The translations under genes and the position numbers were made by a program. Below the pieces are notes generated by a model. It had not been told where the DNA came from. It made no database searches and saw nothing but the letters and a program-made list of their open reading frames with translations. 64,000 nt of DNA, from assembly GCA_946548895.1 (NCBI GenBank), contig CAMNQF010000001.1, positions 141,024 to 205,023 on the forward strand. Reading direction: 5' to 3'. Source of the stretch: an uncultured bacterium. GTDB taxonomy: Bacteria; Bacillota; Clostridia; Oscillospirales; Oscillospiraceae. This document shows positions 1-64,000 of the stretch, piece by piece. The number at the start of each line of letters is the position of its first letter. Positions within the stretch are counted from its first letter, which is position 1.

Positions 1-612
1 GCCCACGCTGCCCTCCAGCAGCTTCCCGCTGGCGGAGGGATTGTGGAGGGTGGCCCGGGTGCAGGCTGCGTCCCGGGTAGAGCCGTCCGCCCCCAGCAGG
101 GTGAGGACCACCTGAGTACCCTCCTCCCCGCGGATGAGGTCGGAGCCCTCCTGCCGGGCGTCCCCGGCGATGGAGACGCCGTCCACGGCGGTGATGATGT
201 CACCGGGAACCACCCCCGCCTGGTCCGCGGGGCCGCCTTTCACCACGGACTGGACCAGCAGGCCTTCCTCCCGGCTGTATTCCACAGTGACGCCCACCCC
301 CACGTAGCTGTTGGCCCGGCGCTGGGTGGTGGACTGGTAGCCCTCCTGGGTGAGGTAGTAGGACCAGCGGTCCCCCAGGCCGTCCACAAAGGCGCCAAGC
401 CCCGCGTCCACGGCCTTGTCCAGGTCCGCGTCTGTCTCCACAAAGGCGAACCGGGCCAGCAGATAGGTCTGCACCATGGCCAGGCCGCTCCGTCCCAGCA
501 GAGCGCACCACAGCGCGGCGGACAGGGCCAGAGTGAGCAGCACCGCGATCAGAATCTTGCCCCAGCCCGCCAGCCGCCTCTTTCGCGTATGTGCCGTACG
601 TTGTTCCTCCAT
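1..612 (-). CDS. S41 family C-terminal processing peptidase (CtpA-like), N-terminal part with TM segment and PDZ domain; runs off the window
   Basis: Minus-strand translation from ATG at 612 gives MEEQRTAHTRKRRLAGWGKILIAVLLTLALSAALW... then a PDZ-like segment (SYVGVGVTVEY...GLLVQSVVKGGPADQAGVVPGDIITAVDGVSI). Not in the ORF track because it has no stop in the window. Confidence 0.85.
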   Translation of the reverse strand, partial: MEEQRTAHTRKRRLAGWGKILIAVLLTLALSAALWCALLGRSGLAMVQTYLLARFAFVETDADLDKAVDAGLGAFVDGLGDRWSYYLTQEGYQSTTQRRANSYVGVGVTVEYSREEGLLVQSVVKGGPADQAGVVPGDIITAVDGVSIAGDARQEGSDLIRGEEGTQVVLTLLGADGSTRDAACTRATLHNPSASGKLLEGSVG

Positions 613-717
613 GGTCCGTCCTCCTCGCAGAAAATGGCGCAGGGGCGCGGGTTTTCCCCGCGCCCCTGGGTTTTATGGTGTTCGATCCGGGATCCCCCGC
701 GGGCACGGCGGATGGGG

Positions 718-1980
718 TCAGCCCCCGTTCATTTTCCCGCCGCTGGGGGAGGTGAAGGTCATGCCGGGGTAGAGCTTAAGTACGTCGTTGCGCACGCCGT
801 TGATCCGCAGCTCGAAGTGGAGGTGGTTGCCGGTGGAGCGGCCGGTGGAGCCCACGTAGCCGATGACCTGGCCCTTTTTGACCGTCTGCCCCTCCTTGAC
901 GATGGGCACCTGGTTCTGGTGGGCGTACAGGGTGGCGTAGCCGCTGCCGTGGCTGATGATGCAGTAGTAGCCGTAGGAGGAGGCGTAGCGGTTGGCGTTC
1001 ACCGTGGTGACCACGCCGTCCTTGGCGGCGTAGATGGGGGTGCCGCCGGGGGCCGGGATGTCGGTGCCGGTGTGGTTGTCCCGCTTGCCGGTGAAGGGGT
1101 CGGCCCGGTTGCCGAACAGGGAGGAGATCTTGTACCGGCCGGGCAGGGGCCAGTACCAGTCGCCGCTGGTCATATTGATGTTGGCGTTCTGCTGGGCCTC
1201 CAGGGCGGCCAGCTGGGCGGCGTATTTTTTCTCCGCCTCCTTCAGCTCCTTGTTGATCTTGGCCTCGCTGTCCGCCAGTTCCTTGGCCTCCTTGGCGTAC
1301 TCGTTCTCCGAGGCGGCGATCTGGTTGAGCAGCTTCTGCTGCTCGTCCCGCTTCTGGTCCAGCTCGTCCAGCCGCCCTTCCAGCTCCGCCTGGACCTCCG
1401 CCTGGGCGTCCCGGTCCGCCTGGAGGGCTCCCCGGGCCAGGTCCAGCTCCGCCTGGGTGGCGTTGAGCTGGTCGATGATGCGGTTGGAGTAGTCCATGAT
1501 GTCGCCGATGAGCATGGTGTAGTCCAGCATATCGGCAAAGCTCTTGGCCTCGAAGAGGATGGACAGGTAGGACACGCCGCCGGTCTCCTCCATCCAGCGC
1601 ACCTGCTGGTAGAACTCCTGGTACTGGGCCTCCTCCTGCCGCTCCAGTTCGGCAATCTCCCGCTCTTTGTCGGCAATCTGGAGATCGTAGCCGTCCAGCA
1701 TGGCCTGGCTGGCGTTGATCTCCTGCTCGGTGAGCAACACCTGCTCCTGGATGAGCGCCGCCTGCTCCTTGGCCTTGGACAGGTCGCTGCGGATGGCGGC
1801 CAGCTTGGCCTCCGCCTCTTTTTTCTGGGCGGTGATGTCGCTGAGCTCATTTTTGATGTTCTGGATGTCGTTTTTGGTGACGTCCGCCCGGGCAAACAGG
1901 GTGAGCGCCGGGAGGAGCACCGACAGCAGCAGCGCCGCCGTGACGACAATCACGATGATCCGCTGGGTCTTTTTCTTCAT
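718..1980 (-). CDS. Murein hydrolase activator EnvC-like / M23 peptidase with N-terminal coiled coil
   Basis: Signal/TM N-terminus, long coiled coil, C-terminal M23 motifs (NHTGTDIPAPGGTPIYAAKDGVV, HGSGYATLYAHQ, STGRSTGNHLHFEL). Directly downstream of ftsX. Confidence 0.92.
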   Translation of the reverse strand: MKKKTQRIIVIVVTAALLLSVLLPALTLFARADVTKNDIQNIKNELSDITAQKKEAEAKLAAIRSDLSKAKEQAALIQEQVLLTEQEINASQAMLDGYDLQIADKEREIAELERQEEAQYQEFYQQVRWMEETGGVSYLSILFEAKSFADMLDYTMLIGDIMDYSNRIIDQLNATQAELDLARGALQADRDAQAEVQAELEGRLDELDQKRDEQQKLLNQIAASENEYAKEAKELADSEAKINKELKEAEKKYAAQLAALEAQQNANINMTSGDWYWPLPGRYKISSLFGNRADPFTGKRDNHTGTDIPAPGGTPIYAAKDGVVTTVNANRYASSYGYYCIISHGSGYATLYAHQNQVPIVKEGQTVKKGQVIGYVGSTGRSTGNHLHFELRINGVRNDVLKLYPGMTFTSPSGGKMNGG

Positions 1981-1999
1981 AGCGGCCTCCTTGTGTGTA

Positions 2000-2893
2000 T
2001 CAGACCTGCAGGAACTTGCGGATGGCGAAGCCGGAGCCCAGCGCGCCGATGGCCGCGCCGGACAGCAGGAATATGGCGAGCACCCGCTTCCAGATCATGG
2101 AGAACTCCATGAGGGTGAACAGGGCGGTGGCGCCGCTGTCCGCCAGGGCCTTGCCCACGGCGGCGTACACCCCCCACTGGAGGAAGAAGGCCACCGCCGC
2201 CCCCATGAGGCCCAGCAGCAGCCCCTCCACGATGAAGGGCCAGCGGACAAAGCCGTCGGTGGCGCCGCACATCTTCATGATGGCGATCTCCTCCCGGCGG
2301 GAAAAGGCGGCCAGCCGGGTGGTGTTGGAGATGATGAACAGGGACACCGCCGCCAAAATCGCGATGAGCACGTAGGCCAGGGCGGTGACCGCGTTGCGCA
2401 CGGTGACAAAGCCCTCCGCCACTTTGTTCTCCGCCCGGTGGTTGGCCACGCCAGGCAGGGCGCAAACCGCCTCCACCGTCTCGGTGAACTTTTCCAGGTC
2501 GATCACGTGGATGGAAAACCGGTCCCGCAGCACCTCGTCGGGCATATTGACGTACAGCCCGTCGGTCTCGTGGCCCTTCAGGTAATCCTGCTTGGCCTGC
2601 TCCCGGGTGATGAAGGTCACGCCGTTGGGGTCCACGTTGTCGATCTGCTTAATCTTCTCCATGAGGGTGCGGACCTGGTCCGGGGTGAAGCTCTCGTCAA
2701 TGTAGGCCAGAAACTCGTTCTCCTCCTCCAGCTGGCTGAGCATCCCGTCCACATTGACGGCCAGCAGGGAGAAGGACCCCATGATGATGAGGCAGGCCAC
2801 GATCATGCACACCGCGGCGAAGGACATCAGCCCGTGGGAAAAAATACTGGAAAAACCTTCCTTGATGAAATAGCCTAAGTTGAATCTTCTCAT
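2000..2893 (-). CDS. ftsX: Cell division ABC transporter permease FtsX
   Basis: [31 protein letters not shown]..., four-TM FtsX architecture, overlaps ftsE. Confidence 0.93.
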   Translation of the reverse strand: MRRFNLGYFIKEGFSSIFSHGLMSFAAVCMIVACLIIMGSFSLLAVNVDGMLSQLEEENEFLAYIDESFTPDQVRTLMEKIKQIDNVDPNGVTFITREQAKQDYLKGHETDGLYVNMPDEVLRDRFSIHVIDLEKFTETVEAVCALPGVANHRAENKVAEGFVTVRNAVTALAYVLIAILAAVSLFIISNTTRLAAFSRREEIAIMKMCGATDGFVRWPFIVEGLLLGLMGAAVAFFLQWGVYAAVGKALADSGATALFTLMEFSMIWKRVLAIFLLSGAAIGALGSGFAIRKFLQV

Positions 2894-3570
2894 GCTCTGT
2901 AGTAGCCTCCCTGACCGTCCCGTATCAGCTCTCCGTCCTTGATGGCCACCACCCGCTTGGAGAAACGGTTGACCAGGTCCCGCTCGTGGGTGACCACCAG
3001 CATGGTGGTGCCCATGGCGTTGATCCGCTCCAGCAGGGTCATAATCTCCAGGGAACGCCGGGGGTCCAGATTGCCGGTGGGCTCGTCGGCGATAATCATC
3101 CGCGGGTTGTTCACCAGCGCCCGGGCGATGGCCACCCGCTGCTGCTCGCCGCCGCTCATCTCGTTGGGATAGGCGTCAGCCTTGTCCTCCAGCCCCACCA
3201 GGTCCAGCACGTAGGGGATGCGCTTGCGCATCTCCCGGCCGCTGGCCCCCACGGTGCGCATGGCGAACTCCAGGTTGCCCTGCACCGTCTTTTTCTCAAT
3301 AAGCCGGAAGTCCTGGAAGATGACGCCGAGGGTGCGCCGCATATGGGGGATCTGCCAGCGGCGGATGTTGTTGAGGTTGTAGCCGTTGACGATGACCCGT
3401 CCTTTGCTGGCGGTGATCTCCGCCGTCAGCAGCTTGACGATGGTGGACTTGCCCGAGCCGGAGGGACCCACCAGGAACACGAATTCGCCGTCCTCTATGC
3501 GCAGGTTGATCCCTTTCAGGGCCTTGGTTCCGTTGTCGTATTCCTTGTGAATGTCGATGAGTCGTATCAT
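2890..3570 (-). CDS. ftsE: Cell division ABC transporter ATP-binding protein FtsE
   Basis: Walker [10 protein letters not shown], signature [15 protein letters not shown], Walker [13 protein letters not shown]; start chosen at [18 protein letters not shown]. Confidence 0.93.
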
Positions 3571-3763
3571 GATGGCCCGCATCTCCCTGCCGCTGCTTTG
3601 TAGTCTTTGTATGCTGGCGTCAGCCTTTTTATTATATCGGTTCTTGGCTGCCATGTCAACCTGGACCGTTCCATTCCCAAAATAAAGCAGGGCGGCGGGC
3701 CGCTGGTTTCCCCCCCGATTTGGAAAGAGCCGCCGGCCGGACGCGGCGGCCCAAGGCGCGGCT

Positions 3764-4912
3764 TTATACCGCGAGGGCTTCCCCGGTCAGCGCGCGTTCC
3801 AGCAGGTTTGGAAGCTTTTCCGGGGCGCAGGCAAAGCAGGGGACGCCCATGGCCGCGACGCGCTGGGCGGTTTGCGCGTCGTAATAGGGCTTGCCGCCGT
3901 CGGCTATGGCCAGCAGCACCACCACCGTCACCCCCGCGCCCTTCAGCTCCTCCAGGCGCCGGAGGAGGGCCGCCCGGTTTCCCCCCTCGTCCAGGTCGGA
4001 GATGAGGAAAAACAGCGTCCTGGCCGGGGATTCCACCAGTCCCTGGCAGTAGGCGATGGATTTGGCGATGTCAGTGCCGCCGCCCATCTGAAAGCCGAAC
4101 AGCAGGTCTACCGGGTCGGCGCACAGGGGGGTCAGGTCCATAATCTGCGTGTCGAAGGCCACCACGCTGGTTTTGACCGCGGACATGGAGGCCAGCACGC
4201 AGGCCATCACCGAGGAGTATAAAATGGACTGGCCCATGGAGCCGCTCTGGTCAATATCCAGGATGACGTGCCATCGGTTGACCCGGCTGGACCGGTCAAA
4301 GAACCACACCCGCTCCGGGATGATTGTGCCCAACTCTCTGTTGTAATTTTTTAAATTTCTCCGAATTGTATAGGGAAAGTCCAGGGCGGAGGCGGAGGGC
4401 AGCGGGGAATGGGACCGCCGGTTCAGGGCCGCCGTCACCGCCCGGCGCACGTCGTTCTCCAGCAGTTTGTTGATCTCCTCCACAATTTTGCGGATGAAGG
4501 CCCGGGCGGACTCCTTGGACTTTTTGGGGATCTGGTCCTTGAGCATCAGCAGCGTGGAGGCCAGGTTCAGGTCCGGCTCCAGGCTGTCCAGCAGCTCGGG
4601 CTCCAGAAGAAGCTGCTTGAGCCCTTTGCGCTCAATGGCGTCGTTCTGCACCACCGCCACCGTCTCCGGGTCGAAGAGGGAGCGCAGGTCCCCCAGCCAC
4701 TTGGAGATGTGGGGGGACGAGGGGCCTTTTCCCGCTCCCCGGCCGGGGCTGCCGCCAAAGGACTCCCCCGGCCCGCCGTAGATGGCGCCCAGGGCGGAAT
4801 CCATCAGCAGCTCCTCCTGGGAGAGGGCGCCGCCCCCCATACCGGCGAAGGAGTTCTCCGTCTCCGAGCCCAGGATCAGCCGCCAGCGGGCGAGCTGTCC
4901 CGCCCGCGTCAC
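3764..4912 (-). CDS. VWA (von Willebrand factor A) domain protein, YehP-like
   Basis: MIDAS-like DIDQSGSMGQS plus downstream VWA motifs; last gene of the MoxR/VWA operon. Confidence 0.85.
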   Translation of the reverse strand: MTRAGQLARWRLILGSETENSFAGMGGGALSQEELLMDSALGAIYGGPGESFGGSPGRGAGKGPSSPHISKWLGDLRSLFDPETVAVVQNDAIERKGLKQLLLEPELLDSLEPDLNLASTLLMLKDQIPKKSKESARAFIRKIVEEINKLLENDVRRAVTAALNRRSHSPLPSASALDFPYTIRRNLKNYNRELGTIIPERVWFFDRSSRVNRWHVILDIDQSGSMGQSILYSSVMACVLASMSAVKTSVVAFDTQIMDLTPLCADPVDLLFGFQMGGGTDIAKSIAYCQGLVESPARTLFFLISDLDEGGNRAALLRRLEELKGAGVTVVVLLAIADGGKPYYDAQTAQRVAAMGVPCFACAPEKLPNLLERALTGEALAV

Positions 4913-5388
4913 GGCGCGTCCTCCTCCGGCTCCAGCAGGTGGGACATGGCGTAGCCATACACCGCCTGATAGGCCGACAGCGCCCGTTTCTTTGCCTGCT
5001 CCAGGGTCTTATGGGCATAGACGAAGCGGCCGAAATCGTTGACGCCCAGCGCCGGGGAGCTGGGGCCGGCGGATTCTCTTGACGGCTCCGGGTACGCGAT
5101 GGGGACGTTGCTGCCGCTATAACACCGCTCATAGAGGATGTACCGGTCAATTCCCTGGTTTGGGCAGGCCGCGCAATCCTCATTTTCCGGGTACTGGAAC
5201 ACAATGGTGTACTTCCGGGCGTATTCACCGTTGGGCCCCTGGATGACGCAGTACCAGCCCTCCTGGCCGCACTGGAGCATATTGTTCGGGTAATAGGGCT
5301 TCCACTCCAGGTCCTCCAGCCACAGCGCGTACGCCCGCTCCACGCCCCGGCGGATCCGCTTCTGCTCCACGCGCTTATCCTGATCCAT
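4909..5388 (-). CDS. Conserved hypothetical protein (159 aa) in the MoxR/VWA operon
   Basis: Open frame overlapping the VWA gene by 4 nt; aromatic/Cys-rich with a CAAC motif; no family recognised. Confidence 0.7.
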   Translation of the reverse strand: MDQDKRVEQKRIRRGVERAYALWLEDLEWKPYYPNNMLQCGQEGWYCVIQGPNGEYARKYTIVFQYPENEDCAACPNQGIDRYILYERCYSGSNVPIAYPEPSRESAGPSSPALGVNDFGRFVYAHKTLEQAKKRALSAYQAVYGYAMSHLLEPEEDAP

Positions 5389-5400
5389 ACGCTTACCTCC

Positions 5401-7659
5401 TCAGATGTCGTCAAAGTCAAACTCGTCCAGGCTGTCCAGCGCCGCTTGCTCCGTCTCGGTGAGGTCATTCATCAAAACCTCCGCCGCCTGCCGGGGATTG
5501 GCCCCCCAGATTTCCCCCAGGTTTTCCGCGATGTCGTTCTTCTCAGAGGGCGTGAAGTCCGCGAACGCCCGGCGCAGAAAGACCAGTGCCCGGCGGAAAG
5601 CCCCGTCGTCCAGGCCGCCGAGGTAGCCGTCCAGCTGCCGCCATAGCGGCAGGCGGGCAATGAGGGCATAGCGGTTTTTGCCCGCCAGCCCCTCGAACCA
5701 CCCCGCGCCCAAGTCGGCGGGCACCCCGGGGGACAGCCGCCGGGCCACCTCCCGGGACAGCAGGCTTTCGTCCGCCCTGCCCCGTTCCAGCAGGATGGCC
5801 ATGGCGAAGCCGGAGCAGCGGGTGTTCAGGTCGTCCCGGTCGGAGATGTCCTCCAGCAGGGAGACCCAGCGGCCCTCCTCTAAAAAATCGTGACTGAGCT
5901 GGAGCGTGTTGAGCTGGTCCATCGCTTTTATGGCCGCCGGGGCGGCCTGCGCGTCGCAGGCGCAGGCGTCCGCCAGGGTGAGGCAGGCCCGGAGGTAGAG
6001 CTGTTTCACCAGGGGGACCACGGGCTTGGGATCAAACCGGCGCAGGTCGCCGTACCGCACCACCAGGGACAGCCGGACAGCGGTCTCCGCCACGTCGGCG
6101 ATGGCGGCGGAATCCACGCTCAATCCCTGCAAAACGGACAGGGCGTGGCTGGCGGCGGCGGGCATACCGCACAGGAAGGCGTCCTGAAAGATGGCGGCAG
6201 CCTCGGAGATGGAGGCGCTGCTGTCCGCCCGCTCCTTCAGGGCGAAGGCCGCCGCGCCCTGGATGGTGTCCCCCATGAGGGCGGATTCCACGATTTCGAT
6301 CTCTGCCTCCGGGGTCCAGCGCAGCTCCCAGTATTCGCCCCAGCTGGCCCCGTCCTGCCGGGAGGGGAGCGGATTGGCGAAATGCACCCCCAGCACCCGC
6401 AGGCGGTGGAGAAAGAAAGAACGCCGCAGGTCGGCCAGGGCGGCCGTCTCCGATTTGACGTTCAGCTTCTCCCGCAGGTCCAGGTCCAGCCGCTGGAGCC
6501 CGGCGGTGCGGAATCTCTCCAGCCGCAGTTCCTTGAGCTGGCGGTAGAAGTCCTCCTGCACGGAGGTCCGGCTCACCCCCTGGGGAAGGAATCCGATCTT
6601 TTTCCCGATTTCCGTGTCCGCCGCGGCCAGGGCCAGCTCGGAGAACTGCCCGTGCCCCATGGTGGCGACGGCGGCGTCCCGCAGGTCGGCCAGGGTGGGA
6701 TACCGGCTCCCCCGCATGGCCGCCAGGGCGCCGGCCAGCCGCGCCGCCTCAATGACCTCGGCGGAAGACACCAGATTGCCCGCCTTTCGGTGGGCGGCGG
6801 CCAGCCGGGTGAGGTAGAGGTAAGGGGCACGGTCCAGGCCGTCCCCGTTCATCGCGTCCCACAGCAGTTCAAAGTAGGCCGGGGCCCGGTTCCCCGCCCC
6901 ATAGCCGGAGCGGGAGGACAGCCGGTAATAGGAATAGGGCATCAAGGTGGCGCGGGAGGGAACCGCAGGCAGGGCGGCCAGCTCCTGACCGCTCAGGGGG
7001 GTGTTTTCCTCCAGGCCGGCCACGTGAAAGGCCCCGCAGACGCAGAAAATCTGCTCAGACGGCGTCCCCCCGCCGGCGGCGTCCAGAATGACCCGCTTCA
7101 TATACGCCTCCCGCACCACAGTCTCCGCGGCGCGGCGGGGGCTGTCCTCTGCCGCCGCCCGCAGCTCCCGGCCAAAGGCGCTGGCCGCGGCTTGATAGTT
7201 CGCCTCCAGCTGCTCAAAGCGCCGCTCCCAAAAGGTGTCGTGGTCCTCTCCCGTCAGCGTCTCCAGGCGGCGGTAGACGCTCTCGGTGTCCGCCCGCCCG
7301 GCGGCCTCCTCCGGCGGCAGCCCCTCCTGGGCCTCCTCCAGGGCCAAAAACACCGAAGAGGGCAGGTCCATGAAACGGCACTCCACCCCGTGCTCACGGG
7401 CCCACAGAATGGCTTGGATCTCCGGGGAGTAAATGGCGAAGGGCCACAAAATGGTCCGCACCGGCGGCGTTTGGGTGTAGGCCAGGATGGCGGCGGGGAA
7501 CCGCGTCTCAGGGCTGGACAGCCACCGCATCTGATCGTTCAGGTCGCTGGGGCCCTCCACCAGCACCAGCCGGGGGCGGGCTTCGTCCAGGGCCCTCCGC
7601 ACCTGGACGGCCGCCGCCGGGGACAGGTGGCGCACGCCGAAAAACACCGGCTTTCTCAT
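5401..7659 (-). CDS. DUF5682-family-like protein (YehM-like)
   Basis: MRKPVFFGVRHLSPAAAVQVRRALDEARPRLVLVEGPSDLN N-terminus and operon context next to a MoxR ATPase. Confidence 0.75.
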   Translation of the reverse strand: MRKPVFFGVRHLSPAAAVQVRRALDEARPRLVLVEGPSDLNDQMRWLSSPETRFPAAILAYTQTPPVRTILWPFAIYSPEIQAILWAREHGVECRFMDLPSSVFLALEEAQEGLPPEEAAGRADTESVYRRLETLTGEDHDTFWERRFEQLEANYQAAASAFGRELRAAAEDSPRRAAETVVREAYMKRVILDAAGGGTPSEQIFCVCGAFHVAGLEENTPLSGQELAALPAVPSRATLMPYSYYRLSSRSGYGAGNRAPAYFELLWDAMNGDGLDRAPYLYLTRLAAAHRKAGNLVSSAEVIEAARLAGALAAMRGSRYPTLADLRDAAVATMGHGQFSELALAAADTEIGKKIGFLPQGVSRTSVQEDFYRQLKELRLERFRTAGLQRLDLDLREKLNVKSETAALADLRRSFFLHRLRVLGVHFANPLPSRQDGASWGEYWELRWTPEAEIEIVESALMGDTIQGAAAFALKERADSSASISEAAAIFQDAFLCGMPAAASHALSVLQGLSVDSAAIADVAETAVRLSLVVRYGDLRRFDPKPVVPLVKQLYLRACLTLADACACDAQAAPAAIKAMDQLNTLQLSHDFLEEGRWVSLLEDISDRDDLNTRCSGFAMAILLERGRADESLLSREVARRLSPGVPADLGAGWFEGLAGKNRYALIARLPLWRQLDGYLGGLDDGAFRRALVFLRRAFADFTPSEKNDIAENLGEIWGANPRQAAEVLMNDLTETEQAALDSLDEFDFDDI

Positions 7660-8750
7660 TGCCCGTTCAGCTCCCGGCAGGCCCGGTAAAGGGGGAGCCA
7701 GGCAGAGCCCCGCTTCTTCATCACGTTTTCCAGGTACTCCTTCCAGGACACTTTATCCTTGTCCTCATCTTTCACCACCGCGCCCTGGAGGGCGGCGGCC
7801 AGGTCCTCCGCTGTGATTGCGCCGGTTCCGAAGCTGCCCGCCAGGGCCATGGAGTTGGCCAGCAGGGAGATGGCCTCGGCGGTGGACAGCACCCCGGAGG
7901 TGGGCTTCAGCTTCTGTTTGCCGTCCAGGGTAGCCCCGGCCCGCAGCTCCCGGAAGATTGTCACCACCTGTTCCACCGTGTCCTCCTCCGGCTGGCGGGC
8001 GTTCAGGTCCAGGCCGGCGGACAGCTGGGCCACCCGGGTGCGCACGATGTCCATCTCGGTGGCCATGTCGGACGGGGTGGGGAGCACCACGATGTTGAAG
8101 CGCCGCTTTAGGGCGGCGGACATATCGTTGACGCCCTTGTCACGGGTATTGGCGGTGGCGATGACTGAGAAGCCCTTGGCGGCGGGCACCTCCAGCCCCA
8201 GCTCGGGGACGCTGAGGCGCTTCTCCGACAGGATGGAGATCAGCGCGTCCTGCACCTCGCTGGCGCAGCGGGAGATCTCCTCCACCCGGGCGACAGAGCC
8301 CGTCTCCATGGCCCGGTACACCGGGCTCTTCACCATGGCCTCGGGGCAGGGGCCTTTGGCGATGAGCATGGCGTAGTTCCAGGAGTAGCGGATCTGTTCC
8401 TCGGTGGTGCCCGCCGTGCCCTGGACCACCTTGGTGGAATCGCCGTTGACGGCGGCGGCCAGGTGCTCGGACAGCCAGGACTTGGCGGTGCCCGGTTCGC
8501 CGATGAGCAGCAGGGCCCGGTCCGTCACCAGGGTGGCGATGGCGATCTCCACCAGCCGTTTGTTGCCCACGTACTTGGGGGTGATGTCCACCCCCTTTAC
8601 CTTTGCGCCCCCGGTGATGTAGGTGAGCGCCGACCGGGGGGACATCCGCCAGCCGGTGGGAATGGGGTCGGCCTCCGCCGAAATCAGGGCGTCCAGCTCC
8701 CGCTGAAACAGCTCCTCCGCCGGGAGGCGCTGTACGTTTTTGTCTGCCAT
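7656..8750 (-). CDS. MoxR-family AAA+ ATPase (YehL-like)
   Basis: LLIGEPGTAKSWLSEHLAAAV (Walker A), EEISRCASEVQDALISILSEKRL (Walker B region), sensor VIATANTRDKGVNDMSAALKRRF. Confidence 0.9.
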   Translation of the reverse strand: MADKNVQRLPAEELFQRELDALISAEADPIPTGWRMSPRSALTYITGGAKVKGVDITPKYVGNKRLVEIAIATLVTDRALLLIGEPGTAKSWLSEHLAAAVNGDSTKVVQGTAGTTEEQIRYSWNYAMLIAKGPCPEAMVKSPVYRAMETGSVARVEEISRCASEVQDALISILSEKRLSVPELGLEVPAAKGFSVIATANTRDKGVNDMSAALKRRFNIVVLPTPSDMATEMDIVRTRVAQLSAGLDLNARQPEEDTVEQVVTIFRELRAGATLDGKQKLKPTSGVLSTAEAISLLANSMALAGSFGTGAITAEDLAAALQGAVVKDEDKDKVSWKEYLENVMKKRGSAWLPLYRACRELNGQ

Positions 8751-8765
8751 GTCAAATTCCTCCCT

Positions 8766-10682
8766 TTACCGCATATTCCACCAGTCGTTCCACTCCGGGA
8801 AGGGCCGGCCCGCCCGGAGCTGTTCCGCTGTCCAAGGCAGGACTTTTTGGGCCATGGCCGTGTCCTCCCTGCGGATGTAGTTGGCGTCCAGCACCTCCTG
8901 GCACAGGCGGGCCGTCTCGTCCGGGGTCAGGGACTTGGCCCCGTCGTTGAGCAGTCCCCAGACATAGTAGAGGTAGGCGGGCTTTCCGCTTTGGAGCATA
9001 CTGTCTTTCAGCGCCCCCTGGGGCGTGCACCCCAGGGCGAACAGCCAGCGGCTGTAGGTCTGGTAGTTTCCCAGCTCCCTCATCCGCTGGCGCAGGTAGG
9101 GCGCCAGCTCCTGCCGTATCTCCGGGCCGGCGGGGTCAAACAGGCGCGTGATAATGAGGTCGTATTCGTCCAGATGCTCTCCGTAGCCAAAGGGCGAGGG
9201 CATTTTGAAGTCGTGCATGGTGGTTTTCCACACCGCGTGGGTGAGCCGTTTTGCCCACCGCTTGTCCAAGGGCTGGGCGGCGGGCCAGCCCGCGCCCACC
9301 TCATAGCGGCCCGCCCCGCCGTTCCAGCGCGCTTCGGACAGGCCCGCCAGCGCGGCGTTGTGCAGCGCCTGCTTCTGCGCGCCCCCCAGCAGGGGCCTGC
9401 TGGTGGGCACATAGGGGGAGAACTCGTCGTACACCTCCGCAGCCGGCCGGGTGAGCAGGGAGGCAACCGCCCCGTGGGGCAGATACCGGGCCTTGCCCCT
9501 GTGCTTTTCCCACAGCCCCAGGCACAGCCCGCACAGCGGCCCCGGCCCGGCCTGGCACAGGCTGTCCAGCAGCAGGGCCGTCAACTCCGTGCCAAGCCCC
9601 AGGCGCTGGCCCTTTTCCCCCCGCACCTGGTCGATGTCCGCCAGCTTGGCGTCGGTCCACCGCCACAGGTCCAGCATGGAGGGGGAGGATTTGCCCCGCG
9701 CGGCGCTCCACCAGAGCCGGAGCATGGCGTGTATGTCCGCGGAGATCTCCCGCTCCCCCGCCAGCAGCCGTTCCATCAGCTCCCACAGCCCCCGGGCCAC
9801 CAGATCGGAGGCCCACTCCGTCCGGGCGCCGCTCAGGAATTTCACCGACAGGTGGTCCTTTTGCAGCCGCTCCTCCCAGTACGCGGCCACTTCCTCCCCG
9901 TCCTGGAGGGCCAGTCCCGCCAGGGCCGCGTCCAGATTTTTCCCCCGTTCGTACCGGGCCAGATTCAGCAACAGGCCGGTGTTCCCGCTGTCCCCGCCCA
10001 GGGCGGTGATGACGGCGGCGCGCACGTCCTTTTTCGCCGGCCCCAATATCTCCCTGAGCCAGGGGGAGGCCTCCTTCCCCTGAATGGCGGCGACGACCTC
10101 CACCCTCCGGGCCATCTCCTTTTTTCCGGCGGGGTCGAAGCCCCGTTTCACCGCCGGGACCGCGGCCGGCCCCAGCTTTTTCAGCAGCGTGGCGCAAAGC
10201 TCCGCCATCTCGCCGTAGCTGTCCCCCAGGCCCCCCACCACCGCGGGCAGCACCCGGTAGTCCTGGAAAAATTCAGGGTGGTTGTCCCAAGCGCTTTGGA
10301 CGGTTTCCATCCGCCCCCCGCCGGTGGTGGTCAGGGCGGTGAGCAGGGGCTGCATCTGTCCGTAGGAGATCTGGCGGTATACCCCGCCCCCGGCGGGCAG
10401 GGGCTCCAGCTCACCGTCTATCCCGGTTTTGGCCTGGGTGTAGGCCACGGCGTCCACCAGGGCGAGCACGTCCAGCAGCAGCCCGGGGCGGCGCTCCGGC
10501 GGCGCGGTCAGCAGTTTGGCCAGCCCGCCGTCAATTTTGGCGAACACCGGGCTGGCGGCGGCCAGAGGCTTGAGGGCTTCCGCGGCCCGCTGGAGGCGGA
10601 AATCCTCTCCCAGCAGGCCAACACCGGCAATGGCGGCCTGCTCCAGGCGGGATTTCACGTCGTAAAGAGGCTGTAAATTCAT
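8766..10682 (-). CDS. Large helical (HEAT-like/DUF5691-like) protein of the MoxR/VWA operon
   Basis: Leu/Ala-rich alpha-helical repeat content; between SWIM and MoxR genes; start chosen at MNLQPLYDVKSRLEQAA. Confidence 0.65.
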   Translation of the reverse strand: MNLQPLYDVKSRLEQAAIAGVGLLGEDFRLQRAAEALKPLAAASPVFAKIDGGLAKLLTAPPERRPGLLLDVLALVDAVAYTQAKTGIDGELEPLPAGGGVYRQISYGQMQPLLTALTTTGGGRMETVQSAWDNHPEFFQDYRVLPAVVGGLGDSYGEMAELCATLLKKLGPAAVPAVKRGFDPAGKKEMARRVEVVAAIQGKEASPWLREILGPAKKDVRAAVITALGGDSGNTGLLLNLARYERGKNLDAALAGLALQDGEEVAAYWEERLQKDHLSVKFLSGARTEWASDLVARGLWELMERLLAGEREISADIHAMLRLWWSAARGKSSPSMLDLWRWTDAKLADIDQVRGEKGQRLGLGTELTALLLDSLCQAGPGPLCGLCLGLWEKHRGKARYLPHGAVASLLTRPAAEVYDEFSPYVPTSRPLLGGAQKQALHNAALAGLSEARWNGGAGRYEVGAGWPAAQPLDKRWAKRLTHAVWKTTMHDFKMPSPFGYGEHLDEYDLIITRLFDPAGPEIRQELAPYLRQRMRELGNYQTYSRWLFALGCTPQGALKDSMLQSGKPAYLYYVWGLLNDGAKSLTPDETARLCQEVLDANYIRREDTAMAQKVLPWTAEQLRAGRPFPEWNDWWNMR

Positions 10683-10695
10683 CAGGTATCCCTCC

Positions 10696-12138
10696 CTAAT
10701 ATAGCAGCCGGATGATTTCCGCCCCGGTGACAACGCTGTAGGGATGGAGGCAGAGAGACTGGTCCCGCCCGTCGCAGAACATCAGCCCGAACAGGGCGCT
10801 GCCCGCCGGAATTTCCCCTGGCAGCGTCTCCAGCCGCTCCACGCAGGCGTGGTCCGGGCCGTCCTCGGGCCGGTCCCGCAGGACGATCCTGGTTCCGGCC
10901 GGGTCCTCCAGCACGAATTCCTCCCCCACCCGGCCCAGCCTCCCGATGGGCGCCAGTACCGCCAGAAACTTGGGGGCCAGGGTGTTCTTGATGGATCCCT
11001 TGGCCAACTTCACCGCCGCCGCCAGGTCCGGCTGGGCCAGCTTGGGCAGGGCGGAGCGCTCCCCGCCGGTGAGGGGCCGGGCGGAGGAGCTCTCCCAGCG
11101 CGCCCGCCGGTTTCCCCCGCCGGGGTAGATGTACAGGGCGGGGACCTCCAGCAGCCCGAAGCGGCTGTCCTCCCCCTTCACGTATTTCAGCGCCTTTACC
11201 GGCCGCAGGTTCAGGGCCTGGAAGATAGCGCCGCCGTCCAGGTCGATCCACCAGCCCCGCTCCACATACTCCTTTTTGGCCCTGTCAAAGCTCACGTCAA
11301 AGGACAGCTGAACCAGCCGGGCGTTCTCCTGGAAGGAGCCGATGCCCCGCAGGTCCTCCAGCTTCCACACGCCGCCCAGGGCCTCGAAGAGGGCGGAGTC
11401 CTCTGGGGTGAAGCTGCCGGCCTCCAGCTTGTCTTGGAGAAAGGCCCGGGACTTCTTGATGGTGGAGCGAAGCGCCACCAGAATGCGCAGGGCCTCGGCG
11501 TAGGCCCCCGCCGCCTGGTCAGGGCTCTGCTGGACGGTGCGTACCGCCAGGGCGATGCGGGTAAAGGCGGTCTGAGGGCCGGTGAGATAGCAGCTTCCCA
11601 GGTCCTTGGCCAGCTTGTCATAGGTCTGGGCGGAGCTGCCCGCCAGGGCGCCCAGGCCGGCGGAGAGCAGGTCGTCCACCATTTTCTCCGCCATGTCCAG
11701 CCCCTCCAGCTGCTTGGCAAGCTTTTTCTTCCGGGCGGCGGCGTTGGGCTTTTTGGGCTTGGGGGGCTCGTCCGCCGCGGCCTCCTTTTTGACGGCCCTG
11801 GCCGCCTGTCTGGCCCGCTTTTCGGCAATGTCCAGGGGGATGTCCGCCGTCTCAAAGCCTTTGCCGGACAGCTGCTCGAACATCAGGCCCAGGGCGTGCT
11901 TGCAGGGGAACTGGCGGCTGGGGCAGGAACAACGGCATACCGGGGCCTCCGGGGCGGTCCAGTCGACGGACACCCGGTAAGGCGTCTTGCCGCTGCCGGC
12001 GCACTGGGCCCAGTACAGCGTGCCGTCCTCCGTCCGGCAGCGGCCGGAAAAGCTCCCCTTTTTCGACAGCTTCCGCCCATTCTCCGCGGCGGCGGGATTG
12101 GGCGCCTGAAGCAGGATCGTCTGTTCCGTTAATGTCAT
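10696..12138 (-). CDS. SWIM zinc-finger protein (YehQ-like)
   Basis: SWIM motif VCRCSCPSRQFPCKHALGLMFEQ; start chosen at MTLTEQTILLQAPNPAAAENG. Confidence 0.85.
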   Translation of the reverse strand: MTLTEQTILLQAPNPAAAENGRKLSKKGSFSGRCRTEDGTLYWAQCAGSGKTPYRVSVDWTAPEAPVCRCSCPSRQFPCKHALGLMFEQLSGKGFETADIPLDIAEKRARQAARAVKKEAAADEPPKPKKPNAAARKKKLAKQLEGLDMAEKMVDDLLSAGLGALAGSSAQTYDKLAKDLGSCYLTGPQTAFTRIALAVRTVQQSPDQAAGAYAEALRILVALRSTIKKSRAFLQDKLEAGSFTPEDSALFEALGGVWKLEDLRGIGSFQENARLVQLSFDVSFDRAKKEYVERGWWIDLDGGAIFQALNLRPVKALKYVKGEDSRFGLLEVPALYIYPGGGNRRARWESSSARPLTGGERSALPKLAQPDLAAAVKLAKGSIKNTLAPKFLAVLAPIGRLGRVGEEFVLEDPAGTRIVLRDRPEDGPDHACVERLETLPGEIPAGSALFGLMFCDGRDQSLCLHPYSVVTGAEIIRLLY

Positions 12139-12399
12139 TGACCACACACTCCTTCGGAGGCTGTACGCGATGGATCTCTTTCCCATGATACCATATTGCC
12201 GGCCGTAATGACAGGCACGGTCAAGGCATGGGAGCGGCTGAAGCGCGGGAAGCGTCAGCCCTTGCCGTCTCATTTTACCAAAGGCGCGGTGGTATGGCAA
12301 CTCCCTTTTCAAACCGTTTGCCCGCCCGGGCCCTCTTGCCGCGCCATTTGAACGCCCCGGCGGGACAGCGCCGGAGCGGGGCTTGATTTGCAGCGAAAA

Positions 12400-12445
12400 C
12401 CGAACCGCCGGCCCTTGCTCTTACGGGCAAGGGCCGGCGGTTCGG
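12400..12445 (-). terminator. Strong rho-independent-type hairpin, oriented for the acyl-CoA operon
   Basis: 19-bp perfect arms ccgaaccgccggcccttgc / gcaagggccggcggttcgg, 8-nt loop; on the minus strand the stem is followed by TTTT. Confidence 0.75.
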
Positions 12446-12503
12446 CTGCAATGGGTGCGCGGCCGGCGGGGAAACCGGCTTCTGATTGTCGCGGCGGGAG
12501 CCT

Positions 12504-13301
12504 TCACTTGCCGGTAAAGACCGGCTTGCGCTTTTCGATAAACGCGTCCACGGCTTCCTCAAAATCGCGGGACTTGGAGCACAGGTGGTTGGCCTCGGCC
12601 TCATCCTCCGCGTAGGCGCGGAAGCCGTCCTCATAGAAATACTTGTTTATGAGCTGCTTCTGGCAGGCGAGGGCTTTGCCGGGCCCCTTGGCCAGCCGGG
12701 CCGCAAACTGCGCCCCGGCCTGCGCCAGCTCTTCCTCCGGCACGCACTGGTTCGCCAGGCCGATTTGAACGGCCTCTTCGCCGCCCACCGGGCGGCCGGT
12801 CATCATGATTTCCGCCGCGCGGCCGGCGCCCGCCAGTTTGCCCAGCAGGTAGAGGCCCCCGGTGTCAGAGCAAAGACCCACGTTGATGAAAGCCATGATA
12901 AAGCTTGTCTTCGGCGTGACAATGCGGAAATCACAGGCGCAGGCGATGCTGAACCCCGCGCCCGCCGCCGCGTGGTTGACCACCGCCACGGTGGGTTTTG
13001 TGAAGCTGCGGATCTGGTAGGCCGTGTCGGCGGCGTAGCGCAGCTCCTCCTTGGTCAGGTAAACCTTGTCGGTGATGCGGCTCTTGAACTGGCGGATGTC
13101 GCCGCCGGCGCAAAAATGCTTCCCCATGCCGGTAAGGACGACCACACGGACATCCTCATCCGCCTCGCAGGCCTCCAGCTTCTCCTTGAGGGCCGCGTAC
13201 ATATCGAAGTCCAGGGCGTTCCCGTTTTCCGGGCTGTTGAAGGCCAGGGTCGCCACATGGCCGGACTGACTCATCAGAACAAGCTCTTTCATGTTTGCCA
13301 C
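12504..13301 (-). CDS. Enoyl-CoA hydratase/isomerase family protein
   Basis: Crotonase motifs GKHFCAGGDIRQF and AVVNHAAAGAGFSIACACDFRI. Confidence 0.9.
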   Translation of the reverse strand: MANMKELVLMSQSGHVATLAFNSPENGNALDFDMYAALKEKLEACEADEDVRVVVLTGMGKHFCAGGDIRQFKSRITDKVYLTKEELRYAADTAYQIRSFTKPTVAVVNHAAAGAGFSIACACDFRIVTPKTSFIMAFINVGLCSDTGGLYLLGKLAGAGRAAEIMMTGRPVGGEEAVQIGLANQCVPEEELAQAGAQFAARLAKGPGKALACQKQLINKYFYEDGFRAYAEDEAEANHLCSKSRDFEEAVDAFIEKRKPVFTGK

Positions 13302-13302
13302 C

Positions 13303-14592
13303 TCACCGTGCGATCAGGCCGGCCTTGACCGCCTGCTGGGTCAGCTCGCCGCGGAAATCGGGGTGGGCGATGCCGATCATGGCGCGGACGCGGTCGGGTA
13401 TGGATTTGTTCCTCAAATTGGCGATGCCGTATTCGGTGACGATGTACATGACCATTGCCCTGGGGGTGGTGACTACCTCGCCGGCGGGCAGGTTCAGCAT
13501 GATGTTGGACGTGGGCTTTCCGTTGACCTCTGTGGTAGAGGCCATGCACAAAAAGCTCTTGCCGCCCTTTGACCAGGAGGCGCCCTGCACAAAATCGATC
13601 TGCCCGCCGATGCCGCTGACCTGCTGGTGGCCCACGGATTCGGAACAGACCTGACCCGTCAGATCGGCCATCAGGCACTGGTTTACCGAGATGAGGCTGT
13701 CATAATGCTGCACGTTCCGGGGATCGTTGATCTCCCAGAAGGGGGCAAACTCCGCGTGTTCGCCCAGCCAGTAGGCAAATTTGTTGCTTCCCAGGCCCAG
13801 CGCGGCCTCGATCTTTCCCGTGATGGCGCCGGCCTCGTAGAGGTGCATGATGCACTCGGTGAGCATCTCCGCATGGATGGACAGGCCGCGTTTAGACTTC
13901 AGGCCGTAGCCGATGGCGTTGGACAAGCCGCCCAGCCCGATTTGAACGGTGGAGCCGTCAGGGATTTCAGGCAAGATGAGGGACGCGATTTTTTGGTCCA
14001 GCTCCGAGGGCTCGGGGCTGGGGAACTCCGGCAGAACGTGGTCGCCCTCGGTGATTGCGGTCACCTCGCTGACGTGGATCTTGCTGCTGCGGCCCTTCAC
14101 GCGGGGCTGGTTCCGATTGACCTGCACCAAAATGACGTCGGACATTTCCAGCGCCTTCGGGGTGATGCACACGCCCATGGGGCCCAGAGACATATAGCCC
14201 TCCTCGTCGGGTTCGCTCACGTCGCACATACACACATTGATGCGGCAATCCTCCAGAGCGTTGGCCAGCTGGCTGAACTGGCAGGAGTTGATGCTGATGT
14301 TGCCGAATTTGGCCAGCTTGCGTTCCAGGATGCCGAAAAACATGGTATCATAGGTCAGGTGGGGGCGGTGCTCGGCGGACTTCAGGAACTCAAAGGGGAC
14401 CAGCATCTGGCCCGAGACCAGGTGGACTCCGTTGATTTCTTTGGCCAGCGCCCTCTTTTGGAGCGCCTCAATCAGCTGGATGGGGGTTGCCGAGGCCGGG
14501 CTCATCCAGACGCGGTCGTTATCCTTGATGAGCGCCACCGCCTCGTCAAAGGTCGTCAGTTTGGAGTTGTATATATCCCGCCAGTTACTCAT
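13303..14592 (-). CDS. Acetyl-CoA hydrolase/transferase family CoA-transferase (4-hydroxybutyrate CoA-transferase-like)
   Basis: VQIGLGGLSNAIGYGL, GIGGQIDFVQGASWSKGGKSFL and YIVTEYGIANLRNKS motifs. Confidence 0.9.
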   Translation of the reverse strand: MSNWRDIYNSKLTTFDEAVALIKDNDRVWMSPASATPIQLIEALQKRALAKEINGVHLVSGQMLVPFEFLKSAEHRPHLTYDTMFFGILERKLAKFGNISINSCQFSQLANALEDCRINVCMCDVSEPDEEGYMSLGPMGVCITPKALEMSDVILVQVNRNQPRVKGRSSKIHVSEVTAITEGDHVLPEFPSPEPSELDQKIASLILPEIPDGSTVQIGLGGLSNAIGYGLKSKRGLSIHAEMLTECIMHLYEAGAITGKIEAALGLGSNKFAYWLGEHAEFAPFWEINDPRNVQHYDSLISVNQCLMADLTGQVCSESVGHQQVSGIGGQIDFVQGASWSKGGKSFLCMASTTEVNGKPTSNIMLNLPAGEVVTTPRAMVMYIVTEYGIANLRNKSIPDRVRAMIGIAHPDFRGELTQQAVKAGLIAR

Positions 14593-16153
14593 GATGATCC
14601 TCCTTCAATTGTTTTACGAGCTCGCGAATTTTTTGATAGTCCACCTTCCCTACCGAACTGCGTGGGATGCTGTCCACAAAATGGATCTCCCGGGGCCGTT
14701 TTGCGCCGCTGAGATGCCTTCTCAGGTGCGCCTCCAGCGCCTCCGGGGACACGGGTCCGTCTCCGGCCACCACAAGGGCGTGGGGCACCTCTCCCCAATA
14801 ATCGTCCGGGACGCCGTAGACGCAGGCCTCCCGGACCCCGTCAAACTGCGTGATGCACTCCTCAATCTCCACCGGGAATATGTTTTCGCCGCCTACGATA
14901 ATCATATTCTTCTTCCGGCCCACCACATAGAGGTATCCGTCCGAATCCTGCCGGGCAATATCGCCTGTGTGCAGCCATCCGTCGTGCCAGACGTTCCGCG
15001 TTTCCTCCTCCTGATTGAGGTATCCTGAGAAGAGCAGCGGCCCCCGGAAGCACAGCTCTCCCGCCTCCCCCGGGGCGACCGGGGCTCCGTCCTCGTCCAC
15101 AATCTGCACCTCGTTGAGGCACAAAGGCTTGCCTACGGAGTTCCAGCGCTTCCTTAAATCCTCCACGCCGGTCATGTCCATCGGCAGGGAGAGGTTGTTG
15201 GGGCCGGCCTCGGTCATCCCGAAGGAATTGCATATTTTGATTCCCCGGCTCAAATATTTTTCCAGGGTTTTCTGCCGGACCGGGGCAGCCCCCACAATGA
15301 GCCAGCGCAGGGCGGACAGGTCGGCGGAGGCGAAATCGGGGTGCTCCGCCAGAATGGCGTAAATCGTCGGGACAGAGACGCCCACGGTAACCCGCTCCTG
15401 TTGGAGAAGGCGCAGGATTTCGCCGGGATCCAGGTCCCGTTTGAGCACCATCTTGCCCCCGCAGAACAAGAGGGGCAGATTGATGACGTTCCAGCCGCCG
15501 GTGTGAAAAAGGGGCAGGAACTGGTACCCCACGTCCCGGTAGGACAGGCCGAACGAAATGATCTCGCTGATGCAGTTGCTGACCACCGCCCGGTAGGACA
15601 TTTTTGACGCCTTGGGCAGGCCGGTGGAGCCGCCGGTGTGGATATACATCATGCAGTCCTCGGGGTCCGGCCTGACGGGCGGCAGCGGCGGAAGGTCCTG
15701 AGCCAGCAGCGCGTCATACTCCCATACGCCCGCTTTCGACGGGCTGCCGTGCAGGACCGCCAGGGCCTTGAGGTAAGGCAGCTTTGCCCATTCCTCCACC
15801 CGGTCCTCCTGCGCCGCGTCATAGAGCAGCGCCTCCGGCCGCTCCTGTTCCATCAGCTGCGCGATCTCCTCCGGCTTCAGCATATGGTTGTATGTGGTGA
15901 TGGTAATGCCGGTCTTCCATGACACGTAGAACATATCGTAATGGGCAATGGAGTTGCGCGCGCATATGGCCGCGCAGCTCCCCCGCTTCAGCCCCAGCCG
16001 GTGCACCAGGAAACGGGCCAGGCGGTCGGCGCGCGCGTCCATCTCCCGATAGGTGTACTGCGCGCCGGTATCATAGTCATAAATCGCCGTTTTGTCTCCA
16101 TTCCACCTGGCTTGGAAGGAGAAAAAGTCTAAATATTCCTGTTCCATGGCCAT
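14585..16153 (-). CDS. Class I adenylate-forming acyl-CoA synthetase
   Basis: AMP-binding motif MYIHTGGSTGLPKASKMSYRAV, GMTEAGPNN, GWLHTGDIARQDSDGYLYVVGRKKNMIIVGGENIFPVEIEE. Confidence 0.93.
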   Translation of the reverse strand: MAMEQEYLDFFSFQARWNGDKTAIYDYDTGAQYTYREMDARADRLARFLVHRLGLKRGSCAAICARNSIAHYDMFYVSWKTGITITTYNHMLKPEEIAQLMEQERPEALLYDAAQEDRVEEWAKLPYLKALAVLHGSPSKAGVWEYDALLAQDLPPLPPVRPDPEDCMMYIHTGGSTGLPKASKMSYRAVVSNCISEIISFGLSYRDVGYQFLPLFHTGGWNVINLPLLFCGGKMVLKRDLDPGEILRLLQQERVTVGVSVPTIYAILAEHPDFASADLSALRWLIVGAAPVRQKTLEKYLSRGIKICNSFGMTEAGPNNLSLPMDMTGVEDLRKRWNSVGKPLCLNEVQIVDEDGAPVAPGEAGELCFRGPLLFSGYLNQEEETRNVWHDGWLHTGDIARQDSDGYLYVVGRKKNMIIVGGENIFPVEIEECITQFDGVREACVYGVPDDYWGEVPHALVVAGDGPVSPEALEAHLRRHLSGAKRPREIHFVDSIPRSSVGKVDYQKIRELVKQLKEDHHE

Positions 16154-16158
16154 TGGTA

Positions 16159-17301
16159 TTAAGCCTTTTGCTTTAAGACGTTGCCGGCAATGACCATGCG
16201 CTGGATCTCGTTGGTCCCCTCGAAGATTTGGAAGATTTTCGCGTCGCGGTAGAGCTTTTCCACCGGGTACTCCCGGCTGTATCCATAGCCGCCGAAGATC
16301 TGCACGGCCTCCTGCGTCACCTTGACGGCGCTGTCGCTGGCGTAGGCCTTCGCGACGGCGGCCTCTGTGGAATGGGGCTTGCCCGCCTTGATGAGGCCGG
16401 CCACATACCGAACGTACTGCCGGCTGGTTTCGGTGGCGATTTCCATGTCGGCCAACTTAAACTGGATGGCTTGGTTCACAGCAATCGGCCGGCCGAAGGT
16501 CTTTCGCTGGAGGGCGTAATCCCGGCACAGGTCGATGGCCGCCTGGCAGATGCCCACCGCGGCGGCGCCGCAGGACGGACGGGCCATATCCAGGGTTTTC
16601 ATTGCCAGCTTGAAGCCCTCTCCCTCGGCGCCGATGAGATTTTCCGCGGGCACCCGGACGTCCTCAAAAACTACGTCGGTGGTGTTGGACAGGCGTATGC
16701 CCATCTTATCCTCTTCCTTCCCCACGCTCACGCCCGGGGCGCCGCGCTCCACGATAAAGGCGGACATCCCTTTTACGCCCTTGGATTTGTCGGTCATGGC
16801 GAATACCACGTAGACGTCCGCCATGCCGCCGGTGGTGATGAAGCACTTCCTGCCGTTGAGCACATAGCCGCCGCCGTCCCGGACGGCTGCGGTCTGGCTG
16901 GCCCCCGCGTCCGAACCGGCCTGGGGTTCGGTCAGGCAGAAAGCGGCCATTTTGCCCTGGGCCAGTATATCCGTGAACATCTGGATCTGGCGGTCCGTCC
17001 CCGCGATCAGCAGGGGTTTGGCGGCCAGGCCGCTGGCGAAGAGGCTGACAGAGAAGCCGGCGTCGTATTTGGCCAATTCCTCCTGCACGATTACGGCGGT
17101 AACCGGGTCAAATCCGCCGCCGCCGAACTTCTCCGGGAGGTCGATCATGTGCAGCCCCATCTCCAGGGCCTTGTTATAGAGGTCCGTGGGGAATTCTCCG
17201 GTGCGGTCGCACTCCTGGGCTCTTTTCAGCACTTCATTTTTGCCAAATTTGGCAATCATCTGCTGAAGTTCTTTCTGCTCTTCCGTCAGCATCCAGTCCA
17301 T
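16159..17301 (-). CDS. Acyl-CoA dehydrogenase
   Basis: FCLTEPQAGSDAGASQTAAV, QAIQFKLADMEIATETSRQ, YGYSREYPVEKLYRDAKIFQIFEGTNEIQRMVIAGNVL. Confidence 0.95.
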   Translation of the reverse strand: MDWMLTEEQKELQQMIAKFGKNEVLKRAQECDRTGEFPTDLYNKALEMGLHMIDLPEKFGGGGFDPVTAVIVQEELAKYDAGFSVSLFASGLAAKPLLIAGTDRQIQMFTDILAQGKMAAFCLTEPQAGSDAGASQTAAVRDGGGYVLNGRKCFITTGGMADVYVVFAMTDKSKGVKGMSAFIVERGAPGVSVGKEEDKMGIRLSNTTDVVFEDVRVPAENLIGAEGEGFKLAMKTLDMARPSCGAAAVGICQAAIDLCRDYALQRKTFGRPIAVNQAIQFKLADMEIATETSRQYVRYVAGLIKAGKPHSTEAAVAKAYASDSAVKVTQEAVQIFGGYGYSREYPVEKLYRDAKIFQIFEGTNEIQRMVIAGNVLKQKA

Positions 17302-17327
17302 ACGCCATTCACTCCTAAAAAATAATT

Positions 17328-17426
17328 TAATTCACTGAACTCAATTATGTACTAATCCAAAATCAAGGCAGACTTCTAATTGTCTGCCAGCACCGGGGAC
17401 ATACTCAAATTCACTGAATCTAATTA
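17328..17426. promoter_or_regulatory. Two direct copies of an AATTCACTGAAyyyAATTA motif (putative TetR operators)
   Basis: 17328-17347 taattcactgaactcaatta and 17407-17426 aaattcactgaatctaatta; each has AATT...AATT(A) half-site symmetry; lie in the divergent intergenic region. Confidence 0.6.
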
Positions 17427-17558
17427 TGTTATACCACTGCTCGTAGAAAATGTCAATCATAAAAGAGCGATTCCTTGTGATTTTCTCCAAAACCGCTGTT
17501 TACAAAGGCCGGCTTATCGTGATAGAATTGTACAACTACTGCCAAGGAGATTGGAATT

Positions 17559-18185
17559 ATGCGGAATGAACACGCCCATGGCGTACAAGTAAGCGATACC
17601 AAAAATAAAATATTGGACAGTTGTCTCAGCTTGATGAGCAGGCGGTCGCTGAAGGAAATCAGGATCTCAGACATCTGTGCCGAGGCCGGCGTGACGACGG
17701 GAGCGTTCTACCACTATTTCTCCAAAAAGAGCGATATCATCCCGGAGCTCTACTGCCGGATCGACCGGGCGTTTACCGCTTTTTACCCAAAGCTTCGGGG
17801 CTCCTCCTGCCGGGAAAAGATTTCAGAATATCTCCTGCGGCACGCCAAATTTGCGGAGTCTTGCGGCTTGCAGCAGACCCGGAGCGTGTATTTTGAGCAG
17901 CTGGATTCGCAATATGGCTTTTTTGGAGATTTTAAACGGGGATTTGCGCACCACCTGCTGGAGCTTGTGGAAGAGGGGCAGGCAAAAGGCGAGCTGTCCG
18001 ATGAAAAAAGCGCGCAGGAAATCGCCACGGCTTTGATGAGCATTGAGCGGGGAGCCGTCTACTCCTGGTGCCTCACGGAAGGCGAGCTGTCCGCCAAGGC
18101 CCTCTCGCAAAAGCTGGTAGGAGCCTATCTGGGTTCGCTGGATTGCGTGGCTCAAGGCGTGGAACGCGGAAAGGAATCCGTATGA
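17559..18185 (+). CDS. TetR/AcrR family transcriptional regulator
   Basis: HTH ISDICAEAGVTTGAFYHYFSKKSDII. Confidence 0.9.
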   Translation: MRNEHAHGVQVSDTKNKILDSCLSLMSRRSLKEIRISDICAEAGVTTGAFYHYFSKKSDIIPELYCRIDRAFTAFYPKLRGSSCREKISEYLLRHAKFAESCGLQQTRSVYFEQLDSQYGFFGDFKRGFAHHLLELVEEGQAKGELSDEKSAQEIATALMSIERGAVYSWCLTEGELSAKALSQKLVGAYLGSLDCVAQGVERGKESV

Positions 18186-18769
18186 AAACGACAAGGCAGC
18201 TCCAGGCGGAGAATACGAAAAAGCGGATTGTGGCGCACTATCTGGATATCATTCGGGAACGTCCGGCCAGCGAGGTTAAAATTTCTGAATTGTGCAAGCG
18301 GGCCAACATTTCCGTGGGTACTTACTACTATTATTATAAGGATAAGGACAGCGTCATCCGGGACATTTACTATCATATCGACGAACGGTTTATTGAAATC
18401 TACAAAGCATTGCGCGCGGACTCCTATGTAGGCCGCATTTTGGAGTATATTACCTATACGGGCAAGGAGGCGCAGAACTATTACGGCCTGCGGGCCGCCA
18501 CAACGATCTACCAGCTCCAGATGAAAATTGAGGGGAGCTTCTTCCTGGATATCACCAGGCCGTTCAGCCAAAATCTTTGCAAACTGCTGAACGGCGCCAT
18601 TGCGGCCGGCGAATTGCGGCCCGGCCTGGATATCCGAGCCACCACATTGGACTTGCTGTGCATTTTCCGGGGAATCATCTACTCCTGGTGCCTGCTCAAG
18701 GGCGAGTTTGACGTCGAAAATATGATCCATACCACAGTAGCCGCCTATATGAACCACTTGCGCGGATGA
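18182..18769 (+). CDS. TetR/AcrR family transcriptional regulator (second, ATGA overlap with the first)
   Basis: HTH VKISELCKRANISVGTYYYYYKDKDSVI; start ATG at 18182 overlaps the preceding stop. Confidence 0.88.
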   Translation: MKTTRQLQAENTKKRIVAHYLDIIRERPASEVKISELCKRANISVGTYYYYYKDKDSVIRDIYYHIDERFIEIYKALRADSYVGRILEYITYTGKEAQNYYGLRAATTIYQLQMKIEGSFFLDITRPFSQNLCKLLNGAIAAGELRPGLDIRATTLDLLCIFRGIIYSWCLLKGEFDVENMIHTTVAAYMNHLRG

Positions 18770-18897
18770 GGTCTAAATTTGCTGCCAAGAGCTCCAAATT
18801 TTACCCTATGCCGTCCTTGACGCTGGGGGCCGAAGAGAGTATAGTAAAAGTAAGGACCCAAAACCAGGAAATTAAATATAACAGGAGGTAGTTTCCA

Positions 18898-20043
18898 ATG
18901 GCTGTCAACCGCTTCGTACTCAACGGCATTTCCTACCACGGCAAGGGCGCGATCCAGGAGATTCCCGGCATCATCGCCGCCAAGGGCGTGAAGAAGGCGT
19001 TCATCGCCTCCGACCCGGACCTGGTGAAGTTCGGCATCACCAAAAAGGTGACTGACCTGCTGGAAGCCAACGGTATGGCCTACGAGGTCTACGACCACAT
19101 CAAGCCCAACCCCACCATTGAGAACGTGGTAGAGGGCGTGGAGGCCTACAAGAAGTCCGGCGCGGACTATATGATTACCATCGGCGGCGGCTCCTCCATG
19201 GACACCGGCAAGGCCATCGGCATCATCATCAACAACCCGGAGTTTGCCGACGTGCGCTCCCTGGAGGGGGTGGCCCCCACCAAGAACCGCACCGTGTTCA
19301 CCATCGCCGTCCCCACCACCGCCGGCACCGCCGCAGAGGCCACCATCAACTACGTCATCACTGACGTGGAGAAGAAGCGCAAGTTTGTGTGCGTGGACGT
19401 GAACGATATCCCGGACGTGGCCATTGTGGATCCCGACATGATGTCCACCATGCCCAAGGGGCTCACCGCCGCCACCGGCATGGACGCCCTCACCCACGCC
19501 ATTGAGGGCTACACCACCGCCGCCGCCTGGGAGCTGGCCGACTGCCTGAACCTGGAGGCCATCAAGCTCATCGCCGCCAACCTGCGCAAGGCGGTCAACA
19601 ACGACCCCGAGGGCCGGGAGGCCATGGCCCTGGGCCAGTTCGTCACCGGCATGGCCTTCTCCAACGTGGGCCTGGGCATCGCCCACTCCATGGCCCACAC
19701 CCTGGGCGCGGTGTACGACACCCCCCACGGCGTGGCCTGCGCCATGATGCTGCCCATCGTCATGGAATTCAACCAGGAGGCCACCGGCGACAAGTTCAAG
19801 TACATCGCCGAGGCCATGGGGGTGGACACCGCCGGGATGGATCAGGCCGCCTACCGCAAGGCCGCCATCGACGCGGTGCGCCAGCTGTCTGTGGATGTGG
19901 GCATCCCCACCAAGCTGGAGGCCATGAAGGAGGAGGACCTGGAATTCCTGGCCCAGTCCGCCGCCGCCGACGCCTGCGCCCCCGGCAACCCCAAGGCCGC
20001 CTCCGTGGAGGACTTCAAGGCCCTGTTCCGCAAGATCATGTGA
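18898..20043 (+). CDS. Iron-containing alcohol dehydrogenase
   Basis: ITIGGGSSMDTGKAIG, TAGTAAEATINYVITD, GMDALTHAIEGY, HSMAHTLGAVYDTPHGVACAMMLP; upstream aggaggt RBS. Confidence 0.95.
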   Translation: MAVNRFVLNGISYHGKGAIQEIPGIIAAKGVKKAFIASDPDLVKFGITKKVTDLLEANGMAYEVYDHIKPNPTIENVVEGVEAYKKSGADYMITIGGGSSMDTGKAIGIIINNPEFADVRSLEGVAPTKNRTVFTIAVPTTAGTAAEATINYVITDVEKKRKFVCVDVNDIPDVAIVDPDMMSTMPKGLTAATGMDALTHAIEGYTTAAAWELADCLNLEAIKLIAANLRKAVNNDPEGREAMALGQFVTGMAFSNVGLGIAHSMAHTLGAVYDTPHGVACAMMLPIVMEFNQEATGDKFKYIAEAMGVDTAGMDQAAYRKAAIDAVRQLSVDVGIPTKLEAMKEEDLEFLAQSAAADACAPGNPKAASVEDFKALFRKIM

Positions 20044-20061
20044 GCGTTTTTTCAAATTTGG

Positions 20062-20091
20062 CAGAGGCGGGCTTCGGCCCGCCTCTGTTTT
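20062..20091 (+). terminator. Rho-independent terminator of the alcohol dehydrogenase gene
   Basis: cagaggcgggc-ttcg-gcccgcctctg followed by tttt. Confidence 0.85.
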
Positions 20092-20154
20092 GACAGAACC
20101 TCTATCCCTATTTTTGCAGGGCCGAAATTTATTCTTTCATTTTGTGGAAAGGGG

Positions 20155-20183
20155 TTGACAACTTGTTCTACAAGAGGTATACT
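20155..20183 (+). promoter_or_regulatory. Sigma-A promoter of small ORF unit 1
   Basis: TTGACA - 17 bp - TATACT. Confidence 0.85.
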
Positions 20184-20230
20184 TGCCCCGAACTGAGAGA
20201 TCATTCCAGCACGAAAGGAGGCGCTGAGAG

Positions 20231-20335
20231 ATGGACTTCAACAAGATCATCGAGGTCAAGCTGCTCTATAAGGACGAGAGCAAAATTGAGAACAGCGGGC
20301 TGCTGGGGTATTTGTGCCTCTGCGGGCTGAAATAA
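20231..20335 (+). CDS. Small ORF / leader peptide 1: MDFNKIIEVKLLYKDESKIENSGLLGYLCLCGLK
   Basis: AAAGGAGG RBS upstream, own promoter and terminator, C-terminal SGLLGYLCLCG shared with small ORF 2. Confidence 0.75.
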   Translation: MDFNKIIEVKLLYKDESKIENSGLLGYLCLCGLK

Positions 20336-20355
20336 GCCCATTGCCGGGATTCGGA

Positions 20356-20387
20356 CCGCCCCTCTGCGCAAGAGGGGCGGTTTTTTT
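20356..20387 (+). terminator. Rho-independent terminator of unit 1
   Basis: ccgcccctct-gcgca-agaggggcgg-ttttttt. Confidence 0.9.
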
Positions 20388-20428
20388 GCCCGGACAAAAA
20401 ATTCCACCTGTTTGATGAAAAAAAGGGG

Positions 20429-20457
20429 TTGACAACGCCCCTGAGAAGGAATATACT
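20429..20457 (+). promoter_or_regulatory. Sigma-A promoter of small ORF unit 2
   Basis: TTGACA - 17 bp - TATACT, same architecture as unit 1. Confidence 0.85.
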
Positions 20458-20502
20458 GGGCAACGCTGTTAAATGATTACACGATGAAAGGAGGCGCACA
20501 CC

Positions 20503-20610
20503 ATGACGATGATGACTGCCGCTAATTTGTGGGGCTTTGGGGCCAATGCTGCCTTTTGCCATAAGAAGAGTGGACCGTTGGGATATTTGTGCGCCTTTGG
20601 AATGGGATAG
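20503..20610 (+). CDS. Small ORF / leader peptide 2: MTMMTAANLWGFGANAAFCHKKSGPLGYLCAFGMG
   Basis: AAAGGAGG RBS, own promoter, C-terminal SGPLGYLCAFG shared with small ORF 1, terminator between it and the ABC transporter. Confidence 0.75.
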   Translation: MTMMTAANLWGFGANAAFCHKKSGPLGYLCAFGMG

Positions 20611-20639
20611 GATTCTCCTTTCCACACCGTTGGTTTGCC

Positions 20640-20670
20640 GCGTCCCTCTGTCCAGAGGGACGCTTTTTTT
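20640..20670 (+). terminator. Rho-independent terminator/attenuator immediately before the ABC exporter
   Basis: gcgtccctctg-tc-cagagggacgc-ttttttt, ending about 30 nt before the ATG at 20700. Confidence 0.88.
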
Positions 20671-20699
20671 GCGTCCGCCGCGCCGGGAAAGGAGATTAC

Positions 20700-22541
20700 A
20701 TGGAATCACACGTCAAGCTGTCCAGAAAGGACAAAATATCGCTTATCCTGCGCCATTTGGAGGGAAACTGGGGCTTTTTTGCCGGGGCAATCCTCTTGGC
20801 GTATATGAACACCATCTGCAACGCCATCATCCCGCAGATCATCAGCGTCACCGTGGACTCGGTGCTGGGGAGCGAGGCGCCCGACCTGCCCGGCTTCCTC
20901 CGGGCCCTGCTGCCCCTGGACCGGCTCCGCGCCGACCCCTGGGCCGCCCTCTGGACCGCGGCGGGGGCGGTGGTGCTGGCCGCCGCCATTCGGGGTGTGT
21001 GCATCTACGGAATGCGCGTCAACCTGGCCAAGGGTTCCGAGGGCTTTGTGAAAAAGCTGCGGGACAATCTGTACAGCCACATCCAGCGCCTGAGTTTTGA
21101 CTGGCACACCGCCCACGCCACCGGCGACATCATCCAGCGGTGCACCTCCGACGTGGAGGTCATCCGCACCTTTGTCTGCAACCAGCTGATGGAGGTGCTG
21201 CGCACCGTGTTCCTGATCGCGCTGTACACCGGCATCATGCTGGTGATGAACTGGAAGCTGGCCCTGGTGTCCCTGGCCTTTACCCCGGTGACGGGACTGG
21301 CCTCGGGGGTGTTTTACGGCAAAATCTCCGCCCGGTTCAAGGCCGCCGACGAGGCGGAGGGCGAGCTGACCACCTGCGCCCAGGAGAACCTCACCGGCGT
21401 GCGGGTGGTGCGGGCCTTTGGCCGGGAGAAGTTTGAGATCGACCGCTTCGCCCAGAAAAATAACCGCTTTTCCAACCTGTGGGTGGAGCTGGGCAAGGTG
21501 CTCAGCGTCTACTGGGCCTCCGGCGTGTTCCTGGTCTGCCTCCAGATCATGGCGGTAATCGTGGCCGGGTCCGTGGCGGCGGTAAACGGCGCCATTACCC
21601 TGGGCGATTTCCAGGCCTTCGTCATCTACAACAGCGCTATGGCCTGGCCGGTGCGCTCCCTGGGCCGGGTGCTGTCCGAGATGAGCAAGGCCGGGGTGTC
21701 CATGGACCGGGTGGGCTACATTCTCCAGGCGGAGGAGGAGTCCGACCGGCCCGCCGCCGGCCCCGTGAACCTGCGCGGTGATATCGTCTTTGACCACGTC
21801 ACCTTCGGCTACGAGGGGCAGGAGGTACTCCGGGACGTGTCCTTCACCATCCCCTGGGGGAGCACCTTCGCCATCCTGGGGGGGACGGGCTCGGGCAAGT
21901 CCACCCTGGTCCACCTGCTGGACCGCCTCTATGACCTGGGGGAGGGCCAGGGTTCCATCACCATCGGCGGGGTGGATATCCGGGACGTCAGCCGGGACAG
22001 CCTGCGCCGCCAGATCGGCCTGGTGCTCCAGGAGCCTTTCCTGTTCTCCCAGACCATCCGGGAGAACATCGCCGCCACCCGGCCGGACGCCCCGGAGGAG
22101 GAGCTGCGGGCCTGCGCCCAGACCGCCTGCGTGGACGAGGCCATCGCGGACCTGCCCAACGGCTATGAGACCGTGGTGGGCGAGCGGGGCGTGACCCTGT
22201 CCGGCGGGCAGAAACAGCGGGTGGCCATCGCCCGGATGCTGCTGCAAAACGCCCCGGTGATGGTGTTTGACGACTCCCTGTCCGCCGTGGACTCGGAGAC
22301 GGACGCCAAGATCCGCGCCGCCCTGAAGGAGCGCATGGCCCAGGCCACCGTCATTTTGATCTCCCACCGAATCACCACGCTGATGCAGGCCGACCGTATC
22401 CTGGTGCTGGACGGGGGACGGGTGGCGGATATCGGCGCCCACGGGGAGCTGACCGCCCGGCCGGGCATTTACAGGGAGATCTATGAAATCCAGATGAACA
22501 GCGACGACCGCGCCCTGGTGGAGGAAGGAGGGGAGGCATAA
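20700..22541 (+). CDS. ABC exporter half-transporter (TMD-NBD), multidrug type
   Basis: ABC TMD plus NBD: GGTGSGKSTLVHLLDRLY, VTLSGGQKQRVAIARMLLQ, VMVFDDSLSAVDSETD. Confidence 0.95.
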   Translation: MESHVKLSRKDKISLILRHLEGNWGFFAGAILLAYMNTICNAIIPQIISVTVDSVLGSEAPDLPGFLRALLPLDRLRADPWAALWTAAGAVVLAAAIRGVCIYGMRVNLAKGSEGFVKKLRDNLYSHIQRLSFDWHTAHATGDIIQRCTSDVEVIRTFVCNQLMEVLRTVFLIALYTGIMLVMNWKLALVSLAFTPVTGLASGVFYGKISARFKAADEAEGELTTCAQENLTGVRVVRAFGREKFEIDRFAQKNNRFSNLWVELGKVLSVYWASGVFLVCLQIMAVIVAGSVAAVNGAITLGDFQAFVIYNSAMAWPVRSLGRVLSEMSKAGVSMDRVGYILQAEEESDRPAAGPVNLRGDIVFDHVTFGYEGQEVLRDVSFTIPWGSTFAILGGTGSGKSTLVHLLDRLYDLGEGQGSITIGGVDIRDVSRDSLRRQIGLVLQEPFLFSQTIRENIAATRPDAPEEELRACAQTACVDEAIADLPNGYETVVGERGVTLSGGQKQRVAIARMLLQNAPVMVFDDSLSAVDSETDAKIRAALKERMAQATVILISHRITTLMQADRILVLDGGRVADIGAHGELTARPGIYREIYEIQMNSDDRALVEEGGEA

Positions 22542-24370
22542 TGGCCGCCATTGACGAAAAAGAATACACCCAAGCCTTTAATTGGTCCATTTGGAAGCGG
22601 CTGCTGCCCATTTTGGCCCGTTTCAAGGGGTATTTCGCAGGGATGATCGGGACGGCCGCCGTGTCTGATTTGGTGGACGCGGCGCTGCCCCTGTTCCAGA
22701 TGTATGCCATTGCCAGTTTCATTGAGGCGGGGACCCTGGACGGGCTGATCCCCTTTGCGGCGGTGTACGGGGCGGTGATCCTCTTTCAGAGCGTCCTGGT
22801 GGTGTTGAGCACCCGCTGCACCATGAAGATCGAAATGTATCTGGGCCGGGACCTGCGGCGGGACCTGTTCGAGCACTTGCAGCGGCTGTCCCTGTCCTTC
22901 TACAACGTCACCCCGGTGGGCTACCTCCTCACCCGCGTGACCAACGACACCAACCGCATTGCGGGCAATCTGGCCTGGGGCCTGCTGGACATGGTGGACG
23001 TGGTGTTCTATGTGGCCAGCACCTTCACCATCATGCTGCTGCTCAACTGGCAGCTGGCCCTGGTGGTCATGCTGGTGGTGCCCTTTGTGGCGGCGCTGAC
23101 GGGCTGGTTCCAGCCCCGCATCCTCCACTGGACCCGGAAGGTGCGCAAGATCAACTCCAAGATCACCGGCGCGTTCAACGAGGGCATCACCGGGGCCAAA
23201 ACCACCAAGACCCTGGTCATGGAGGATCAGAGCATCCGCGGCTTCCGGGACCTCACCGGCAGCATGAACCGCTCCGCCGTCCGGGCGGCCCGGCTCAACG
23301 CGGTGTATATCCCGGTGACGCTGTTTTTCTCTACCCTGACGGTGGCCATCGTGCTGCTGCGGGGAGGCTGGCTGGTGGAGGAGCAGGTGATGGAGATTGC
23401 CACCCTGTCCGCTTTCATCACCTATGCCATGAACATCTTTGAGCCCATTCAGAACCTGACGGGCAACCTGGCGGAATTCATCGCCGTCCAGGCCTCCATT
23501 GAGCGGGTCACCGGCCTTTTGGATGAGGAGCCCCAGGTTGCCGACACGCCCGGGGTTGTGGAAAAATACGGCGACTGCTTCCATCCCAAGCGGGAAAACT
23601 GGGAGCCGCTGAACGGGGAGATTGAGTTCCGCGACGTGACCTTCCGCTACCCGGACGGCGGGGACAACGTGCTGGAGCACTTTAACCTGAAGATTCCCGC
23701 CGGGTCCACCGTGGCCATTGTGGGGGAGACGGGGGCGGGCAAGTCCACCCTGGTCAACCTGGCCTGCCGGTTCTTCGAGCCCACGGAGGGCCAGATCCTC
23801 ATCGACGGCCGGGACTACCGGGAGCGCAGCCAGCTGTGGCTCCACTCCAACATCGGCTATGTGCTGCAAAGCCCCCACCTGTTCTCCGGGTCGGTCCGGG
23901 AAAATATCCGCTACGGGCGATTGGACGCATCCGACGCCGAGATTGAGGCGGCGGCGCGGGCGGTGTCGGCGGACAAGGTGGCGGCCAAACTGGAGCGGGG
24001 CTGGGATAGCGACGTCGGCGAGGAGGGCGACCGCCTGTCCACCGGCGAGAAGCAGCTGATTTCCTTTGCCCGGGCGGTGCTGGCTGACCCCCGCATCTTC
24101 GTGCTGGACGAGGCCACCTCCTCCATTGACACCCAGACCGAGCAGGATATCCAAAACGCCATCGACCACCTGCTGCAAGACCGCACCTCTTTCCTCATCG
24201 CCCACCGGCTGTCCACCATCCGCAAGGCGGACATGATCCTGGTAGTCAAGGACGGCCGGATCGTGGAGCAGGGCACCCACCAGTCCCTGCTGAGGGCACG
24301 GGGCTATTATCACGACCTGTACAGCAAGCAGTTCGCGGAGGAAAACGCGGCCAAGGTGCTGGGGGCGTAA
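22541..24370 (+). CDS. ABC exporter half-transporter (TMD-NBD), partner of the preceding gene
   Basis: GETGAGKSTLVNLACRFF, RLSTGEKQLISFARAVL, IFVLDEATSSIDTQTEQ; start overlaps the preceding stop. Confidence 0.95.
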   Translation: MAAIDEKEYTQAFNWSIWKRLLPILARFKGYFAGMIGTAAVSDLVDAALPLFQMYAIASFIEAGTLDGLIPFAAVYGAVILFQSVLVVLSTRCTMKIEMYLGRDLRRDLFEHLQRLSLSFYNVTPVGYLLTRVTNDTNRIAGNLAWGLLDMVDVVFYVASTFTIMLLLNWQLALVVMLVVPFVAALTGWFQPRILHWTRKVRKINSKITGAFNEGITGAKTTKTLVMEDQSIRGFRDLTGSMNRSAVRAARLNAVYIPVTLFFSTLTVAIVLLRGGWLVEEQVMEIATLSAFITYAMNIFEPIQNLTGNLAEFIAVQASIERVTGLLDEEPQVADTPGVVEKYGDCFHPKRENWEPLNGEIEFRDVTFRYPDGGDNVLEHFNLKIPAGSTVAIVGETGAGKSTLVNLACRFFEPTEGQILIDGRDYRERSQLWLHSNIGYVLQSPHLFSGSVRENIRYGRLDASDAEIEAAARAVSADKVAAKLERGWDSDVGEEGDRLSTGEKQLISFARAVLADPRIFVLDEATSSIDTQTEQDIQNAIDHLLQDRTSFLIAHRLSTIRKADMILVVKDGRIVEQGTHQSLLRARGYYHDLYSKQFAEENAAKVLGA

Positions 24371-24380
24371 TCAAAAAGCG

Positions 24381-24415
24381 AGCTGCCCGCCGCTCCGCGG
24401 CGGGCAGCTTGTTTG
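24381..24415 (+). terminator. Terminator of the ABC exporter operon
   Basis: agctgcccgccg-ctccg-cggcgggcagct followed by tgttt. Confidence 0.7.
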
Positions 24416-24489
24416 ATTCAGGGGCGATACGGCGGAGGAGGCGGGCGCGGCGGTCCCCTGCGGAGCGGGGCACGCCGGGCTGAGGCGCG

Positions 24490-26148
24490 CTAATCGGAAT
24501 GGTCCTGTTCCGAGCCGGCGTCCTGGGATTTGCCGGGCTTCAGGTTGCGCTTGCGCAGCAGGATGTCCTCTTTTCGGTAGCGGCGCATATACTCCAAGAC
24601 GCGGTAGCTGAACAAAAGCCGCTCCCGAAGCAGGGGGCTGTCCAGGCTCTGGCCGATCACGGACTCAATTTTTCGGACCTTGTAGAGCATGGTATTGCGG
24701 TGGATATAGAGCGCTTTGGCGGCCTCCGCCGAGTTGCGTTCACAGCACAGGTAGGTGTAGAGCACGTCGGTGAGATTGCCGCCGGTCTTGTTATCATACA
24801 TCACAAGGGAGATCAGGGACGGGTGGCAGAGGTGGATGATATTGCGGCTGCCCAAATTCTGCCGGGCGGACTGCTCCGCCATCTCCACGATCTGGTACAC
24901 GCTGTAATCCTCATAATAGTAGATCCGCTTGTCCGGCTCCATGGCCAGGCCCAGCCGGAGGGCTCCCTGGGTCTGATAGTAGACCGGCGGCAGGGAGGTG
25001 AGAAACTCGGAGAAGTTCCCAATGGCGGCGTGGCCATCGTGATACTCCAGGATCTGGGTCAGGGCCTGCTCGTCAAAGGACAGGCGCACCCCCCGGTTCA
25101 TCTTGCGCACCAGGAGCAGGATCTGGCCCCGGTAGGTGGTGATATCGCTGAAGGGGAAAATCCGTTCCAGCTGGCTGATGACATAGTTCCAGGGGGTGCT
25201 GCCGTGCTCCTGCTTGTCCACAAAAGAGACCAGTATCACGTGGTAATACCGCCGGGTGGCCAGCTTGATCTGCTTGAGCCGCTGTTCCAGCTCCTCCGGG
25301 TCGATGAGGCGGAACTCGATCAGGTCGGCCACCAGGGCGCCGAAATTGGCGTTGCTGGTGTAGTCCACGCTTTTGTTGCTGAACATATATTGAGAGATAT
25401 AGTCGGACAGCACCCCGGCCAGGTCGGAACAGTAGGGGTCTGGCTCCCCGCCCGGGAGGATGACGATCAGCCGGGCGGCCAGGATGTCCCTGGAGCGCAC
25501 CACCCGGACAATGGTGTAGTTCCCGCTTTCCTTGGAGACGTACTCCATGAGATCCTGGTCCCTCCCGCCCAGCAGGGCGCTCTGCCGCCGGATGGCTTGG
25601 ATGGTGTCATAGGAGAGGTATCCGTTGTCCTGCAGTTCCCTGGCGGCCAAGTCCTGAACGTCCGGGTGGTGAACAGAGGCCAGGTGCTTAAAGCCGGCGT
25701 TCACCAGCAGGAGGGTGGCCCGGAAGGCGGAGGACGCCCGCCGCAGCACCTCCTGGATGCCGGCGTTGGTGTACACCGCCTCGTGGAGGCGGTCGTCCCA
25801 GTCCAAAAAGACGTGAACGTGCTCCTGGACCCGGTTGTAGAGGGGCAAGAGGGATAGGGAGGTCTCCAGCAGCCACAGCTGTTTGGGCAGGGGCGCGCCC
25901 TCCAGGGCGGAGCAGCTGCCCGCGCATATGATGCAGACCGGCCGGCCGGGAAGGCGGTCTGTTCGGACGGCCTGGACCACCGCCTCCCGCTCTCCGATAT
26001 AGAGGCAGTCGGAACGCAGCGGCGTGTCTCCGCCCCCTTCCAAAAGCTTGATGCCTCCGCGAAAATCGGGCCTGCCGCTGCCGGAATGGACGCGGAGGAC
26101 CACATCGGTGAGCCAGAAGCGGAGCATGGCGGGGGTATACATTCCCAT
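24490..26148 (-). CDS. PucR/CdaR-type helix-turn-helix transcriptional regulator
   Basis: C-terminal PucR-type HTH LTDVLYTYLCCERNSAEAAKALYIHRNTMLYKVRKIESVIG; start at MGMYTPAM with GGAGGTG RBS. Confidence 0.85.
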   Translation of the reverse strand: MGMYTPAMLRFWLTDVVLRVHSGSGRPDFRGGIKLLEGGGDTPLRSDCLYIGEREAVVQAVRTDRLPGRPVCIICAGSCSALEGAPLPKQLWLLETSLSLLPLYNRVQEHVHVFLDWDDRLHEAVYTNAGIQEVLRRASSAFRATLLLVNAGFKHLASVHHPDVQDLAARELQDNGYLSYDTIQAIRRQSALLGGRDQDLMEYVSKESGNYTIVRVVRSRDILAARLIVILPGGEPDPYCSDLAGVLSDYISQYMFSNKSVDYTSNANFGALVADLIEFRLIDPEELEQRLKQIKLATRRYYHVILVSFVDKQEHGSTPWNYVISQLERIFPFSDITTYRGQILLLVRKMNRGVRLSFDEQALTQILEYHDGHAAIGNFSEFLTSLPPVYYQTQGALRLGLAMEPDKRIYYYEDYSVYQIVEMAEQSARQNLGSRNIIHLCHPSLISLVMYDNKTGGNLTDVLYTYLCCERNSAEAAKALYIHRNTMLYKVRKIESVIGQSLDSPLLRERLLFSYRVLEYMRRYRKEDILLRKRNLKPGKSQDAGSEQDHSD

Positions 26149-26170
26149 GAAAAGCACCTCCAAACGAAAC

Positions 26171-26361
26171 TGTGCAGACCGCACAAGATTTTTCGCCCAT
26201 TTATGGGCGACGGCCCAAAAAAGTTCTTATTTTCTTCAATTATATCAAAAAAATAAGCAAAAATCAACTACGTGAGACGGAGAAAGAGCTGGGAACGCAG
26301 GGGTCTTGTGTGCAATTTCCACAAAATGGCCTCTCAAAAAATGATATGTGCAAAAAGCACA
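26171..26361. promoter_or_regulatory. Three TGTGC-N5-(G/C)CACA palindromic operator-like sites
   Basis: 26171 TGTGCagaccGCACA, 26309 TGTGCaatttCCACA, 26347 TGTGCaaaaaGCACA, in the divergent PucR/esterase intergenic region. Confidence 0.65.
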
Positions 26362-26491
26362 AAGTCTTTGGGCCGAGGGCACCTGTAAGCTGGTGATTTT
26401 TTGTGGTAGGATAAAAACAACAGCTTCCCCCAACGCACCGCCGCAAAGGGGGAAGCGAAGAGAAAACAGGAGCCAAGAAGGAGGAACAAAG

Positions 26492-29400
26492 ATGAAGAAA
26501 CGAATTCCCGCCCTGGCGTTGGCGCTGGCGGTCCTGATGACCGCGCTCCCGGTCAGGGCCCTCGCTTACAGCGACGTCTCGGGGCACTGGGCGCAGGGCG
26601 CCATTGAGAACAGTGAGAAGAGCGGATTCCTGGGCGGCTATGGGGACGGGACCTTCCGGCCCGACCAGCCGGTCACAGGCGCCGAGTTGGCCGGCGCCCT
26701 GAACAGCCTGCTGGGGACCAAGCTCCAGAGCTCCGCCCCCAGCCTGACCCGGCAGGACGCGGTGGTGATGATCGCCAAGGCGGTGAACATGGCCCCCGCG
26801 GATCAGGCTGAAGTGTCATTCGCCGACGCCGGCTCGATTTCCGCCGGCGCGCTGCCTTACGTGAACGCCATGGCTAACGGCGGCTATGTGAGGGGTTCCG
26901 CCGGACGGTTCCACCCCACCGCCGCCATGACCCGCGGAGAAGCCGCCACCGTGCTGGACAACCTCACCGACGGGGGCAGGGCGGTGGCAAAAGCTGATTC
27001 CGGCACCTACATTGGAAAGGTAATGAAGTCCAACGGCACCATTGCCTATCAAGGTATTCAATATGCCACGCATGAACGTTGGGAAGCGCCTGTTATGATT
27101 TCCGGGCGAAGCGATGTGATCCCCGCGCTGAACTTTGGCCCAAACTCCATTGACGGGTATGAAGACGACCTGAATCTCGTGGTTTATGTCAACCCCAACT
27201 CCACAAACCCCAATAAGTCGGTCTTTATGTGGCAGTATGGCTGCGGCCAGCGGGGCGGTGATACCGCAAACCATGATTGGAGCGGCTTTGTCGCCGAAAA
27301 CCCTGATATTATTGTTGTCACCCCCAACCATAGAGGCAATTTCTGGGGCAGCATTGATCTGAGCCAGCTACAGGGTTATGATGCTGTCGCCGATAAGTAT
27401 CAGTACTCCAACAATCTTGCCCGCCTTGACCTTCTAACCTGCTTGAAATGGATTAACAAGAACATCGCCGCATTCGGCGGCAACCCCAGGGACGTGACCA
27501 TCGGCGGCCAGTCCTCCGGTTCCAACAACTGTACCTGTCTCCTCATGATGGAAGAGGCTCATCCCTATTTCCAGAAGGCAATCATGGAGTCGTCTTTCTC
27601 TGTGGACATCTCTCTCCAGCCGTTGGATGACGCCAAATTTGTCTCTCAGCAGCTCTTTAACGAGCTGGGCGTGACTACGGTGGAGCAGCTTCTTGCCTGC
27701 ACTCCCGAGCAGATTAACGCCGTGAAGGATAAGTTCCTTTCCGCTTCCGCCAGCGGGTCTTCCGCCTTTGCCGAGATCGAATGCAAACTGTTCAGCCCGG
27801 TGGTGGACGGCGTTGTCATCCCCAATGACTACTATGAGTGCCTGATGAACGGTTCTCTTGCGGGCATCAAGTGCGTCTTTGGGTCCAATGCAGGCGAGTA
27901 TGACCAGCAGTATCTCAATAAGGACAAGACCCGTTACACAGACGAAGAGGCATTGGCCTTCACCGTGGAGCAGAACTGGGGCAAGCTGTCCGACCGCGGC
28001 TGGAACAAAGACAACGCCCAATCCGTGATTGACCAGTTCTACAGCCACAACGCCGAGTACGGGCGGGACAATTTTACTGCCGCCAAGGATTTGAAGAACG
28101 ATCTTTATCTCCGCATCGGTTCCCTGATGTATGCGGAGGCGGCCAGTGGATACACGGACGTTTATATGTACTACAATACCTTTGACGCGACACCGGCCGG
28201 GACTGCCCTCGATGATGATATCCGTGCCGCTCACGGCTCTGAGGTCAAGGTGATCAGCCGTAACTGGAGTGATCTGGAAAAGCCTGGCGCCCTGTTTGAT
28301 GTCGATCCGAACGCCCGCGAGTTTGCTTCCATGCTCAGCAACATCTGGGCCGCCTTTATCCGTACCGGCGATCCCAACTGTGCGGAAATCAAGGACAAGG
28401 GCGTTACCTGGACCAAATACGATTCCACCAGCCACAACACCCTGGTCATTGACGCCAAGCCCCAGATGGTCCAAGGCGTGCGGCAGAAGGACGTGGACCT
28501 GCTCATGCCGCTGTTCCGGGAGTATCCCCTGCTTCAGAATTTGAAGGTATCCTCCCCCGGCGTGTATTCCGGCTATAGCCGGGTTGAGTATGACGGCTAC
28601 AAGCGTTACAGCGTATACGTTCCCGTCAGCGACGGCACCAGGCTGGCTGTGGACTACTGCATCCCCACCAAGGACGGCGTGGAGGCCGGGGGCAAGTTCC
28701 CCGTGGTGTTTACCTATACTCCCTATGGCCGCCAGCGCGCCGATAACGCGGCCAGCGCCGAGTGGTTTACCAAGCACGGCTATATTTTCGCGGCCGCTGA
28801 CGCCCGGGGCATGGGGGCCTCTTTCGGCACCCGCGATTCCGCCAACTCCCCCCAGGAGGCCCAGGACGGCGCGGATGTGGTGGCCTGGATCCACGCCCAG
28901 AGCTGGTGCGACGGCAAAATCGGCACCATCGGCTCCTCCTATGTGGGCCAGACTCAGCTGGCCATTCTGAGCAAGACCAAACTGGTGGACGCCTCGGTCA
29001 TCGGCTGCACCGACTATAACAAGTATGACGGGTGGATCCGGGGGGGCGTGCCCCGCGCCTTCGGCTCCCAGCCGGACACCATGTGGGGTGAGACTGAGGC
29101 GGAGATCGCCGCCACCATCCAAAAGACGGTGGACAGCACCCCGGCCGTGGACGCTGACGCCGATAAAAAGCTCCTGGCCCAGGCCATCGCCGGTCATGTG
29201 GACAACGGCCTTCAGATCCCCATGTTCCAGCGCCTGCTCTGGCGGGACAGCTACTCCGAGGAAGTGGGCGGCGAATACTGGAACCTGGTCAGCGCCAGCA
29301 CCAACAAGCAGGCCATCAACGACTCCGGCTCCGCCATCTATCTGATGGGCGGCCTGTACGACGTATTCCGCCGGGATACCATCGTGACCTACCACAACCT

Positions 29401-30247
29401 GACCGGGCCCAAGAAGATGACCATCGGCCCCTGGTATCACACCAAGGCCAAGGTGGACCCGAACTGGGAGGTGGAGCAGCTGCGCTGGTTTGATTACTGG
29501 CTCAAGGGCATCGAAAACGGCGTCATGGATGAGGACCCCATTTACCTGAAAACCGCCAACCAGAGCGCGGACAACGGCTATACCTGGCTGAAGGAATGGC
29601 CCATGGACCAAGGCGGCAGCACCGCCATGTACCTGAACCGCGACGGCCGGCTCTCCCAGCAGAAGGCCGCGCAAGACAGCTTTATGGACTACGACGTGGT
29701 CTATGGCATTACCACCGGCGTGGAATCCGCCTCTTCCGCCGATGTGGACGCCAAGGGCCTGTGCTTTACCACCGCCCCCATGGACAAGGATTTCCGAATT
29801 TCCGGCCATGCCATGGCCCACATCAATTTTGAGATGCTCACGGACGACAAGGACATCGACTTCTTTGTCACGGTGTCCGACTATGATCCCGCCACCGGGG
29901 AGGCGTTTGTCTTTGACGACGGCCACCTGCGGGCGTCCCTGCGCCAGAGCAGCCAGGCTCCCTACAATTACCTGGGCCTGCCCTGGTTCAAGGCGGAGCA
30001 GGGAGACAACCAGTACCTGTCGAAGGGCCAGGTTTACAGTCTGGAATTTGACCTGATGCCCACCTCCTACATCATTCCGCGGGGCCATTGCCTGCGCGTC
30101 ACCGTCTCCAACTCCATGGACCGCTTCTATTACCTGGGCCGCGGGGAGTTTGAGGCCGACCCCAAGTGCGAGACGCCTGACATCCGGCTGTACACCGGGG
30201 GCGCGAACGCGTCCTATGTGGAATTCCCGGATATGCTGGCGGAATGA
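26492..30247 (+). CDS. Secreted SLH-domain protein with type-B carboxylesterase domain fused to CocE/NonD (X-Pro dipeptidyl-peptidase-like) hydrolase
   Basis: Signal peptide MKKRIPALALALAVLMTALPVRALA, SLH-like YSDVSGHWAQ...; carboxylesterase GGQSSGSNN and AAFGGNPRDVT; CocE-like GTIGSSYVGQTQLAI plus C-terminal beta domain. Confidence 0.85.
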   Translation: MKKRIPALALALAVLMTALPVRALAYSDVSGHWAQGAIENSEKSGFLGGYGDGTFRPDQPVTGAELAGALNSLLGTKLQSSAPSLTRQDAVVMIAKAVNMAPADQAEVSFADAGSISAGALPYVNAMANGGYVRGSAGRFHPTAAMTRGEAATVLDNLTDGGRAVAKADSGTYIGKVMKSNGTIAYQGIQYATHERWEAPVMISGRSDVIPALNFGPNSIDGYEDDLNLVVYVNPNSTNPNKSVFMWQYGCGQRGGDTANHDWSGFVAENPDIIVVTPNHRGNFWGSIDLSQLQGYDAVADKYQYSNNLARLDLLTCLKWINKNIAAFGGNPRDVTIGGQSSGSNNCTCLLMMEEAHPYFQKAIMESSFSVDISLQPLDDAKFVSQQLFNELGVTTVEQLLACTPEQINAVKDKFLSASASGSSAFAEIECKLFSPVVDGVVIPNDYYECLMNGSLAGIKCVFGSNAGEYDQQYLNKDKTRYTDEEALAFTVEQNWGKLSDRGWNKDNAQSVIDQFYSHNAEYGRDNFTAAKDLKNDLYLRIGSLMYAEAASGYTDVYMYYNTFDATPAGTALDDDIRAAHGSEVKVISRNWSDLEKPGALFDVDPNAREFASMLSNIWAAFIRTGDPNCAEIKDKGVTWTKYDSTSHNTLVIDAKPQMVQGVRQKDVDLLMPLFREYPLLQNLKVSSPGVYSGYSRVEYDGYKRYSVYVPVSDGTRLAVDYCIPTKDGVEAGGKFPVVFTYTPYGRQRADNAASAEWFTKHGYIFAAADARGMGASFGTRDSANSPQEAQDGADVVAWIHAQSWCDGKIGTIGSSYVGQTQLAILSKTKLVDASVIGCTDYNKYDGWIRGGVPRAFGSQPDTMWGETEAEIAATIQKTVDSTPAVDADADKKLLAQAIAGHVDNGLQIPMFQRLLWRDSYSEEVGGEYWNLVSASTNKQAINDSGSAIYLMGGLYDVFRRDTIVTYHNLTGPKKMTIGPWYHTKAKVDPNWEVEQLRWFDYWLKGIENGVMDEDPIYLKTANQSADNGYTWLKEWPMDQGGSTAMYLNRDGRLSQQKAAQDSFMDYDVVYGITTGVESASSADVDAKGLCFTTAPMDKDFRISGHAMAHINFEMLTDDKDIDFFVTVSDYDPATGEAFVFDDGHLRASLRQSSQAPYNYLGLPWFKAEQGDNQYLSKGQVYSLEFDLMPTSYIIPRGHCLRVTVSNSMDRFYYLGRGEFEADPKCETPDIRLYTGGANASYVEFPDMLAE

Positions 30248-30360
30248 TTTGTGGAGAGAGGGTTCCACCGCACCGCCCGGAGGCTTTCCCGGACCGTACG
30301 TTATGAAAAACTGAGCGCCGTCCTCGCCTCCCGGGTGGGCGTGCGCAGCCGCGAAAACGC

Positions 30361-30396
30361 ACCGCCCCATCCTGCCCGCGGGCAGGATGGGGCGGT
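30361..30396. terminator. GC-rich perfect hairpin downstream of the esterase gene
   Basis: accgccccatcctgccc-gc-gggcaggatggggcggt, 17-bp arms. Confidence 0.5.
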
Positions 30397-30622
30397 GCCG
30401 GCGGTTTCCGGCCTCCCGCCGGGCCAGCCTGCAGGCAGAGGACCGCTGAAAAAGCCCTTGCGCTATGCCAGCTTTTGCGCTACAATAGAACCGCGAAAAC
30501 AGGGCGCCCCGGCCGCTCGCGCAATGGCATGACCCCATCCCGGGCCCATTGGGGGGATGCCGCCTTCCTGTCCGCCGGCCTTTCCGATGTGCCCGCCGAA
30601 CGCTGAGGAGGAGAAATGCGCC

Positions 30623-31988
30623 GTGGAATTAGACCTGACACAGCGGCAGGGACAAACGCTCTCCCCCAGATGATACAATCCGCGGCAGTGCTCCAGATGG
30701 CCGCCCAGGAGCTTGGGGAGTACTTGGAGACGGTCCTCCAGGAGAACCCCGTTTTGGAACTGGAGGAATCCTTCAGCCCTCCCGACGCGGGGGACGACCT
30801 GCGGCGGAAATTGGAGTGGCTGGAGTCCAATGACCCGCAAAACAGGGAATATCATTGGCAGGACGCTCAGGCCGACGCGGATCCCCTGCGCAATTGCGGC
30901 GCCACGGGACGCGAACAGGAGAGCCTCTACCACTATCTGCGGCTTCAGCTGGAAGCGATGCGGCTGGACAGGCGCACAGCGGAATGCGCGCGGCTGCTGG
31001 CGGCCAGCCTGAATCAAAACGGCTGGCTGGATGAGGAACTCTCCGCGCTGGCCCTGGAAACGGGGCAGCCTGTCAGCGCCATAGAGCGGGCGTTAGAAGT
31101 GGTTCAGTCGCTGGACCCTGCCGGGGTGGCAGCGAGAAATCTGACAGAATGCCTGCGCCTCCAATTGGTCCGGCAGCGGCCAATCAACGAATTGGCGGTA
31201 CGGATTGCCGAGGGGTACTTGGACGCGCTTGCCAAAAACAGGTACGGCCTTATCGCGTGCTCGTTAGGGGTAGCGCGGGATGAGGCGTTCGCCGCCTGTG
31301 AATTAATCCGAAGCCTGAACCCCCGCCCCTGCGCTGATTTCACCGCCGGCAGGGGCCCCGCCTACATAACCCCCGATATCATTGTGTCGGGGGACGCCGG
31401 CCATTTTGAGCTGGCATATAACGACCGGCTTTTCCCGACCCTGAACATCAGTTCCTACTATACGAAATTGCTGCGAGAAAGTGACGACGAACAGGTGAGG
31501 GACTATCTCGCCGGCAAGCTTCGTCAGGCAAAGTGGACAATTCGCGCAGTAGATCAGCGGAAAACGACCCTTACCGTATGTGTGCAGTGCATCTTGGAGG
31601 CGCAGGAGGACTTTTTCCGCCTGGGGGAAGGCCATTTAAAGCCTTTGTCGCTGGCGGACATAGCGCGGCGGGTCGGCCTCCATGAATCGACTGTGAGCCG
31701 CGCGGTAAGCGGGAAGTACCTGCAATGCCCACGGGGGACGTACCCCTTGAGCTATTTCTTTTCCAGGCGTCTGGGCCCGGACGAGGGGGGGGGGAAAGCA
31801 TTTCCGCTGACGGCGCAAAGTCCCTGCTGAAGGAGCTGATTGAGGGCGGGGACCGGCGCAAGCCCTTATCCGACCAGAAGCTGTGCGAGCGCATGGCTGC
31901 CAAGGGCTGTGTGCTTTCGCGCCGGACAGTGGCGAAATATCGGGATGAATTGGGGATACCTGGGACCGGCGGCAGAAAACGCGGCTGA
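30623..31988 (+). pseudogene. rpoN: RNA polymerase sigma-54 factor RpoN, reading frame broken twice (frameshifted gene)
   Basis: N-terminus V(M)ELDLTQRQGQTLSP starts at GTG 30623, frame lost at the C5 tract (30663-30667); main body 30616-31830 frame (MIQSAAVLQMAAQELGEYLETVLQENPVLELEE ... LADIARRVGLHESTVSRAVSGKYLQCPRGTYPLSYFF); C-terminus with RpoN box SRRTVAKYRDELGIP only in the next frame after the G10 tract (31785-31794). Confidence 0.88.
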
Positions 31989-32007
31989 CCTGGGGTGTTA
32001 AAAGTAT

Positions 32008-32060
32008 GAGGGTATTGGGGACGTTTCTAAAAGAAGCGCCCCCAATACCCTCGTCATTTT
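32008..32060 (+). terminator. Terminator after rpoN
   Basis: gagggtattgggg ... ccccaataccctc 13-bp arms followed by gtcatttt. Confidence 0.8.
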
Positions 32061-32301
32061 CATAAGGCGAAGCGGCTAGCGCGGCGATCTTATGTTCGCG
32101 CCTTCCCGGCAGCTTATCTTATATTATAACATTTTTTGCAAGCAGGTATGGTGTTTTGCGTATACTGTGCTATAATATGGGTAAGCGGACAAAAAGTTAC
32201 CATTTATTTCCTTCCAAGTGGAATATTTGAACTGTATGGCGCGTTACGGCCGGCGGGCGGATTTTAGGCGGCGCTTACTCGCAGGAAGAGGGAGGTATGA
32301 T

Positions 32302-34959
32302 ATGGAACAGTACGATCATGTACGGAATATCAGCAGAAGCCTGGGCTATGATCGGTTGCTGCCCCTGCAGGAAAAGGCATTTCGAATGCCGGAACTCTAC
32401 GACCCGAGTAAAAACATCTTTGTTACGGGAAACACTTCCAGCGGCAAAACGCTGATTCCGCTTCTCCACTACATTCTCGAGCGGGAGAAAAATCCTGCGT
32501 ACAAAATGCTGTTTCTTGTGCCATACCGGGCGCTGGCCGCGCAAAAGAAGCTGGAGATTGAGGAACTCCTGCGCAAAAAATTTTCGGAACTGAGTGTTTG
32601 CGTCTCAACGGGCGAACTGCGGGACGACGACAGGGACGTCAGAACAGGACTTGCGGATGTCGCGATTGTTATTTATGAAAAGGCGTATCATTTTGCCTGC
32701 TGCATACCAGATTTCTTGAAGCGCTATCACACCGTTGTTTATGACGAATTCGCGTTAAGCGAGGATGAGCAGCGCGGTGTGGCCTGTGACCTGATGCTGC
32801 TCCAGGGTATGAGTTCGTCCTGCAGGCTATTTGTCCTCTCCACCCCGCACTACAGCTGGGGCGAATATATCCACGGCGGGAATTTTACTCCCGTACAGGT
32901 TCTGGAACATGAGAGCCGGTCCGTGGTTCCCCGGGAGGAAATCCCTATTTTCCTGGATCGGTGCGCCAAGGGCAGCAAGGCGGCCGAGTTTCACGATTAC
33001 AATAAGCGCCCGCTGGGCATGGAAAAGGTTCGGGAACGCGGCTCAAAGAATGATTTGATCGAAGACCTCTGCGCGATGCATCTGGAGCGGGGACATCGGA
33101 TCTTGGTGTTCATGAACAATTGCCAGGAGGTGCGCCGGATGGCCAACGAGCTTGGACGGCGCCTGCAGGAGAAAAAGCCCGAGCTGCTTCATCCGCTGGG
33201 GCCGGACGAAGATGAGGATTGGTGTTTTCGCAATGTTTTGGATGAGACCGGCCTTTTGGAGGAGGACCTCCTCGGATTGATGAATCCACAGGAATGCGTC
33301 TTGTTCCGGCAGGGGATTGCGTATCACAACAGTTGGCTGAGGTATGAGCTCCGCACGCTGGTGGAAAAAGAATTGCTGACCGACAAGGGCTGCCTGAATG
33401 TCGTGTTCTCAACGGAGACAATGGCCTATGGAATTAACAGCAGCGTGGATGTCGTCATCGTGGCGGATATGTACAAAAACATATGGGAGTACAGGTCCTG
33501 CCGCAGGCCGGACAAAAATGGCCGTATGAAGGCCCGCACGATCAATCGGGAGTACACCGCGTTCTTAAAGGTAAACGAGTATCAGAACTATATTGGCCGC
33601 GCCGGACGGTATGGCCGCACGCAAAAAGGATACGCCTACGCGTTAATGACGCAGACTCCGGGCAAATCTGACATTCGGAGCTCATGGGACAAACTGATGA
33701 AGCAGCGCGACGACCCTCCCCGCGCGAGGAGCACGCTGCTGAAGCTGGACGCCTACTGCAATAGGGAATGCGAGCGCAAGGATCATTGCGCGGGCAGCAG
33801 CTGCCAGAAGTGCAGCCTCTATGCCAATGAATTCGCCATGCCGGTCCTGAGTTTAATCCCCCCGGAGGGAATCACCTTCCGGCAGATCAGGGAGCGCCTC
33901 CTGTGGCTGCCCGGCATAGATAAAAATATGTCTTGGCTGGACAGAAACATTGAAAACGCGCTGCGGCGCTTGGTGTACCGAACGGGGCCCGCCCGCTGGG
34001 TGAGGGCAAAAAAAAATACGGGACCGATATATTCCAGGCGGTATTATCTCACCAAGGCGGGACAGGCTGTCTGCGGTATGCTGACCACCATGTATGAATG
34101 TGACTGCCTGAGAAAGTACCTGTCTGGACAGCAGGCAGAGGCCTCGGACAAGATGGAACCGCGGAATCTTCTCCGCCTGATGACGCTTGATCCCTTCGAC
34201 CTGTTTTATGAACTGTGCGTGTTGCCGGAGCTCCAAAAAATTGCGGAGGATTTTTTTGGCATCAACGACTCCAGTTCCAGCGAGGGACGCAAGTGGCTTT
34301 CCGTTTACAACGACCTTTGCACCAGAAAGCTTTCGGCATATTATAACACGCGCAAAAAATGTATCTCGCTAAAGCTGTACGAACGGTTGACCATTCCGTC
34401 GGGGAACAGGCACGTGTACCGCATCACAAATCCCTTTGACACGTACCGGCTGCTGCTTGCCATTACGATCTACGAGTGGTACCGCACCGCGTCGATCCGT
34501 GAGCTCGATAGGGATTTGAACTCAGTGCCGGGAACAGTGGTCATCACGACGGGCCGAATCTCTCACCTGACGCAGCAAACTTCCTTTTATTTGCAAATCC
34601 TTGCCGCAATGTGTGATACCATGCTGGATCCAGCCTATGAGGAGATCAAAGCCCTTTTGCTTCGGATGGAGCTTTGCCTCTACTTTGGAATCCGGGAAAG
34701 CAACGCGACGGTGATTCCCGTGGAAGAACTGCGCCAGCTTACACGGCGGCAGCAATCGGCCGTCTCCAGGATTATGGAATTTTGCTCAAATTCCCCGCCG
34801 GCGCCAATACGCGAGGAACTGACCAAGCGGCAAATTCGGGACTGGAAGCAGCTGCTTCACACGATGAGCGATCTTCCGGCAGATGGCACGGCGGCCGTTC
34901 TTTTGAAAAAGAAGTATCCGATCCTGGTTGAAGCAGAACAAGAATTTAAGAAACCGTAA
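32302..34959 (+). CDS. Ski2-like superfamily 2 DEAD/DEAH helicase with Cys cluster (first gene of two-helicase operon)
   Basis: NIFVTGNTSSGKTLIPLL (motif I), VVYDEFALSEDE (motif II), VVFSTETMAYGIN, NYIGRAGRYGRTQKG (motif VI); Cys cluster CNRECERKDHCAGSSCQKC; ATG 32302 with GGGAGG RBS. Confidence 0.85.
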   Translation: MEQYDHVRNISRSLGYDRLLPLQEKAFRMPELYDPSKNIFVTGNTSSGKTLIPLLHYILEREKNPAYKMLFLVPYRALAAQKKLEIEELLRKKFSELSVCVSTGELRDDDRDVRTGLADVAIVIYEKAYHFACCIPDFLKRYHTVVYDEFALSEDEQRGVACDLMLLQGMSSSCRLFVLSTPHYSWGEYIHGGNFTPVQVLEHESRSVVPREEIPIFLDRCAKGSKAAEFHDYNKRPLGMEKVRERGSKNDLIEDLCAMHLERGHRILVFMNNCQEVRRMANELGRRLQEKKPELLHPLGPDEDEDWCFRNVLDETGLLEEDLLGLMNPQECVLFRQGIAYHNSWLRYELRTLVEKELLTDKGCLNVVFSTETMAYGINSSVDVVIVADMYKNIWEYRSCRRPDKNGRMKARTINREYTAFLKVNEYQNYIGRAGRYGRTQKGYAYALMTQTPGKSDIRSSWDKLMKQRDDPPRARSTLLKLDAYCNRECERKDHCAGSSCQKCSLYANEFAMPVLSLIPPEGITFRQIRERLLWLPGIDKNMSWLDRNIENALRRLVYRTGPARWVRAKKNTGPIYSRRYYLTKAGQAVCGMLTTMYECDCLRKYLSGQQAEASDKMEPRNLLRLMTLDPFDLFYELCVLPELQKIAEDFFGINDSSSSEGRKWLSVYNDLCTRKLSAYYNTRKKCISLKLYERLTIPSGNRHVYRITNPFDTYRLLLAITIYEWYRTASIRELDRDLNSVPGTVVITTGRISHLTQQTSFYLQILAAMCDTMLDPAYEEIKALLLRMELCLYFGIRESNATVIPVEELRQLTRRQQSAVSRIMEFCSNSPPAPIREELTKRQIRDWKQLLHTMSDLPADGTAAVLLKKKYPILVEAEQEFKKP

Positions 34960-34974
34960 GGGAAAGGGGCTATT

Positions 34975-37900
34975 ATGACATTACGCGAACGCTTGGAAGA
35001 GCATAAGCTCAACGGCGAGACATTTGCCGCCGGCCGTGAGACACATAACAATTGGGACGGGCAACTGACCGCGATGCAGGACGCGGTGCTGGCGGACGAG
35101 CATTTTTGGGACACGGCGAAGAACCTGATTATCCAGGGCGCCACCTCCAGCGGAAAAACGCTCCTTGCGGAGATCGCGGCTTACCGTCAGATCACGGATG
35201 AGAAAATCTGGCGCAAGAAAGTCATTTTTTTGGTTCCCCTGCGCGCGCTTGTCACCGCGCAGTGCAATCAAATCAAGCGCGATTTTCAGAACGTCACGCT
35301 CAATGGGAAACATCTCGAAATTTTTGAGTCTTCCGCGGACTATCAGGACCACGACGCGCAGATCATGATGGGCGATTATGACATCGCGGTAATCGTCTAT
35401 GAAAAGTTTTTCGCCCTGTTGAGCAGTGGGCAGAGCCGGGAAAACAATATGCTGAAAAACTGCGGGCTCGTTATCGTCGACGAATTGCAGATGCTCTCCA
35501 CAAAAGACCGCGGCCCTAAAATGGAGTTTTCCATTATGCGCCTGCTGGAAATGCACCGGGTCAAGGAAGAGGGAGACGAGGAGCCGGAGGAAAATATCCG
35601 CATTATTGGCCTGACGACGTCGGAGAGCGGCGTGGAGGACCTCGGCGCCTGGATGAAGGCCAATATAGTCGGGAACGCGATTCGCCCTGTCCCCCTGCGG
35701 CAGTACATCGTGTCCTATGACACGGGCAAAATGATGTATAAAGACATTGCCGGAGAGGGAGACCCCGCAAAACCCGATGACGCGAATGGGAACCCCGACA
35801 AGGTTGAGGAGATTTCATTGCTGGCCAAGTTTGATTCCGGCAATTGCGATAAGGACAAGAAACAACGCTGCCTGTACTCTCTTCTGGCAACCTGGCTGGA
35901 GCCGAACAAGGAAAAGAAAATCCTGATTTTTACGAACGCCAAGTGGAACACGCGGGAAATCGCCAATGGAATTGTCCGAAAATTCCCGCAGTTTGAGCCG
36001 CCGGCCGCGGAAAATGCCGAGAGGCGGGCGGAGCTGAGGGAACAGTTCCACAGGGTTCTGGTGGAATTCAGCGACGAGGATGGCGTAAACGACCTGGAAA
36101 GGCTTATCTCAAAGGGAGTGGCGTTCCATCACTCCGGCCTTCCCGCGATAGTGCGTACCATGATTGAGGATGATTTTCGCGACGAGAACGGGCATATTCA
36201 AATCGTCGTATGCACGGAAACCCTGATGGTTGGAATGAATCTTCCCGCCGACATCGTCATTCTGTATGACGGCACGACGTACCGCGGGGGCAAAATCCCA
36301 GTGCCGCTTTCCGTGCAATCGTATAACAATTTTGTGGGGCGCGCCGGGCGCCTGGGGATGAATAGCGCCCCCAATTACCGCGGCAAGAGCTATCTCCTGA
36401 CGGAAAACCTGGAGCGCGATTACAGCCGGTATACCGCCGACAGGAAGACTGCCGTCAAGTCGTCTTTCCGTTCCGGCAGCCCGGAGGTGCTGGCGCCGTA
36501 TTTTCTCAACTGGATCGGCAAAGAGCATACGGTGGAGGAGCGGATTCAGAGCGGCCTGCGCATCAACTTCTGCTACCACAAAGAAATATGGGACGAAGCA
36601 GTTATCAAAAAAGACGCCGAAGCGATTTTGGACCAGCTGAAAAACGCCGTTCCCACCCCCCAAAAGCGGCTGATTATAAAACGGAAAAATGGGAGCCATA
36701 TTTTGTCGAATTTGGGGAACGCGCTGGCGCCTTATGCGCTTAACCTTGACACCTGCAAAATCCTGATCGAGTATATGCTCCAAAAACCCATTTCTGAATC
36801 AGATATTTGGTTCTTAGCCCCGGACGACGAGTCCAGCGTCTGCCCGCCAAAGCCGCTGATTGAATTGATTTTGACAATCTGCTCCTGCGAGGAAGTGGAT
36901 AAAAGCCCGGCAATCAGCGTTTTTGGAAATGAGAGCGAGGTCAAGGCGCTGAACCGGTCGCTTCAGGACTATTTGAAGCAAATCTATCCCAAGCGGCAGG
37001 ATGAGGAGCCCCAGGAGGACGAATGGGACTGCGAGGACGAGGACGCCTGTAAAAAGCTTACGCGGATAGCGTACAGCAGCTATATTGCCGAGCCGGAGGA
37101 ATTGCGCCAGGTTGTCCGCACCCTGATTCTATGCCTCTGGCTGGCAGGATACCGCGTGAGAAAAATCAAGGAGATCCTCCGGCTGAACAGCGCGGCATTT
37201 TCGACCAGCGATATCGAGAGAATCTCCGAGGCCGCCGCCTACCTGGTGGAAGCCGCGAGCAAATGCCAGGACATCCTGCTTGACTCCAAAGACGCCCCGG
37301 CTTTGTACCGGCTGTCCATTCGAATGAAGTACGGCATCCCGCATGAGCTGCACTGCCTGGCCAATACCCATGTGCGCGGGATCACGCGCAATCAGCTGCT
37401 AACCATTTGGCGTAAGGCCCAGCAGGTGCACAAAACGCCGCGGGATTACATCATGGCAAGCTTTAATCCGCATCATCAAGCATTGCGGAAAGCGCTGCAG
37501 GCCCGCGAAAGGGTTAACAACTACTACCAGCAGATTGAGAATATTCAAGAAGAGGACCAGTCCCATATCTGCAAGGAACTCTCCTCCCATCTGCAGAATA
37601 TGGATATGCACTCCGGCGCCGGGGCGCGAGGGTGCCGGGATGCGATACACAGCATTCTGACCGCCGTTTCCGAAAGGCAGGAGAACGGCTGGTCAATTAT
37701 ACCTGCGCAGAATGAGTTGGAATTTACTTTTATGACAGAGAACCAACGCTCTTACTGCCTGCGCTTTGGATTGTTTGACATGGGCGAAAATAGCGATGAA
37801 TGGTTCACGCAAATTAGAGACTTTGATTGCCAGCCCACCCGGGACCGCAACCAACATCAAGTAAACATAGCGGTCCTGTATGGCGCGCCGCCGGCGGGAG

Positions 37901-38907
37901 AGGAGCGCCTCCCGCCAAACCTGCTGGTGATCTCCAGCGAGCTGCTCGGCGTTTTGCTGGCAAAATGCGTGCGCGACAGCGCGGGGGCCGATCCGGTAAA
38001 GCTGATTTACCGCATACTGTCCGACTTGCAAGGCAGCTTCATCTTGAATGGCGCCTCGTTCTTCCGGGCATATGGCCCTATCTCCGACCTCATCAAGGGA
38101 TATTTGCATACCGAACCAGACAAAACAAAGCCAGGGCTGCTGTATTACAGCGGCGTAGCCGATCCTGGAGCCGGTTCGCCCTGCGCGGTTGTCCCCTGGG
38201 GGGATATCGGCGAAGAAGAGAAGAAATTGTTCAAGCCAATCATTGCTTTTTACCACCCGGCTCTCCTTTTCAGCAAGACGGCCAAAGCGCTGCTGCAGGA
38301 GTGCGGCACCATCCTTTGTTCGGAGGACGACTATGAAACCGTCGAAAAAGATTACGGCAGCAAGGAAATCACAGTCATAAAAAACAGCGACATCAATGAT
38401 GCGTTAGAGGTTGTTGTCAAAACGATTCATCAGCCCGCGCACGTTAATTATGAATTTGATTTTGGGATTTCACTGCGCGGGCGCTATCTGGATAAAATGA
38501 ACCTGCTGAAGGGGGAGCTGGAAAAGTGCGGCAAGCGGGTTCTCCTGATGGAAAAGGATGACTTCCCGCAGCGCATAGCTGGAAGCGGTCTCATTGAAGC
38601 GCTCCATAGAGAATTTTCCCGCTGCCGCCATATCGTGATCTGCGATACGATTGACTACGATCAGAGCCCGTACACCGCGATGGTCGAGTTGAATGTTGTC
38701 ATGGATAAAATCTTTTCGGCGCTGAACACAGGCTGCCGCTATCCGATTTACCGGGTGAGGATGCCGGATGTGGAGCCAAGCCATGTTTTGAAGTGCCTGT
38801 TCCGCGACGATGACGACACCTATTCTGACGGCGACGTCCATGGGCTGGCGCAGCGTCTTGTTGATAAAAGCGAGGCGGTCGACAAGAGCAACCAATCCAC
38901 CCCTTGA
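34975..38907 (+). CDS. Ski2-like superfamily 2 helicase with C-terminal TIR-like domain (second gene of two-helicase operon)
   Basis: NLIIQGATSSGKTLLAEIAAYR, GLVIVDELQML, VVCTETLMVGMNLPADIVILYDG, NFVGRAGRLGMNS; C-terminal YEFDFGISLRGRYLDKMNLLKGELEKCGKRVLLMEKDDFPQRIAGSGLIEALHREFSRCRHIVICDTIDYDQSPYTAMVEL resembles bacterial TIR domains. Confidence 0.85.
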   Translation: MTLRERLEEHKLNGETFAAGRETHNNWDGQLTAMQDAVLADEHFWDTAKNLIIQGATSSGKTLLAEIAAYRQITDEKIWRKKVIFLVPLRALVTAQCNQIKRDFQNVTLNGKHLEIFESSADYQDHDAQIMMGDYDIAVIVYEKFFALLSSGQSRENNMLKNCGLVIVDELQMLSTKDRGPKMEFSIMRLLEMHRVKEEGDEEPEENIRIIGLTTSESGVEDLGAWMKANIVGNAIRPVPLRQYIVSYDTGKMMYKDIAGEGDPAKPDDANGNPDKVEEISLLAKFDSGNCDKDKKQRCLYSLLATWLEPNKEKKILIFTNAKWNTREIANGIVRKFPQFEPPAAENAERRAELREQFHRVLVEFSDEDGVNDLERLISKGVAFHHSGLPAIVRTMIEDDFRDENGHIQIVVCTETLMVGMNLPADIVILYDGTTYRGGKIPVPLSVQSYNNFVGRAGRLGMNSAPNYRGKSYLLTENLERDYSRYTADRKTAVKSSFRSGSPEVLAPYFLNWIGKEHTVEERIQSGLRINFCYHKEIWDEAVIKKDAEAILDQLKNAVPTPQKRLIIKRKNGSHILSNLGNALAPYALNLDTCKILIEYMLQKPISESDIWFLAPDDESSVCPPKPLIELILTICSCEEVDKSPAISVFGNESEVKALNRSLQDYLKQIYPKRQDEEPQEDEWDCEDEDACKKLTRIAYSSYIAEPEELRQVVRTLILCLWLAGYRVRKIKEILRLNSAAFSTSDIERISEAAAYLVEAASKCQDILLDSKDAPALYRLSIRMKYGIPHELHCLANTHVRGITRNQLLTIWRKAQQVHKTPRDYIMASFNPHHQALRKALQARERVNNYYQQIENIQEEDQSHICKELSSHLQNMDMHSGAGARGCRDAIHSILTAVSERQENGWSIIPAQNELEFTFMTENQRSYCLRFGLFDMGENSDEWFTQIRDFDCQPTRDRNQHQVNIAVLYGAPPAGEERLPPNLLVISSELLGVLLAKCVRDSAGADPVKLIYRILSDLQGSFILNGASFFRAYGPISDLIKGYLHTEPDKTKPGLLYYSGVADPGAGSPCAVVPWGDIGEEEKKLFKPIIAFYHPALLFSKTAKALLQECGTILCSEDDYETVEKDYGSKEITVIKNSDINDALEVVVKTIHQPAHVNYEFDFGISLRGRYLDKMNLLKGELEKCGKRVLLMEKDDFPQRIAGSGLIEALHREFSRCRHIVICDTIDYDQSPYTAMVELNVVMDKIFSALNTGCRYPIYRVRMPDVEPSHVLKCLFRDDDDTYSDGDVHGLAQRLVDKSEAVDKSNQSTP

Positions 38908-38941
38908 ACGCGCCCACGGGGTGGGGATCCCCAAAGGGCCG

Positions 38942-39997
38942 CTATTGGATTACTTCCGCAATGGTGCCGCCGCCCAGGACGCGGCCGCTCCCGTCGTAAA
39001 CCACTGCCGCCTGTCCCGGCGTGACAGCCCGCTGGGGATGGCCGAATTCCAGCCGCACCCGGCCCGCTTCGGGGAACACCGCCGCCGGCTGCTCTGTTTG
39101 GCGGTAGCGGGTTTTGACCAGGGCCCGGAAGGGCCCGGAGGGCGGTTCGGTGAGCCAGTTCCAATCCGCCGCCATACAGCCCCTGGAATACAGCGCCTCC
39201 TCCGGCCCCACGGTGACGGTGTTTGCCTCCATGCACTTGGCGCACACGTAGATCCGCCCGGGGGACGATACCCCCACCCCCCGGCGCTGTCCGATGGTGA
39301 GCCCCGCCGCCCCCCGGTGCCGGCCGACGACCTTTCCGCCCAGGTCCAGAATGTCCCCGGCGGGATAAGACCTGCCGGTGTATCGCTCCAGAAAGGCCAA
39401 GTAATCCCCGTCGGGGATGAAGCAGATGTCCTGGCTGTCGCGCTTGCGGGCGTTGGGAAAGCCCTCCCGCTCCGCGATGGCCCGGACCTGTGCCTTGGTC
39501 AGCCCGCCCAGGGGAAAGCGGGTGTAGGCCAGCCGCTCCCGGGGAATGGGGTAGAGCACATAGCTCTGGTCCCGGCTCAGGTCGGCGGCCTTGGACAGGT
39601 GGAAGCCGTTCCCGCCACAATCTGTAATTTGAGCGTAGTGCCCGGTGGCGATATAGCGGCAGTCCAGCTCCCGGGCCTTCTCATACAGCAGTCCGAATTT
39701 TAAAAAGCGGTTGCAGTCCACGCAGGGATTGGGGGTATCCCCCCGCTCATAGGCGTCCACAAACCGGCGGACCACCTTCTCTTCAAAGCTGGCTGTCAGG
39801 TCGAACACATGGTGGGGGATGCCCAGTCGGGCGGCTGCCTGGCGGGCGTCCTCCTCGTCCTGGGGGGCGCCGCCCAGCAGCCTCATGGTAGCCCCCACGC
39901 AGTCGAACCCCTGCTCCTTCAGCAGCCAGACCGCGACGCTGGAATCTACCCCGCCGCTCATGGCCGCCAGCACTCGAACTCCATTGTTTCCCATCAT
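38942..39997 (-). CDS. mnmA: tRNA 2-thiouridine(34) synthase MnmA
   Basis: AMSGGVDSSVAVWLLKEQG, NPCVDCNRFLKFG, SQDICFIPDGDY. Confidence 0.97.
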   Translation of the reverse strand: MMGNNGVRVLAAMSGGVDSSVAVWLLKEQGFDCVGATMRLLGGAPQDEEDARQAAARLGIPHHVFDLTASFEEKVVRRFVDAYERGDTPNPCVDCNRFLKFGLLYEKARELDCRYIATGHYAQITDCGGNGFHLSKAADLSRDQSYVLYPIPRERLAYTRFPLGGLTKAQVRAIAEREGFPNARKRDSQDICFIPDGDYLAFLERYTGRSYPAGDILDLGGKVVGRHRGAAGLTIGQRRGVGVSSPGRIYVCAKCMEANTVTVGPEEALYSRGCMAADWNWLTEPPSGPFRALVKTRYRQTEQPAAVFPEAGRVRLEFGHPQRAVTPGQAAVVYDGSGRVLGGGTIAEVIQ

Positions 39998-40223
39998 TCC
40001 GCACCCCCCGATTGATTCCCTGTATTATAGCTGGTCCGCCCTTCGGTGTCAAGGAAAAGGCCCGGGCCGCGGGCCCCGCTCAGAAGAAAATCACCCCGCG
40101 GCGGCACCGAGTGAACACCACAGGGCTTGAAATGAGCCGGCGCTTGACAGGGACCTTGGCAATAGGATAAAATTGGGCTGTACACCCCAAATGGAAACTA
40201 TGAGTCTTATGGAGGGTAACGTG

Positions 40224-40550
40224 ATGGCGGCAGCCAAAGAGAGGCCGGCCTGCCCGGTGGAAATAACGCTGACCCTAATCAGCGATAAATGGAAGGTGCT
40301 GATCCTGCGGGATCTGCTTCAGGGGACAAAGCGCTTCGGGGAATTGAAAAAATCTCTTGGCGGTGTGAGCCCAAAGGTGCTCACCGCCCAGCTCCGGCAG
40401 ATGGAGGAGAGCGGCCTGTTGGTTCGAACTGTCTATCCAGAAGTGCCGCCGCGGGTGGAGTACGCGCTGACGGAGCTGGGATACAGCCTGAAGCCCATTT
40501 TGGACGCCATGCGGAATTGGGGCGAGGAATACAGGGCAAAAAACACGTGA
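40224..40550 (+). CDS. HxlR family winged-helix transcriptional regulator
   Basis: CPVEITLTLISDKWKVLILRDLLQGTKRFGELKKSLGGVSPKVLTAQLRQMEESGLL. Confidence 0.92.
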   Translation: MAAAKERPACPVEITLTLISDKWKVLILRDLLQGTKRFGELKKSLGGVSPKVLTAQLRQMEESGLLVRTVYPEVPPRVEYALTELGYSLKPILDAMRNWGEEYRAKNT

Positions 40551-40817
40551 GGAATCACGATGGAGGACGGCCCCCGCCACGGACTTTGCGTGTAACACGA
40601 TATAAGTTAAGAAATGTCGCCGTTTGGCCAAATGCAGGGCGTTTTTTCGCGAAAACGGATTGCCTGTATACCGCTGGGCGAGGTGCCGGCGCGTATCATA
40701 AACCTGAAATTAACAAAGGAAAGCGGGAAGCCTCAAAAAAGTATTGTCATGGGCAGCCAATTAGTATATAATTCCTGTTGGATTAGGAGACAGGAGAAGC
40801 GGTTATCGCGGGGGGAA

Positions 40818-41441
40818 GTGATTACTCTGGATAACACCAAAACGCGAATCATACTTGCGGCAATGAAGGCTGTGCGGCAGTATGGCCTGGAGGGTGTGCG
40901 CATCCAGAATGTCAGCGAGCTGGCAGGGATTTCGTCCGGGGCGATTTACCGTCACTTTGATGGCAAGGAACAACTGCTGATAGAGTGTTTTACTTATGTG
41001 GACAAACAGGCGGCAGCGATTTTTGAACATTTGAAGTTCAATCCTTTGGTCATGCTCACTGACCCTATGGGAGCGGTAAAAGGACTGTGGCTACCTTATT
41101 TTCGGTTTTGGACGTCCCACCCAGATGAAACAGTATTCTACCACCGTTTCCGGGATAGCACGTTTTTCCCTCAATATGACAGAGAGCGGGACTCCACCTA
41201 TTTCAAGACGTTTGCCGGAATGGTCCGCGTCTTCATGGTGACGTTTCCCAGCCTGCGCCGTATGAATCAGGACCTGTTGTGGCTCCATGTCCTCACGTCT
41301 ACCGTCATGTATGCGAAATATGTGGTGGAGGGAACGCTGCCAAACAGTCAGGAAACCGAGGACACCGTATTTCAGCTGCTGACCACTGGACTGAGTGGCT
41401 ATTTAAAACCAGACGACTTCCCAAAAACTGGGCAAGGCTAA
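40818..41441 (+). CDS. TetR/AcrR family transcriptional regulator
   Basis: RIQNVSELAGISSGAIYRHFDGKEQLLIE; start chosen at in-frame GTG 40818 preceded by a G-rich RBS. Confidence 0.85.
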   Translation: MITLDNTKTRIILAAMKAVRQYGLEGVRIQNVSELAGISSGAIYRHFDGKEQLLIECFTYVDKQAAAIFEHLKFNPLVMLTDPMGAVKGLWLPYFRFWTSHPDETVFYHRFRDSTFFPQYDRERDSTYFKTFAGMVRVFMVTFPSLRRMNQDLLWLHVLTSTVMYAKYVVEGTLPNSQETEDTVFQLLTTGLSGYLKPDDFPKTGQG

Positions 41442-41475
41442 AAATGTACCGCTGAAAGGCGGTTCATTTTTAGCC
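41436..41475. terminator. Long imperfect hairpin overlapping the TetR stop codon
   Basis: ggctaaaaatg(t)accgc-ctgaaa-gcggt(t)catttttagcc. Confidence 0.5.
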
Positions 41476-41627
41476 GCATGATTGCGAGCATTCACTCGCC
41501 CCCGGCCAAAGCACCGCTGCCGGGGCGAAATTTTAGGGCTATAGGGGGGTGAACATTCACTTACTTTGGAATAACCTTCTTTCTATTCGGGAAACTATCA
41601 ACATCGAATACAAAGGAGGCTATTGCC

Positions 41628-42668
41628 ATGTCCAGTCAGGAAGCGGCTTTTATCGTTGACGCGGTTGAAAAGAAGCATTCACTCCTTTTCAGCCTATGCA
41701 GCGCATCAGCGCCCCATAGGCCGCAAATCGGCCGCGCGCCGGACAACATAGACAGTGTGCGGGCGTTGCCCGGCAGCGGCACCGCCGCTGTTCGAAAACC
41801 GATAAGACCGACTTTCCAGTGCGCTGACGGCACAATCCATGCCGGCCATATCGCCCAATATGCGGCACACCTCCAGGAAGAGGAGCGGGCAAAAAACACC
41901 ATAAAGAAATATGTCCATGATCTTCACGGCCTAATGGCGTTTTTGAGCGGACAGCCAATCACAAAAGGGGCTGTGATTGCGTGGAAAGAACACTTGGCGG
42001 AAATCTATGCCCCGGCCACTGTCAATTCCATGCTGGCGGCGGCCAATGGCTTTTTCCGTTTTATGGACTGGCCGAAGCTGTCTGTCAGGCCGCTGAAGAT
42101 ACAGCGCCCCCTTTTCTGCGACGAAAGCCGGGAAATGACCCGCGCTGAATATGTACGTTTGGTGGATGAGGCCCGGCGGCAGGGAAATGAGCGGCTGGCC
42201 CTGCTGCTTCAGACGGTATGCGCCACCGGCATCCGGGTGTCGGAACTTCGGTTTATCACTGTGGAAGCGGTGAACCTGGGCCGGACGGCGGTCAGCAACA
42301 AGGGGAAGCGGCGAACTGTCTTTCTGCCGGGGAAGCTGTGCGGGCTGCTGAAAAAATACCTGAAAAAGCAAAAAATCACCGATGGATCGGTGTTTGTGAC
42401 GCGGACGGGAAAGCCCTTGGACCGCTCCAATATTTGGCGTGACATGAAAGCCTTGTGTGAGCGCGCCGGGGTGGAGCCGGGCAAGGTGTTCCCCCACAAC
42501 CTGCGGCACCTGTTTGCCCGGACGTATTACGCGCTGGAAAAGGATTTGTCCCGGCTGGCGGATATTTTGGGCCATTCCAACATCAGTACCACCCGTATTT
42601 ATACCGCGGAGAGCGGTTCTGTTCACGCTCGGCAAATGGAGCGGCTGGGGCTGATCCTTACAACTTAA
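41628..42668 (+). CDS. Tyrosine recombinase (XerC/D-like integrase family)
   Basis: SAM-like N-terminal domain; catalytic ATGIRVSELR, SNKGKRRTVFLP, PHNLRHLFA, LGHSNISTTRIY. Confidence 0.93.
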   Translation: MSSQEAAFIVDAVEKKHSLLFSLCSASAPHRPQIGRAPDNIDSVRALPGSGTAAVRKPIRPTFQCADGTIHAGHIAQYAAHLQEEERAKNTIKKYVHDLHGLMAFLSGQPITKGAVIAWKEHLAEIYAPATVNSMLAAANGFFRFMDWPKLSVRPLKIQRPLFCDESREMTRAEYVRLVDEARRQGNERLALLLQTVCATGIRVSELRFITVEAVNLGRTAVSNKGKRRTVFLPGKLCGLLKKYLKKQKITDGSVFVTRTGKPLDRSNIWRDMKALCERAGVEPGKVFPHNLRHLFARTYYALEKDLSRLADILGHSNISTTRIYTAESGSVHARQMERLGLILTT

Positions 42669-42905
42669 TTTTTGTTATGTTGTTGTTCCGGCAAAAAGAA
42701 GCTAGCATACATATCCGTATTATACAGAAAGTCCGGCTTTTTTACAAGCCTTTTTCCAAATCTAAACGCGAAAGAACCGACGGGATGCGCTCTGCTCCAG
42801 ATCTCGCCTGCCTTTTTGTGCCCGCTATCGGGTTTCTTGCTTTCTCCGCGATGAAATCTGAGATACAATATTCTAATTAATACAACATAACAAAAATGAA
42901 GTTGT
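42660..42905. repeat. 24-bp inverted repeats flanking a ~198-bp putative invertible segment
   Basis: Left 42660-42683 acaacttaatttttgttatgttgt; right 42882-42905 is its reverse complement with one mismatch. Confidence 0.85.
42719..42747 (-). promoter_or_regulatory. Sigma-A-like promoter inside the putative invertible segment, currently facing the recombinase
   Basis: On the minus strand TTGTAA - 17 bp - TATAAT. Confidence 0.7.
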
Positions 42906-42945
42906 TATGAGGGACATTTGAGTAAACATAGTGAGGAGTGCAGTT

Positions 42946-43863
42946 ATGGAAAAAATACTGATTGTCGATGACAGCCTCTTGCAAGCGACACAGCTGAAGG
43001 CAATTATAGATGACGAATATGACGTCACCATCGCGCAGACGGCGGAAGATGGCCTGCGCAGAGCGAGCGACGAAGATTTTTCCCTCATTCTGCTGGATGT
43101 TGTGATGCCGGAAATGGATGGGTTTACGCTGCTAAAAAAATTGCAGGAGGAAATCATTACCCAAAATGTTCCGGTCATTTTGATCACCAGCCTCGCGGAC
43201 GTGGCAAATGAGCAGCATGGTCTCATTTTAGGGGCCGTGGATTATATTACGAAGCCGTATATTCCCCTGATCGTCAAAGCGAGGGTAAACACGCACGTCA
43301 AACTCTACCAATACCGCAGGCAGATTGAGGAACAATCCATGACCGACCAGCTGACCGGGATTGCCAACCGCCGCAGGTATGACCGCTACAGTCTGGCGAA
43401 ATGGAACGAAGCGGCCCGGCTGCAAATTCCTTTTTCCATCTGTATGTTCGATATTGACCATTTCAAAGTGTATAACGACACATTTGGCCACCCCGCGGGG
43501 GATAAAGTGATCGCCGCCATCGCGAAAACACTATCCTCCTATCTGAAACGCAGCACGGACTTTGTGGCCCGCTACGGGGGAGAGGAGTTTGTGGCGCTCT
43601 CCACGGGCGATTCCTCTGCAAAAATGTTTGAGCACCTGAAAAAAATCCGGCAGGCCATAGAAGACCTGCACATCCCCCACAGCCCAACCGTATCCGAGTG
43701 GGTGACTGTCAGCGTGGGCGGCGTTACCATCATCCCTGAAGCGGGGGGCGCCTATGACGTTTATCTAAAAATTGCTGACACCATGCTGTACGACGCGAAA
43801 AAGCATGGGCGCAACAGAGTCGTTTGGGCTGACGAGCAGCTAAAGCAGATATTCGAAAAGTAA
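42946..43863 (+). CDS. Response regulator receiver-GGDEF diguanylate cyclase
   Basis: REC: ILIVDDSLLQATQLK, LILLDVVMPEMDG, KPY; GGDEF: SMTDQLTGIANRR, FDIDHFKVYNDTFGH, active site RYGGEEF with upstream RSTD I-site. Confidence 0.95.
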   Translation: MEKILIVDDSLLQATQLKAIIDDEYDVTIAQTAEDGLRRASDEDFSLILLDVVMPEMDGFTLLKKLQEEIITQNVPVILITSLADVANEQHGLILGAVDYITKPYIPLIVKARVNTHVKLYQYRRQIEEQSMTDQLTGIANRRRYDRYSLAKWNEAARLQIPFSICMFDIDHFKVYNDTFGHPAGDKVIAAIAKTLSSYLKRSTDFVARYGGEEFVALSTGDSSAKMFEHLKKIRQAIEDLHIPHSPTVSEWVTVSVGGVTIIPEAGGAYDVYLKIADTMLYDAKKHGRNRVVWADEQLKQIFEK

Positions 43864-43882
43864 ACAGAACTTGGAGGAAATC

Positions 43883-44569
43883 ATGAAATTGTTCCACCTG
43901 TTTGGAAGGAAAAGGGGTGCGCCGCCTCAAGAGGCTGAAAAGCAAACCGGCGCGGACGAGTGGGAAGTCTATTCGGGGATGCGGGTAGAGGTGACGACCG
44001 TTAGCGGCCATATCCTTTTCGTGGCGAAGCTGATGAGCCTGCACGGAAGCCACGCGGAACTGCACCAGTATTCGAAAGCGGAGATTGCTCAAGAGGAACC
44101 CACTCCTGTGAAGATACGCGGGTACAACGACAGAGATCGAAAGGCTGTCTGCATGGAGGGCGTGATTTCGCCCCTGCCGCAGAATAAATGGTCGGTTGCG
44201 GGATTAAAAGTATGCCGGGTGGGAAATGACCGCGCCTTTTTTCGCCTTGACACGAACCTTGACGCGACCGCTACCATGTTCAGGGGCTTGGAAATGGGGG
44301 AAAAACCGTGCAAGCTGCTGAATATCAGCATAGGCGGAGCCTGCATTAGTTCGGAATCCAGATACCATGACGGCGATAAATTTTTATTGAAGGTCAGGCT
44401 GCTGGAGGACAGGCCGGAGTCAGCCCTGTTTTCTCAGGTGGTGCGCGTCCTTGAAAAGGGCGGCGCCGGCTTTGAGTACGGATGCCGGTTTTTGGAGCTG
44501 ACCGAAGCCGATCAGGAGCAGATTACACAGAACATTTTCGCGGCGCAGAGACAGAAAAGAGGACATTAA
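43883..44569 (+). CDS. PilZ-domain c-di-GMP effector (YcgR-like)
   Basis: RAFFRLDTN (RxxxR), CKLLNISIGGACISSE (NxSxGG), C-terminal GCRFLELTEADQEQITQNIFAAQRQ. Confidence 0.88.
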   Translation: MKLFHLFGRKRGAPPQEAEKQTGADEWEVYSGMRVEVTTVSGHILFVAKLMSLHGSHAELHQYSKAEIAQEEPTPVKIRGYNDRDRKAVCMEGVISPLPQNKWSVAGLKVCRVGNDRAFFRLDTNLDATATMFRGLEMGEKPCKLLNISIGGACISSESRYHDGDKFLLKVRLLEDRPESALFSQVVRVLEKGGAGFEYGCRFLELTEADQEQITQNIFAAQRQKRGH

Positions 44570-44582
44570 AGGAGAATACGAA

Positions 44583-47500
44583 ATGGGGATGTTTTATCGC
44601 CGTAGCCGGGGCGGAAAGCGGCTTCAACGGGAATCAAAATCTGAACGCAATTCAGGAGTACGGCTTGCCGCGCTCCTTTTGTGCCTGTCCATGCTGACAG
44701 GCCTTCTCCCCACCCTGGCACAGGCGGCGGGAGATATGGAAAAACTCTCCGGCATTGTGACGTTTGACAGCATCACCCTCCACGATGCCGGCTCCAGCGC
44801 GGCAATTGCGAACGGCGCCCTCATTGAAAAGGACAGGCAGCTGATGCTGCGCTATACATACACGATCACAGAGGATCAGTGTAAACAGATCGCGGCAGAT
44901 ACGCGGTATTATTTAGAAGTATCGCCCCATTTAGTACTGACCCATTTGGAAAGCGGGTCACCTCTGACCATTGAAACCGATAGCGGGCAGGTTCAGTTTG
45001 GCAAGATTTATGCGGACGGCAGCAGCGCATGGGTGATATTTGACGCAAAGGAAGGCGGCGCCGGCACCGTCTTATCGGAATATGGGGAACTGAATGACGC
45101 CTATTTCTACCTGAACTGTAACCGGGCAGGCGATGTACCGGCGGATGAATCGCCCATAGATGGGAACAGCAACCTGTACGCGATAAAGGTTGAAAACAGG
45201 GACATACTCCAGTTCGGGTACGCGGAAAATGAATCGGTTGCGGCGAAAGCGCAGATCAGCAAGGACGGCAGCCTGATGGGCAGGACCATCACCTGGTCGA
45301 TTGACTATACTCCGTGGCAGAATCCCGCCGGGAACGATCCTGTTGACCTGAGCACACCCTTTGAGCTGCGGGATACCATTGATTCCAGCCTGCACAGCTT
45401 TGTCGGCGGCAGTGTGACAATCGGCGGAGCACCCGTGGCCGCTGTTGCGTCCCGCGGCGACCTCAAGGGCGGGGAGGATGCCTATGTGATCGTCGAGACG
45501 CCGGAAGACGGCGGAAACACGACCTTGACATTCGGCGGCACAAAATTTAACGCGGGTCAGGCGACACAGGGAAATCCGGCAGCGCCGCTGAACATTACCT
45601 ATCAGACTGCCATCAATGATGATCTTCTCCTGCCGGGCGGCGCGGCCGACAAAATCGTAACCAACACCGCCTACTTGTTTGCCGGCAAAGAGGGCTTGTT
45701 CAGCCGCCTGAACATCAGCGGCGGCACCACCGTAACCATTCCCCAGCCCATATGGCTGACAAAGACGGGAAAGACGACTCGCAACCCAGGCAATGGATCC
45801 ACCACCAATTGGGAGGTTACGTTTCAGCCCAACGGCTTTTCGTTTACCGCGGACAACAGCCTGACGCTCTCAGACCAACTTCCGACCGGCAGCACGCTGG
45901 TGGCAGATTCGCTGGAAGTAAATGGGACCAAGACGGCGGCAGTAGCCGGGGCAAATAACGGGTTTACGGTTTCCCCGATTACAACGGACAATCAGGCTGT
46001 CACCATCACCTATCAGACCCATGTGCCGGAAGAAATGTACGACAGCGGCACAAGCCTGGGCAGCAATGCGGCGTGGTTTATATTTGATTACAACGGTTCG
46101 AGCTATTCCACACCCAGGGCCACGACGCCCATTGGCAGCGGGGACGGCAGCGGGACCCCCGGAACGGCCACGCTGGTCAAGACAAACGGAGGATACAAAG
46201 CGGCGACCCGCACCATTGACTGGACCGTGAAAATCAATCCCCACCAGGCGTATCTCAGGGGCGGCACGTTTACAGACGATCTGAGCGCGGTTGGGCCTCG
46301 ATGCGCCAAGGGGCACGACAGCGGCCTGGAACTGGCAGGCGGCGTGGACGGCATCGCCATCAAGATCGACGGCAGCGACCCGAGCGAAGATGAGAAAGCG
46401 CTTGTCAAGTTAGACTATGAATACAATACGCGGGTCCTCACCATAGAAGTTGGGGAGATTGGCGCGAAAATCATCACGCTCACCTACACCACCAAGGTCT
46501 GTGACCCCTGTATCTTTGCCAACAACAGCGCGAACGTCACATTAACCAATGAAATTTCGGGAGACATGGGGATTGGCAAAGATACCGCTGGCACGCGCCC
46601 GGTCAGCGCCAGCAGCGCGGCGGTGGCCGGCGCCACGGTTTTGACCAAAAAAGCGCCGGTCTATGATTACGCCAGCGGCACGATGAAGTGGACGGCAGAG
46701 GTAGACGCGGCGGGGCTGCCTATGGCGGGTGTGGTCTTGACGGACGAGCTGCCCGAAGGCTTGACCTATGTGGAAAACTCGCTGCAAATTGCCCCGGAAA
46801 TTCAAGGCGCGTCGGCAAGCGTGAAGGGGCAGACGCTGACAATTCATCTGGGCGCCCTCACGGGATTAACGGCCGTTACCTTTGATACTGAGGTTGACCC
46901 AGAGGCGCTAGGTTTCAGCGGCGATGGCCCGGTGGTGGTGGAGAACACCATCCAAATGAACGGAGAGGCGGACGGAGCTGAGTTCGCGGAGGTTTCCCAC
47001 CGCGTTCAGCAGAATTTTTCCAATCACGGCCTTGTCAAGAGCAGCGCGGTGGATAACCGGCAGGAGCTGATTCAATACGAGGTGCTGATTAACCCGTACC
47101 ACCTTGCCCTGCCGGAAAATCCCTCCCTTGTGGACACGCTGGACAGACGGCTCCAACTGGACACAGATACGTTGAGGTTCTATCAAGCAACCCTGGGCGG
47201 AACAACCGCGGCCAGCGGACAGAGACCCGATTATGAAAAGATTGGAGACGGTCAGCCGCTGGAAATCACCGGCTTTGACCCGGACGAGAACAGCTTCACC
47301 GTGCGGCTTCCGATCAGCGCCGGCAGCCGGGACGCCTACGTGCTGACCTATACGGCGGATTTGATTGACCATCAGGCGGGCAGTTACGGCAACAGCGTCC
47401 GTTTTGAGGGCGGCTCCGTTCTGCTGGGCGGCAGCAAAAATAACAGCGCTTCCGTCGGCGGAGGCGGCGGGGGCGGCGGAGGCGGCGTCGCCGCCCGGAG

Positions 47501-48809
47501 AGCCACGATTGCCGTTGTCAAAACGGACGGGGAAACACAATCCCCGCTTTCCGGCGTGTCCTTCCTGCTGTATCAATGGGACAGCGGCAGCGAAACGCGA
47601 GGCCTGCCCTTCGCCAAGGGGCAAACGGACGCCAATGGAAAGCTGTCGTTCAAGGTAAAACCCAACGCGGTCTATGAGTTAGTGGAAACTGAGAGCGTCC
47701 CCGGTTACGGCAGCGATTTCAAATGGGCAAGCCTTCCAGACAGTGTGAGGGAAACGGACAGCGGCCTCTTGATTACAGCGGGCGCGGCAAAATCAGAGCT
47801 GAAGCTGGAGCTGACAAACGATGCCGATACCACCGACATTGTATTCCGGCTGGTCAATGAATCCGGCATCCCGATGGCGGGCGCGAGCGTGAAGATATTC
47901 GCGTTTGACCCCGCAGGAGAAACGAACCCGGTTCCGGCCAAGGAGGCAACCGTTTCCCCCGATGGGACAGTCAGGTTCCCGGGGATCCGCCGCGGAGCAA
48001 AATACTATATCCAGCGCCCTGATGGCGGAATTATGCCCATAGACGTTCCCGTCCAGGCAAATGACGAGCCAAAGGTGACTCTGCCGGACGGCACAACGGC
48101 AACGCTTAACGCGGACTATCGGGCAACCGGCGCCATGCCGGCGGAGCAACAGTGGGAATTAACGGTCAAGAAAGTAATCAGCGGCGGCGAAACCCCTCTG
48201 CCTGGGGCGGCGATTGGATTGTACGCGGACGCAGCCTGTCAGGCATTGATTAAAACAGCGGTCAGCGGACCGAATGGAATCATCACTTTTTCGGGTTTGA
48301 TAGAGGATCAAAGCTACTGGCTAAAAGAAACGGCGGCGCCAAACGGGTATCGGTTAAACTCTAACAGCTATGAGGGAACGGAAGAAACTCCCGCCGTAAC
48401 CATCGAAAATACTCCATTGCCAGTGAATCCCGGTAGGCCCGGCGATGGGGGGAACCCTGCTGATCCGAGCAGACCCGGTGATCCGGGCGATACGGAGAAT
48501 TCGGGCGATACGGAGAATTCGGGCGATACGGAGAATTCGGGCGATACGGAGAAACCGGGCGATGCGGAGGATCCGAACAATGCGAATGATTCGGGCAGCT
48601 CCGATCATTCCGGCCATCCTGATAGCCCTGGCGAACCCAGCGCACCCGCAAGCCCTGGCGGTGGAGGGGCCTCCACAGGCGGCCCTGACATCCCGCAAAC
48701 GGGCGACAATACCCAATTTTTGATCGTTGTGACGCTGTTTTCAGGCATTTCGCTGGCGGCGGTGATGCTATACCAATTTTTGGAGTCAAGAAGGCGTGAA
48801 AAAAAGTAA
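44583..48809 (+). CDS. Sortase-anchored adhesin with isopeptide/Cna-B-type domains and a Gly-Asp-rich stalk
   Basis: Signal peptide, DUF11/adhesin-like repeats, Cna-B/SpaA-like ATIAVVKTDGETQSPLSGVSFLLY and LTVKKVISGGETPLPGAAIGLYAD, C-terminal IPQTGD + TM + RRREKK. Confidence 0.92.
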   Translation: MGMFYRRSRGGKRLQRESKSERNSGVRLAALLLCLSMLTGLLPTLAQAAGDMEKLSGIVTFDSITLHDAGSSAAIANGALIEKDRQLMLRYTYTITEDQCKQIAADTRYYLEVSPHLVLTHLESGSPLTIETDSGQVQFGKIYADGSSAWVIFDAKEGGAGTVLSEYGELNDAYFYLNCNRAGDVPADESPIDGNSNLYAIKVENRDILQFGYAENESVAAKAQISKDGSLMGRTITWSIDYTPWQNPAGNDPVDLSTPFELRDTIDSSLHSFVGGSVTIGGAPVAAVASRGDLKGGEDAYVIVETPEDGGNTTLTFGGTKFNAGQATQGNPAAPLNITYQTAINDDLLLPGGAADKIVTNTAYLFAGKEGLFSRLNISGGTTVTIPQPIWLTKTGKTTRNPGNGSTTNWEVTFQPNGFSFTADNSLTLSDQLPTGSTLVADSLEVNGTKTAAVAGANNGFTVSPITTDNQAVTITYQTHVPEEMYDSGTSLGSNAAWFIFDYNGSSYSTPRATTPIGSGDGSGTPGTATLVKTNGGYKAATRTIDWTVKINPHQAYLRGGTFTDDLSAVGPRCAKGHDSGLELAGGVDGIAIKIDGSDPSEDEKALVKLDYEYNTRVLTIEVGEIGAKIITLTYTTKVCDPCIFANNSANVTLTNEISGDMGIGKDTAGTRPVSASSAAVAGATVLTKKAPVYDYASGTMKWTAEVDAAGLPMAGVVLTDELPEGLTYVENSLQIAPEIQGASASVKGQTLTIHLGALTGLTAVTFDTEVDPEALGFSGDGPVVVENTIQMNGEADGAEFAEVSHRVQQNFSNHGLVKSSAVDNRQELIQYEVLINPYHLALPENPSLVDTLDRRLQLDTDTLRFYQATLGGTTAASGQRPDYEKIGDGQPLEITGFDPDENSFTVRLPISAGSRDAYVLTYTADLIDHQAGSYGNSVRFEGGSVLLGGSKNNSASVGGGGGGGGGGVAARRATIAVVKTDGETQSPLSGVSFLLYQWDSGSETRGLPFAKGQTDANGKLSFKVKPNAVYELVETESVPGYGSDFKWASLPDSVRETDSGLLITAGAAKSELKLELTNDADTTDIVFRLVNESGIPMAGASVKIFAFDPAGETNPVPAKEATVSPDGTVRFPGIRRGAKYYIQRPDGGIMPIDVPVQANDEPKVTLPDGTTATLNADYRATGAMPAEQQWELTVKKVISGGETPLPGAAIGLYADAACQALIKTAVSGPNGIITFSGLIEDQSYWLKETAAPNGYRLNSNSYEGTEETPAVTIENTPLPVNPGRPGDGGNPADPSRPGDPGDTENSGDTENSGDTENSGDTEKPGDAEDPNNANDSGSSDHSGHPDSPGEPSAPASPGGGGASTGGPDIPQTGDNTQFLIVVTLFSGISLAAVMLYQFLESRRREKK
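48486..48557 (+). repeat. 18-bp tandem repeat encoding GDTENS in the adhesin stalk
   Basis: ggcgatacggagaattcg repeated three times plus a degenerate fourth copy. Confidence 0.9.
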
Positions 48810-48950
48810 TGCGCTCCCCGCTGTTGCTCTTTGCCCCGGCTGTTTTTATCCGTTTCGGTACGGCGCCGGCAATATGGGCACTGACTTTTCCGGCCCGCAT
48901 CGGGGGGCGCAGTCAGCGGCTCCAGGAAAAACTGCATTTGGATCGTAAGC

Positions 48951-48990
48951 TTACGCAGCCCTCGGATTTTTGTATCCGAGGGCTGCGTAA
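48951..48990. terminator. Perfect 17-bp-arm hairpin between convergent surface-protein genes
   Basis: ttacgcagccctcggat-ttttgt-atccgagggctgcgtaa. Confidence 0.6.
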
Positions 48991-49147
48991 ACGTTATGGC
49001 CACCGGCTATATGGCCAGGCAGCGTCTCAGGAAAAGAACGGCCCTGCCCGCTCCAAACAATTGACAAACCATTTGTTCGGATTAGGCAGGGCCGGCCGTT
49101 TAAAACGTGAGCCTTACTAGACGCGAACCTGATTCAGCGCCCTTCTA

Positions 49148-52100
49148 TCAGGTGTTTTCAATGAAGTTCTTCAGCATTTGCGCCGCTTCGGCACGGGTCG
49201 CAGTCCCTCCGGGGGTAAGCTGGCCGCTGCCATTGCCGTTCAAAATTCCGTTCTCCACGGCCCAGCACAGCGCCTCCTGGGCGTAGCTGCTGATCTGGTC
49301 CGCGTCCGTGAAGGCCGCCAGATCGCGGCCATTCGCCTTGGGGCTTCCCACGTACCGCCAGAGCATCACCACAAACTGCTCCCGCGTCACGCTGTCGTTG
49401 GGGCCGAACTGGCCGTCCCCATAGCCGTTTACGATGCCGTTCTCCGCGGCCCAGGCGACGCTGTCCGCATACCAGGCATCACCGCTGACATCGTGATACA
49501 CATCTGTCAGCGCCTGGTCCGGCTGGCCCTCCAGCCGGTACAGCACGGTGGCCACCATTGCGCGGCTTGTGGTCTGGTCTGGGCTGAACGTCGTTTCGCT
49601 GGTACCGTTGAACAGTTCGCGGGCGCTGGCGAAAGTCACAGCCTCAGCCGCCCAGCTTGTGGACGGCACGTCGGAAAACGTCTTGCTGTTGTCCACGATC
49701 TCTACCGTGGCGGAGCCGTTCAGCGGAGCGTTCAGCTTGCCGTCTTTTACCACGCTGCGCTGGAGGACCTCGCGGGTGCCGTCGTCATTGACCAGCACCG
49801 CCACGGTGCCGGGGCCGGCGTCCTCCGCCGGGACGGTGAGCGTCACGCCGCCAGGTACGTCCGCCACGGTTTCGCCCCCCGCCGTCAGGGTCAGCGCCAC
49901 CGCGCCGTCCACCTGCTCGGTGACTACGTTCACCGTGCCGCCCGCGCGGCTCAGGGTGTTCAGCGCCTCATGGGGGATGGTCGCGTCGGCGACAGGGGTG
50001 GAGACGGTGAGCGCCGCGTTCGTCTGGCTCTGGATCTGGCTCACTGTGGAGGCCGGGATGGACACCTGGGTTTTGGTCACGTCGCTGGTGATTTCCGGCT
50101 TGATGACAATTGTCTCGCTCTGGTTCCTGACCGCCTCCCTCACCAGCTGATTTCCGTCCGAGGCGCTCAGGACAGTGTTTGCCGTGCCGTTCTGGATGGT
50201 CGTCCGCGTCGGGGTGCCGTTTGTCTCCGCGGGCGGCGTGCTGTCTGTGGCTGTGCCGCCGCCGCCGCTTCCGCTTCCGCCGCCGGTGCCGCCGCCGCTG
50301 GCAGCGGAGACCGCCGCGACCTGAATCGTGACTGTGTTGTAGTTGGCGGCATCCTGCGGCGTGAAGACCACGTCATACGATTTCCCGGCTTCGGCCGTAA
50401 TGCCGCCATCCGCCCAGGCGAAGGCTCCCGGCACATCTGTGGCGCCGCCGTTCAGCTTAATTTCACTCAGCGGCTGTCCCGCGGCGCCGGACGCCGTGGG
50501 CGCCGTATTGACGCTCGGGTTTGCCTTTGCGATCTGTACTGTAATCTCCGCGGCGGCGATGCCGGTGTAATTCACGCTGTCCGCCACCCTGTACCAGACG
50601 GTGTACGTGCCAGCGGCGGTGCCGGTGGGGATTTGATCGGAATACGCGCCGTTCTGGCTCGTGCTGTACTCGATTGTGCCGATACCGCCAACCGTGCTGC
50701 CGCCGGTGACAAGGGCTTGCGCGCCGCCGGTGTACGTCAGGCCGGGGTCCGCCGGCTTGGCGTCCAGCTTCGCGTCCACCTTGTAAATGGCCGCCGTCGC
50801 GCTGTCGGGCCAGGTGATGAGGTAATTTCCATTTTTGCCGTCCGGGTTTTTGGACGTGATGGTTACCTGCTTGTTTGTACCGGCATCGGCCGTCGCAAAT
50901 TGGCCGTCCACCGTGAGCGGGATCGTATCCGTACCCACCAGGTCGCCGCTCTTCCAAACGGCGCTCAGTGTCGCGGCGGTGGTTCCGTCATAGGGCTTAT
51001 CCTGGGCTGTCACCACCGGGGTCACGGGCTTCGGGTTCGCGACGAAGGGTACGCTGGCCGTGTTGGATTTGCCGTAGCCGTCCGCCCCCTCCTTGTACGC
51101 CTCCACGGTGAATCCGCCTGTGCCCGTTACGGTCACGACGCCATTTTGGTCGATGGAAGCAATGCCGCTCTCCGCAACGCTCCACCGAATCGCGCCGCCG
51201 CCGGAGCCGCCCATGGCGCTCAGGCGGAAGGTATCGCCGTAGTGGACGTCAGTTGGAATGCTGGTGACGATGCTCAGGGGGTTCTGGCTGGCCGCCACGA
51301 TCTCAAAGGTCCCGGTGACGGGGGGATCGAACTGGTAGTTGCCGCCTGGGTTGTCCTTGACGGTAACGGTGTACGTGCCCACCGCGATCCGGGGCGCGGG
51401 CAGCTCCACGGTATATTCGCCCTCCGGGATAATGCGGTTTGCGCCGTCCCGGACCACGACGGCGGGGGTCTTTTCCGTGCCGTCATACGGGAAGGTGTTC
51501 TGCGTGCACAGGACGGTGGGCGTATCCGTGTTCACGGAAATGGTCACATTCTCCACCTTCGCGGGGGCGCTGTCCTTGTGGTTCTCGTCCCCGGCGACCA
51601 CCTTGTACCATACGGTGTAGCTGCCGGCGTCCACAGCGGTGGGCAGGCTGTAGCTGTAGCTGCCGCCATCCAGAGAATAGGCCAGCTCTCCGCCCTCCGC
51701 CGTGCCGGGGGTGACCAGGGTCAACGGACTGCCGTTGTAAGTCAGAGGACCTGTGGCCGCCTTCGGCGCTTCTGTCACACTTGCAGCCTTCGGGGTGATG
51801 GACGCCTTAGTCGTAGAGGGCCAACCGCTGACGTCGTATTTTTCCTTGACGCCGTCGGAAACCGTCAGGCCGGTAATGATAACCGTCTTGTTTTCCCCGG
51901 CATCAGCGTCCATGAAATGCCCCGCTGCGGTGACGCCGTCGGCGGGAATGACGTCGCCGGCGACCAGACCGCTGAGGGTGACGGTCAACGCGGCGTCTGT
52001 GCCGCCGTCATAGGGCTTATTCGCCGCCGTTACAACTGCGGTGACCGGCTTCGGGTTGACGTAGAAGGTCCACGTGTCGCTGACGCCGCTTTCAGCGGCC

Positions 52101-55100
52101 GTGACGGTGACGCTGCCCGACTTCTTGGCCGTCACCACGCCGCTGCCGTCGATGGCGGCGACGTCCGGGTCACTGCTGCTCCACGCCACCGCGCCGCTGC
52201 CGGAGCCGCCGGCGGCGCCCAGACGGATGGTATCGCCATAGTAGACGGTGTCCCGCTTGCCGGTGATGGTCAGGGCGGGCAGGTCCGCGCCGGTAATTTG
52301 GAAGTGGGCCGTCGCTGTAAAGCTGTAGTTCCCTCCTTTGCTGGTGATGATAACGGTGGCCTCGCCCACCGCTACGTTGTCGCTGTAGGCCACCGTGTAC
52401 TCGCTGGCCGGGATCACATTGCCGCTCTTGTTGTCGGTCACGGTGACGGTGGGCTTGTGTTCGCCGCCGGTGTAGCTGAAGCTGCCGGAGGACAACGTGA
52501 CGGTCAGGTCGTCCGCGCTCAGGGTATTCGTTATGATCTCCGCGGGGATTGCAATGACGTCGCTGTCCTCGTGCTTGGAGTCGCCCTGTACCTTGGCCAA
52601 AACAGTGTACTTGCCCACATCCGCCTTGGTGGGGATCGTGGCGAAATACGACACGCCGTCCAGGGAATAGAACGGAATCCCGCCCGTGGCCGTGCCCGCG
52701 TTGACCAGCTCCTGGGCCGTGCCGTTGTAGGTCAGCCCCGTTTTCGCCGTGGGGGGCGTGGTAAATTTTGCCTGAGGCTTTACGATCTCAAAGGTCGCTT
52801 GGGTGCTGAACTGGTAGTTGCTGTTGTCCTTGTTCCAAATCAGAACAGTCGCGGTACCCACGTTGGTGTTATTGCTGTAAAACACGTTTACGTCAGATGT
52901 CATAAACGTTTTACCCTCTATGGATACCCATACATCGGGCTTTATTGCTCCACCGGTATACACAGCTGGATTCTCCGCCAAGAGCAATGTAACTGTTGGG
53001 GTGACCAGCTTCTTCTGGATCGTCACATACACCACCCGCGGGGCGGTGTCGGCGGCCCCGTTCTCACCCTTGACCTTGTAGTAGACGGAATAGCTGCCCG
53101 CGTTGACGCCCATGGGGATCGTGGGGGCAAAATCAGCGGCGTCCCCCGTCAGGGAATACTCCACGTGGCCATTGACCGCGGCGCCGTCCGTCACAAGCTC
53201 CTGGGGATTTCCGTTGTAGGTCAGGTTCTTCGCCTGCGGCGCGACGGTTATGGCGGCGGCCCCCGCCTTGATGGTAAAGGTCCTGCTGCCGCTGACGGTG
53301 TAGTTGCCGCCGGGGTTGTCGCTGATGATGACGGTGGCGTTGGTTCCCACCTCTACGTTGTTGCTGTAGCTCACCGTGTACTCGCTGGCCGGAATCACGG
53401 TGGAGCCGTCCTTGACCACCGCGTCGGGCTTCTTCGGCGTGCCGTCGTAGTCAAAGGCCTCGCGGGACAGCTCAATTGTGGGGTTGGTCACCGATTTCGG
53501 CTTGATGGTCACATCCACCCTGACCGCGGGGCTGTCCTTGTAATTCCCGCTGGCCTGGGCCTTGTACCAGATGGTGTACGTACCCGCGTTGGCCGCCTTG
53601 GGGACGCTCAACGTGAAATAGCTGCCGTCCCGGGAGTACGCCAGGGTCCCGTTGGCCGCCGTGACGCCGCCGCCCACCAGGTCCTGCTCACTGCCGTTGT
53701 AGGTCAGCTCGGTGGCTGTCGAGCCCGACACGCTGGCGGCCTTCGGGGTGATGGACGCCGTGGCGGTGGCGGGGAGCTTAATGTCGTACTTGTCGCTGAG
53801 AGGGAGAACGGCGCTGGATTTGAGATGAATCGTCACCTGCTTGCTGTCTCCGGCGTCGGCGGTGTTAAACTGCCCGGCCAGCATAGAGTCAAGCGCGATG
53901 GTGTCGCCGTTCAGCAGGTCGCCGTCCTTCCAGGTGACGGCCAGCTCCGCCGCGTCGCTGCCGTCAAACTCCTTGTCCTTGGCGGTCACAATGGGGGAGA
54001 CCGGCCTCTTTTCCGCGCTGAACGACCAGCTGACCGAGACCGCGCCGTAGTTGCCGTCCGCCTCCTTTGTGGCGGTGATGGTGGCCGCGCCCGACTTCAG
54101 GACCTTGACCAGGCCGTTTTGGCCGATGGTGGCAACGGCGGTGTCGCTGCTGGCCCAGGTCACGGCCCCCGTCCCGGAGCCGCCGGTTGTGCTGAGGGTA
54201 AAGCTGTCGCCGTATCGGATTTCGCCGGGCTGGCCCACGATGGACAGCGGGTTCTGGCCCATCATGAGGATGGTGAATTCCGCGCTTTTCGCGGTGATCT
54301 CGTAGTTTCCGCCCGCCACGTCGCCGATGGTGACCATGTGCTTCACGGCAGCCGACGAGGCGGTTTTCCAGTCCGTGCCGCCGTAATTGACGGTGTACTC
54401 CTCCGCCGGGATCACGCGGTGGTTCGTGTCCTTCACCGTGACCGACGGCTTGTGGACCGCGCCGTCATACGAGGCGCTGGGGGGCGTGAACTCAATGATG
54501 GGGCCGGCCACCTCCTGCGGGGCGATGTTTACCGAATTGTCCAGCGTTTTGCCCACCGTGTCCTTGTGGTTGCCGTCGCCCTTCACCCGGTACCAGACCT
54601 CGTAATCCCCCGCGCCTGTGCCGGTGGGGAGGCTGGCGGAGTAGGTCAGGCCGTCCAGGGAGTACTCCATGGCGCCTCCCGTGGCGGAGCCCGCGTTGAC
54701 CAGCGCCTGGGGATTGCCGGTGTACGCCAGCCCGGTTTTTCCCTCGGGAGCGGTTACATCCGTTACCTCCGCCTTGAAAATGGACGCGGTGGTTATGTCG
54801 GGGTAGGTGATGAGGTAGTTCTCATGATTCCCCGTACTGCCGCTGAAGTCCGGACTGGTGCTGTCGACCATCACCTTCTTGTCCGTTCCGGCGTTGGGGT
54901 CCTCAAAGCGGCCCGCCAGCGTGATGGTGATGTTGTCGCCGCCCACCAGGTCGCCGCTCCGCAGCCTGGCGGTCACCGTAGTGGTCGCGGGGGTAACGCC
55001 GTCATAGTCTTTCGACGCCGCCGTCACAACGGCGGTCACCGGCTTCTTCTCCGCGAAGAAGGACCAGGCGGCGGTCTGGTTGGCATAGCCGTCTTTCTTG

Positions 55101-56629
55101 CTGGTGGCCGTCACCGTCACAGAGCCCACGCCCTTGATGGTGAGCAGCCCGGTATCGGCGCCGATCTCCGCAATTGCGGAACCGCCAACGCTCCACTCTA
55201 CCGTCCCGTTTCCGCCGGTGGTTCCCAGCTGGATGGTGTCGCCGTAGTAGACCCGCTCCCGGGCGCCGGTGATGGTCAGGGGCGTCTGGTCCGCCGGGGT
55301 GATGGTAAAGGTGGCGGTGTTCTTGCCGTCTGTGGTATCGAAGGTGTAATTCCCGCCGCTGACTTCGGTGATGGTCAGGGTGTACGTGCCCACGTTGAGC
55401 AGCTCGGTCACGGCGTTGCCGCTGGCGTCCTGGTATGCCGTCTTGTATTCGCTGCCGTCAATCAGCAGGCCGTTGTCGTCCCGGACGGTGACCGTGGGCG
55501 CCTGCTTCTCTCCGTTGTACGTCACCGACGGCGGCGCCACCCGGATGGTGGGAGTGTCTACGGCGTTGACGGTGATGGTGGCGGCCACCGGTTGCGGTTG
55601 GGTGTCCTCGTGGTTGCCGTCGCCCTGGACCTTGTACCAGACGGTGTAAGGGCCCACCGCCTTCCCGGTGGGGATGGCCGGAGCATACTCGCCGTTCTGG
55701 GCCAGAGAATAGACCATCGTTCCGCCGGACGCGCTGCCCGCCTCGGCCAGCGCCTGCTCGGTGTTGTTGTAAGGCAGGTTTTCCAGGCCATTGGGCGCCG
55801 TCACCACCGACGCGGCGCCCTTTGTGATTGTAAAGGTCCCCGTGCCGTTGACGATGTAGTTGCCGCCGTTGGCGTTGGTGATGATGACCTCCGCCGTGCC
55901 GGCGTTGACGTTGTTCTGGTAAGACAGGGTGTACTCGGTGCTCGGAATGGCGGTGCTGCCGTCGTTCACCTCAACCGCGCCGTCCGCCGGGATCTGCGGA
56001 TTGCCGTCATAGGTATAGCTGCCGGACACCGTGACCTTCGGGCTGACGACCTCCTTCGGCTTGATGGTCACACTGACCGAGCCCACCGTGGGATCGTCTG
56101 CATGGTTGCCGTCGCCTACCACCTTGTAGGTTACCGTATAGGTCCCTGCCGCCGTTGCTTTGGGAATATCTTTGCCATAGCCGCCGCCGTCCACCGCGTA
56201 CTCGATGTGGCCGCCCTCGGCGGTGCCTATGGTCACCAGCTCCTGCGGCTGCCCGGTGTAGGTCAGGTCCCTGGCCTGGGGGGAGCCGGTCAGCTGCGCG
56301 CCGCCCTTGCGGATCTCAAATGTGACGCTGCCGCTGACATCGTAGTTTCCGCCCTCGCCGCTGGCGATAGTGACGGTGGCCGTACCCACGTTCTTGTTGC
56401 CGCCGTAGCTCACCGCGTACTCAACCGCCGGAACCACCGCCGTGCCGTCGCTGATGGTGACGGCGGGCCGCTTCTCAGTGCCGTCAAAGGTATAGAAATA
56501 CCCCTTGGCGTCCTGCTGCAAGTCGCTGCCGGACAGCGTGACATTGGTCACGCCCGCCGTCAGCTGCTTCCGGGTGATGGCCACCTGAACCGCCTGCGGC
56601 TCGGAGTCGCGGTGGTTGGCGTCCCCCAT
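49148..56629 (-). CDS. Giant repetitive surface protein, C-terminal part with MBG/YDG/Ig-like repeats and three SLH domains
   Basis: Repeated motifs such as LTYNGxxQELV..AGTYTVWYKVxGDxNH; SLH triplet FSDVPSTSWAAEAVTFA, YHDVSGDAWYADSVAWAAENGIVNGYGDGQFGPNDSVTREQ, AFTDADQISSYAQEALCWAVENGILNG. Confidence 0.9.
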   Translation of the reverse strand: MGDANHRDSEPQAVQVAITRKQLTAGVTNVTLSGSDLQQDAKGYFYTFDGTEKRPAVTISDGTAVVPAVEYAVSYGGNKNVGTATVTIASGEGGNYDVSGSVTFEIRKGGAQLTGSPQARDLTYTGQPQELVTIGTAEGGHIEYAVDGGGYGKDIPKATAAGTYTVTYKVVGDGNHADDPTVGSVSVTIKPKEVVSPKVTVSGSYTYDGNPQIPADGAVEVNDGSTAIPSTEYTLSYQNNVNAGTAEVIITNANGGNYIVNGTGTFTITKGAASVVTAPNGLENLPYNNTEQALAEAGSASGGTMVYSLAQNGEYAPAIPTGKAVGPYTVWYKVQGDGNHEDTQPQPVAATITVNAVDTPTIRVAPPSVTYNGEKQAPTVTVRDDNGLLIDGSEYKTAYQDASGNAVTELLNVGTYTLTITEVSGGNYTFDTTDGKNTATFTITPADQTPLTITGARERVYYGDTIQLGTTGGNGTVEWSVGGSAIAEIGADTGLLTIKGVGSVTVTATSKKDGYANQTAAWSFFAEKKPVTAVVTAASKDYDGVTPATTTVTARLRSGDLVGGDNITITLAGRFEDPNAGTDKKVMVDSTSPDFSGSTGNHENYLITYPDITTASIFKAEVTDVTAPEGKTGLAYTGNPQALVNAGSATGGAMEYSLDGLTYSASLPTGTGAGDYEVWYRVKGDGNHKDTVGKTLDNSVNIAPQEVAGPIIEFTPPSASYDGAVHKPSVTVKDTNHRVIPAEEYTVNYGGTDWKTASSAAVKHMVTIGDVAGGNYEITAKSAEFTILMMGQNPLSIVGQPGEIRYGDSFTLSTTGGSGTGAVTWASSDTAVATIGQNGLVKVLKSGAATITATKEADGNYGAVSVSWSFSAEKRPVSPIVTAKDKEFDGSDAAELAVTWKDGDLLNGDTIALDSMLAGQFNTADAGDSKQVTIHLKSSAVLPLSDKYDIKLPATATASITPKAASVSGSTATELTYNGSEQDLVGGGVTAANGTLAYSRDGSYFTLSVPKAANAGTYTIWYKAQASGNYKDSPAVRVDVTIKPKSVTNPTIELSREAFDYDGTPKKPDAVVKDGSTVIPASEYTVSYSNNVEVGTNATVIISDNPGGNYTVSGSRTFTIKAGAAAITVAPQAKNLTYNGNPQELVTDGAAVNGHVEYSLTGDAADFAPTIPMGVNAGSYSVYYKVKGENGAADTAPRVVYVTIQKKLVTPTVTLLLAENPAVYTGGAIKPDVWVSIEGKTFMTSDVNVFYSNNTNVGTATVLIWNKDNSNYQFSTQATFEIVKPQAKFTTPPTAKTGLTYNGTAQELVNAGTATGGIPFYSLDGVSYFATIPTKADVGKYTVLAKVQGDSKHEDSDVIAIPAEIITNTLSADDLTVTLSSGSFSYTGGEHKPTVTVTDNKSGNVIPASEYTVAYSDNVAVGEATVIITSKGGNYSFTATAHFQITGADLPALTITGKRDTVYYGDTIRLGAAGGSGSGAVAWSSSDPDVAAIDGSGVVTAKKSGSVTVTAAESGVSDTWTFYVNPKPVTAVVTAANKPYDGGTDAALTVTLSGLVAGDVIPADGVTAAGHFMDADAGENKTVIITGLTVSDGVKEKYDVSGWPSTTKASITPKAASVTEAPKAATGPLTYNGSPLTLVTPGTAEGGELAYSLDGGSYSYSLPTAVDAGSYTVWYKVVAGDENHKDSAPAKVENVTISVNTDTPTVLCTQNTFPYDGTEKTPAVVVRDGANRIIPEGEYTVELPAPRIAVGTYTVTVKDNPGGNYQFDPPVTGTFEIVAASQNPLSIVTSIPTDVHYGDTFRLSAMGGSGGGAIRWSVAESGIASIDQNGVVTVTGTGGFTVEAYKEGADGYGKSNTASVPFVANPKPVTPVVTAQDKPYDGTTAATLSAVWKSGDLVGTDTIPLTVDGQFATADAGTNKQVTITSKNPDGKNGNYLITWPDSATAAIYKVDAKLDAKPADPGLTYTGGAQALVTGGSTVGGIGTIEYSTSQNGAYSDQIPTGTAAGTYTVWYRVADSVNYTGIAAAEITVQIAKANPSVNTAPTASGAAGQPLSEIKLNGGATDVPGAFAWADGGITAEAGKSYDVVFTPQDAANYNTVTIQVAAVSAASGGGTGGGSGSGGGGTATDSTPPAETNGTPTRTTIQNGTANTVLSASDGNQLVREAVRNQSETIVIKPEITSDVTKTQVSIPASTVSQIQSQTNAALTVSTPVADATIPHEALNTLSRAGGTVNVVTEQVDGAVALTLTAGGETVADVPGGVTLTVPAEDAGPGTVAVLVNDDGTREVLQRSVVKDGKLNAPLNGSATVEIVDNSKTFSDVPSTSWAAEAVTFASARELFNGTSETTFSPDQTTSRAMVATVLYRLEGQPDQALTDVYHDVSGDAWYADSVAWAAENGIVNGYGDGQFGPNDSVTREQFVVMLWRYVGSPKANGRDLAAFTDADQISSYAQEALCWAVENGILNGNGSGQLTPGGTATRAEAAQMLKNFIENT

Positions 56630-59600
56630 TTACTTGTACCAGACCGTGTAGGTCCCCGCGTTGGTCCCGGTGGGAACGGCCGCGGAATAGACCCCGTCCC
56701 TGGAGCTGGCGTAGAGGGTGTTTGCGTCCCCGCCGGCCACAAGGTCTTGCGTTGTGCCGTCGTACACCCGATCATTCGCGGTCAGGGCCGGCGCGGTCCC
56801 GTCCGCCTTGAAAATGGACGCGGTGGTGGTGCGCTGGATGGTGATGTCGTACTTCTGCGCGGTGGCGTCGGAGACAGGGTCGCCGGTGATGGTCACCGAC
56901 TTGCCGGCTCCCGCCTGGGCGTCGGCAAAGGCGCCCCGCAGGGCCGATGTGTCGATGCGGTCGGTCCCGGCCAGGGCCGGCTCCCATGTGACATGGATTC
57001 CGGCGTCCGTTGTGCCGTCGTACACCTTGTCGTCCGCGGTGACAATGGCCGTGACCGGCTTTTTCAGCGCGTTGAACGGATAGGTGGCCGTGGCCGTGTC
57101 ATAATTGCCGCCGCCTGTCTTGGTGGCGGTGATGGTGGCGGAACCCACGCCGACAATTGTGACAAACCCGTTGGCGTCGATTTCGGCGATGCCGGCGGGG
57201 TCGCAGGTCCACGTGACCGTGCCGCTGCCGGAGCCGCCCACCGCGCTCAGGGTAAAGGTGCCGCCGTAGTAGACCAGGCCGGGCTTGTTGACGATTTCCA
57301 GCGGGTTCTGAGGTGTTATGCTGATTTCGAACTCCGCCTCTGCCCCAGTGATCTCGTAGTTGCCGCCCGTAATATTCTGCACCTTGACCTTGTGCTTTCC
57401 AACGTCTTTCCAGTTTGTGGCGGAATCGTAGACGACGGTATACTCGCTGTCCGGGATCACGTTGTGCGCGGCGTCCCTGACCGTGACCTCGGGCCGCTTC
57501 ACGCTGCCGTCGTACTGCGCGCCGGGAGGCGTCAGCTCGATTTGCGGCGTTACGGTCTGTCTGGCAATGGCCGCGCTCACCGTCTTGGCCTCGCTGTCCG
57601 TGTGGTTGCCGTCGCCCTGGGCCTTGTAGTAGACCGTGTAGCTGCCGGCGTCCTTGGCCTTGGGGATGGAGGGCGTGAAATTGGCGCCGTCCAGGGAATA
57701 GACCATGACGCCGCCGGTCACAGCCCCCGCCGTGACCAGCTCCTGGGCCTGGCTGGCGTCGTAGGCCAGGGTGTTCGCCGCCGGTTCCCTATCCACCGTG
57801 GCCGCCGCCGCCAGGATGGACGCGGTGGCGGTGGCGGGGAAGGTAATCTCATAGTTGGCCGCTTTCGGGTCGGTAACCGCCGGGGCGGGGCCGGTTATGG
57901 TGATGGTTTTATTGGTCCCGGCGTTCTCATTGTCGAAGACGCCCGTCAGGTTCGGAATGCTGAACGTGTCCCCAAACACCAGGTCTCCTGGGGCCACCTT
58001 GGCCGTTACGGTGGCGTCCGTATTGCCGTCAAAGGGCTTGTCAACGCCAGTCAGCACAGCCGTCACCGGCTTCTTCCCCGCGGTGAACTCCCATGTGGCG
58101 GATACGTCGCTGTAATTGCCGCCCCTGGAGCGGGTCACCGTCACCGTGATGGGCGTGTTCACATCTTTCACGGTGAGCAGCCCGGTGGCGCTGATGGTGC
58201 TGTTGATCGTGCCGCCGCCGTTGGCCGCAGCGGCCCAGGTGATGGTCCCGGCGCCGGTGCCGCCCGAGACGCCCAGCTGGATGGTGTCGCCGTAGCGGAC
58301 CTGGGCCTTGGTGCCGGTGATGGAGATGGCCTCCTGGTCCGCCGCAACGATCTGAAACGTGCGGACATTGACCGTTCCATCCGCCGTCATGTCATAATTG
58401 GAGGTATCCGGCGTGGTGACCGTGACCGTGTAGGTGTCCACATCCACCATGCCAACGTTGCCGTTTGTTCCGGCAATGTCCACCTTGTATTCGTGCTCCG
58501 GGATCACCTGGCTGTGATCGTCGTAGACGGTGATGGCGGGCTTGTGCTGGCCGCCGTCGTACTTGAATGTGTCCGAGGACAGCGTGATGGTGGGCTTCGT
58601 CACCTTGTTTTTGGCGATCTCCACACTGAGGGCCGCCGGGTCCGTGTCGCTGTGGTTGGCGTCGCCCAGCACCTTCCAGTCCACGGTGTATGTGCCCACC
58701 GCGGAGGCCGCGGGAATGGCGGGGGAATAGTTTCCGCCGTTCACAGAGTAGACCACGGTGCCTTCGCCGCAGACGCCCGCTGTGACCAGCTCCTGGGACG
58801 CGCCGTTGTACTGCAAGCCGGTTTTTACCGTTGGGGCCGTAACGGAGGGGGCCGCCCTTGTGATCGTAAAGGAGGCCGTGCCGTTGACGATGTAGTTGCC
58901 GCCGTTGGCGTCGCTGACGGTGACCGTGGCGGTCCCGGCGTTCACGTTGTCCCGGTAGGACACGCTGTACTCGGGCTTGGCGGCGCCGGGACCGTCGATC
59001 ACCGTGCCGCCGTCCTGGACGGTGACAGCGGGCGTTTTCGCGGCGCCGTCATAGACATAGGAATCCTGCGCCAGCGTGATGGCGGCTGTGATCTCCTTGG
59101 GCTTGATGGTGGCGGACACCTGGCCGGGCGCGGTATCCCCATGGTTGGTGTCGCCCTTCACCATATAAAATACGGTGTATGTGCCCGCCGCTGTTTGCGT
59201 GGGAATGGACGCTTTATAGGGGCCTGCCAGCGACTCCGAATACACCACGGTGCCGCCGGTGGCCGCGCCCACCGTCACCAGCTCCTGCGCGGTTCCATCG
59301 TAGGTCAGGTCCTTGGCCTGGGGGCTGGAGGTCAGCACCGCGCCGGCTCTTCGGATGGCAAATTTCACCTCCTCGTCGGCAAAGGTATAGTTGCCCCCCG
59401 CCTTGGCCGTGACGGTCACGGTTGCCTCGCCAACATTCTTGTTGTTGGTGACGCTCGCGCTGTAGTCGCGTTCCGCCAGCACCGCGTTGTCGTCGGTCGC
59501 CGTCACCTTGACGGTGGGGGTCTTGTCGGTGCCGTCGTACTCATAGTAGTAGACGTTGGGCGTGACGGAGGTATCTGTCTTTAAGTCATTGCCGGACAGG

Positions 59601-62600
59601 GTGACCGCCACGGTGACCTGCCTGGGGTTGATATCGCCCTTGGCGGCGTCGGGATAGCTGACGGCGTACTTGGCGGGGTCAGCCGTTGTGGCCGCGTTGG
59701 AGGCGTCCAGCGTGACCGTCTTGCCGGTCCCGGCGTTGGCGTCCTCGTAGGCGCCCTTCAGTCCGCTGATGGTGAAGAGGTCGGCAGGGTCCACCAGGTC
59801 AGCGGTTTTCACCGCCGCCGTGATATCGGCATCAGCAACGCTGGTGGTCCCGTCGTAGTCCTTCGCCGCAATGGCCACCTCCGCCACCACCGGCTTGGGC
59901 TCCACGGTAAAGGTCCAGGCGTCGGTGGCGGGGGCGTAGTTGGGGACCGTCCGCTCCGCCGCCACCGTGACGGACCCGGTGCCCTTGATGGTGAGGACGC
60001 CCGTGCCGGGGTCGATTTCAGCGCTGGCGCCGCCCGCCGTGATGCTCCATTTCACCGTCCCGTTGCCGGAACCGCCGCTGGCCTCCAGTGTGGTGACGGT
60101 GTCGCCGTAATGGACGTGTTCGGGCTTGCCGGTGATGTTCAGCGCACCCTGGGTCGCCGCTTTGATCTCAACCTGAGCCTTTGCGGTGAACGAATAATTT
60201 CCGTTGGCCACATTCGTGATGGTGGCCGTATAGGCGCCGGCGGCTGTCAGCAGTCCGTCTGTAACCGCCGTATCGTCATTCGCCCATGTGACCGTGTACT
60301 GGTCCGGGTCGATCACGGTTTTGCCGTCCTTGACCGTGACCTTCGGTTCCTTCTTCCTGCCGTCGTACAGGAAGGAGGACTCCGACAGCTCCACCACAGG
60401 GGTGACGGGCTTGGGCGCGATGATCACGGAGACAGGGTCCGCGTTTACGGCCACGCCGGTGTAGTTGTCGGTTTCGTCCACCCTGTAATAGACGGTGTAG
60501 GTGCCGGCGTCGGTCCCGGCAGGGACCTCCGGGGAGAAGCTGGCCCCATCCAGGGAGTACACCAGGAAGCCCACGTTGGTCTGGCCCGCCGTGACCAGCG
60601 CCTGGGGCTGGCCGCTGTAGGTCAGCGGGTCGATCTTCTCAGGAGCGGTGGTGATCGCTGCCGCCGCTTTGGTGATATTCGCGGTCACCGTGCCGGGGAA
60701 ACGGATGTCGTATTTGGACGCGTCCGCGCCGGCCACCCGGACGTTGGAGGTATCCAGCGCCACCGTTTTTGCCGTGCCGGCAGAAGGGGTGTCAAAGGCG
60801 GCGGTGATGCTGGCCGGGTCGATGGTCACCGTGTCGCCGTTGATCGTGGTGATACCGGCGGAGGCCACCGTGGCGGTCGTGTTCCCGTCGTAGGGCTTGT
60901 TGTTGACCGTGACCGACGCCGTCACAGGCTTGGGCGCGGCGGTGAAGGTCCACTGGTCGGAGACCGGCAGGTAGTTTTGATCCCCGGGATTGGTGGCCGT
61001 GATGGTGGCCTTGCCCACCCCCGTAATCTCCACGTCGCCGGTGGCCGGGTCCACGCTGGCGGCGCCCGTCGCGCTCCAGGCCACGGCGCTGCCGCTGGAG
61101 CCGCCGCTGGTGGTCAGCGTGAAGGTGCCGCCGTAGACGGCGGCGTCGGGTTTGTCCCCGATTGACAGCGGCGCCTGGGCGGTCTTGCCGATGGTGAAGT
61201 CCGCCGTATTGGCGGCAACGCCGGTCAGATCGTAGTTGCCCCCCGGGGCGTCAGAGATGGTAATAGTGTAGGTGCCCTGGTTCGCCGGGGCGGGGTCGCT
61301 GCATACCCATGTGTACTCCTCCTCCGGCAGCACCGTCCTGCCGTCCTTGACCGTGACCGCGGGCAGCTTGACCGTGCCGTCGTACTCAAAGGCGTCGGGG
61401 TTCAGCTCGATGGCGATGCCGGTCAGCGGCTTGCGCTGGATGGTCACGGACACGGACCGCACCGCCAGGCTGTTGTGGTTCTTATCGCCCACAACCTTAT
61501 AATAGACGGTGTAGGTCCCCGCGTTGGTGCCCGTGGGGATGGCCGCGCCATAGGTGCTGGTGGCGCTGTTCAGCGCGTACAGGACCTCGCCGCCGCTTGC
61601 CGTACCCGGGACCAGCAGCTCATGGACCATGCCGTCGTAGGTGAGGTCCGCCGCCTTCGGCTCCGGATTGAACACAATATCCGCCTTCTGGATCACAAAT
61701 GTGGTGGAGCCCGTCACGGTGTAATTGCCGTTCGGCTTGGCGGTGATGTTCACCGTGGCTTTGCCGGCGTCGGTGTTGTCGTCATAGACAATGTTGTATT
61801 CACCCGCGCCGATGACCGTGCTGCCGTCTTTGACCACGGCCTTGGGCTCCTTCGCCGTGCCGTCATAGGTGTAGCTGACGAGCGGATCGCCATGCTCATC
61901 AAGCAGCTCGATGGTGGGGTTATCCACCCTCTTGGGGGCGATGGTGACGGACACATGACCCACATCGGAATCGCTGTGGTTGGCGTCCCCCGCCACCTTG
62001 TAATATACGGTGTATTCAGCGGCTTTGAACCCGGTGGGTAGGTCCGCCGAATAGGTCCCATTCTCATCATTCACGCAGTAGACCATGGTGCCGCCGGACC
62101 CTGTGCCCGCGGTCACAAGCTTTTGATCCCTGTTGCTGAAGGTGAGCGGGTCGCCCGCCGGCTCCGGGGCGGCGATGACCTGGGCCTGCTCCTTGTCAAT
62201 GGTAAAGGTTGCTGTAACAGGGGCGTTTTCAAACGTGTAGTTTCCGCCGTCCCTGGCCGTGGCGGTGACGGTGGCGGTGCCCACGTTGACGTTGCCGCTG
62301 TACGCCACCGTATACTCGCCGACCGGGATCACGGTGGCGCCATCCGTCAGAGTGACAGCCGGTTCCTTGGGGCCGCCGTCGTAGACAAACCTGTCCTGGT
62401 CCAGCGTGATGACGGGCGACACCGGCTTTTTGGCAATCTCCGCGTCCACACTGGCCGGAGCAAGGCCGGTGTAATTGGGGGTCTCCACGATACGGTACCA
62501 GACGGTGTAAATGCCCGCGTTGACGCCCTTGGGGAAATTGGTGGAATAGGGGCCGTCCTCGCTCAGGGCGTACTCCACATCTACGCCCGCTGTGTCTACC

Positions 62601-63919
62601 ACCGCCCCGGCGCCGATCAACACCTGATCGGCCCCATTGTAGGTTAAGCTTGCGGGCGCCGGCGCCGTTGTAATATGCACGACCGCCTTGTGGATGGTGG
62701 CCTTGACGGCAGCGGAGGCGCTGGAGTAGGAGACATCGTAGTGCTGGGAATTGTTGCCGCTGATGGCCGCGCCCGCGGTAACCACGGCCACAGGCTTATC
62801 CACACCGGCGTTTTCGTTGTCGAAGGCGCCGGTCAGGCCTGTGATGGTAATGATATCCCCCGGCAGAACGCCCTGCTCCACCACGGCGTGGACGGTGGCG
62901 GCGGCGCTGCCGTCATAGAATTTGTCCTCCGCCGTCACGGTGGCGGTGACCGGCTTTTTCTTCGCGGTAAGCGTCCAGGCGGCGGTGGCGTCCTCGTAGT
63001 TGGCCACGCCTGTGACCGGGTCTCTGCCGGACTTGGTGGCTCTTACCGTGGCCGAACCATCGCCAATGATGACAACCTGCCCGCTCTGCCGGTCCACCGC
63101 AGCCACATCCGCGCCATCCACGATCTCCCAGCTGATGAGGCCGTTGCCCGAGCCGCCGGAGGTGCCCAGGGTAAACTGGTCCCCGTAGGTGACGGTATCG
63201 GGCTGTTTGGTGATGGACAGGGCATCCTGAGTCCGATGGGTGATTTGGAACGGAGCTTCCACCTTTGCAATGTCATAGTTGCCGCCGGGCTTGTCGGTGA
63301 CGACCGCTTTTGCCGGGTTGTCCTGGGTGCTCACATTTCGGTTGTTGACATACTCGAGCTGGTACTCGGTATCCGGCAGGACGGCGTTCAGATCCCCGTC
63401 TTTGACCGTGACCGCCGGCCGCTTATATCCGCCGTCATACAGGTATGTATCATCGGACAGGGTGACCACCGGCGTGAGCTGTTTGCGCAGGATTTCCACG
63501 CCGGCGACCTTGGCGGGGTCCGGGGTGAGGGCAATGTAGTTGTCGGTCACATCTACGGTGTACCAGACCTGATACTCCCCCGCGCCGGTGCCGGTGGGGA
63601 TGTCGGCGGAGTAGGGGCCGTTTGCATCCACCGCAAATTTGATCTCCAGGCCGTCGCCCACCGCCGCGGGGACCAGCGTGCCCCCGGTGACCAGCGCCTG
63701 GGCGGCGCCGTTGTAAGTCGGCTTTATGGCAATAGGGGCCATGGCAATCGGGCTGATTTTGCGAATGGTCAGCGTGATCGGGTCGCTGACCGCGGCCTCG
63801 AAGTTTGGCATCTCCGGGAGGCTGGCGATCACGTCATAGGTGCCCGCGTCCTTGGGCAGGCCGCCGGTGTAGTCCGTATCCCCCTGCTTTCTGTAAGAAT
63901 ACTGGAGATATCCCTGCAA
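56630..63919 (-). CDS. Giant repetitive surface protein, N-terminal part, same frame as 49148-56629 and separated from it by one TAA codon
   Basis: Ends ...GTNAGTYTVWYK-TAA, next codon ATG continues MGDANHRDSEPQAVQVAI of the same repeat. TTG/in-frame start at 63919 without signal peptide. Confidence 0.8.
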   Translation of the reverse strand: MQGYLQYSYRKQGDTDYTGGLPKDAGTYDVIASLPEMPNFEAAVSDPITLTIRKISPIAMAPIAIKPTYNGAAQALVTGGTLVPAAVGDGLEIKFAVDANGPYSADIPTGTGAGEYQVWYTVDVTDNYIALTPDPAKVAGVEILRKQLTPVVTLSDDTYLYDGGYKRPAVTVKDGDLNAVLPDTEYQLEYVNNRNVSTQDNPAKAVVTDKPGGNYDIAKVEAPFQITHRTQDALSITKQPDTVTYGDQFTLGTSGGSGNGLISWEIVDGADVAAVDRQSGQVVIIGDGSATVRATKSGRDPVTGVANYEDATAAWTLTAKKKPVTATVTAEDKFYDGSAAATVHAVVEQGVLPGDIITITGLTGAFDNENAGVDKPVAVVTAGAAISGNNSQHYDVSYSSASAAVKATIHKAVVHITTAPAPASLTYNGADQVLIGAGAVVDTAGVDVEYALSEDGPYSTNFPKGVNAGIYTVWYRIVETPNYTGLAPASVDAEIAKKPVSPVITLDQDRFVYDGGPKEPAVTLTDGATVIPVGEYTVAYSGNVNVGTATVTATARDGGNYTFENAPVTATFTIDKEQAQVIAAPEPAGDPLTFSNRDQKLVTAGTGSGGTMVYCVNDENGTYSADLPTGFKAAEYTVYYKVAGDANHSDSDVGHVSVTIAPKRVDNPTIELLDEHGDPLVSYTYDGTAKEPKAVVKDGSTVIGAGEYNIVYDDNTDAGKATVNITAKPNGNYTVTGSTTFVIQKADIVFNPEPKAADLTYDGMVHELLVPGTASGGEVLYALNSATSTYGAAIPTGTNAGTYTVYYKVVGDKNHNSLAVRSVSVTIQRKPLTGIAIELNPDAFEYDGTVKLPAVTVKDGRTVLPEEEYTWVCSDPAPANQGTYTITISDAPGGNYDLTGVAANTADFTIGKTAQAPLSIGDKPDAAVYGGTFTLTTSGGSSGSAVAWSATGAASVDPATGDVEITGVGKATITATNPGDQNYLPVSDQWTFTAAPKPVTASVTVNNKPYDGNTTATVASAGITTINGDTVTIDPASITAAFDTPSAGTAKTVALDTSNVRVAGADASKYDIRFPGTVTANITKAAAAITTAPEKIDPLTYSGQPQALVTAGQTNVGFLVYSLDGASFSPEVPAGTDAGTYTVYYRVDETDNYTGVAVNADPVSVIIAPKPVTPVVELSESSFLYDGRKKEPKVTVKDGKTVIDPDQYTVTWANDDTAVTDGLLTAAGAYTATITNVANGNYSFTAKAQVEIKAATQGALNITGKPEHVHYGDTVTTLEASGGSGNGTVKWSITAGGASAEIDPGTGVLTIKGTGSVTVAAERTVPNYAPATDAWTFTVEPKPVVAEVAIAAKDYDGTTSVADADITAAVKTADLVDPADLFTISGLKGAYEDANAGTGKTVTLDASNAATTADPAKYAVSYPDAAKGDINPRQVTVAVTLSGNDLKTDTSVTPNVYYYEYDGTDKTPTVKVTATDDNAVLAERDYSASVTNNKNVGEATVTVTAKAGGNYTFADEEVKFAIRRAGAVLTSSPQAKDLTYDGTAQELVTVGAATGGTVVYSESLAGPYKASIPTQTAAGTYTVFYMVKGDTNHGDTAPGQVSATIKPKEITAAITLAQDSYVYDGAAKTPAVTVQDGGTVIDGPGAAKPEYSVSYRDNVNAGTATVTVSDANGGNYIVNGTASFTITRAAPSVTAPTVKTGLQYNGASQELVTAGVCGEGTVVYSVNGGNYSPAIPAASAVGTYTVDWKVLGDANHSDTDPAALSVEIAKNKVTKPTITLSSDTFKYDGGQHKPAITVYDDHSQVIPEHEYKVDIAGTNGNVGMVDVDTYTVTVTTPDTSNYDMTADGTVNVRTFQIVAADQEAISITGTKAQVRYGDTIQLGVSGGTGAGTITWAAAANGGGTINSTISATGLLTVKDVNTPITVTVTRSRGGNYSDVSATWEFTAGKKPVTAVLTGVDKPFDGNTDATVTAKVAPGDLVFGDTFSIPNLTGVFDNENAGTNKTITITGPAPAVTDPKAANYEITFPATATASILAAAATVDREPAANTLAYDASQAQELVTAGAVTGGVMVYSLDGANFTPSIPKAKDAGSYTVYYKAQGDGNHTDSEAKTVSAAIARQTVTPQIELTPPGAQYDGSVKRPEVTVRDAAHNVIPDSEYTVVYDSATNWKDVGKHKVKVQNITGGNYEITGAEAEFEISITPQNPLEIVNKPGLVYYGGTFTLSAVGGSGSGTVTWTCDPAGIAEIDANGFVTIVGVGSATITATKTGGGNYDTATATYPFNALKKPVTAIVTADDKVYDGTTDAGIHVTWEPALAGTDRIDTSALRGAFADAQAGAGKSVTITGDPVSDATAQKYDITIQRTTTASIFKADGTAPALTANDRVYDGTTQDLVAGGDANTLYASSRDGVYSAAVPTGTNAGTYTVWYK

Positions 63920-64000
63920 GTCGTCTATTGTAGATATAATATTGATTAGTGGTTATCCCTTTAGCTCAGCCAGACGGAAGTGCTAACGGCCAGGACCAGA

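Follow-up and report, generated by a model that had tools for sequence, protein, structure and literature searches.

Tandem leader units upstream of an ABC exporter in an uncultured Oscillospiraceae bacterium as putative ribosome-sensing transcription attenuators

Here, we provide comparative evidence that two tandem promoter/uORF/terminator units, located directly 5' of the genes of a heterodimeric ABC exporter in an uncultured Oscillospiraceae bacterium, are each very probably a ribosome-mediated transcription attenuator, that is, an RNA switch sensing stalled ribosomes. The units span positions 20155-20387 and 20429-20670 of the window, the whole 64,000-nucleotide stretch of DNA analyzed, and the exporter genes follow at 20700-24370 (Table 1). 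Comparative sequence analysis and folding support the RNA pairings on which this reading is built, their covariation and their independence from the encoded peptide, and we infer from them that the pairings act in vivo and that ribosome-targeting drugs (antibiotics) are the signal.

Table 1. Features of the two leader units and the exporter genes, in window coordinates
Feature	Position	Strand	Basis
Promoter P1, TTGACA-17-TATACT	20155..20183	+	motif scan, 11/12 matches
Unit 1 segment 1, uORF1 Shine-Dalgarno AAAGGAGGCGC	20214..20224	+	
uORF1, 34 codons, MDFNKIIEVKLLYKDESKIENSGLLGYLCLCGLK	20231..20335	+	ORF reading
Unit 1 segment 2: 2a CTGGGGT, 2b GTGCCTCT, inside uORF1, codes LGYLC	20303..20321	+	1:2 pairing, full-length fold
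Terminator T1, segments 3 and 4 and U-run	20354..20387	+	hairpin -24.4 kcal/mol
Promoter P2, TTGACA-17-TATACT	20429..20457	+	motif scan, 11/12 matches
Unit 2 segment 1, uORF2 Shine-Dalgarno AAAGGAGGCGCACA	20487..20500	+	pairs with 2b; covariation, 40 sequences
uORF2, 35 codons, MTMMTAANLWGFGANAAFCHKKSGPLGYLCAFGMG	20503..20610	+	ORF reading
Unit 2 segment 2a (GGGATA, codes GY), predicted antiterminator 5' side	20575..20587	+	complementarity scan, folding
Unit 2 segment 2b (TGTGCGCCTTT, codes LCAF), putative anti-antiterminator	20588..20598	+	complement of uORF2 Shine-Dalgarno
Hairpin around uORF2 stop codon, apex of predicted antiterminator	20599..20623	+	folding
Terminator T2: segment 3 20640-20649, segment 4 20654-20663, U-run 20664-20670	20640..20670	+	hairpin -18.3 kcal/mol
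ABC exporter subunit A, 613 aa, BmrC/YheI-like, Walker B FDDS, degenerate site	20700..22541	+	
ABC exporter subunit B, 609 aa, BmrD/YheH-like, Walker B LDEATSSID	22541..24370	+	

RESULTS AND DISCUSSION

Two attenuator-like units precede an ordinary ABC exporter pair

The initial annotation had described two promoter/micro-ORF/terminator units in front of a heterodimeric ABC exporter, and both the parts of the units and their position relative to the exporter genes were confirmed (Table 1). The same RBS, AAAGGAGG, precedes both ORFs, and a scan of 2 kb returned three promoter-like sites where shuffles gave an expectation of 0.5. Nor do the units look like products of chance, as both are present in the sister species (G023), and a covariance model trained without unit 1 (R1) recovered that unit at an E value of 1e-9 in a search of the whole genome and the corresponding unit of G023 at 7e-11. 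No Rfam family matched the leader region at gathering score, and the locus had no match in plasmid and phage collections. Further upstream, two adjacent genes that read as TetR-type regulators (window 17559-18185 and about 18180-18769) sit before a lactaldehyde-reductase-like gene adjoining the exporter locus.

Both exporter genes have the ABC_membrane+ABC_tran domain architecture in a family scan, and the proteins are ordinary ABC exporters. Their unequal Walker B motifs (FDDS in subunit A, LDEATSSID in subunit B) suggest that this type IV pair forms a heterodimer. BmrC/YheI and BmrD/YheH are among the bacterial solved-structure (PDB) matches of subunits A and B; eukaryotic ABCB proteins score higher. 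Orthologs of subunit A are present in 32 of the 42 genomes of the genus and in other genera.

Comparison of the leaders was based on 42 regions upstream of orthologous ABC-A genes from the same genus and from other genera. Every leader has an RBS (AAAGGAGGCGCRCA or a close variant), a single uORF of 20-39 codons and a terminator that begins 10-84 nt 3' of the uORF stop codon, and a near-consensus promoter (TTGACA-N17/18-TATACT or a close variant) is found in 39 of them. All 42 leaders place a translatable short ORF with its RBS before an intrinsic terminator, the layout expected of an attenuator. This architecture is common to the whole set, whereas the encoded peptides are mostly unrelated.

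The uORF Shine-Dalgarno pairs with the 3' end of its own reading frame

The uORF Shine-Dalgarno AAAGGAGGCGCRCA (segment 1) pairs with the uORF 3' end UGYGCGCC (segment 2b) with strong covariation. The uORF 3' end is the reverse complement of the RBS region: an RBS flank of GGCGCACA goes with UGUGCGCC, one of GGCGCGCA with UGCGCGCC and one of GGCAUACAGGA with UCCUGUAUGCC. Across an alignment of 40 sequences (A2), 90.7% of cells in 1:2b plus the terminator were paired compared to 83.1% in shuffles, and 16 pairs had changed on both sides, with 0/500 shuffles as high. Cognate 1:2b duplexes beat permuted partners (z -10, 0/20,000; z -8 to -10 across tests), just as the real codons beat synonymous recodings (z -8.7), and partition-function folding of free RNA gave a helix probability of 0.65 versus 0.17 +/- 0.03 for synonymous recodings. 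Such values argue for a conserved and covarying anti-antiterminator.

Just upstream of 2b, the stretch GGGAU, which encodes "GY", is a complement of the 5' arm of the terminator (segment 3), as in the pairs UCUGGGAU/GUCCCAGA (L068), GAGGGAC/GUCCCUC (L079) and GCGGA/UCCGC (L033). In a window scan along the leaders, cognate-specific complementarity to segment 3 was strongest at this segment 2a (z -3.9), with weaker values in neighboring windows (z -3.3, -2.7 and -2.2) and z -7.5 for the true terminator pairing 3:4, which served as a positive control. When transcripts ending before segment 4 were folded by partition function, segment 3 was paired with segment 2 at a mean of 0.63 with the start masked, as by a ribosome, versus 0.09 in free RNA, and masked-start pairing was 0.25 +/- 0.03 in synonymous recodings (12 replicates). 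Window scan and masked-start folding are together consistent with an antiterminator that competes with the terminator 5' arm. This antiterminator is less certain than the anti-antiterminator, because the energies of isolated 2:3 duplexes showed no gain over synonymous recodings (z -0.9) and the cognate-versus-permuted test was modest (P about 0.007). Column-wise 2a:3 pairing is incomplete because the register shifts between lineages, and folding predicts little antiterminator in L055b, L059, L089 and L090. Since 2a lies inside the 1:2b loop, a 2a:3 helix would cross 1:2b, and the two states should therefore be mutually exclusive, barring a pseudoknot. Hairpins around the stop codon appear alike in other leaders when judged by eye, and those of L079 and L080 covary. 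Direct pairing of the Shine-Dalgarno with the terminator arm (1:3) was frequent in single folds, carried no cognate signal (z about 0) and was rejected.

We propose that these pairings form a switch in which segment 1 is the Shine-Dalgarno of the short uORF, segment 2 (2a and 2b) its 3' part, and segments 3 and 4 the arms of the terminator. Without translation, segment 1 would pair with 2b, closing the uORF start, and 3:4 would terminate transcription. Under fast translation, the ribosome would reach the stop codon just past 2b with segment 2 used or covered, and 3:4 would again terminate. If a translation inhibitor or initiation arrest kept a ribosome at the uORF start or close to it, segment 1 would instead be covered, leaving 2a/2b to pair with segment 3 around the stop-codon hairpin, so that no terminator would form and the exporter would be transcribed. 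Arrest at or near the start is thus predicted to induce, while arrest at GYLC is predicted to cover segment 2 and favor termination.

The shared peptide motif is probably a by-product of RNA pairing

Both peptides of the locus share SGxLGYLCxxG as originally quoted, but in-frame SGxLGYLC micro-ORFs occurred only in this genome and in the sister species among the 99 genomes searched, ruling out GYLC as a peptide family. A third genomic match to the pattern (C2:148081) was dismissed as chance, being a 51-residue stop-free stretch in a recombinase-like locus where no RBS-preceded start was found. A search of 250 family genomes with the uORF1 peptide matched its own genome only. In the uORFs of other orthologs, LRA, SRA, VCL or AAR take the place of the motif. 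GYLC is coded by GGGAUAUUUGUGC, which is segment 2a plus the start of 2b; a change of the Shine-Dalgarno flank from CACA to CGCA turns GYLC into GYLR. Translation runs through the element in all three frames (34, 6 and 2 leaders), and the peptide therefore cannot be the conserved object. On this comparative evidence, the shared motif is best read as a by-product, the translation of RNA segment 2, whose letters are needed for pairing with the RBS and the terminator, with codon choice rather than peptide apparently encoding both pairings. A stall at GYLC had been suggested as the inducing event, a role that is not upheld here, as GYLC appears to be the translation of the antiterminator GGGAU and the anti-Shine-Dalgarno UGUGCGCC rather than a conserved arrest motif.

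The predicted switch is weaker and less clear in unit 1 than in unit 2, with the 1:2 pairing of unit 1 present in the full-length fold but not in the truncated free fold. Between G000 and G023, uORF1 (window 20231-20335 versus L055) shows 8 synonymous and 2 nonsynonymous codon changes, compared to 5:5 in uORF2 (33 codons counted) and 97:56 in subunit A for the same species pair. From this small sample, the 8:2 ratio gives a hint of amino-acid constraint on uORF1. It is conceivable, though we regard it as rather unlikely, that the units sense different things, with unit 2 a peptide-independent detector of start arrest and unit 1 a site of peptide-specific arrest, so that the operon would have two serial attenuators, each with a promoter of its own.

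Alternative explanations

For the locus as a whole, it is very improbable that a drug makes the ribosome stall at GYLC of the nascent peptide and so blocks terminator folding. Such peptide-specific arrest would fit a motif common to both peptides and the hint of constraint in unit 1, but the motif is missing from the uORFs of other orthologs, its letters covary with the Shine-Dalgarno flank in an element read in three frames, and a ribosome parked at GYLC would cover segment 2 and so block the antiterminator. We give equally little credence to an amino-acid-starvation attenuator of the trp/his type, sensing charged tRNA. Its logic and layout are alike, and a Met-rich version exists in Oscillospiraceae MAGs, where it seems to precede an importer of the MetN type; in the exporter uORFs, however, the N-terminal parts show neither a codon run nor one prevailing residue (enrichment is about 2.2- to 2.6-fold for F, K and N, none of which reaches 10%), and the regulated gene here is an exporter.

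That the ABC pair exports the uORF products as secreted signals or RiPP-like precursors, an alternative raised in the initial annotation, is scarcely credible. Small ORFs do adjoin an exporter, but this reading is unsupported because the peptides are unrelated between species, even in front of orthologous exporters; the exporter matched no peptidase, NHLM or RiPP exporter model above cut-off, and the pairing depends on which codons are used, not on the peptide. It is also quite unlikely that the locus simply makes two small terminated RNAs, constitutively or as decoys, with the exporter expressed by read-through or under another signal such as a protein-binding attenuator or riboswitch. The terminators are strong and the lack of an Rfam match leaves room for another ligand, yet the conserved element coincides precisely with the Shine-Dalgarno and the 3' end of the uORF, and therefore points to the ribosome as the sensor. 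We thus retain the ribosome-mediated attenuator as the preferred reading.

Relation to known attenuators

The proposed mechanism shares its regulatory setting with bmrBCD of Bacillus subtilis, in which the BmrB uORF leads bmrCD (PMC4191407), and the analogy drawn with it at the outset, that of leader-controlled attenuation of an ABC exporter, gains support from the comparative RNA evidence. In both systems, a short uORF 5' of a heterodimeric multidrug ABC exporter goes together with a terminator and alternative stem-loops. BmrB (53 aa) has its terminator within the ORF (PMC4191407), a trait absent from the leaders here, where it follows the stop codon; in the present leaders, moreover, the uORF Shine-Dalgarno also serves as an arm of the putative anti-antiterminator, and the units are in tandem. 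The vmlR leader of B. subtilis (PMC9226507) shares the anti-antiterminator/antiterminator/terminator logic and a peptide sequence tolerant to change, with SL-2 at the antiterminator apex where the stop-codon hairpin stands here. Its uORF has 3 codons as opposed to 20-39, its Shine-Dalgarno is single-stranded before SL-1 whereas here the uORF 3' end closes on the Shine-Dalgarno, and its regulated product is an ABCF protein rather than an exporter (PMC9226507). Mutually exclusive 1:2, 2:3 and 3:4 pairings gated by ribosome position are common to trp/his-type attenuators, from which the exporter uORFs differ in having no regulatory codon run; the Met-rich leaders described below would be of that type. 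The ABC-leader portion of a premature-terminator survey (PMC2965389) likewise includes predicted attenuators 5' of ABC transporter operons, among them a multidrug exporter example from lactobacilli; the architecture and lineage presented here are not described in that portion. We found no description of this leader type in the open-access papers searched.

Distribution and Met-rich relatives

Among the genomes searched, strong model matches came only from the genus, and same-type exporter leaders are present in further genera of the family too. A search of 291 genomes drawn across the class with the leader model (E <= 5e-4) matched only the source genome. Of the ABC-A homologs at about 62% identity or less, most have no leader, the exception being a weak but plausible analogue before a 44% ABC (L137). 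A further weak but plausible analogue with the same architecture, from another family of the order (L143:1211-1436), encodes a peptide containing VYLCASG and precedes an ABC exporter gene whose product has additional N-terminal sequence. Weak though plausible leader-like elements before a PF09818 ATPase (L141:1501-1633) and a GNAT-like protein (L130:193-327) may be of convergent origin.

A scan of genome contigs with the leader model returned 21 matches, five of which are Met-rich uORFs (MTHGYGMMMRGMDMAMMPMP...) in Oscillospiraceae/Ruminococcaceae records (L148, L152, L153, L155 and L156), with the same complementarity between Shine-Dalgarno and ORF end and a terminator. By reading, a MetN-like ATPase ORF lies just downstream in all or nearly all five; the one scanned (L156, 60 residues) had MetN as its best match (8.6e-20), and a family scan of putative downstream MetI and MetQ fragments, also called by reading, matched nothing. 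Three of the five were folded, and all three show the same predicted switch. The Met-rich pattern searched for was absent from the genus of the present locus. These leaders look like Met-codon attenuators, apparently preceding a MetN-type importer.

CONCLUSION

If the proposed mechanism is true, ribosome arrest would turn on exporters of uncultured gut Oscillospiraceae by way of an RNA element in which the uORF Shine-Dalgarno has a second role as a regulatory arm. The locus also cautions that a conserved micro-peptide motif can be the shadow of RNA pairing. Since this layout also seems to precede a MetN-type importer, a single module may have been reused for different inputs, with changes only in the codons between its arms.

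What the first reader, a model, noticed from the sequence alone, without database searches (positions are those of the whole stretch)
32302..38907. Two-gene operon: Ski2-like helicase plus Ski2-like helicase-TIR fusion (candidate anti-phage system)
Seen: two large SF2 helicases (~885 aa and 1310 aa) separated by 15 nt, both with motif I SSGKT, motif II and motif VI GRAGR, preceded by a terminator (32008-32060) and ending convergent with mnmA, so they form a stand-alone unit. The coding sequence looks less GC-rich than the flanks, as expected for an acquired cassette. Established: Ski2-like/SF2 helicases are core parts of defence systems such as DISARM and Hachiman, and bacterial TIR domains act as NAD-degrading effectors in several systems. 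Inference: helicase 1 and/or 2 sense aberrant nucleic acid, and the TIR tail of helicase 2 executes abortive NAD depletion. I do not recognise a named system with this exact pair; novelty is untested.
Basis: partly seen in the sequence, partly recalled or inferred. Interest (0 to 1): 0.9.

Follow-up and report, generated by a model that had tools for sequence, protein, structure and literature searches.

The report
Twin-helicase TIR operon, likely phage defence
Two neighbouring bacterial genes encode related DNA/RNA-unwinding motors, one of which carries an immune-type TIR domain, and in related bacteria the pair sits next to effectors known from the Thoeris anti-phage system, so it is probably an undescribed infection alarm that senses abnormal nucleic acid and answers through NAD+ chemistry.

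Summary
Window 32302-34959 (H1, 885 aa) and 34975-38907 (H2, 1310 aa) are two intact Hel308/Ski2-like helicases 15 nt apart. H2 ends in a domain whose predicted fold matches solved TIR domains and keeps one glutamate invariant in all eight aligned H2 proteins. The pair is a conserved unit: H1 lies directly upstream of H2 in seven other genomes, is rare (1 of 396 genomes of its own order) and is under purifying selection. The new evidence is in those relatives. In two Lachnospiraceae a TM-macro ThsA gene, the Thoeris effector, overlaps the end of H2. In three Negativicutes a 100-aa RyR-domain protein, of a family reported to bind cyclic-ADPR signals, lies directly upstream of H1; Rossmann-RyR-Card1-nuclease proteins flank the operon in two of these and in one more. 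These are the only ThsA-macro or PF02026 matches in those genomes. A related helicase core is fused to a caspase domain in 70 of 74 other relatives. Most likely the helicases sense abnormal nucleic acid and switch on the TIR, which makes an NAD-derived signal or, where no effector is adjacent as in the window, depletes NAD+. No described system with this architecture was found.

The parts
32008..32060 (+). strong hairpin between rpoN and H1 (terminator-like, weak T run)
32168..32176 (+). extended -10 promoter-like box TGCTATAAT
   Evidence: consensus match only
32302..34959 (+). H1: Hel308/Pol-theta-type SF2 helicase, 885 aa (ATG start with GGGAGG at about 32290-32295)
32428..32451 (+). H1 motif I GNTSSGKT (aa 43-50)
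32734..32757 (+). H1 motif II VVYDEFAL (aa 145-152)
33586..33609 (+). H1 motif VI NYIGRAGR (aa 429-436)
33757..33813 (+). H1 cysteine cluster (four Cys shared with the L006 orthologue only); possible zinc knuckle
   Evidence: function inferred
34961..34969 (+). ribosome-binding site of H2 in the 15-nt gap
34975..38907 (+). H2: Hel308/Ski2-like helicase with C-terminal TIR, 1310 aa
35137..35160 (+). H2 motif I GATSSGKT (aa 55-62)
35470..35493 (+). H2 motif II VIVDELQM (aa 166-173)
36328..36351 (+). H2 motif VI NFVGRAGR (aa 452-459)
38062..38439 (+). H2 alpha/beta domain before the TIR (aa ~1030-1155), invariant W1075, G1076, E1082; function unknown
38440..38904 (+). H2 TIR domain (aa 1156-1310)
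38686..38688 (+). codon of Glu1238, invariant in all eight aligned H2 proteins; putative TIR catalytic glutamate

Best explanation
H1 and H2 form a two-helicase sensor of abnormal DNA or RNA, for example phage replication intermediates or free ends. Binding and ATP-driven movement release or cluster the C-terminal TIR of H2, which consumes NAD+. In relatives the product is a signal read by a co-encoded effector: TM-macro ThsA (membrane) or Rossmann-RyR-Card1 nuclease (nucleic-acid cutting). In the window, with no effector next door, the TIR most simply acts alone by depleting NAD+, or feeds an unlinked RyR membrane protein elsewhere in the genome. Shown here: the gene pair, intact motifs, TIR fold (predicted), invariant glutamate, conservation of the pair, and the effector neighbours. 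Inferred: nucleic-acid sensing, NAD+ cleavage, the signal, phage defence.
For: Pair conserved in window, L006, L007, L008, L009, L011, L017, L104; H1 and H2 pairwise identities across loci correlate at r=0.91, and dN/dS is about 0.16 for H1, 0.12 for H2, 0.23 for the TIR part between L008 and L017. TIR fold: the top Foldseek PDB hits are TIR domains with probability 1.00, most with target TM 0.56-0.70, including bacterial AbTir, BtTir and PdTIR; G1164, S1166, C1217, D1224, Y1228, E1238 invariant. Effectors: PF20016 ThsA_Macro 135 bits / PADLOC ThsA1 200 bits overlapping the end of H2 in L008, with a 74% identical gene in L017, the only PF20016 gene in each genome; RyR PF02026 directly before H1 in L009, L011, L104, the only PF02026 match in each; Rossmann-RyR-Card1 proteins in L009, L010, L011. 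RyR family members bind or cleave 2'/3'cADPR (PMC13232231); macro ThsA binds ADPR and IAD and oligomerises (PMC11204291). HamB, a Ski2-like helicase of Hachiman, activates its effector when it meets DNA ends (PMC12278908). L008 is also next to Menshen NsnA/NsnB-like genes.
Against: No activity is measured. The window TIR is below Pfam's cut-off and the C-terminal model has mean pLDDT 64.8, although most of the TIR segment is above 60 and much of it 77-91; best Foldseek E is only 1.7e-3. The residue before 'IS' of strand 1 is Gly (G1164) in all family members, where many NADase TIRs seem to have Phe or Ala (equivalence not tested). The window and L006 show no known effector gene next door, and L007 is cut by its contig end. 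The own genome lacks PF20016 and PF18185.
Confidence: 0.66

Rival explanations
1. Stand-alone abortive infection: the TIR of H2 simply hydrolyses NAD+ once the helicases engage; the ThsA/RyR neighbours in relatives are clade-specific additions and say nothing about the window version.
For: No known effector adjacent in the window or L006; no ThsA-macro or STALD gene in the own genome; the window and L006 form a separate branch, 24-27% identical to the other H2 proteins.
Against: Homologous TIRs in six other loci sit with signal-binding effectors; a TM-Rossmann-RyR gene exists unlinked in the own genome.
Confidence: 0.4
2. A Hachiman relative: H2 is a HamB-type helicase and H1 takes the place of HamA.
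For: Best PADLOC matches are HamB models (H2 99.5 bits, H1 63.9 bits); the H1 model resembles HamB among others.
Against: The matches cover the helicase core only; H1 is itself a full helicase; no DUF1837 match in either protein; Hel308 and Pol-theta are closer by fold.
Confidence: 0.05
3. A housekeeping DNA-repair or RNA-quality pair related to Hel308/Brr2, not defence.
For: H2 and H1 resemble Slh1/ASCC3, Brr2, Hel308 and Pol theta; flanked by rpoN and mnmA in the window.
Against: H2 absent from all 41 other genus members, H1 found only in the own genome among 396 of the order; TIR tail; ThsA/RyR/Card1 and Menshen neighbours in relatives.
Confidence: 0.07

Closest known systems
Thoeris with TM-macro ThsA
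   Same: TIR protein plus TM-macro ThsA in one apparent transcription unit in L008 and L017
   Different: The TIR is the tail of a ~1375-aa helicase with a second helicase upstream; no separate ThsB seen in the neighbouring ORFs; no ThsA in the window genome
Hachiman (HamAB)
   Same: Ski2/Hel308-like helicase as presumed nucleic-acid sensor driving an effector (PMC12278908)
   Different: No DUF1837 HamA; two helicases; TIR output
Nezha (SIR2-HerA)
   Same: Motor ATPase coupled to an NAD-consuming enzyme (PMC11559045)
   Different: HerA and SIR2 belong to other families than H1/H2 and TIR
Caspase-helicase single proteins (PF00656 + DEAD)
   Same: Closest widespread helicase core including its C-terminal Hel308-like region; a death-type effector fused to it
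   Different: One gene, N-terminal caspase instead of C-terminal TIR, no H1; no description of these found either
Hel308 / Pol-theta helicase / Brr2
   Same: Full-length fold of H1 (target TM 0.58-0.74 for Hel308 and Pol theta)
   Different: About 14-17% identity; no TIR; cellular repair or splicing proteins

Membership tests
Thoeris | TIR-domain protein (ThsB role) | tested here: met
   H2 C-terminus matches TIR structures by predicted fold
Thoeris | ThsA effector (SIR2-SLOG or TM-macro) in the same locus | tested here: not met
   None beside the pair in the window; PF20016 and PF18185 absent from own genome. Met in relatives L008/L017
Thoeris | TIR product activates ThsA | not testable with these tools
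   needs biochemistry
Hachiman | HamA DUF1837 partner | tested here: not met
   No DUF1837 match in H1 or H2; no further gene between rpoN and mnmA
Hachiman | HamB Ski2-like helicase | tested here: inconclusive
   HamB models match the helicase core only; Hel308 closer by fold
TIR NADase | TIR fold | tested here: met
   (predicted model)
TIR NADase | catalytic glutamate | tested here: met
   E1238 invariant in eight of eight; equivalence to the catalytic Glu inferred from the alignment, not from superposition
TIR NADase | NAD+ cleavage | not testable with these tools
   needs assay
Hel308/Ski2-like SF2 helicase | motifs I, II, VI intact and Hel308-like domains | tested here: met
   H1; H2

The most novel reading that the evidence does not exclude
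A new class of TIR immune signalling in which a two-helicase nucleic-acid sensor replaces ThsB, makes an ADPR-type messenger and drives interchangeable effectors (macro-membrane, RyR-nuclease): a bacterial counterpart of helicase sensors such as RIG-I, wired to TIR signalling.
Probability: 0.5. Interest if true: 0.9.

Novelty: new variant of a known kind. Interest (0 to 1): 0.78.

Why it matters
How bacterial TIR proteins recognise infection is known for few systems (phage capsid for a staphylococcal Thoeris, PMC12578639; portal for Swarozyc, PMC13174449). A TIR hard-wired to a pair of helicases would make nucleic-acid sensing by a TIR directly testable, and the swap of ThsA-macro and RyR-Card1 effectors predicts which kind of messenger each clade makes.

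Tried and rejected
Relatives in phage records and plasmids: only helicase-core hits, no copy of the pair. IMG/VR scans with H2 alone, the H2/caspase-helicase alignment, and the H1 and H2 alignments: nothing, or two weak core hits. Empty-site test: rpoN is not next to mnmA in the congeners examined and no synteny beyond mnmA was found, so insertion could not be shown. TIR profile against PDB sequences: no TIR hit; profile against the genome's own single TIR protein: no useful alignment; TIR fragment of L006 against plasmids and phages: no match; the fold search settled it. Hachiman and housekeeping readings considered and set aside (see rivals). Weak Foldseek hits of the C-terminal model to Cap4 SAVED (probability 0.2-0.4, rmsd about 20 A) were not pursued.

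Full report
What is there. The window holds two complete ORFs on the + strand, H1 (32302-34959, 885 aa) and H2 (34975-38907, 1310 aa), 15 nt apart, each with a ribosome-binding site, between a strong hairpin after rpoN and the convergent mnmA. Both carry intact helicase motifs I, II and VI and match DEAD plus Helicase_C in Pfam. In NCBIfam the best hits are Hel308-type ATP-dependent DNA helicases, far below the equivalog cut-offs. H1's AlphaFold2 model (mean pLDDT 73.4) matches archaeal Hel308 and human Pol-theta helicase over most of its length (best E 5.5e-22, target TM 0.58-0.74), with HamB and Brr2 further down.

The TIR tail. By sequence the window C-terminus gives only a sub-threshold TIR_2 match (E 0.009); the orthologue L006 (42% identical) gives E 7e-5 in the whole protein, and the best fragment of the family gives 5.8e-6. 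The model of H2 residues 812-1310 shows the alternating strand-helix order of a TIR from about residue 1161 on, and its best PDB matches are TIR domains with probability 1.00 (MyD88, TLR1, AbTir, PdTIR, BtTir; SpbK and SPARTA at 0.99). Seven positions of the TIR are invariant across eight H2 proteins: G1164, S1166, L1178, C1217, D1224, Y1228 and E1238. E1238 falls where TIR NADases have their catalytic glutamate; this is inferred from the alignment. A further alpha/beta domain before the TIR has invariant W1075, G1076 and E1082 and no assigned function.

Conservation as a unit. A scan of one genome per species returned L006 (Gemmiger sp. An50; H1 55%, H2 41% identical) and further pairs in an Oscillospiraceae MAG (L007), two Lachnospiraceae (L008, L017), Quinella (L009) and a Selenomonadales MAG (L011); L010 shows H2 at a contig edge. 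A whole-genome search added L104. In every case where the neighbouring DNA is present H1 precedes H2. The system is sporadic: H2 is absent from the 41 other genomes of the genus; H1 is present only in the own genome among 388 of the class and 396 of the order, and the H1 profile finds the pair in 3 of 300 genomes of the class of Quinella (plus one further helicase match in a 1003-aa frame that was not followed up) and in 2 of 396 Lachnospiraceae, both already known. H1 and H2 identities across loci correlate (r=0.91; shared ancestry contributes), and dN/dS between L008 and L017 is about 0.16, 0.12 and 0.23 for H1, H2 and the TIR part.

Effector neighbours in relatives. In L008 a 297-aa gene overlaps the end of H2 by 4 nt; it is a TM-macro ThsA (PF20016 135 bits, PADLOC ThsA1 200 bits); L017 carries a 74% identical gene in the same place. 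These are the only PF20016 genes in those two genomes, and no separate ThsB-like protein was recognised among the neighbouring ORFs (by eye). In L009, L011 and L104 a 100-aa RyR-domain protein (PF02026) sits directly upstream of H1 and is the only PF02026 match at E 0.001 in each genome. L009 and L011 also carry, upstream, a protein with kinase and Card1-endonuclease parts and a RyR-like stretch; L010 carries a 995-aa homologue without the kinase part, overlapping the end of H2 by 4 nt. L008 further carries NsnA/NsnB (Menshen)-like genes downstream. Literature: phage RyR-domain proteins bind or cleave 2'cADPR and 3'cADPR (PMC13232231); TM-macro ThsA binds ADPR and imidazole adenine dinucleotide and oligomerises (PMC11204291). 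The two kinds of neighbour point independently to NAD-derived signals made by the TIR.

A wider family. Of 74 other relatives of the H2 helicase core, 70 have an N-terminal caspase-type motif; Pfam confirms Peptidase_C14 in all six scanned. So a similar helicase core is joined to at least two unrelated death-type effectors, caspase and TIR, which fits a sensor with exchangeable outputs.

The window version. It has no effector next door and the genome has neither PF20016 nor PF18185. It has one RyR gene, unlinked, encoding a membrane-Rossmann-RyR protein beside a separate TIR protein (the membrane and Rossmann parts are read from the sequence, only RyR and TIR_2 are Pfam hits). Whether H2 uses that protein or depletes NAD+ by itself cannot be decided here.

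Mechanism. By analogy with Hachiman, where HamB movement on DNA ends frees the effector (PMC12278908), the helicases are proposed to detect abnormal nucleic acid and release or cluster the TIR. The order of events, the ligand and the product are inferred.

Known or new. PADLOC has no model covering more than the helicase cores; literature searches on Thoeris, TIR, RyR, macro domain, Hel308 and Ski2 with helicase turned up no description of a helicase-TIR system in titles, abstracts or the passages read. The library holds open-licence papers only, so an existing description elsewhere is possible. It is filed as a new variant of TIR-based (Thoeris-like) immunity, not as a member of Thoeris, because the ThsA partner is missing in the window.

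Noticed in passing
window 30616-31988: rpoN reads in two frames joined at a run of ten G (about 31785-31795): the 404-aa ORF lacks the RpoN box, which lies in the overlapping frame; sequencing error or phase-variable tract.
   Followed up: partly
window 26348-30247: Very large fusion: S-layer homology domains, carboxylesterase and X-Pro dipeptidyl-peptidase (S15 + PepX_C) in one ORF.
   Followed up: partly
window 41628-42668: Tyrosine recombinase (Phage_integrase) about 2.7 kb beyond the operon.
   Followed up: partly
L142 3598-6827 (own genome, C10): Separate TIR protein (TIR_2) next to a membrane-Rossmann-RyR protein: an unlinked TIR/RyR pair.
   Followed up: partly
L012-L085: Widespread single-gene caspase-helicase proteins sharing the H2-type core in Proteobacteria, Actinomycetota, Bacteroidota, Cyanobacteria and others; defence role untested.
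   Followed up: partly
L006 3970-6267: TraG-type T4SS coupling protein and a ClpP-family protease directly upstream of H1 in Gemmiger, suggesting a mobile element there.
   Followed up: partly
window 33757-33813: Cysteine cluster in H1 shared only with L006, absent from the other H1 proteins.
   Followed up: no

Follow-up and report, generated by a model that had tools for sequence, protein, structure and literature searches.

A two-helicase operon with a C-terminal TIR domain in an uncultured Oscillospiraceae bacterium, a probable TIR-dependent defence system

The window analysed here, a stretch of 64,000 nucleotides from an uncultured, gut-type bacterium of the Oscillospiraceae (GenBank:CAMNQF010000001.1, positions 141,024 to 205,023), contained a two-gene operon on the forward strand (32302-38907), in which the gene for helicase 2-TIR starts 15 bases past the stop codon of helicase 1. 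The ATG at 32302 was selected as the helicase 1 start based on where the Gemmiger homologue begins to align and on an upstream GGGAGG, the reading frame being open from 32218. The features were as follows:

32302-34959, + strand: helicase 1, a Ski2/Hel308-type helicase of 885 aa
34975-38907, + strand: helicase 2-TIR, a Ski2/Hel308-type helicase of 1310 aa with a C-terminal TIR
35095-37464, + strand: helicase core and ratchet-like domain of helicase 2-TIR (about residues 41-830), with Walker A GATSSGKT, DELQ and GRAGRLG
37555-38145, + strand: restriction-endonuclease-like domain (about residues 861-1057), placed by alignment with the homologue L041
38146-38436, + strand: TIR/receiver-like alpha/beta domain without a clear active site (about residues 1058-1154), matched by the L041 model
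38443-38886, + strand: TIR domain (about residues 1157-1304), from profile, structure model and alignment
38686-38688, + strand: codon of Glu1238 (the Glu of MVEL), putatively catalytic, invariant in 8/8 members

Retention of Walker A, DExx and GRAGR places both helicases among the Ski2/Hel308-like SF2 proteins. Helicase 1 carried GNTSSGKT (Walker A), DEFA (motif II), GRAGRYG (motif VI) and a cysteine cluster, CNRECERKDHCAGSSCQKC, and was 24% identical to helicase 2. For helicase 2-TIR, Pfam searches detected DEAD (E 7.5e-21) and Helicase_C (1.2e-10), with Helicase_dom4_arc sub-threshold, while matches to Hel308-type models reached 1e-48 and the PDB matches of the motor were Brr2, Slh1 and Hel308. 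The identity of the N-terminal portion as a Ski2/Hel308-type helicase is secure.

Downstream, the operon was adjoined by mnmA, located on the opposite strand 34 bases from helicase 2-TIR, and the intervals separating the operon from the rpoN-like gene and from mnmA contained no further plausible ORF. The operon had a GC content of 53-54%, versus 61% on the rpoN side and 66% on the mnmA side, and a tyrosine recombinase gene (41628-42668) was situated 2.7 kb downstream. Together with the rarity described below, these features suggest that the operon was acquired, and an acquired defence cassette is in keeping with the patchy occurrence and with a GC content below that of the genes on either side; the GC content is only moderate evidence, because the genes past mnmA were also low (50-57%). 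The insertion was not delimited, since rpoN was within 1.5 kb of mnmA in none of 13 congeneric genomes, and no defence island was visible in the window. It was also noticed that the rpoN-like (sigma-54) gene (30616-31988, + strand) was apparently frameshifted, with its N-terminal part in ORF 30616-31830 and its C-terminal SRRTVAKYRDELGIP in another frame (31725-31988), which appears to be an assembly error or decay. Elsewhere in the window (49148-63919, - strand), two giant ORFs of 2429 and 2493 aa with YDG, Big_2 and SLH domains lay in the same frame, separated by a single stop (56630-56632) with an ATG directly after it; they are possibly one surface protein of about 4900 aa broken by one stop.

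The first-pass annotation had read a TIR-like NADase domain at 38443-38769. The peptide that it quoted indeed begins with residue 1157 at base 38443 and ends with residue 1265 at base 38769, in ORF 34975-38907, and both position and fold held, but the domain continues to about residue 1300. Within the C-terminal 200 residues the sole Pfam match was TIR_2 (E 0.017, 16.1 bits), and as this is below the cut-off of 28 bits, the TIR claim needed independent support. The homologue from Gemmiger, 45% identical over the TIR, matched TIR_2 nearly full-length (E 5.2e-6) with 27.4 bits, just below the 28-bit cut-off, and Pfam failed to detect the TIR in the Lachnospiraceae and Selenomonadales members. 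No TIR was found when PDB sequences were searched with the TIR profile, and no match was significant when hhalign was used to compare the TIR alignments with three bona fide TIRs from other loci, both profiles being thin. Because the sequence is divergent and the profile scores are below the cut-off, the TIR assignment rests on fold and conservation.

An AF2 model of residues 851-1310 built from eight sequences (mean pLDDT 68; ten-residue blocks of the TIR ranging from 53 to 92) gave a TIR fold. Model residues 308-454, corresponding to 1158-1304 of the protein, matched solved TIRs with Z 11-13.2 over 113-144 aligned residues. Nearly all of the 50 structure matches listed were TIRs, the remainder being DNPH1; at the top among these were the SPARTA TIR (Z 13.2, 134 residues, 2.8 A), tied with several other TIRs, AbTir (13.0) and SARM1 (12.5). 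Alignment of the eight members revealed that G1164, S1166, L1178, C1217, D1224, Y1228 and E1238 were invariant, with the most distant members sharing only 14-23% identity with the window protein over the TIR, and the conservation of the putative catalytic Glu was thereby borne out. In canonical TIRs, the helix that follows strand D carries the catalytic Glu; E1238 was located in the helix after strand HIVICD (helix 382-402 of the AF2 model) and aligned with the WE glutamate found in two TIR proteins from another locus (L020). We infer that the pocket is active.

The unusual architecture recognised at first pass, a TIR fused directly to a Ski2-like helicase, was likewise supported; the first pass missed the conserved two-helicase operon and the two domains between helicase and TIR. 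These two domains were assigned from a separate model of the helicase-TIR interval of the Lachnospiraceae homologue L041 (pLDDT 77, pTM 0.81) and transferred to the window protein via alignment. The first part of the L041 middle region matched Nt.BspD6I (Z 9.8 over 162 residues), and the second part matched TIR and receiver domains (Z 8-10.7); the TIR/receiver-like region had low confidence when the window protein itself was modelled. On reading the sequence, no ExK was visible in the expected strand of the endonuclease-like domain, which is therefore probably non-catalytic. An early Foldseek hint of Cap4/SAVED for the middle region was rejected, as the TM was low (0.15) and the separate model matched endonuclease and TIR/receiver-like folds.

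No other members were found in 60 genomes of relatives or in 391 class, 398 phylum and 400 family genomes, and one was present in a sample of 397 genomes of another family. Scans with a single protein gave no relative among viral and genome contigs, plasmid and phage collections yielded generic or caspase helicases only, and a two-helicase alignment gave poor patterns as a search source. A weak match in genome G1186 proved to be a RecD2-like helicase without TIR, and two viral matches from an ortholog alignment search were distant helicases. We then scanned 84,980 species genomes with an alignment (A2) of the window protein and the helicase parts of caspase-helicases. The best match was Gemmiger sp. 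An50 (L039; 45% over the helicase); six Bacillota contigs (L040-L044 and L050; 29-31%) came next, and caspase-helicases after them. All seven relatives share the layout of the window protein, with a homologous TIR at the end and 1313-1385 aa where complete. A helicase-1 homologue was directly upstream in each of the six relatives whose contig reached that far, and the pair was kept in contigs of Gemmiger, Oscillospiraceae, Lachnospiraceae and Selenomonadales. In a tree of helicase cores, the eight TIR-type proteins formed one group (98/95) and seven helicase-1 proteins another (100/100), and the two groups branched congruently, window and Gemmiger versus the Lachnospiraceae and Selenomonadales members.

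The nearest helicases outside the TIR clade were caspase-Ski2-like helicase fusions, homologous through the ratchet-like region. They were first found via plasmid matches, with Peptidase_C14 (E 3.5e-8 to 3.4e-19) followed by DEAD, and the N-terminal caspase was present in 71 of the 73 non-TIR loci of the 84,980-genome scan. As in the window, a death-type effector is fused to the same motor, but the caspase is N-terminal, no TIR is present and no helicase-1 partner was noted (Rhizobium, Hymenobacter, Fibrella, Streptomyces and others). This Peptidase_C14 family (L015-L020, L045-L118) was widespread on chromosomes and conjugative plasmids of Alphaproteobacteria, Bacteroidota, Actinomycetota, Cyanobacteria and others. 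A search of the open literature found no caspase-Ski2 system, and we know of no published description of such fusions.

Effector genes were located beside five of the eight TIR-type loci, downstream of the pair in three and upstream in two, so the linkage does not extend to every member. The third gene of the two Lachnospiraceae loci (L041 and L050) encodes a TM segment and ThsA_Macro (Pfam E 2.5e-39 and 8.2e-35, respectively), and matched PADLOC ThsA with E 1.6e-59 and 2e-56; TM-macro ThsA is the Thoeris effector of the TM-macro type. In L041, the beginning of this gene overlaps the end of the one for the TIR protein. The gene that comes next in L043, again with an overlap, codes for a 995-aa protein carrying a Card1-like nuclease domain (E 1.5e-10); a homologue of this protein is encoded upstream of the pair in L042 and L044, accompanied by a small RyR protein (E about 1e-34). 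The part shared by these three Selenomonadales proteins comprises a Rossmann domain, a RyR-like domain and a PD-(D/E)xK nuclease with intact EFD...ECK; the first two were read from the alignment, and for the RyR-like part L044 also gave a Pfam RyR match, though below threshold. Between the RyR-nuclease and RyR genes (L042, 2834-3661; L044, 3511-4338) was a conserved gene for a 276-aa protein of no Pfam family, whose C-terminal half is glycine/alanine-rich and hydrophobic and which may serve the Selenomonadales version as a membrane component. The ThsA third gene in two Lachnospiraceae and the Rossmann-RyR-nuclease neighbour in three Selenomonadales are new here.

In Thoeris with TM-macro ThsA, the TIR product is read by a macro domain, macro ThsA binding ADPR-type nucleotides (PMC11204291), and phage RyR-domain proteins bind or cleave 2' and 3' cADPR (PMC13232231). 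The TM-macro ThsA and the Rossmann-RyR-nuclease are predicted to be receptors of ADP-ribose-type signals. The linkage in relatives points to a TIR that makes such a signal rather than only destroying NAD+. For the window TIR the label 'NADase' is plausible, yet possibly too narrow, because related gene pairs are linked to ThsA (TM-macro) or RyR-nuclease.

A second TIR locus was noticed in the same genome (L127, G000:C10:30000-48000; 3571-8827, + strand), with three genes in a row for a 669-aa protein without Pfam match, a 542-aa TIR protein (TIR_2 E 2.5e-6, FISYSHD) and a 466-aa TM-RyR protein (RyR E 2.8e-8). It is a candidate TIR-to-RyR signalling operon, and its TM-RyR protein, encoded on another contig, is a possible receptor in trans for the window TIR.

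Compared with known systems, the operon resembles type II Thoeris in that a TIR enzyme stands beside a TM-macro ThsA in L041 and L050. However, ThsB is not a helicase, whereas in this system the TIR forms the C-terminal end of a helicase of 1310-1385 aa that is paired with a second helicase; no match was obtained between the TIR fragment and PADLOC models, including ThsB, and the window copy lacks the adjacent ThsA that these two relatives have. Like SPARTA (short prokaryotic Argonaute with TIR-APAZ), it would tie a nucleic-acid-recognising machine to a TIR of similar fold, but the recogniser in SPARTA is an Argonaute with a guide rather than a helicase pair and its TIR is N-terminal to APAZ rather than C-terminal to a helicase; no Argonaute profile was found in helicase 1 or helicase 2-TIR, the partner being a DEAD helicase. 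With Hachiman (HamA-HamB) it shares a Ski2-like helicase as the putative sensor and partial HamB profile matches, but the TIR replaces the HamA effector, and no HamA (DUF1837), nor an ORF left for one, was found near the operon. By their defining genes, the operon is not Thoeris, SPARTA or Hachiman, although it probably works like the first two. No PADLOC model was found for the TIR part or the whole system, and the open papers searched described neither this gene pair nor a fusion between a TIR and a Ski2-like helicase. Each part is already known, and we class the combination as a variant of TIR-based immunity for which no name was found.

Because the pair is kept in distant relatives, some of which have a ThsA-type receptor, it looks like an anti-phage system. 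We consider it probable (about 60%) that the operon is a two-helicase, TIR-dependent defence system working as follows. The Ski2-like helicase pair would form or load a sensor for foreign or abnormal nucleic acid, the engagement of which would release or oligomerise the C-terminal TIR of helicase 2. The TIR, whose fold and Glu1238 are described above, would then cleave NAD+ through this residue. In relatives, the product would be read by the co-encoded TM-macro ThsA or RyR-nuclease, and this receptor-effector would kill or stall the cell; in the window, the TIR may deplete NAD+ itself or signal to a receptor elsewhere in the genome. That the pair senses nucleic acid and activates a TIR that uses NAD+ is the most likely reading of the sequences. 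A more specific version, put forward tentatively and at somewhat less than even odds, is that the pair belongs to a new class of immune receptor in bacteria and acts like the RIG-I-type helicases of animals, sensing invader nucleic acid and driving the fused TIR to make an ADP-ribose-type second messenger. The receptors for it would be interchangeable (TM-macro ThsA or RyR-nuclease), and a caspase would replace the TIR in sister lineages.

No receptor gene was adjacent to the window copy, where the downstream gene is mnmA, none was recognised beside the pair of Gemmiger, its closest relative, and no ThsA_Macro or Card1-endonuclease family was found in the window's genome bin. These absences would suit a self-contained suicide NADase, in which, as in SPARTA, the helicases would sense nucleic acid and the TIR would destroy NAD+ without requiring a messenger receptor, and the best structure matches were indeed TIRs of SPARTA and SARM1, which act by NAD+ hydrolysis. 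We regard this as rather unlikely, as the same gene pair has ThsA or RyR-nuclease in relatives and a TM-RyR protein is encoded elsewhere in the same genome, and Z-score ranking among TIRs cannot separate a hydrolase from a signal synthase. Lower still stands the proposal that defence comes mainly from the helicases themselves, which would unwind or degrade the nucleic acid of the invader as in Hachiman, with the TIR serving only for oligomerisation or regulation. The partial HamB matches of the helicase cores, the many TIRs that are scaffolds and the non-catalytic appearance of the neighbouring TIR/receiver-like domain agree with it, but the invariance of E1238 over deep divergence, the linkage to receptors of TIR products and the endonuclease-like domain without a visible intact nuclease motif make it improbable. 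A role in host DNA repair or RNA processing, in which Hel308 and Ski2 relatives do act, is very improbable given the very patchy occurrence, the TIR or caspase effectors on the helicases and the ThsA linkage.

If the TIR-dependent defence reading is true, a nucleic-acid-sensing helicase would join the known triggers of bacterial TIR immune signalling, paralleling the helicase receptors of animal immunity. With ThsA and RyR-nuclease effectors tied to one TIR module, what bacterial RyR domains sense would become directly testable.
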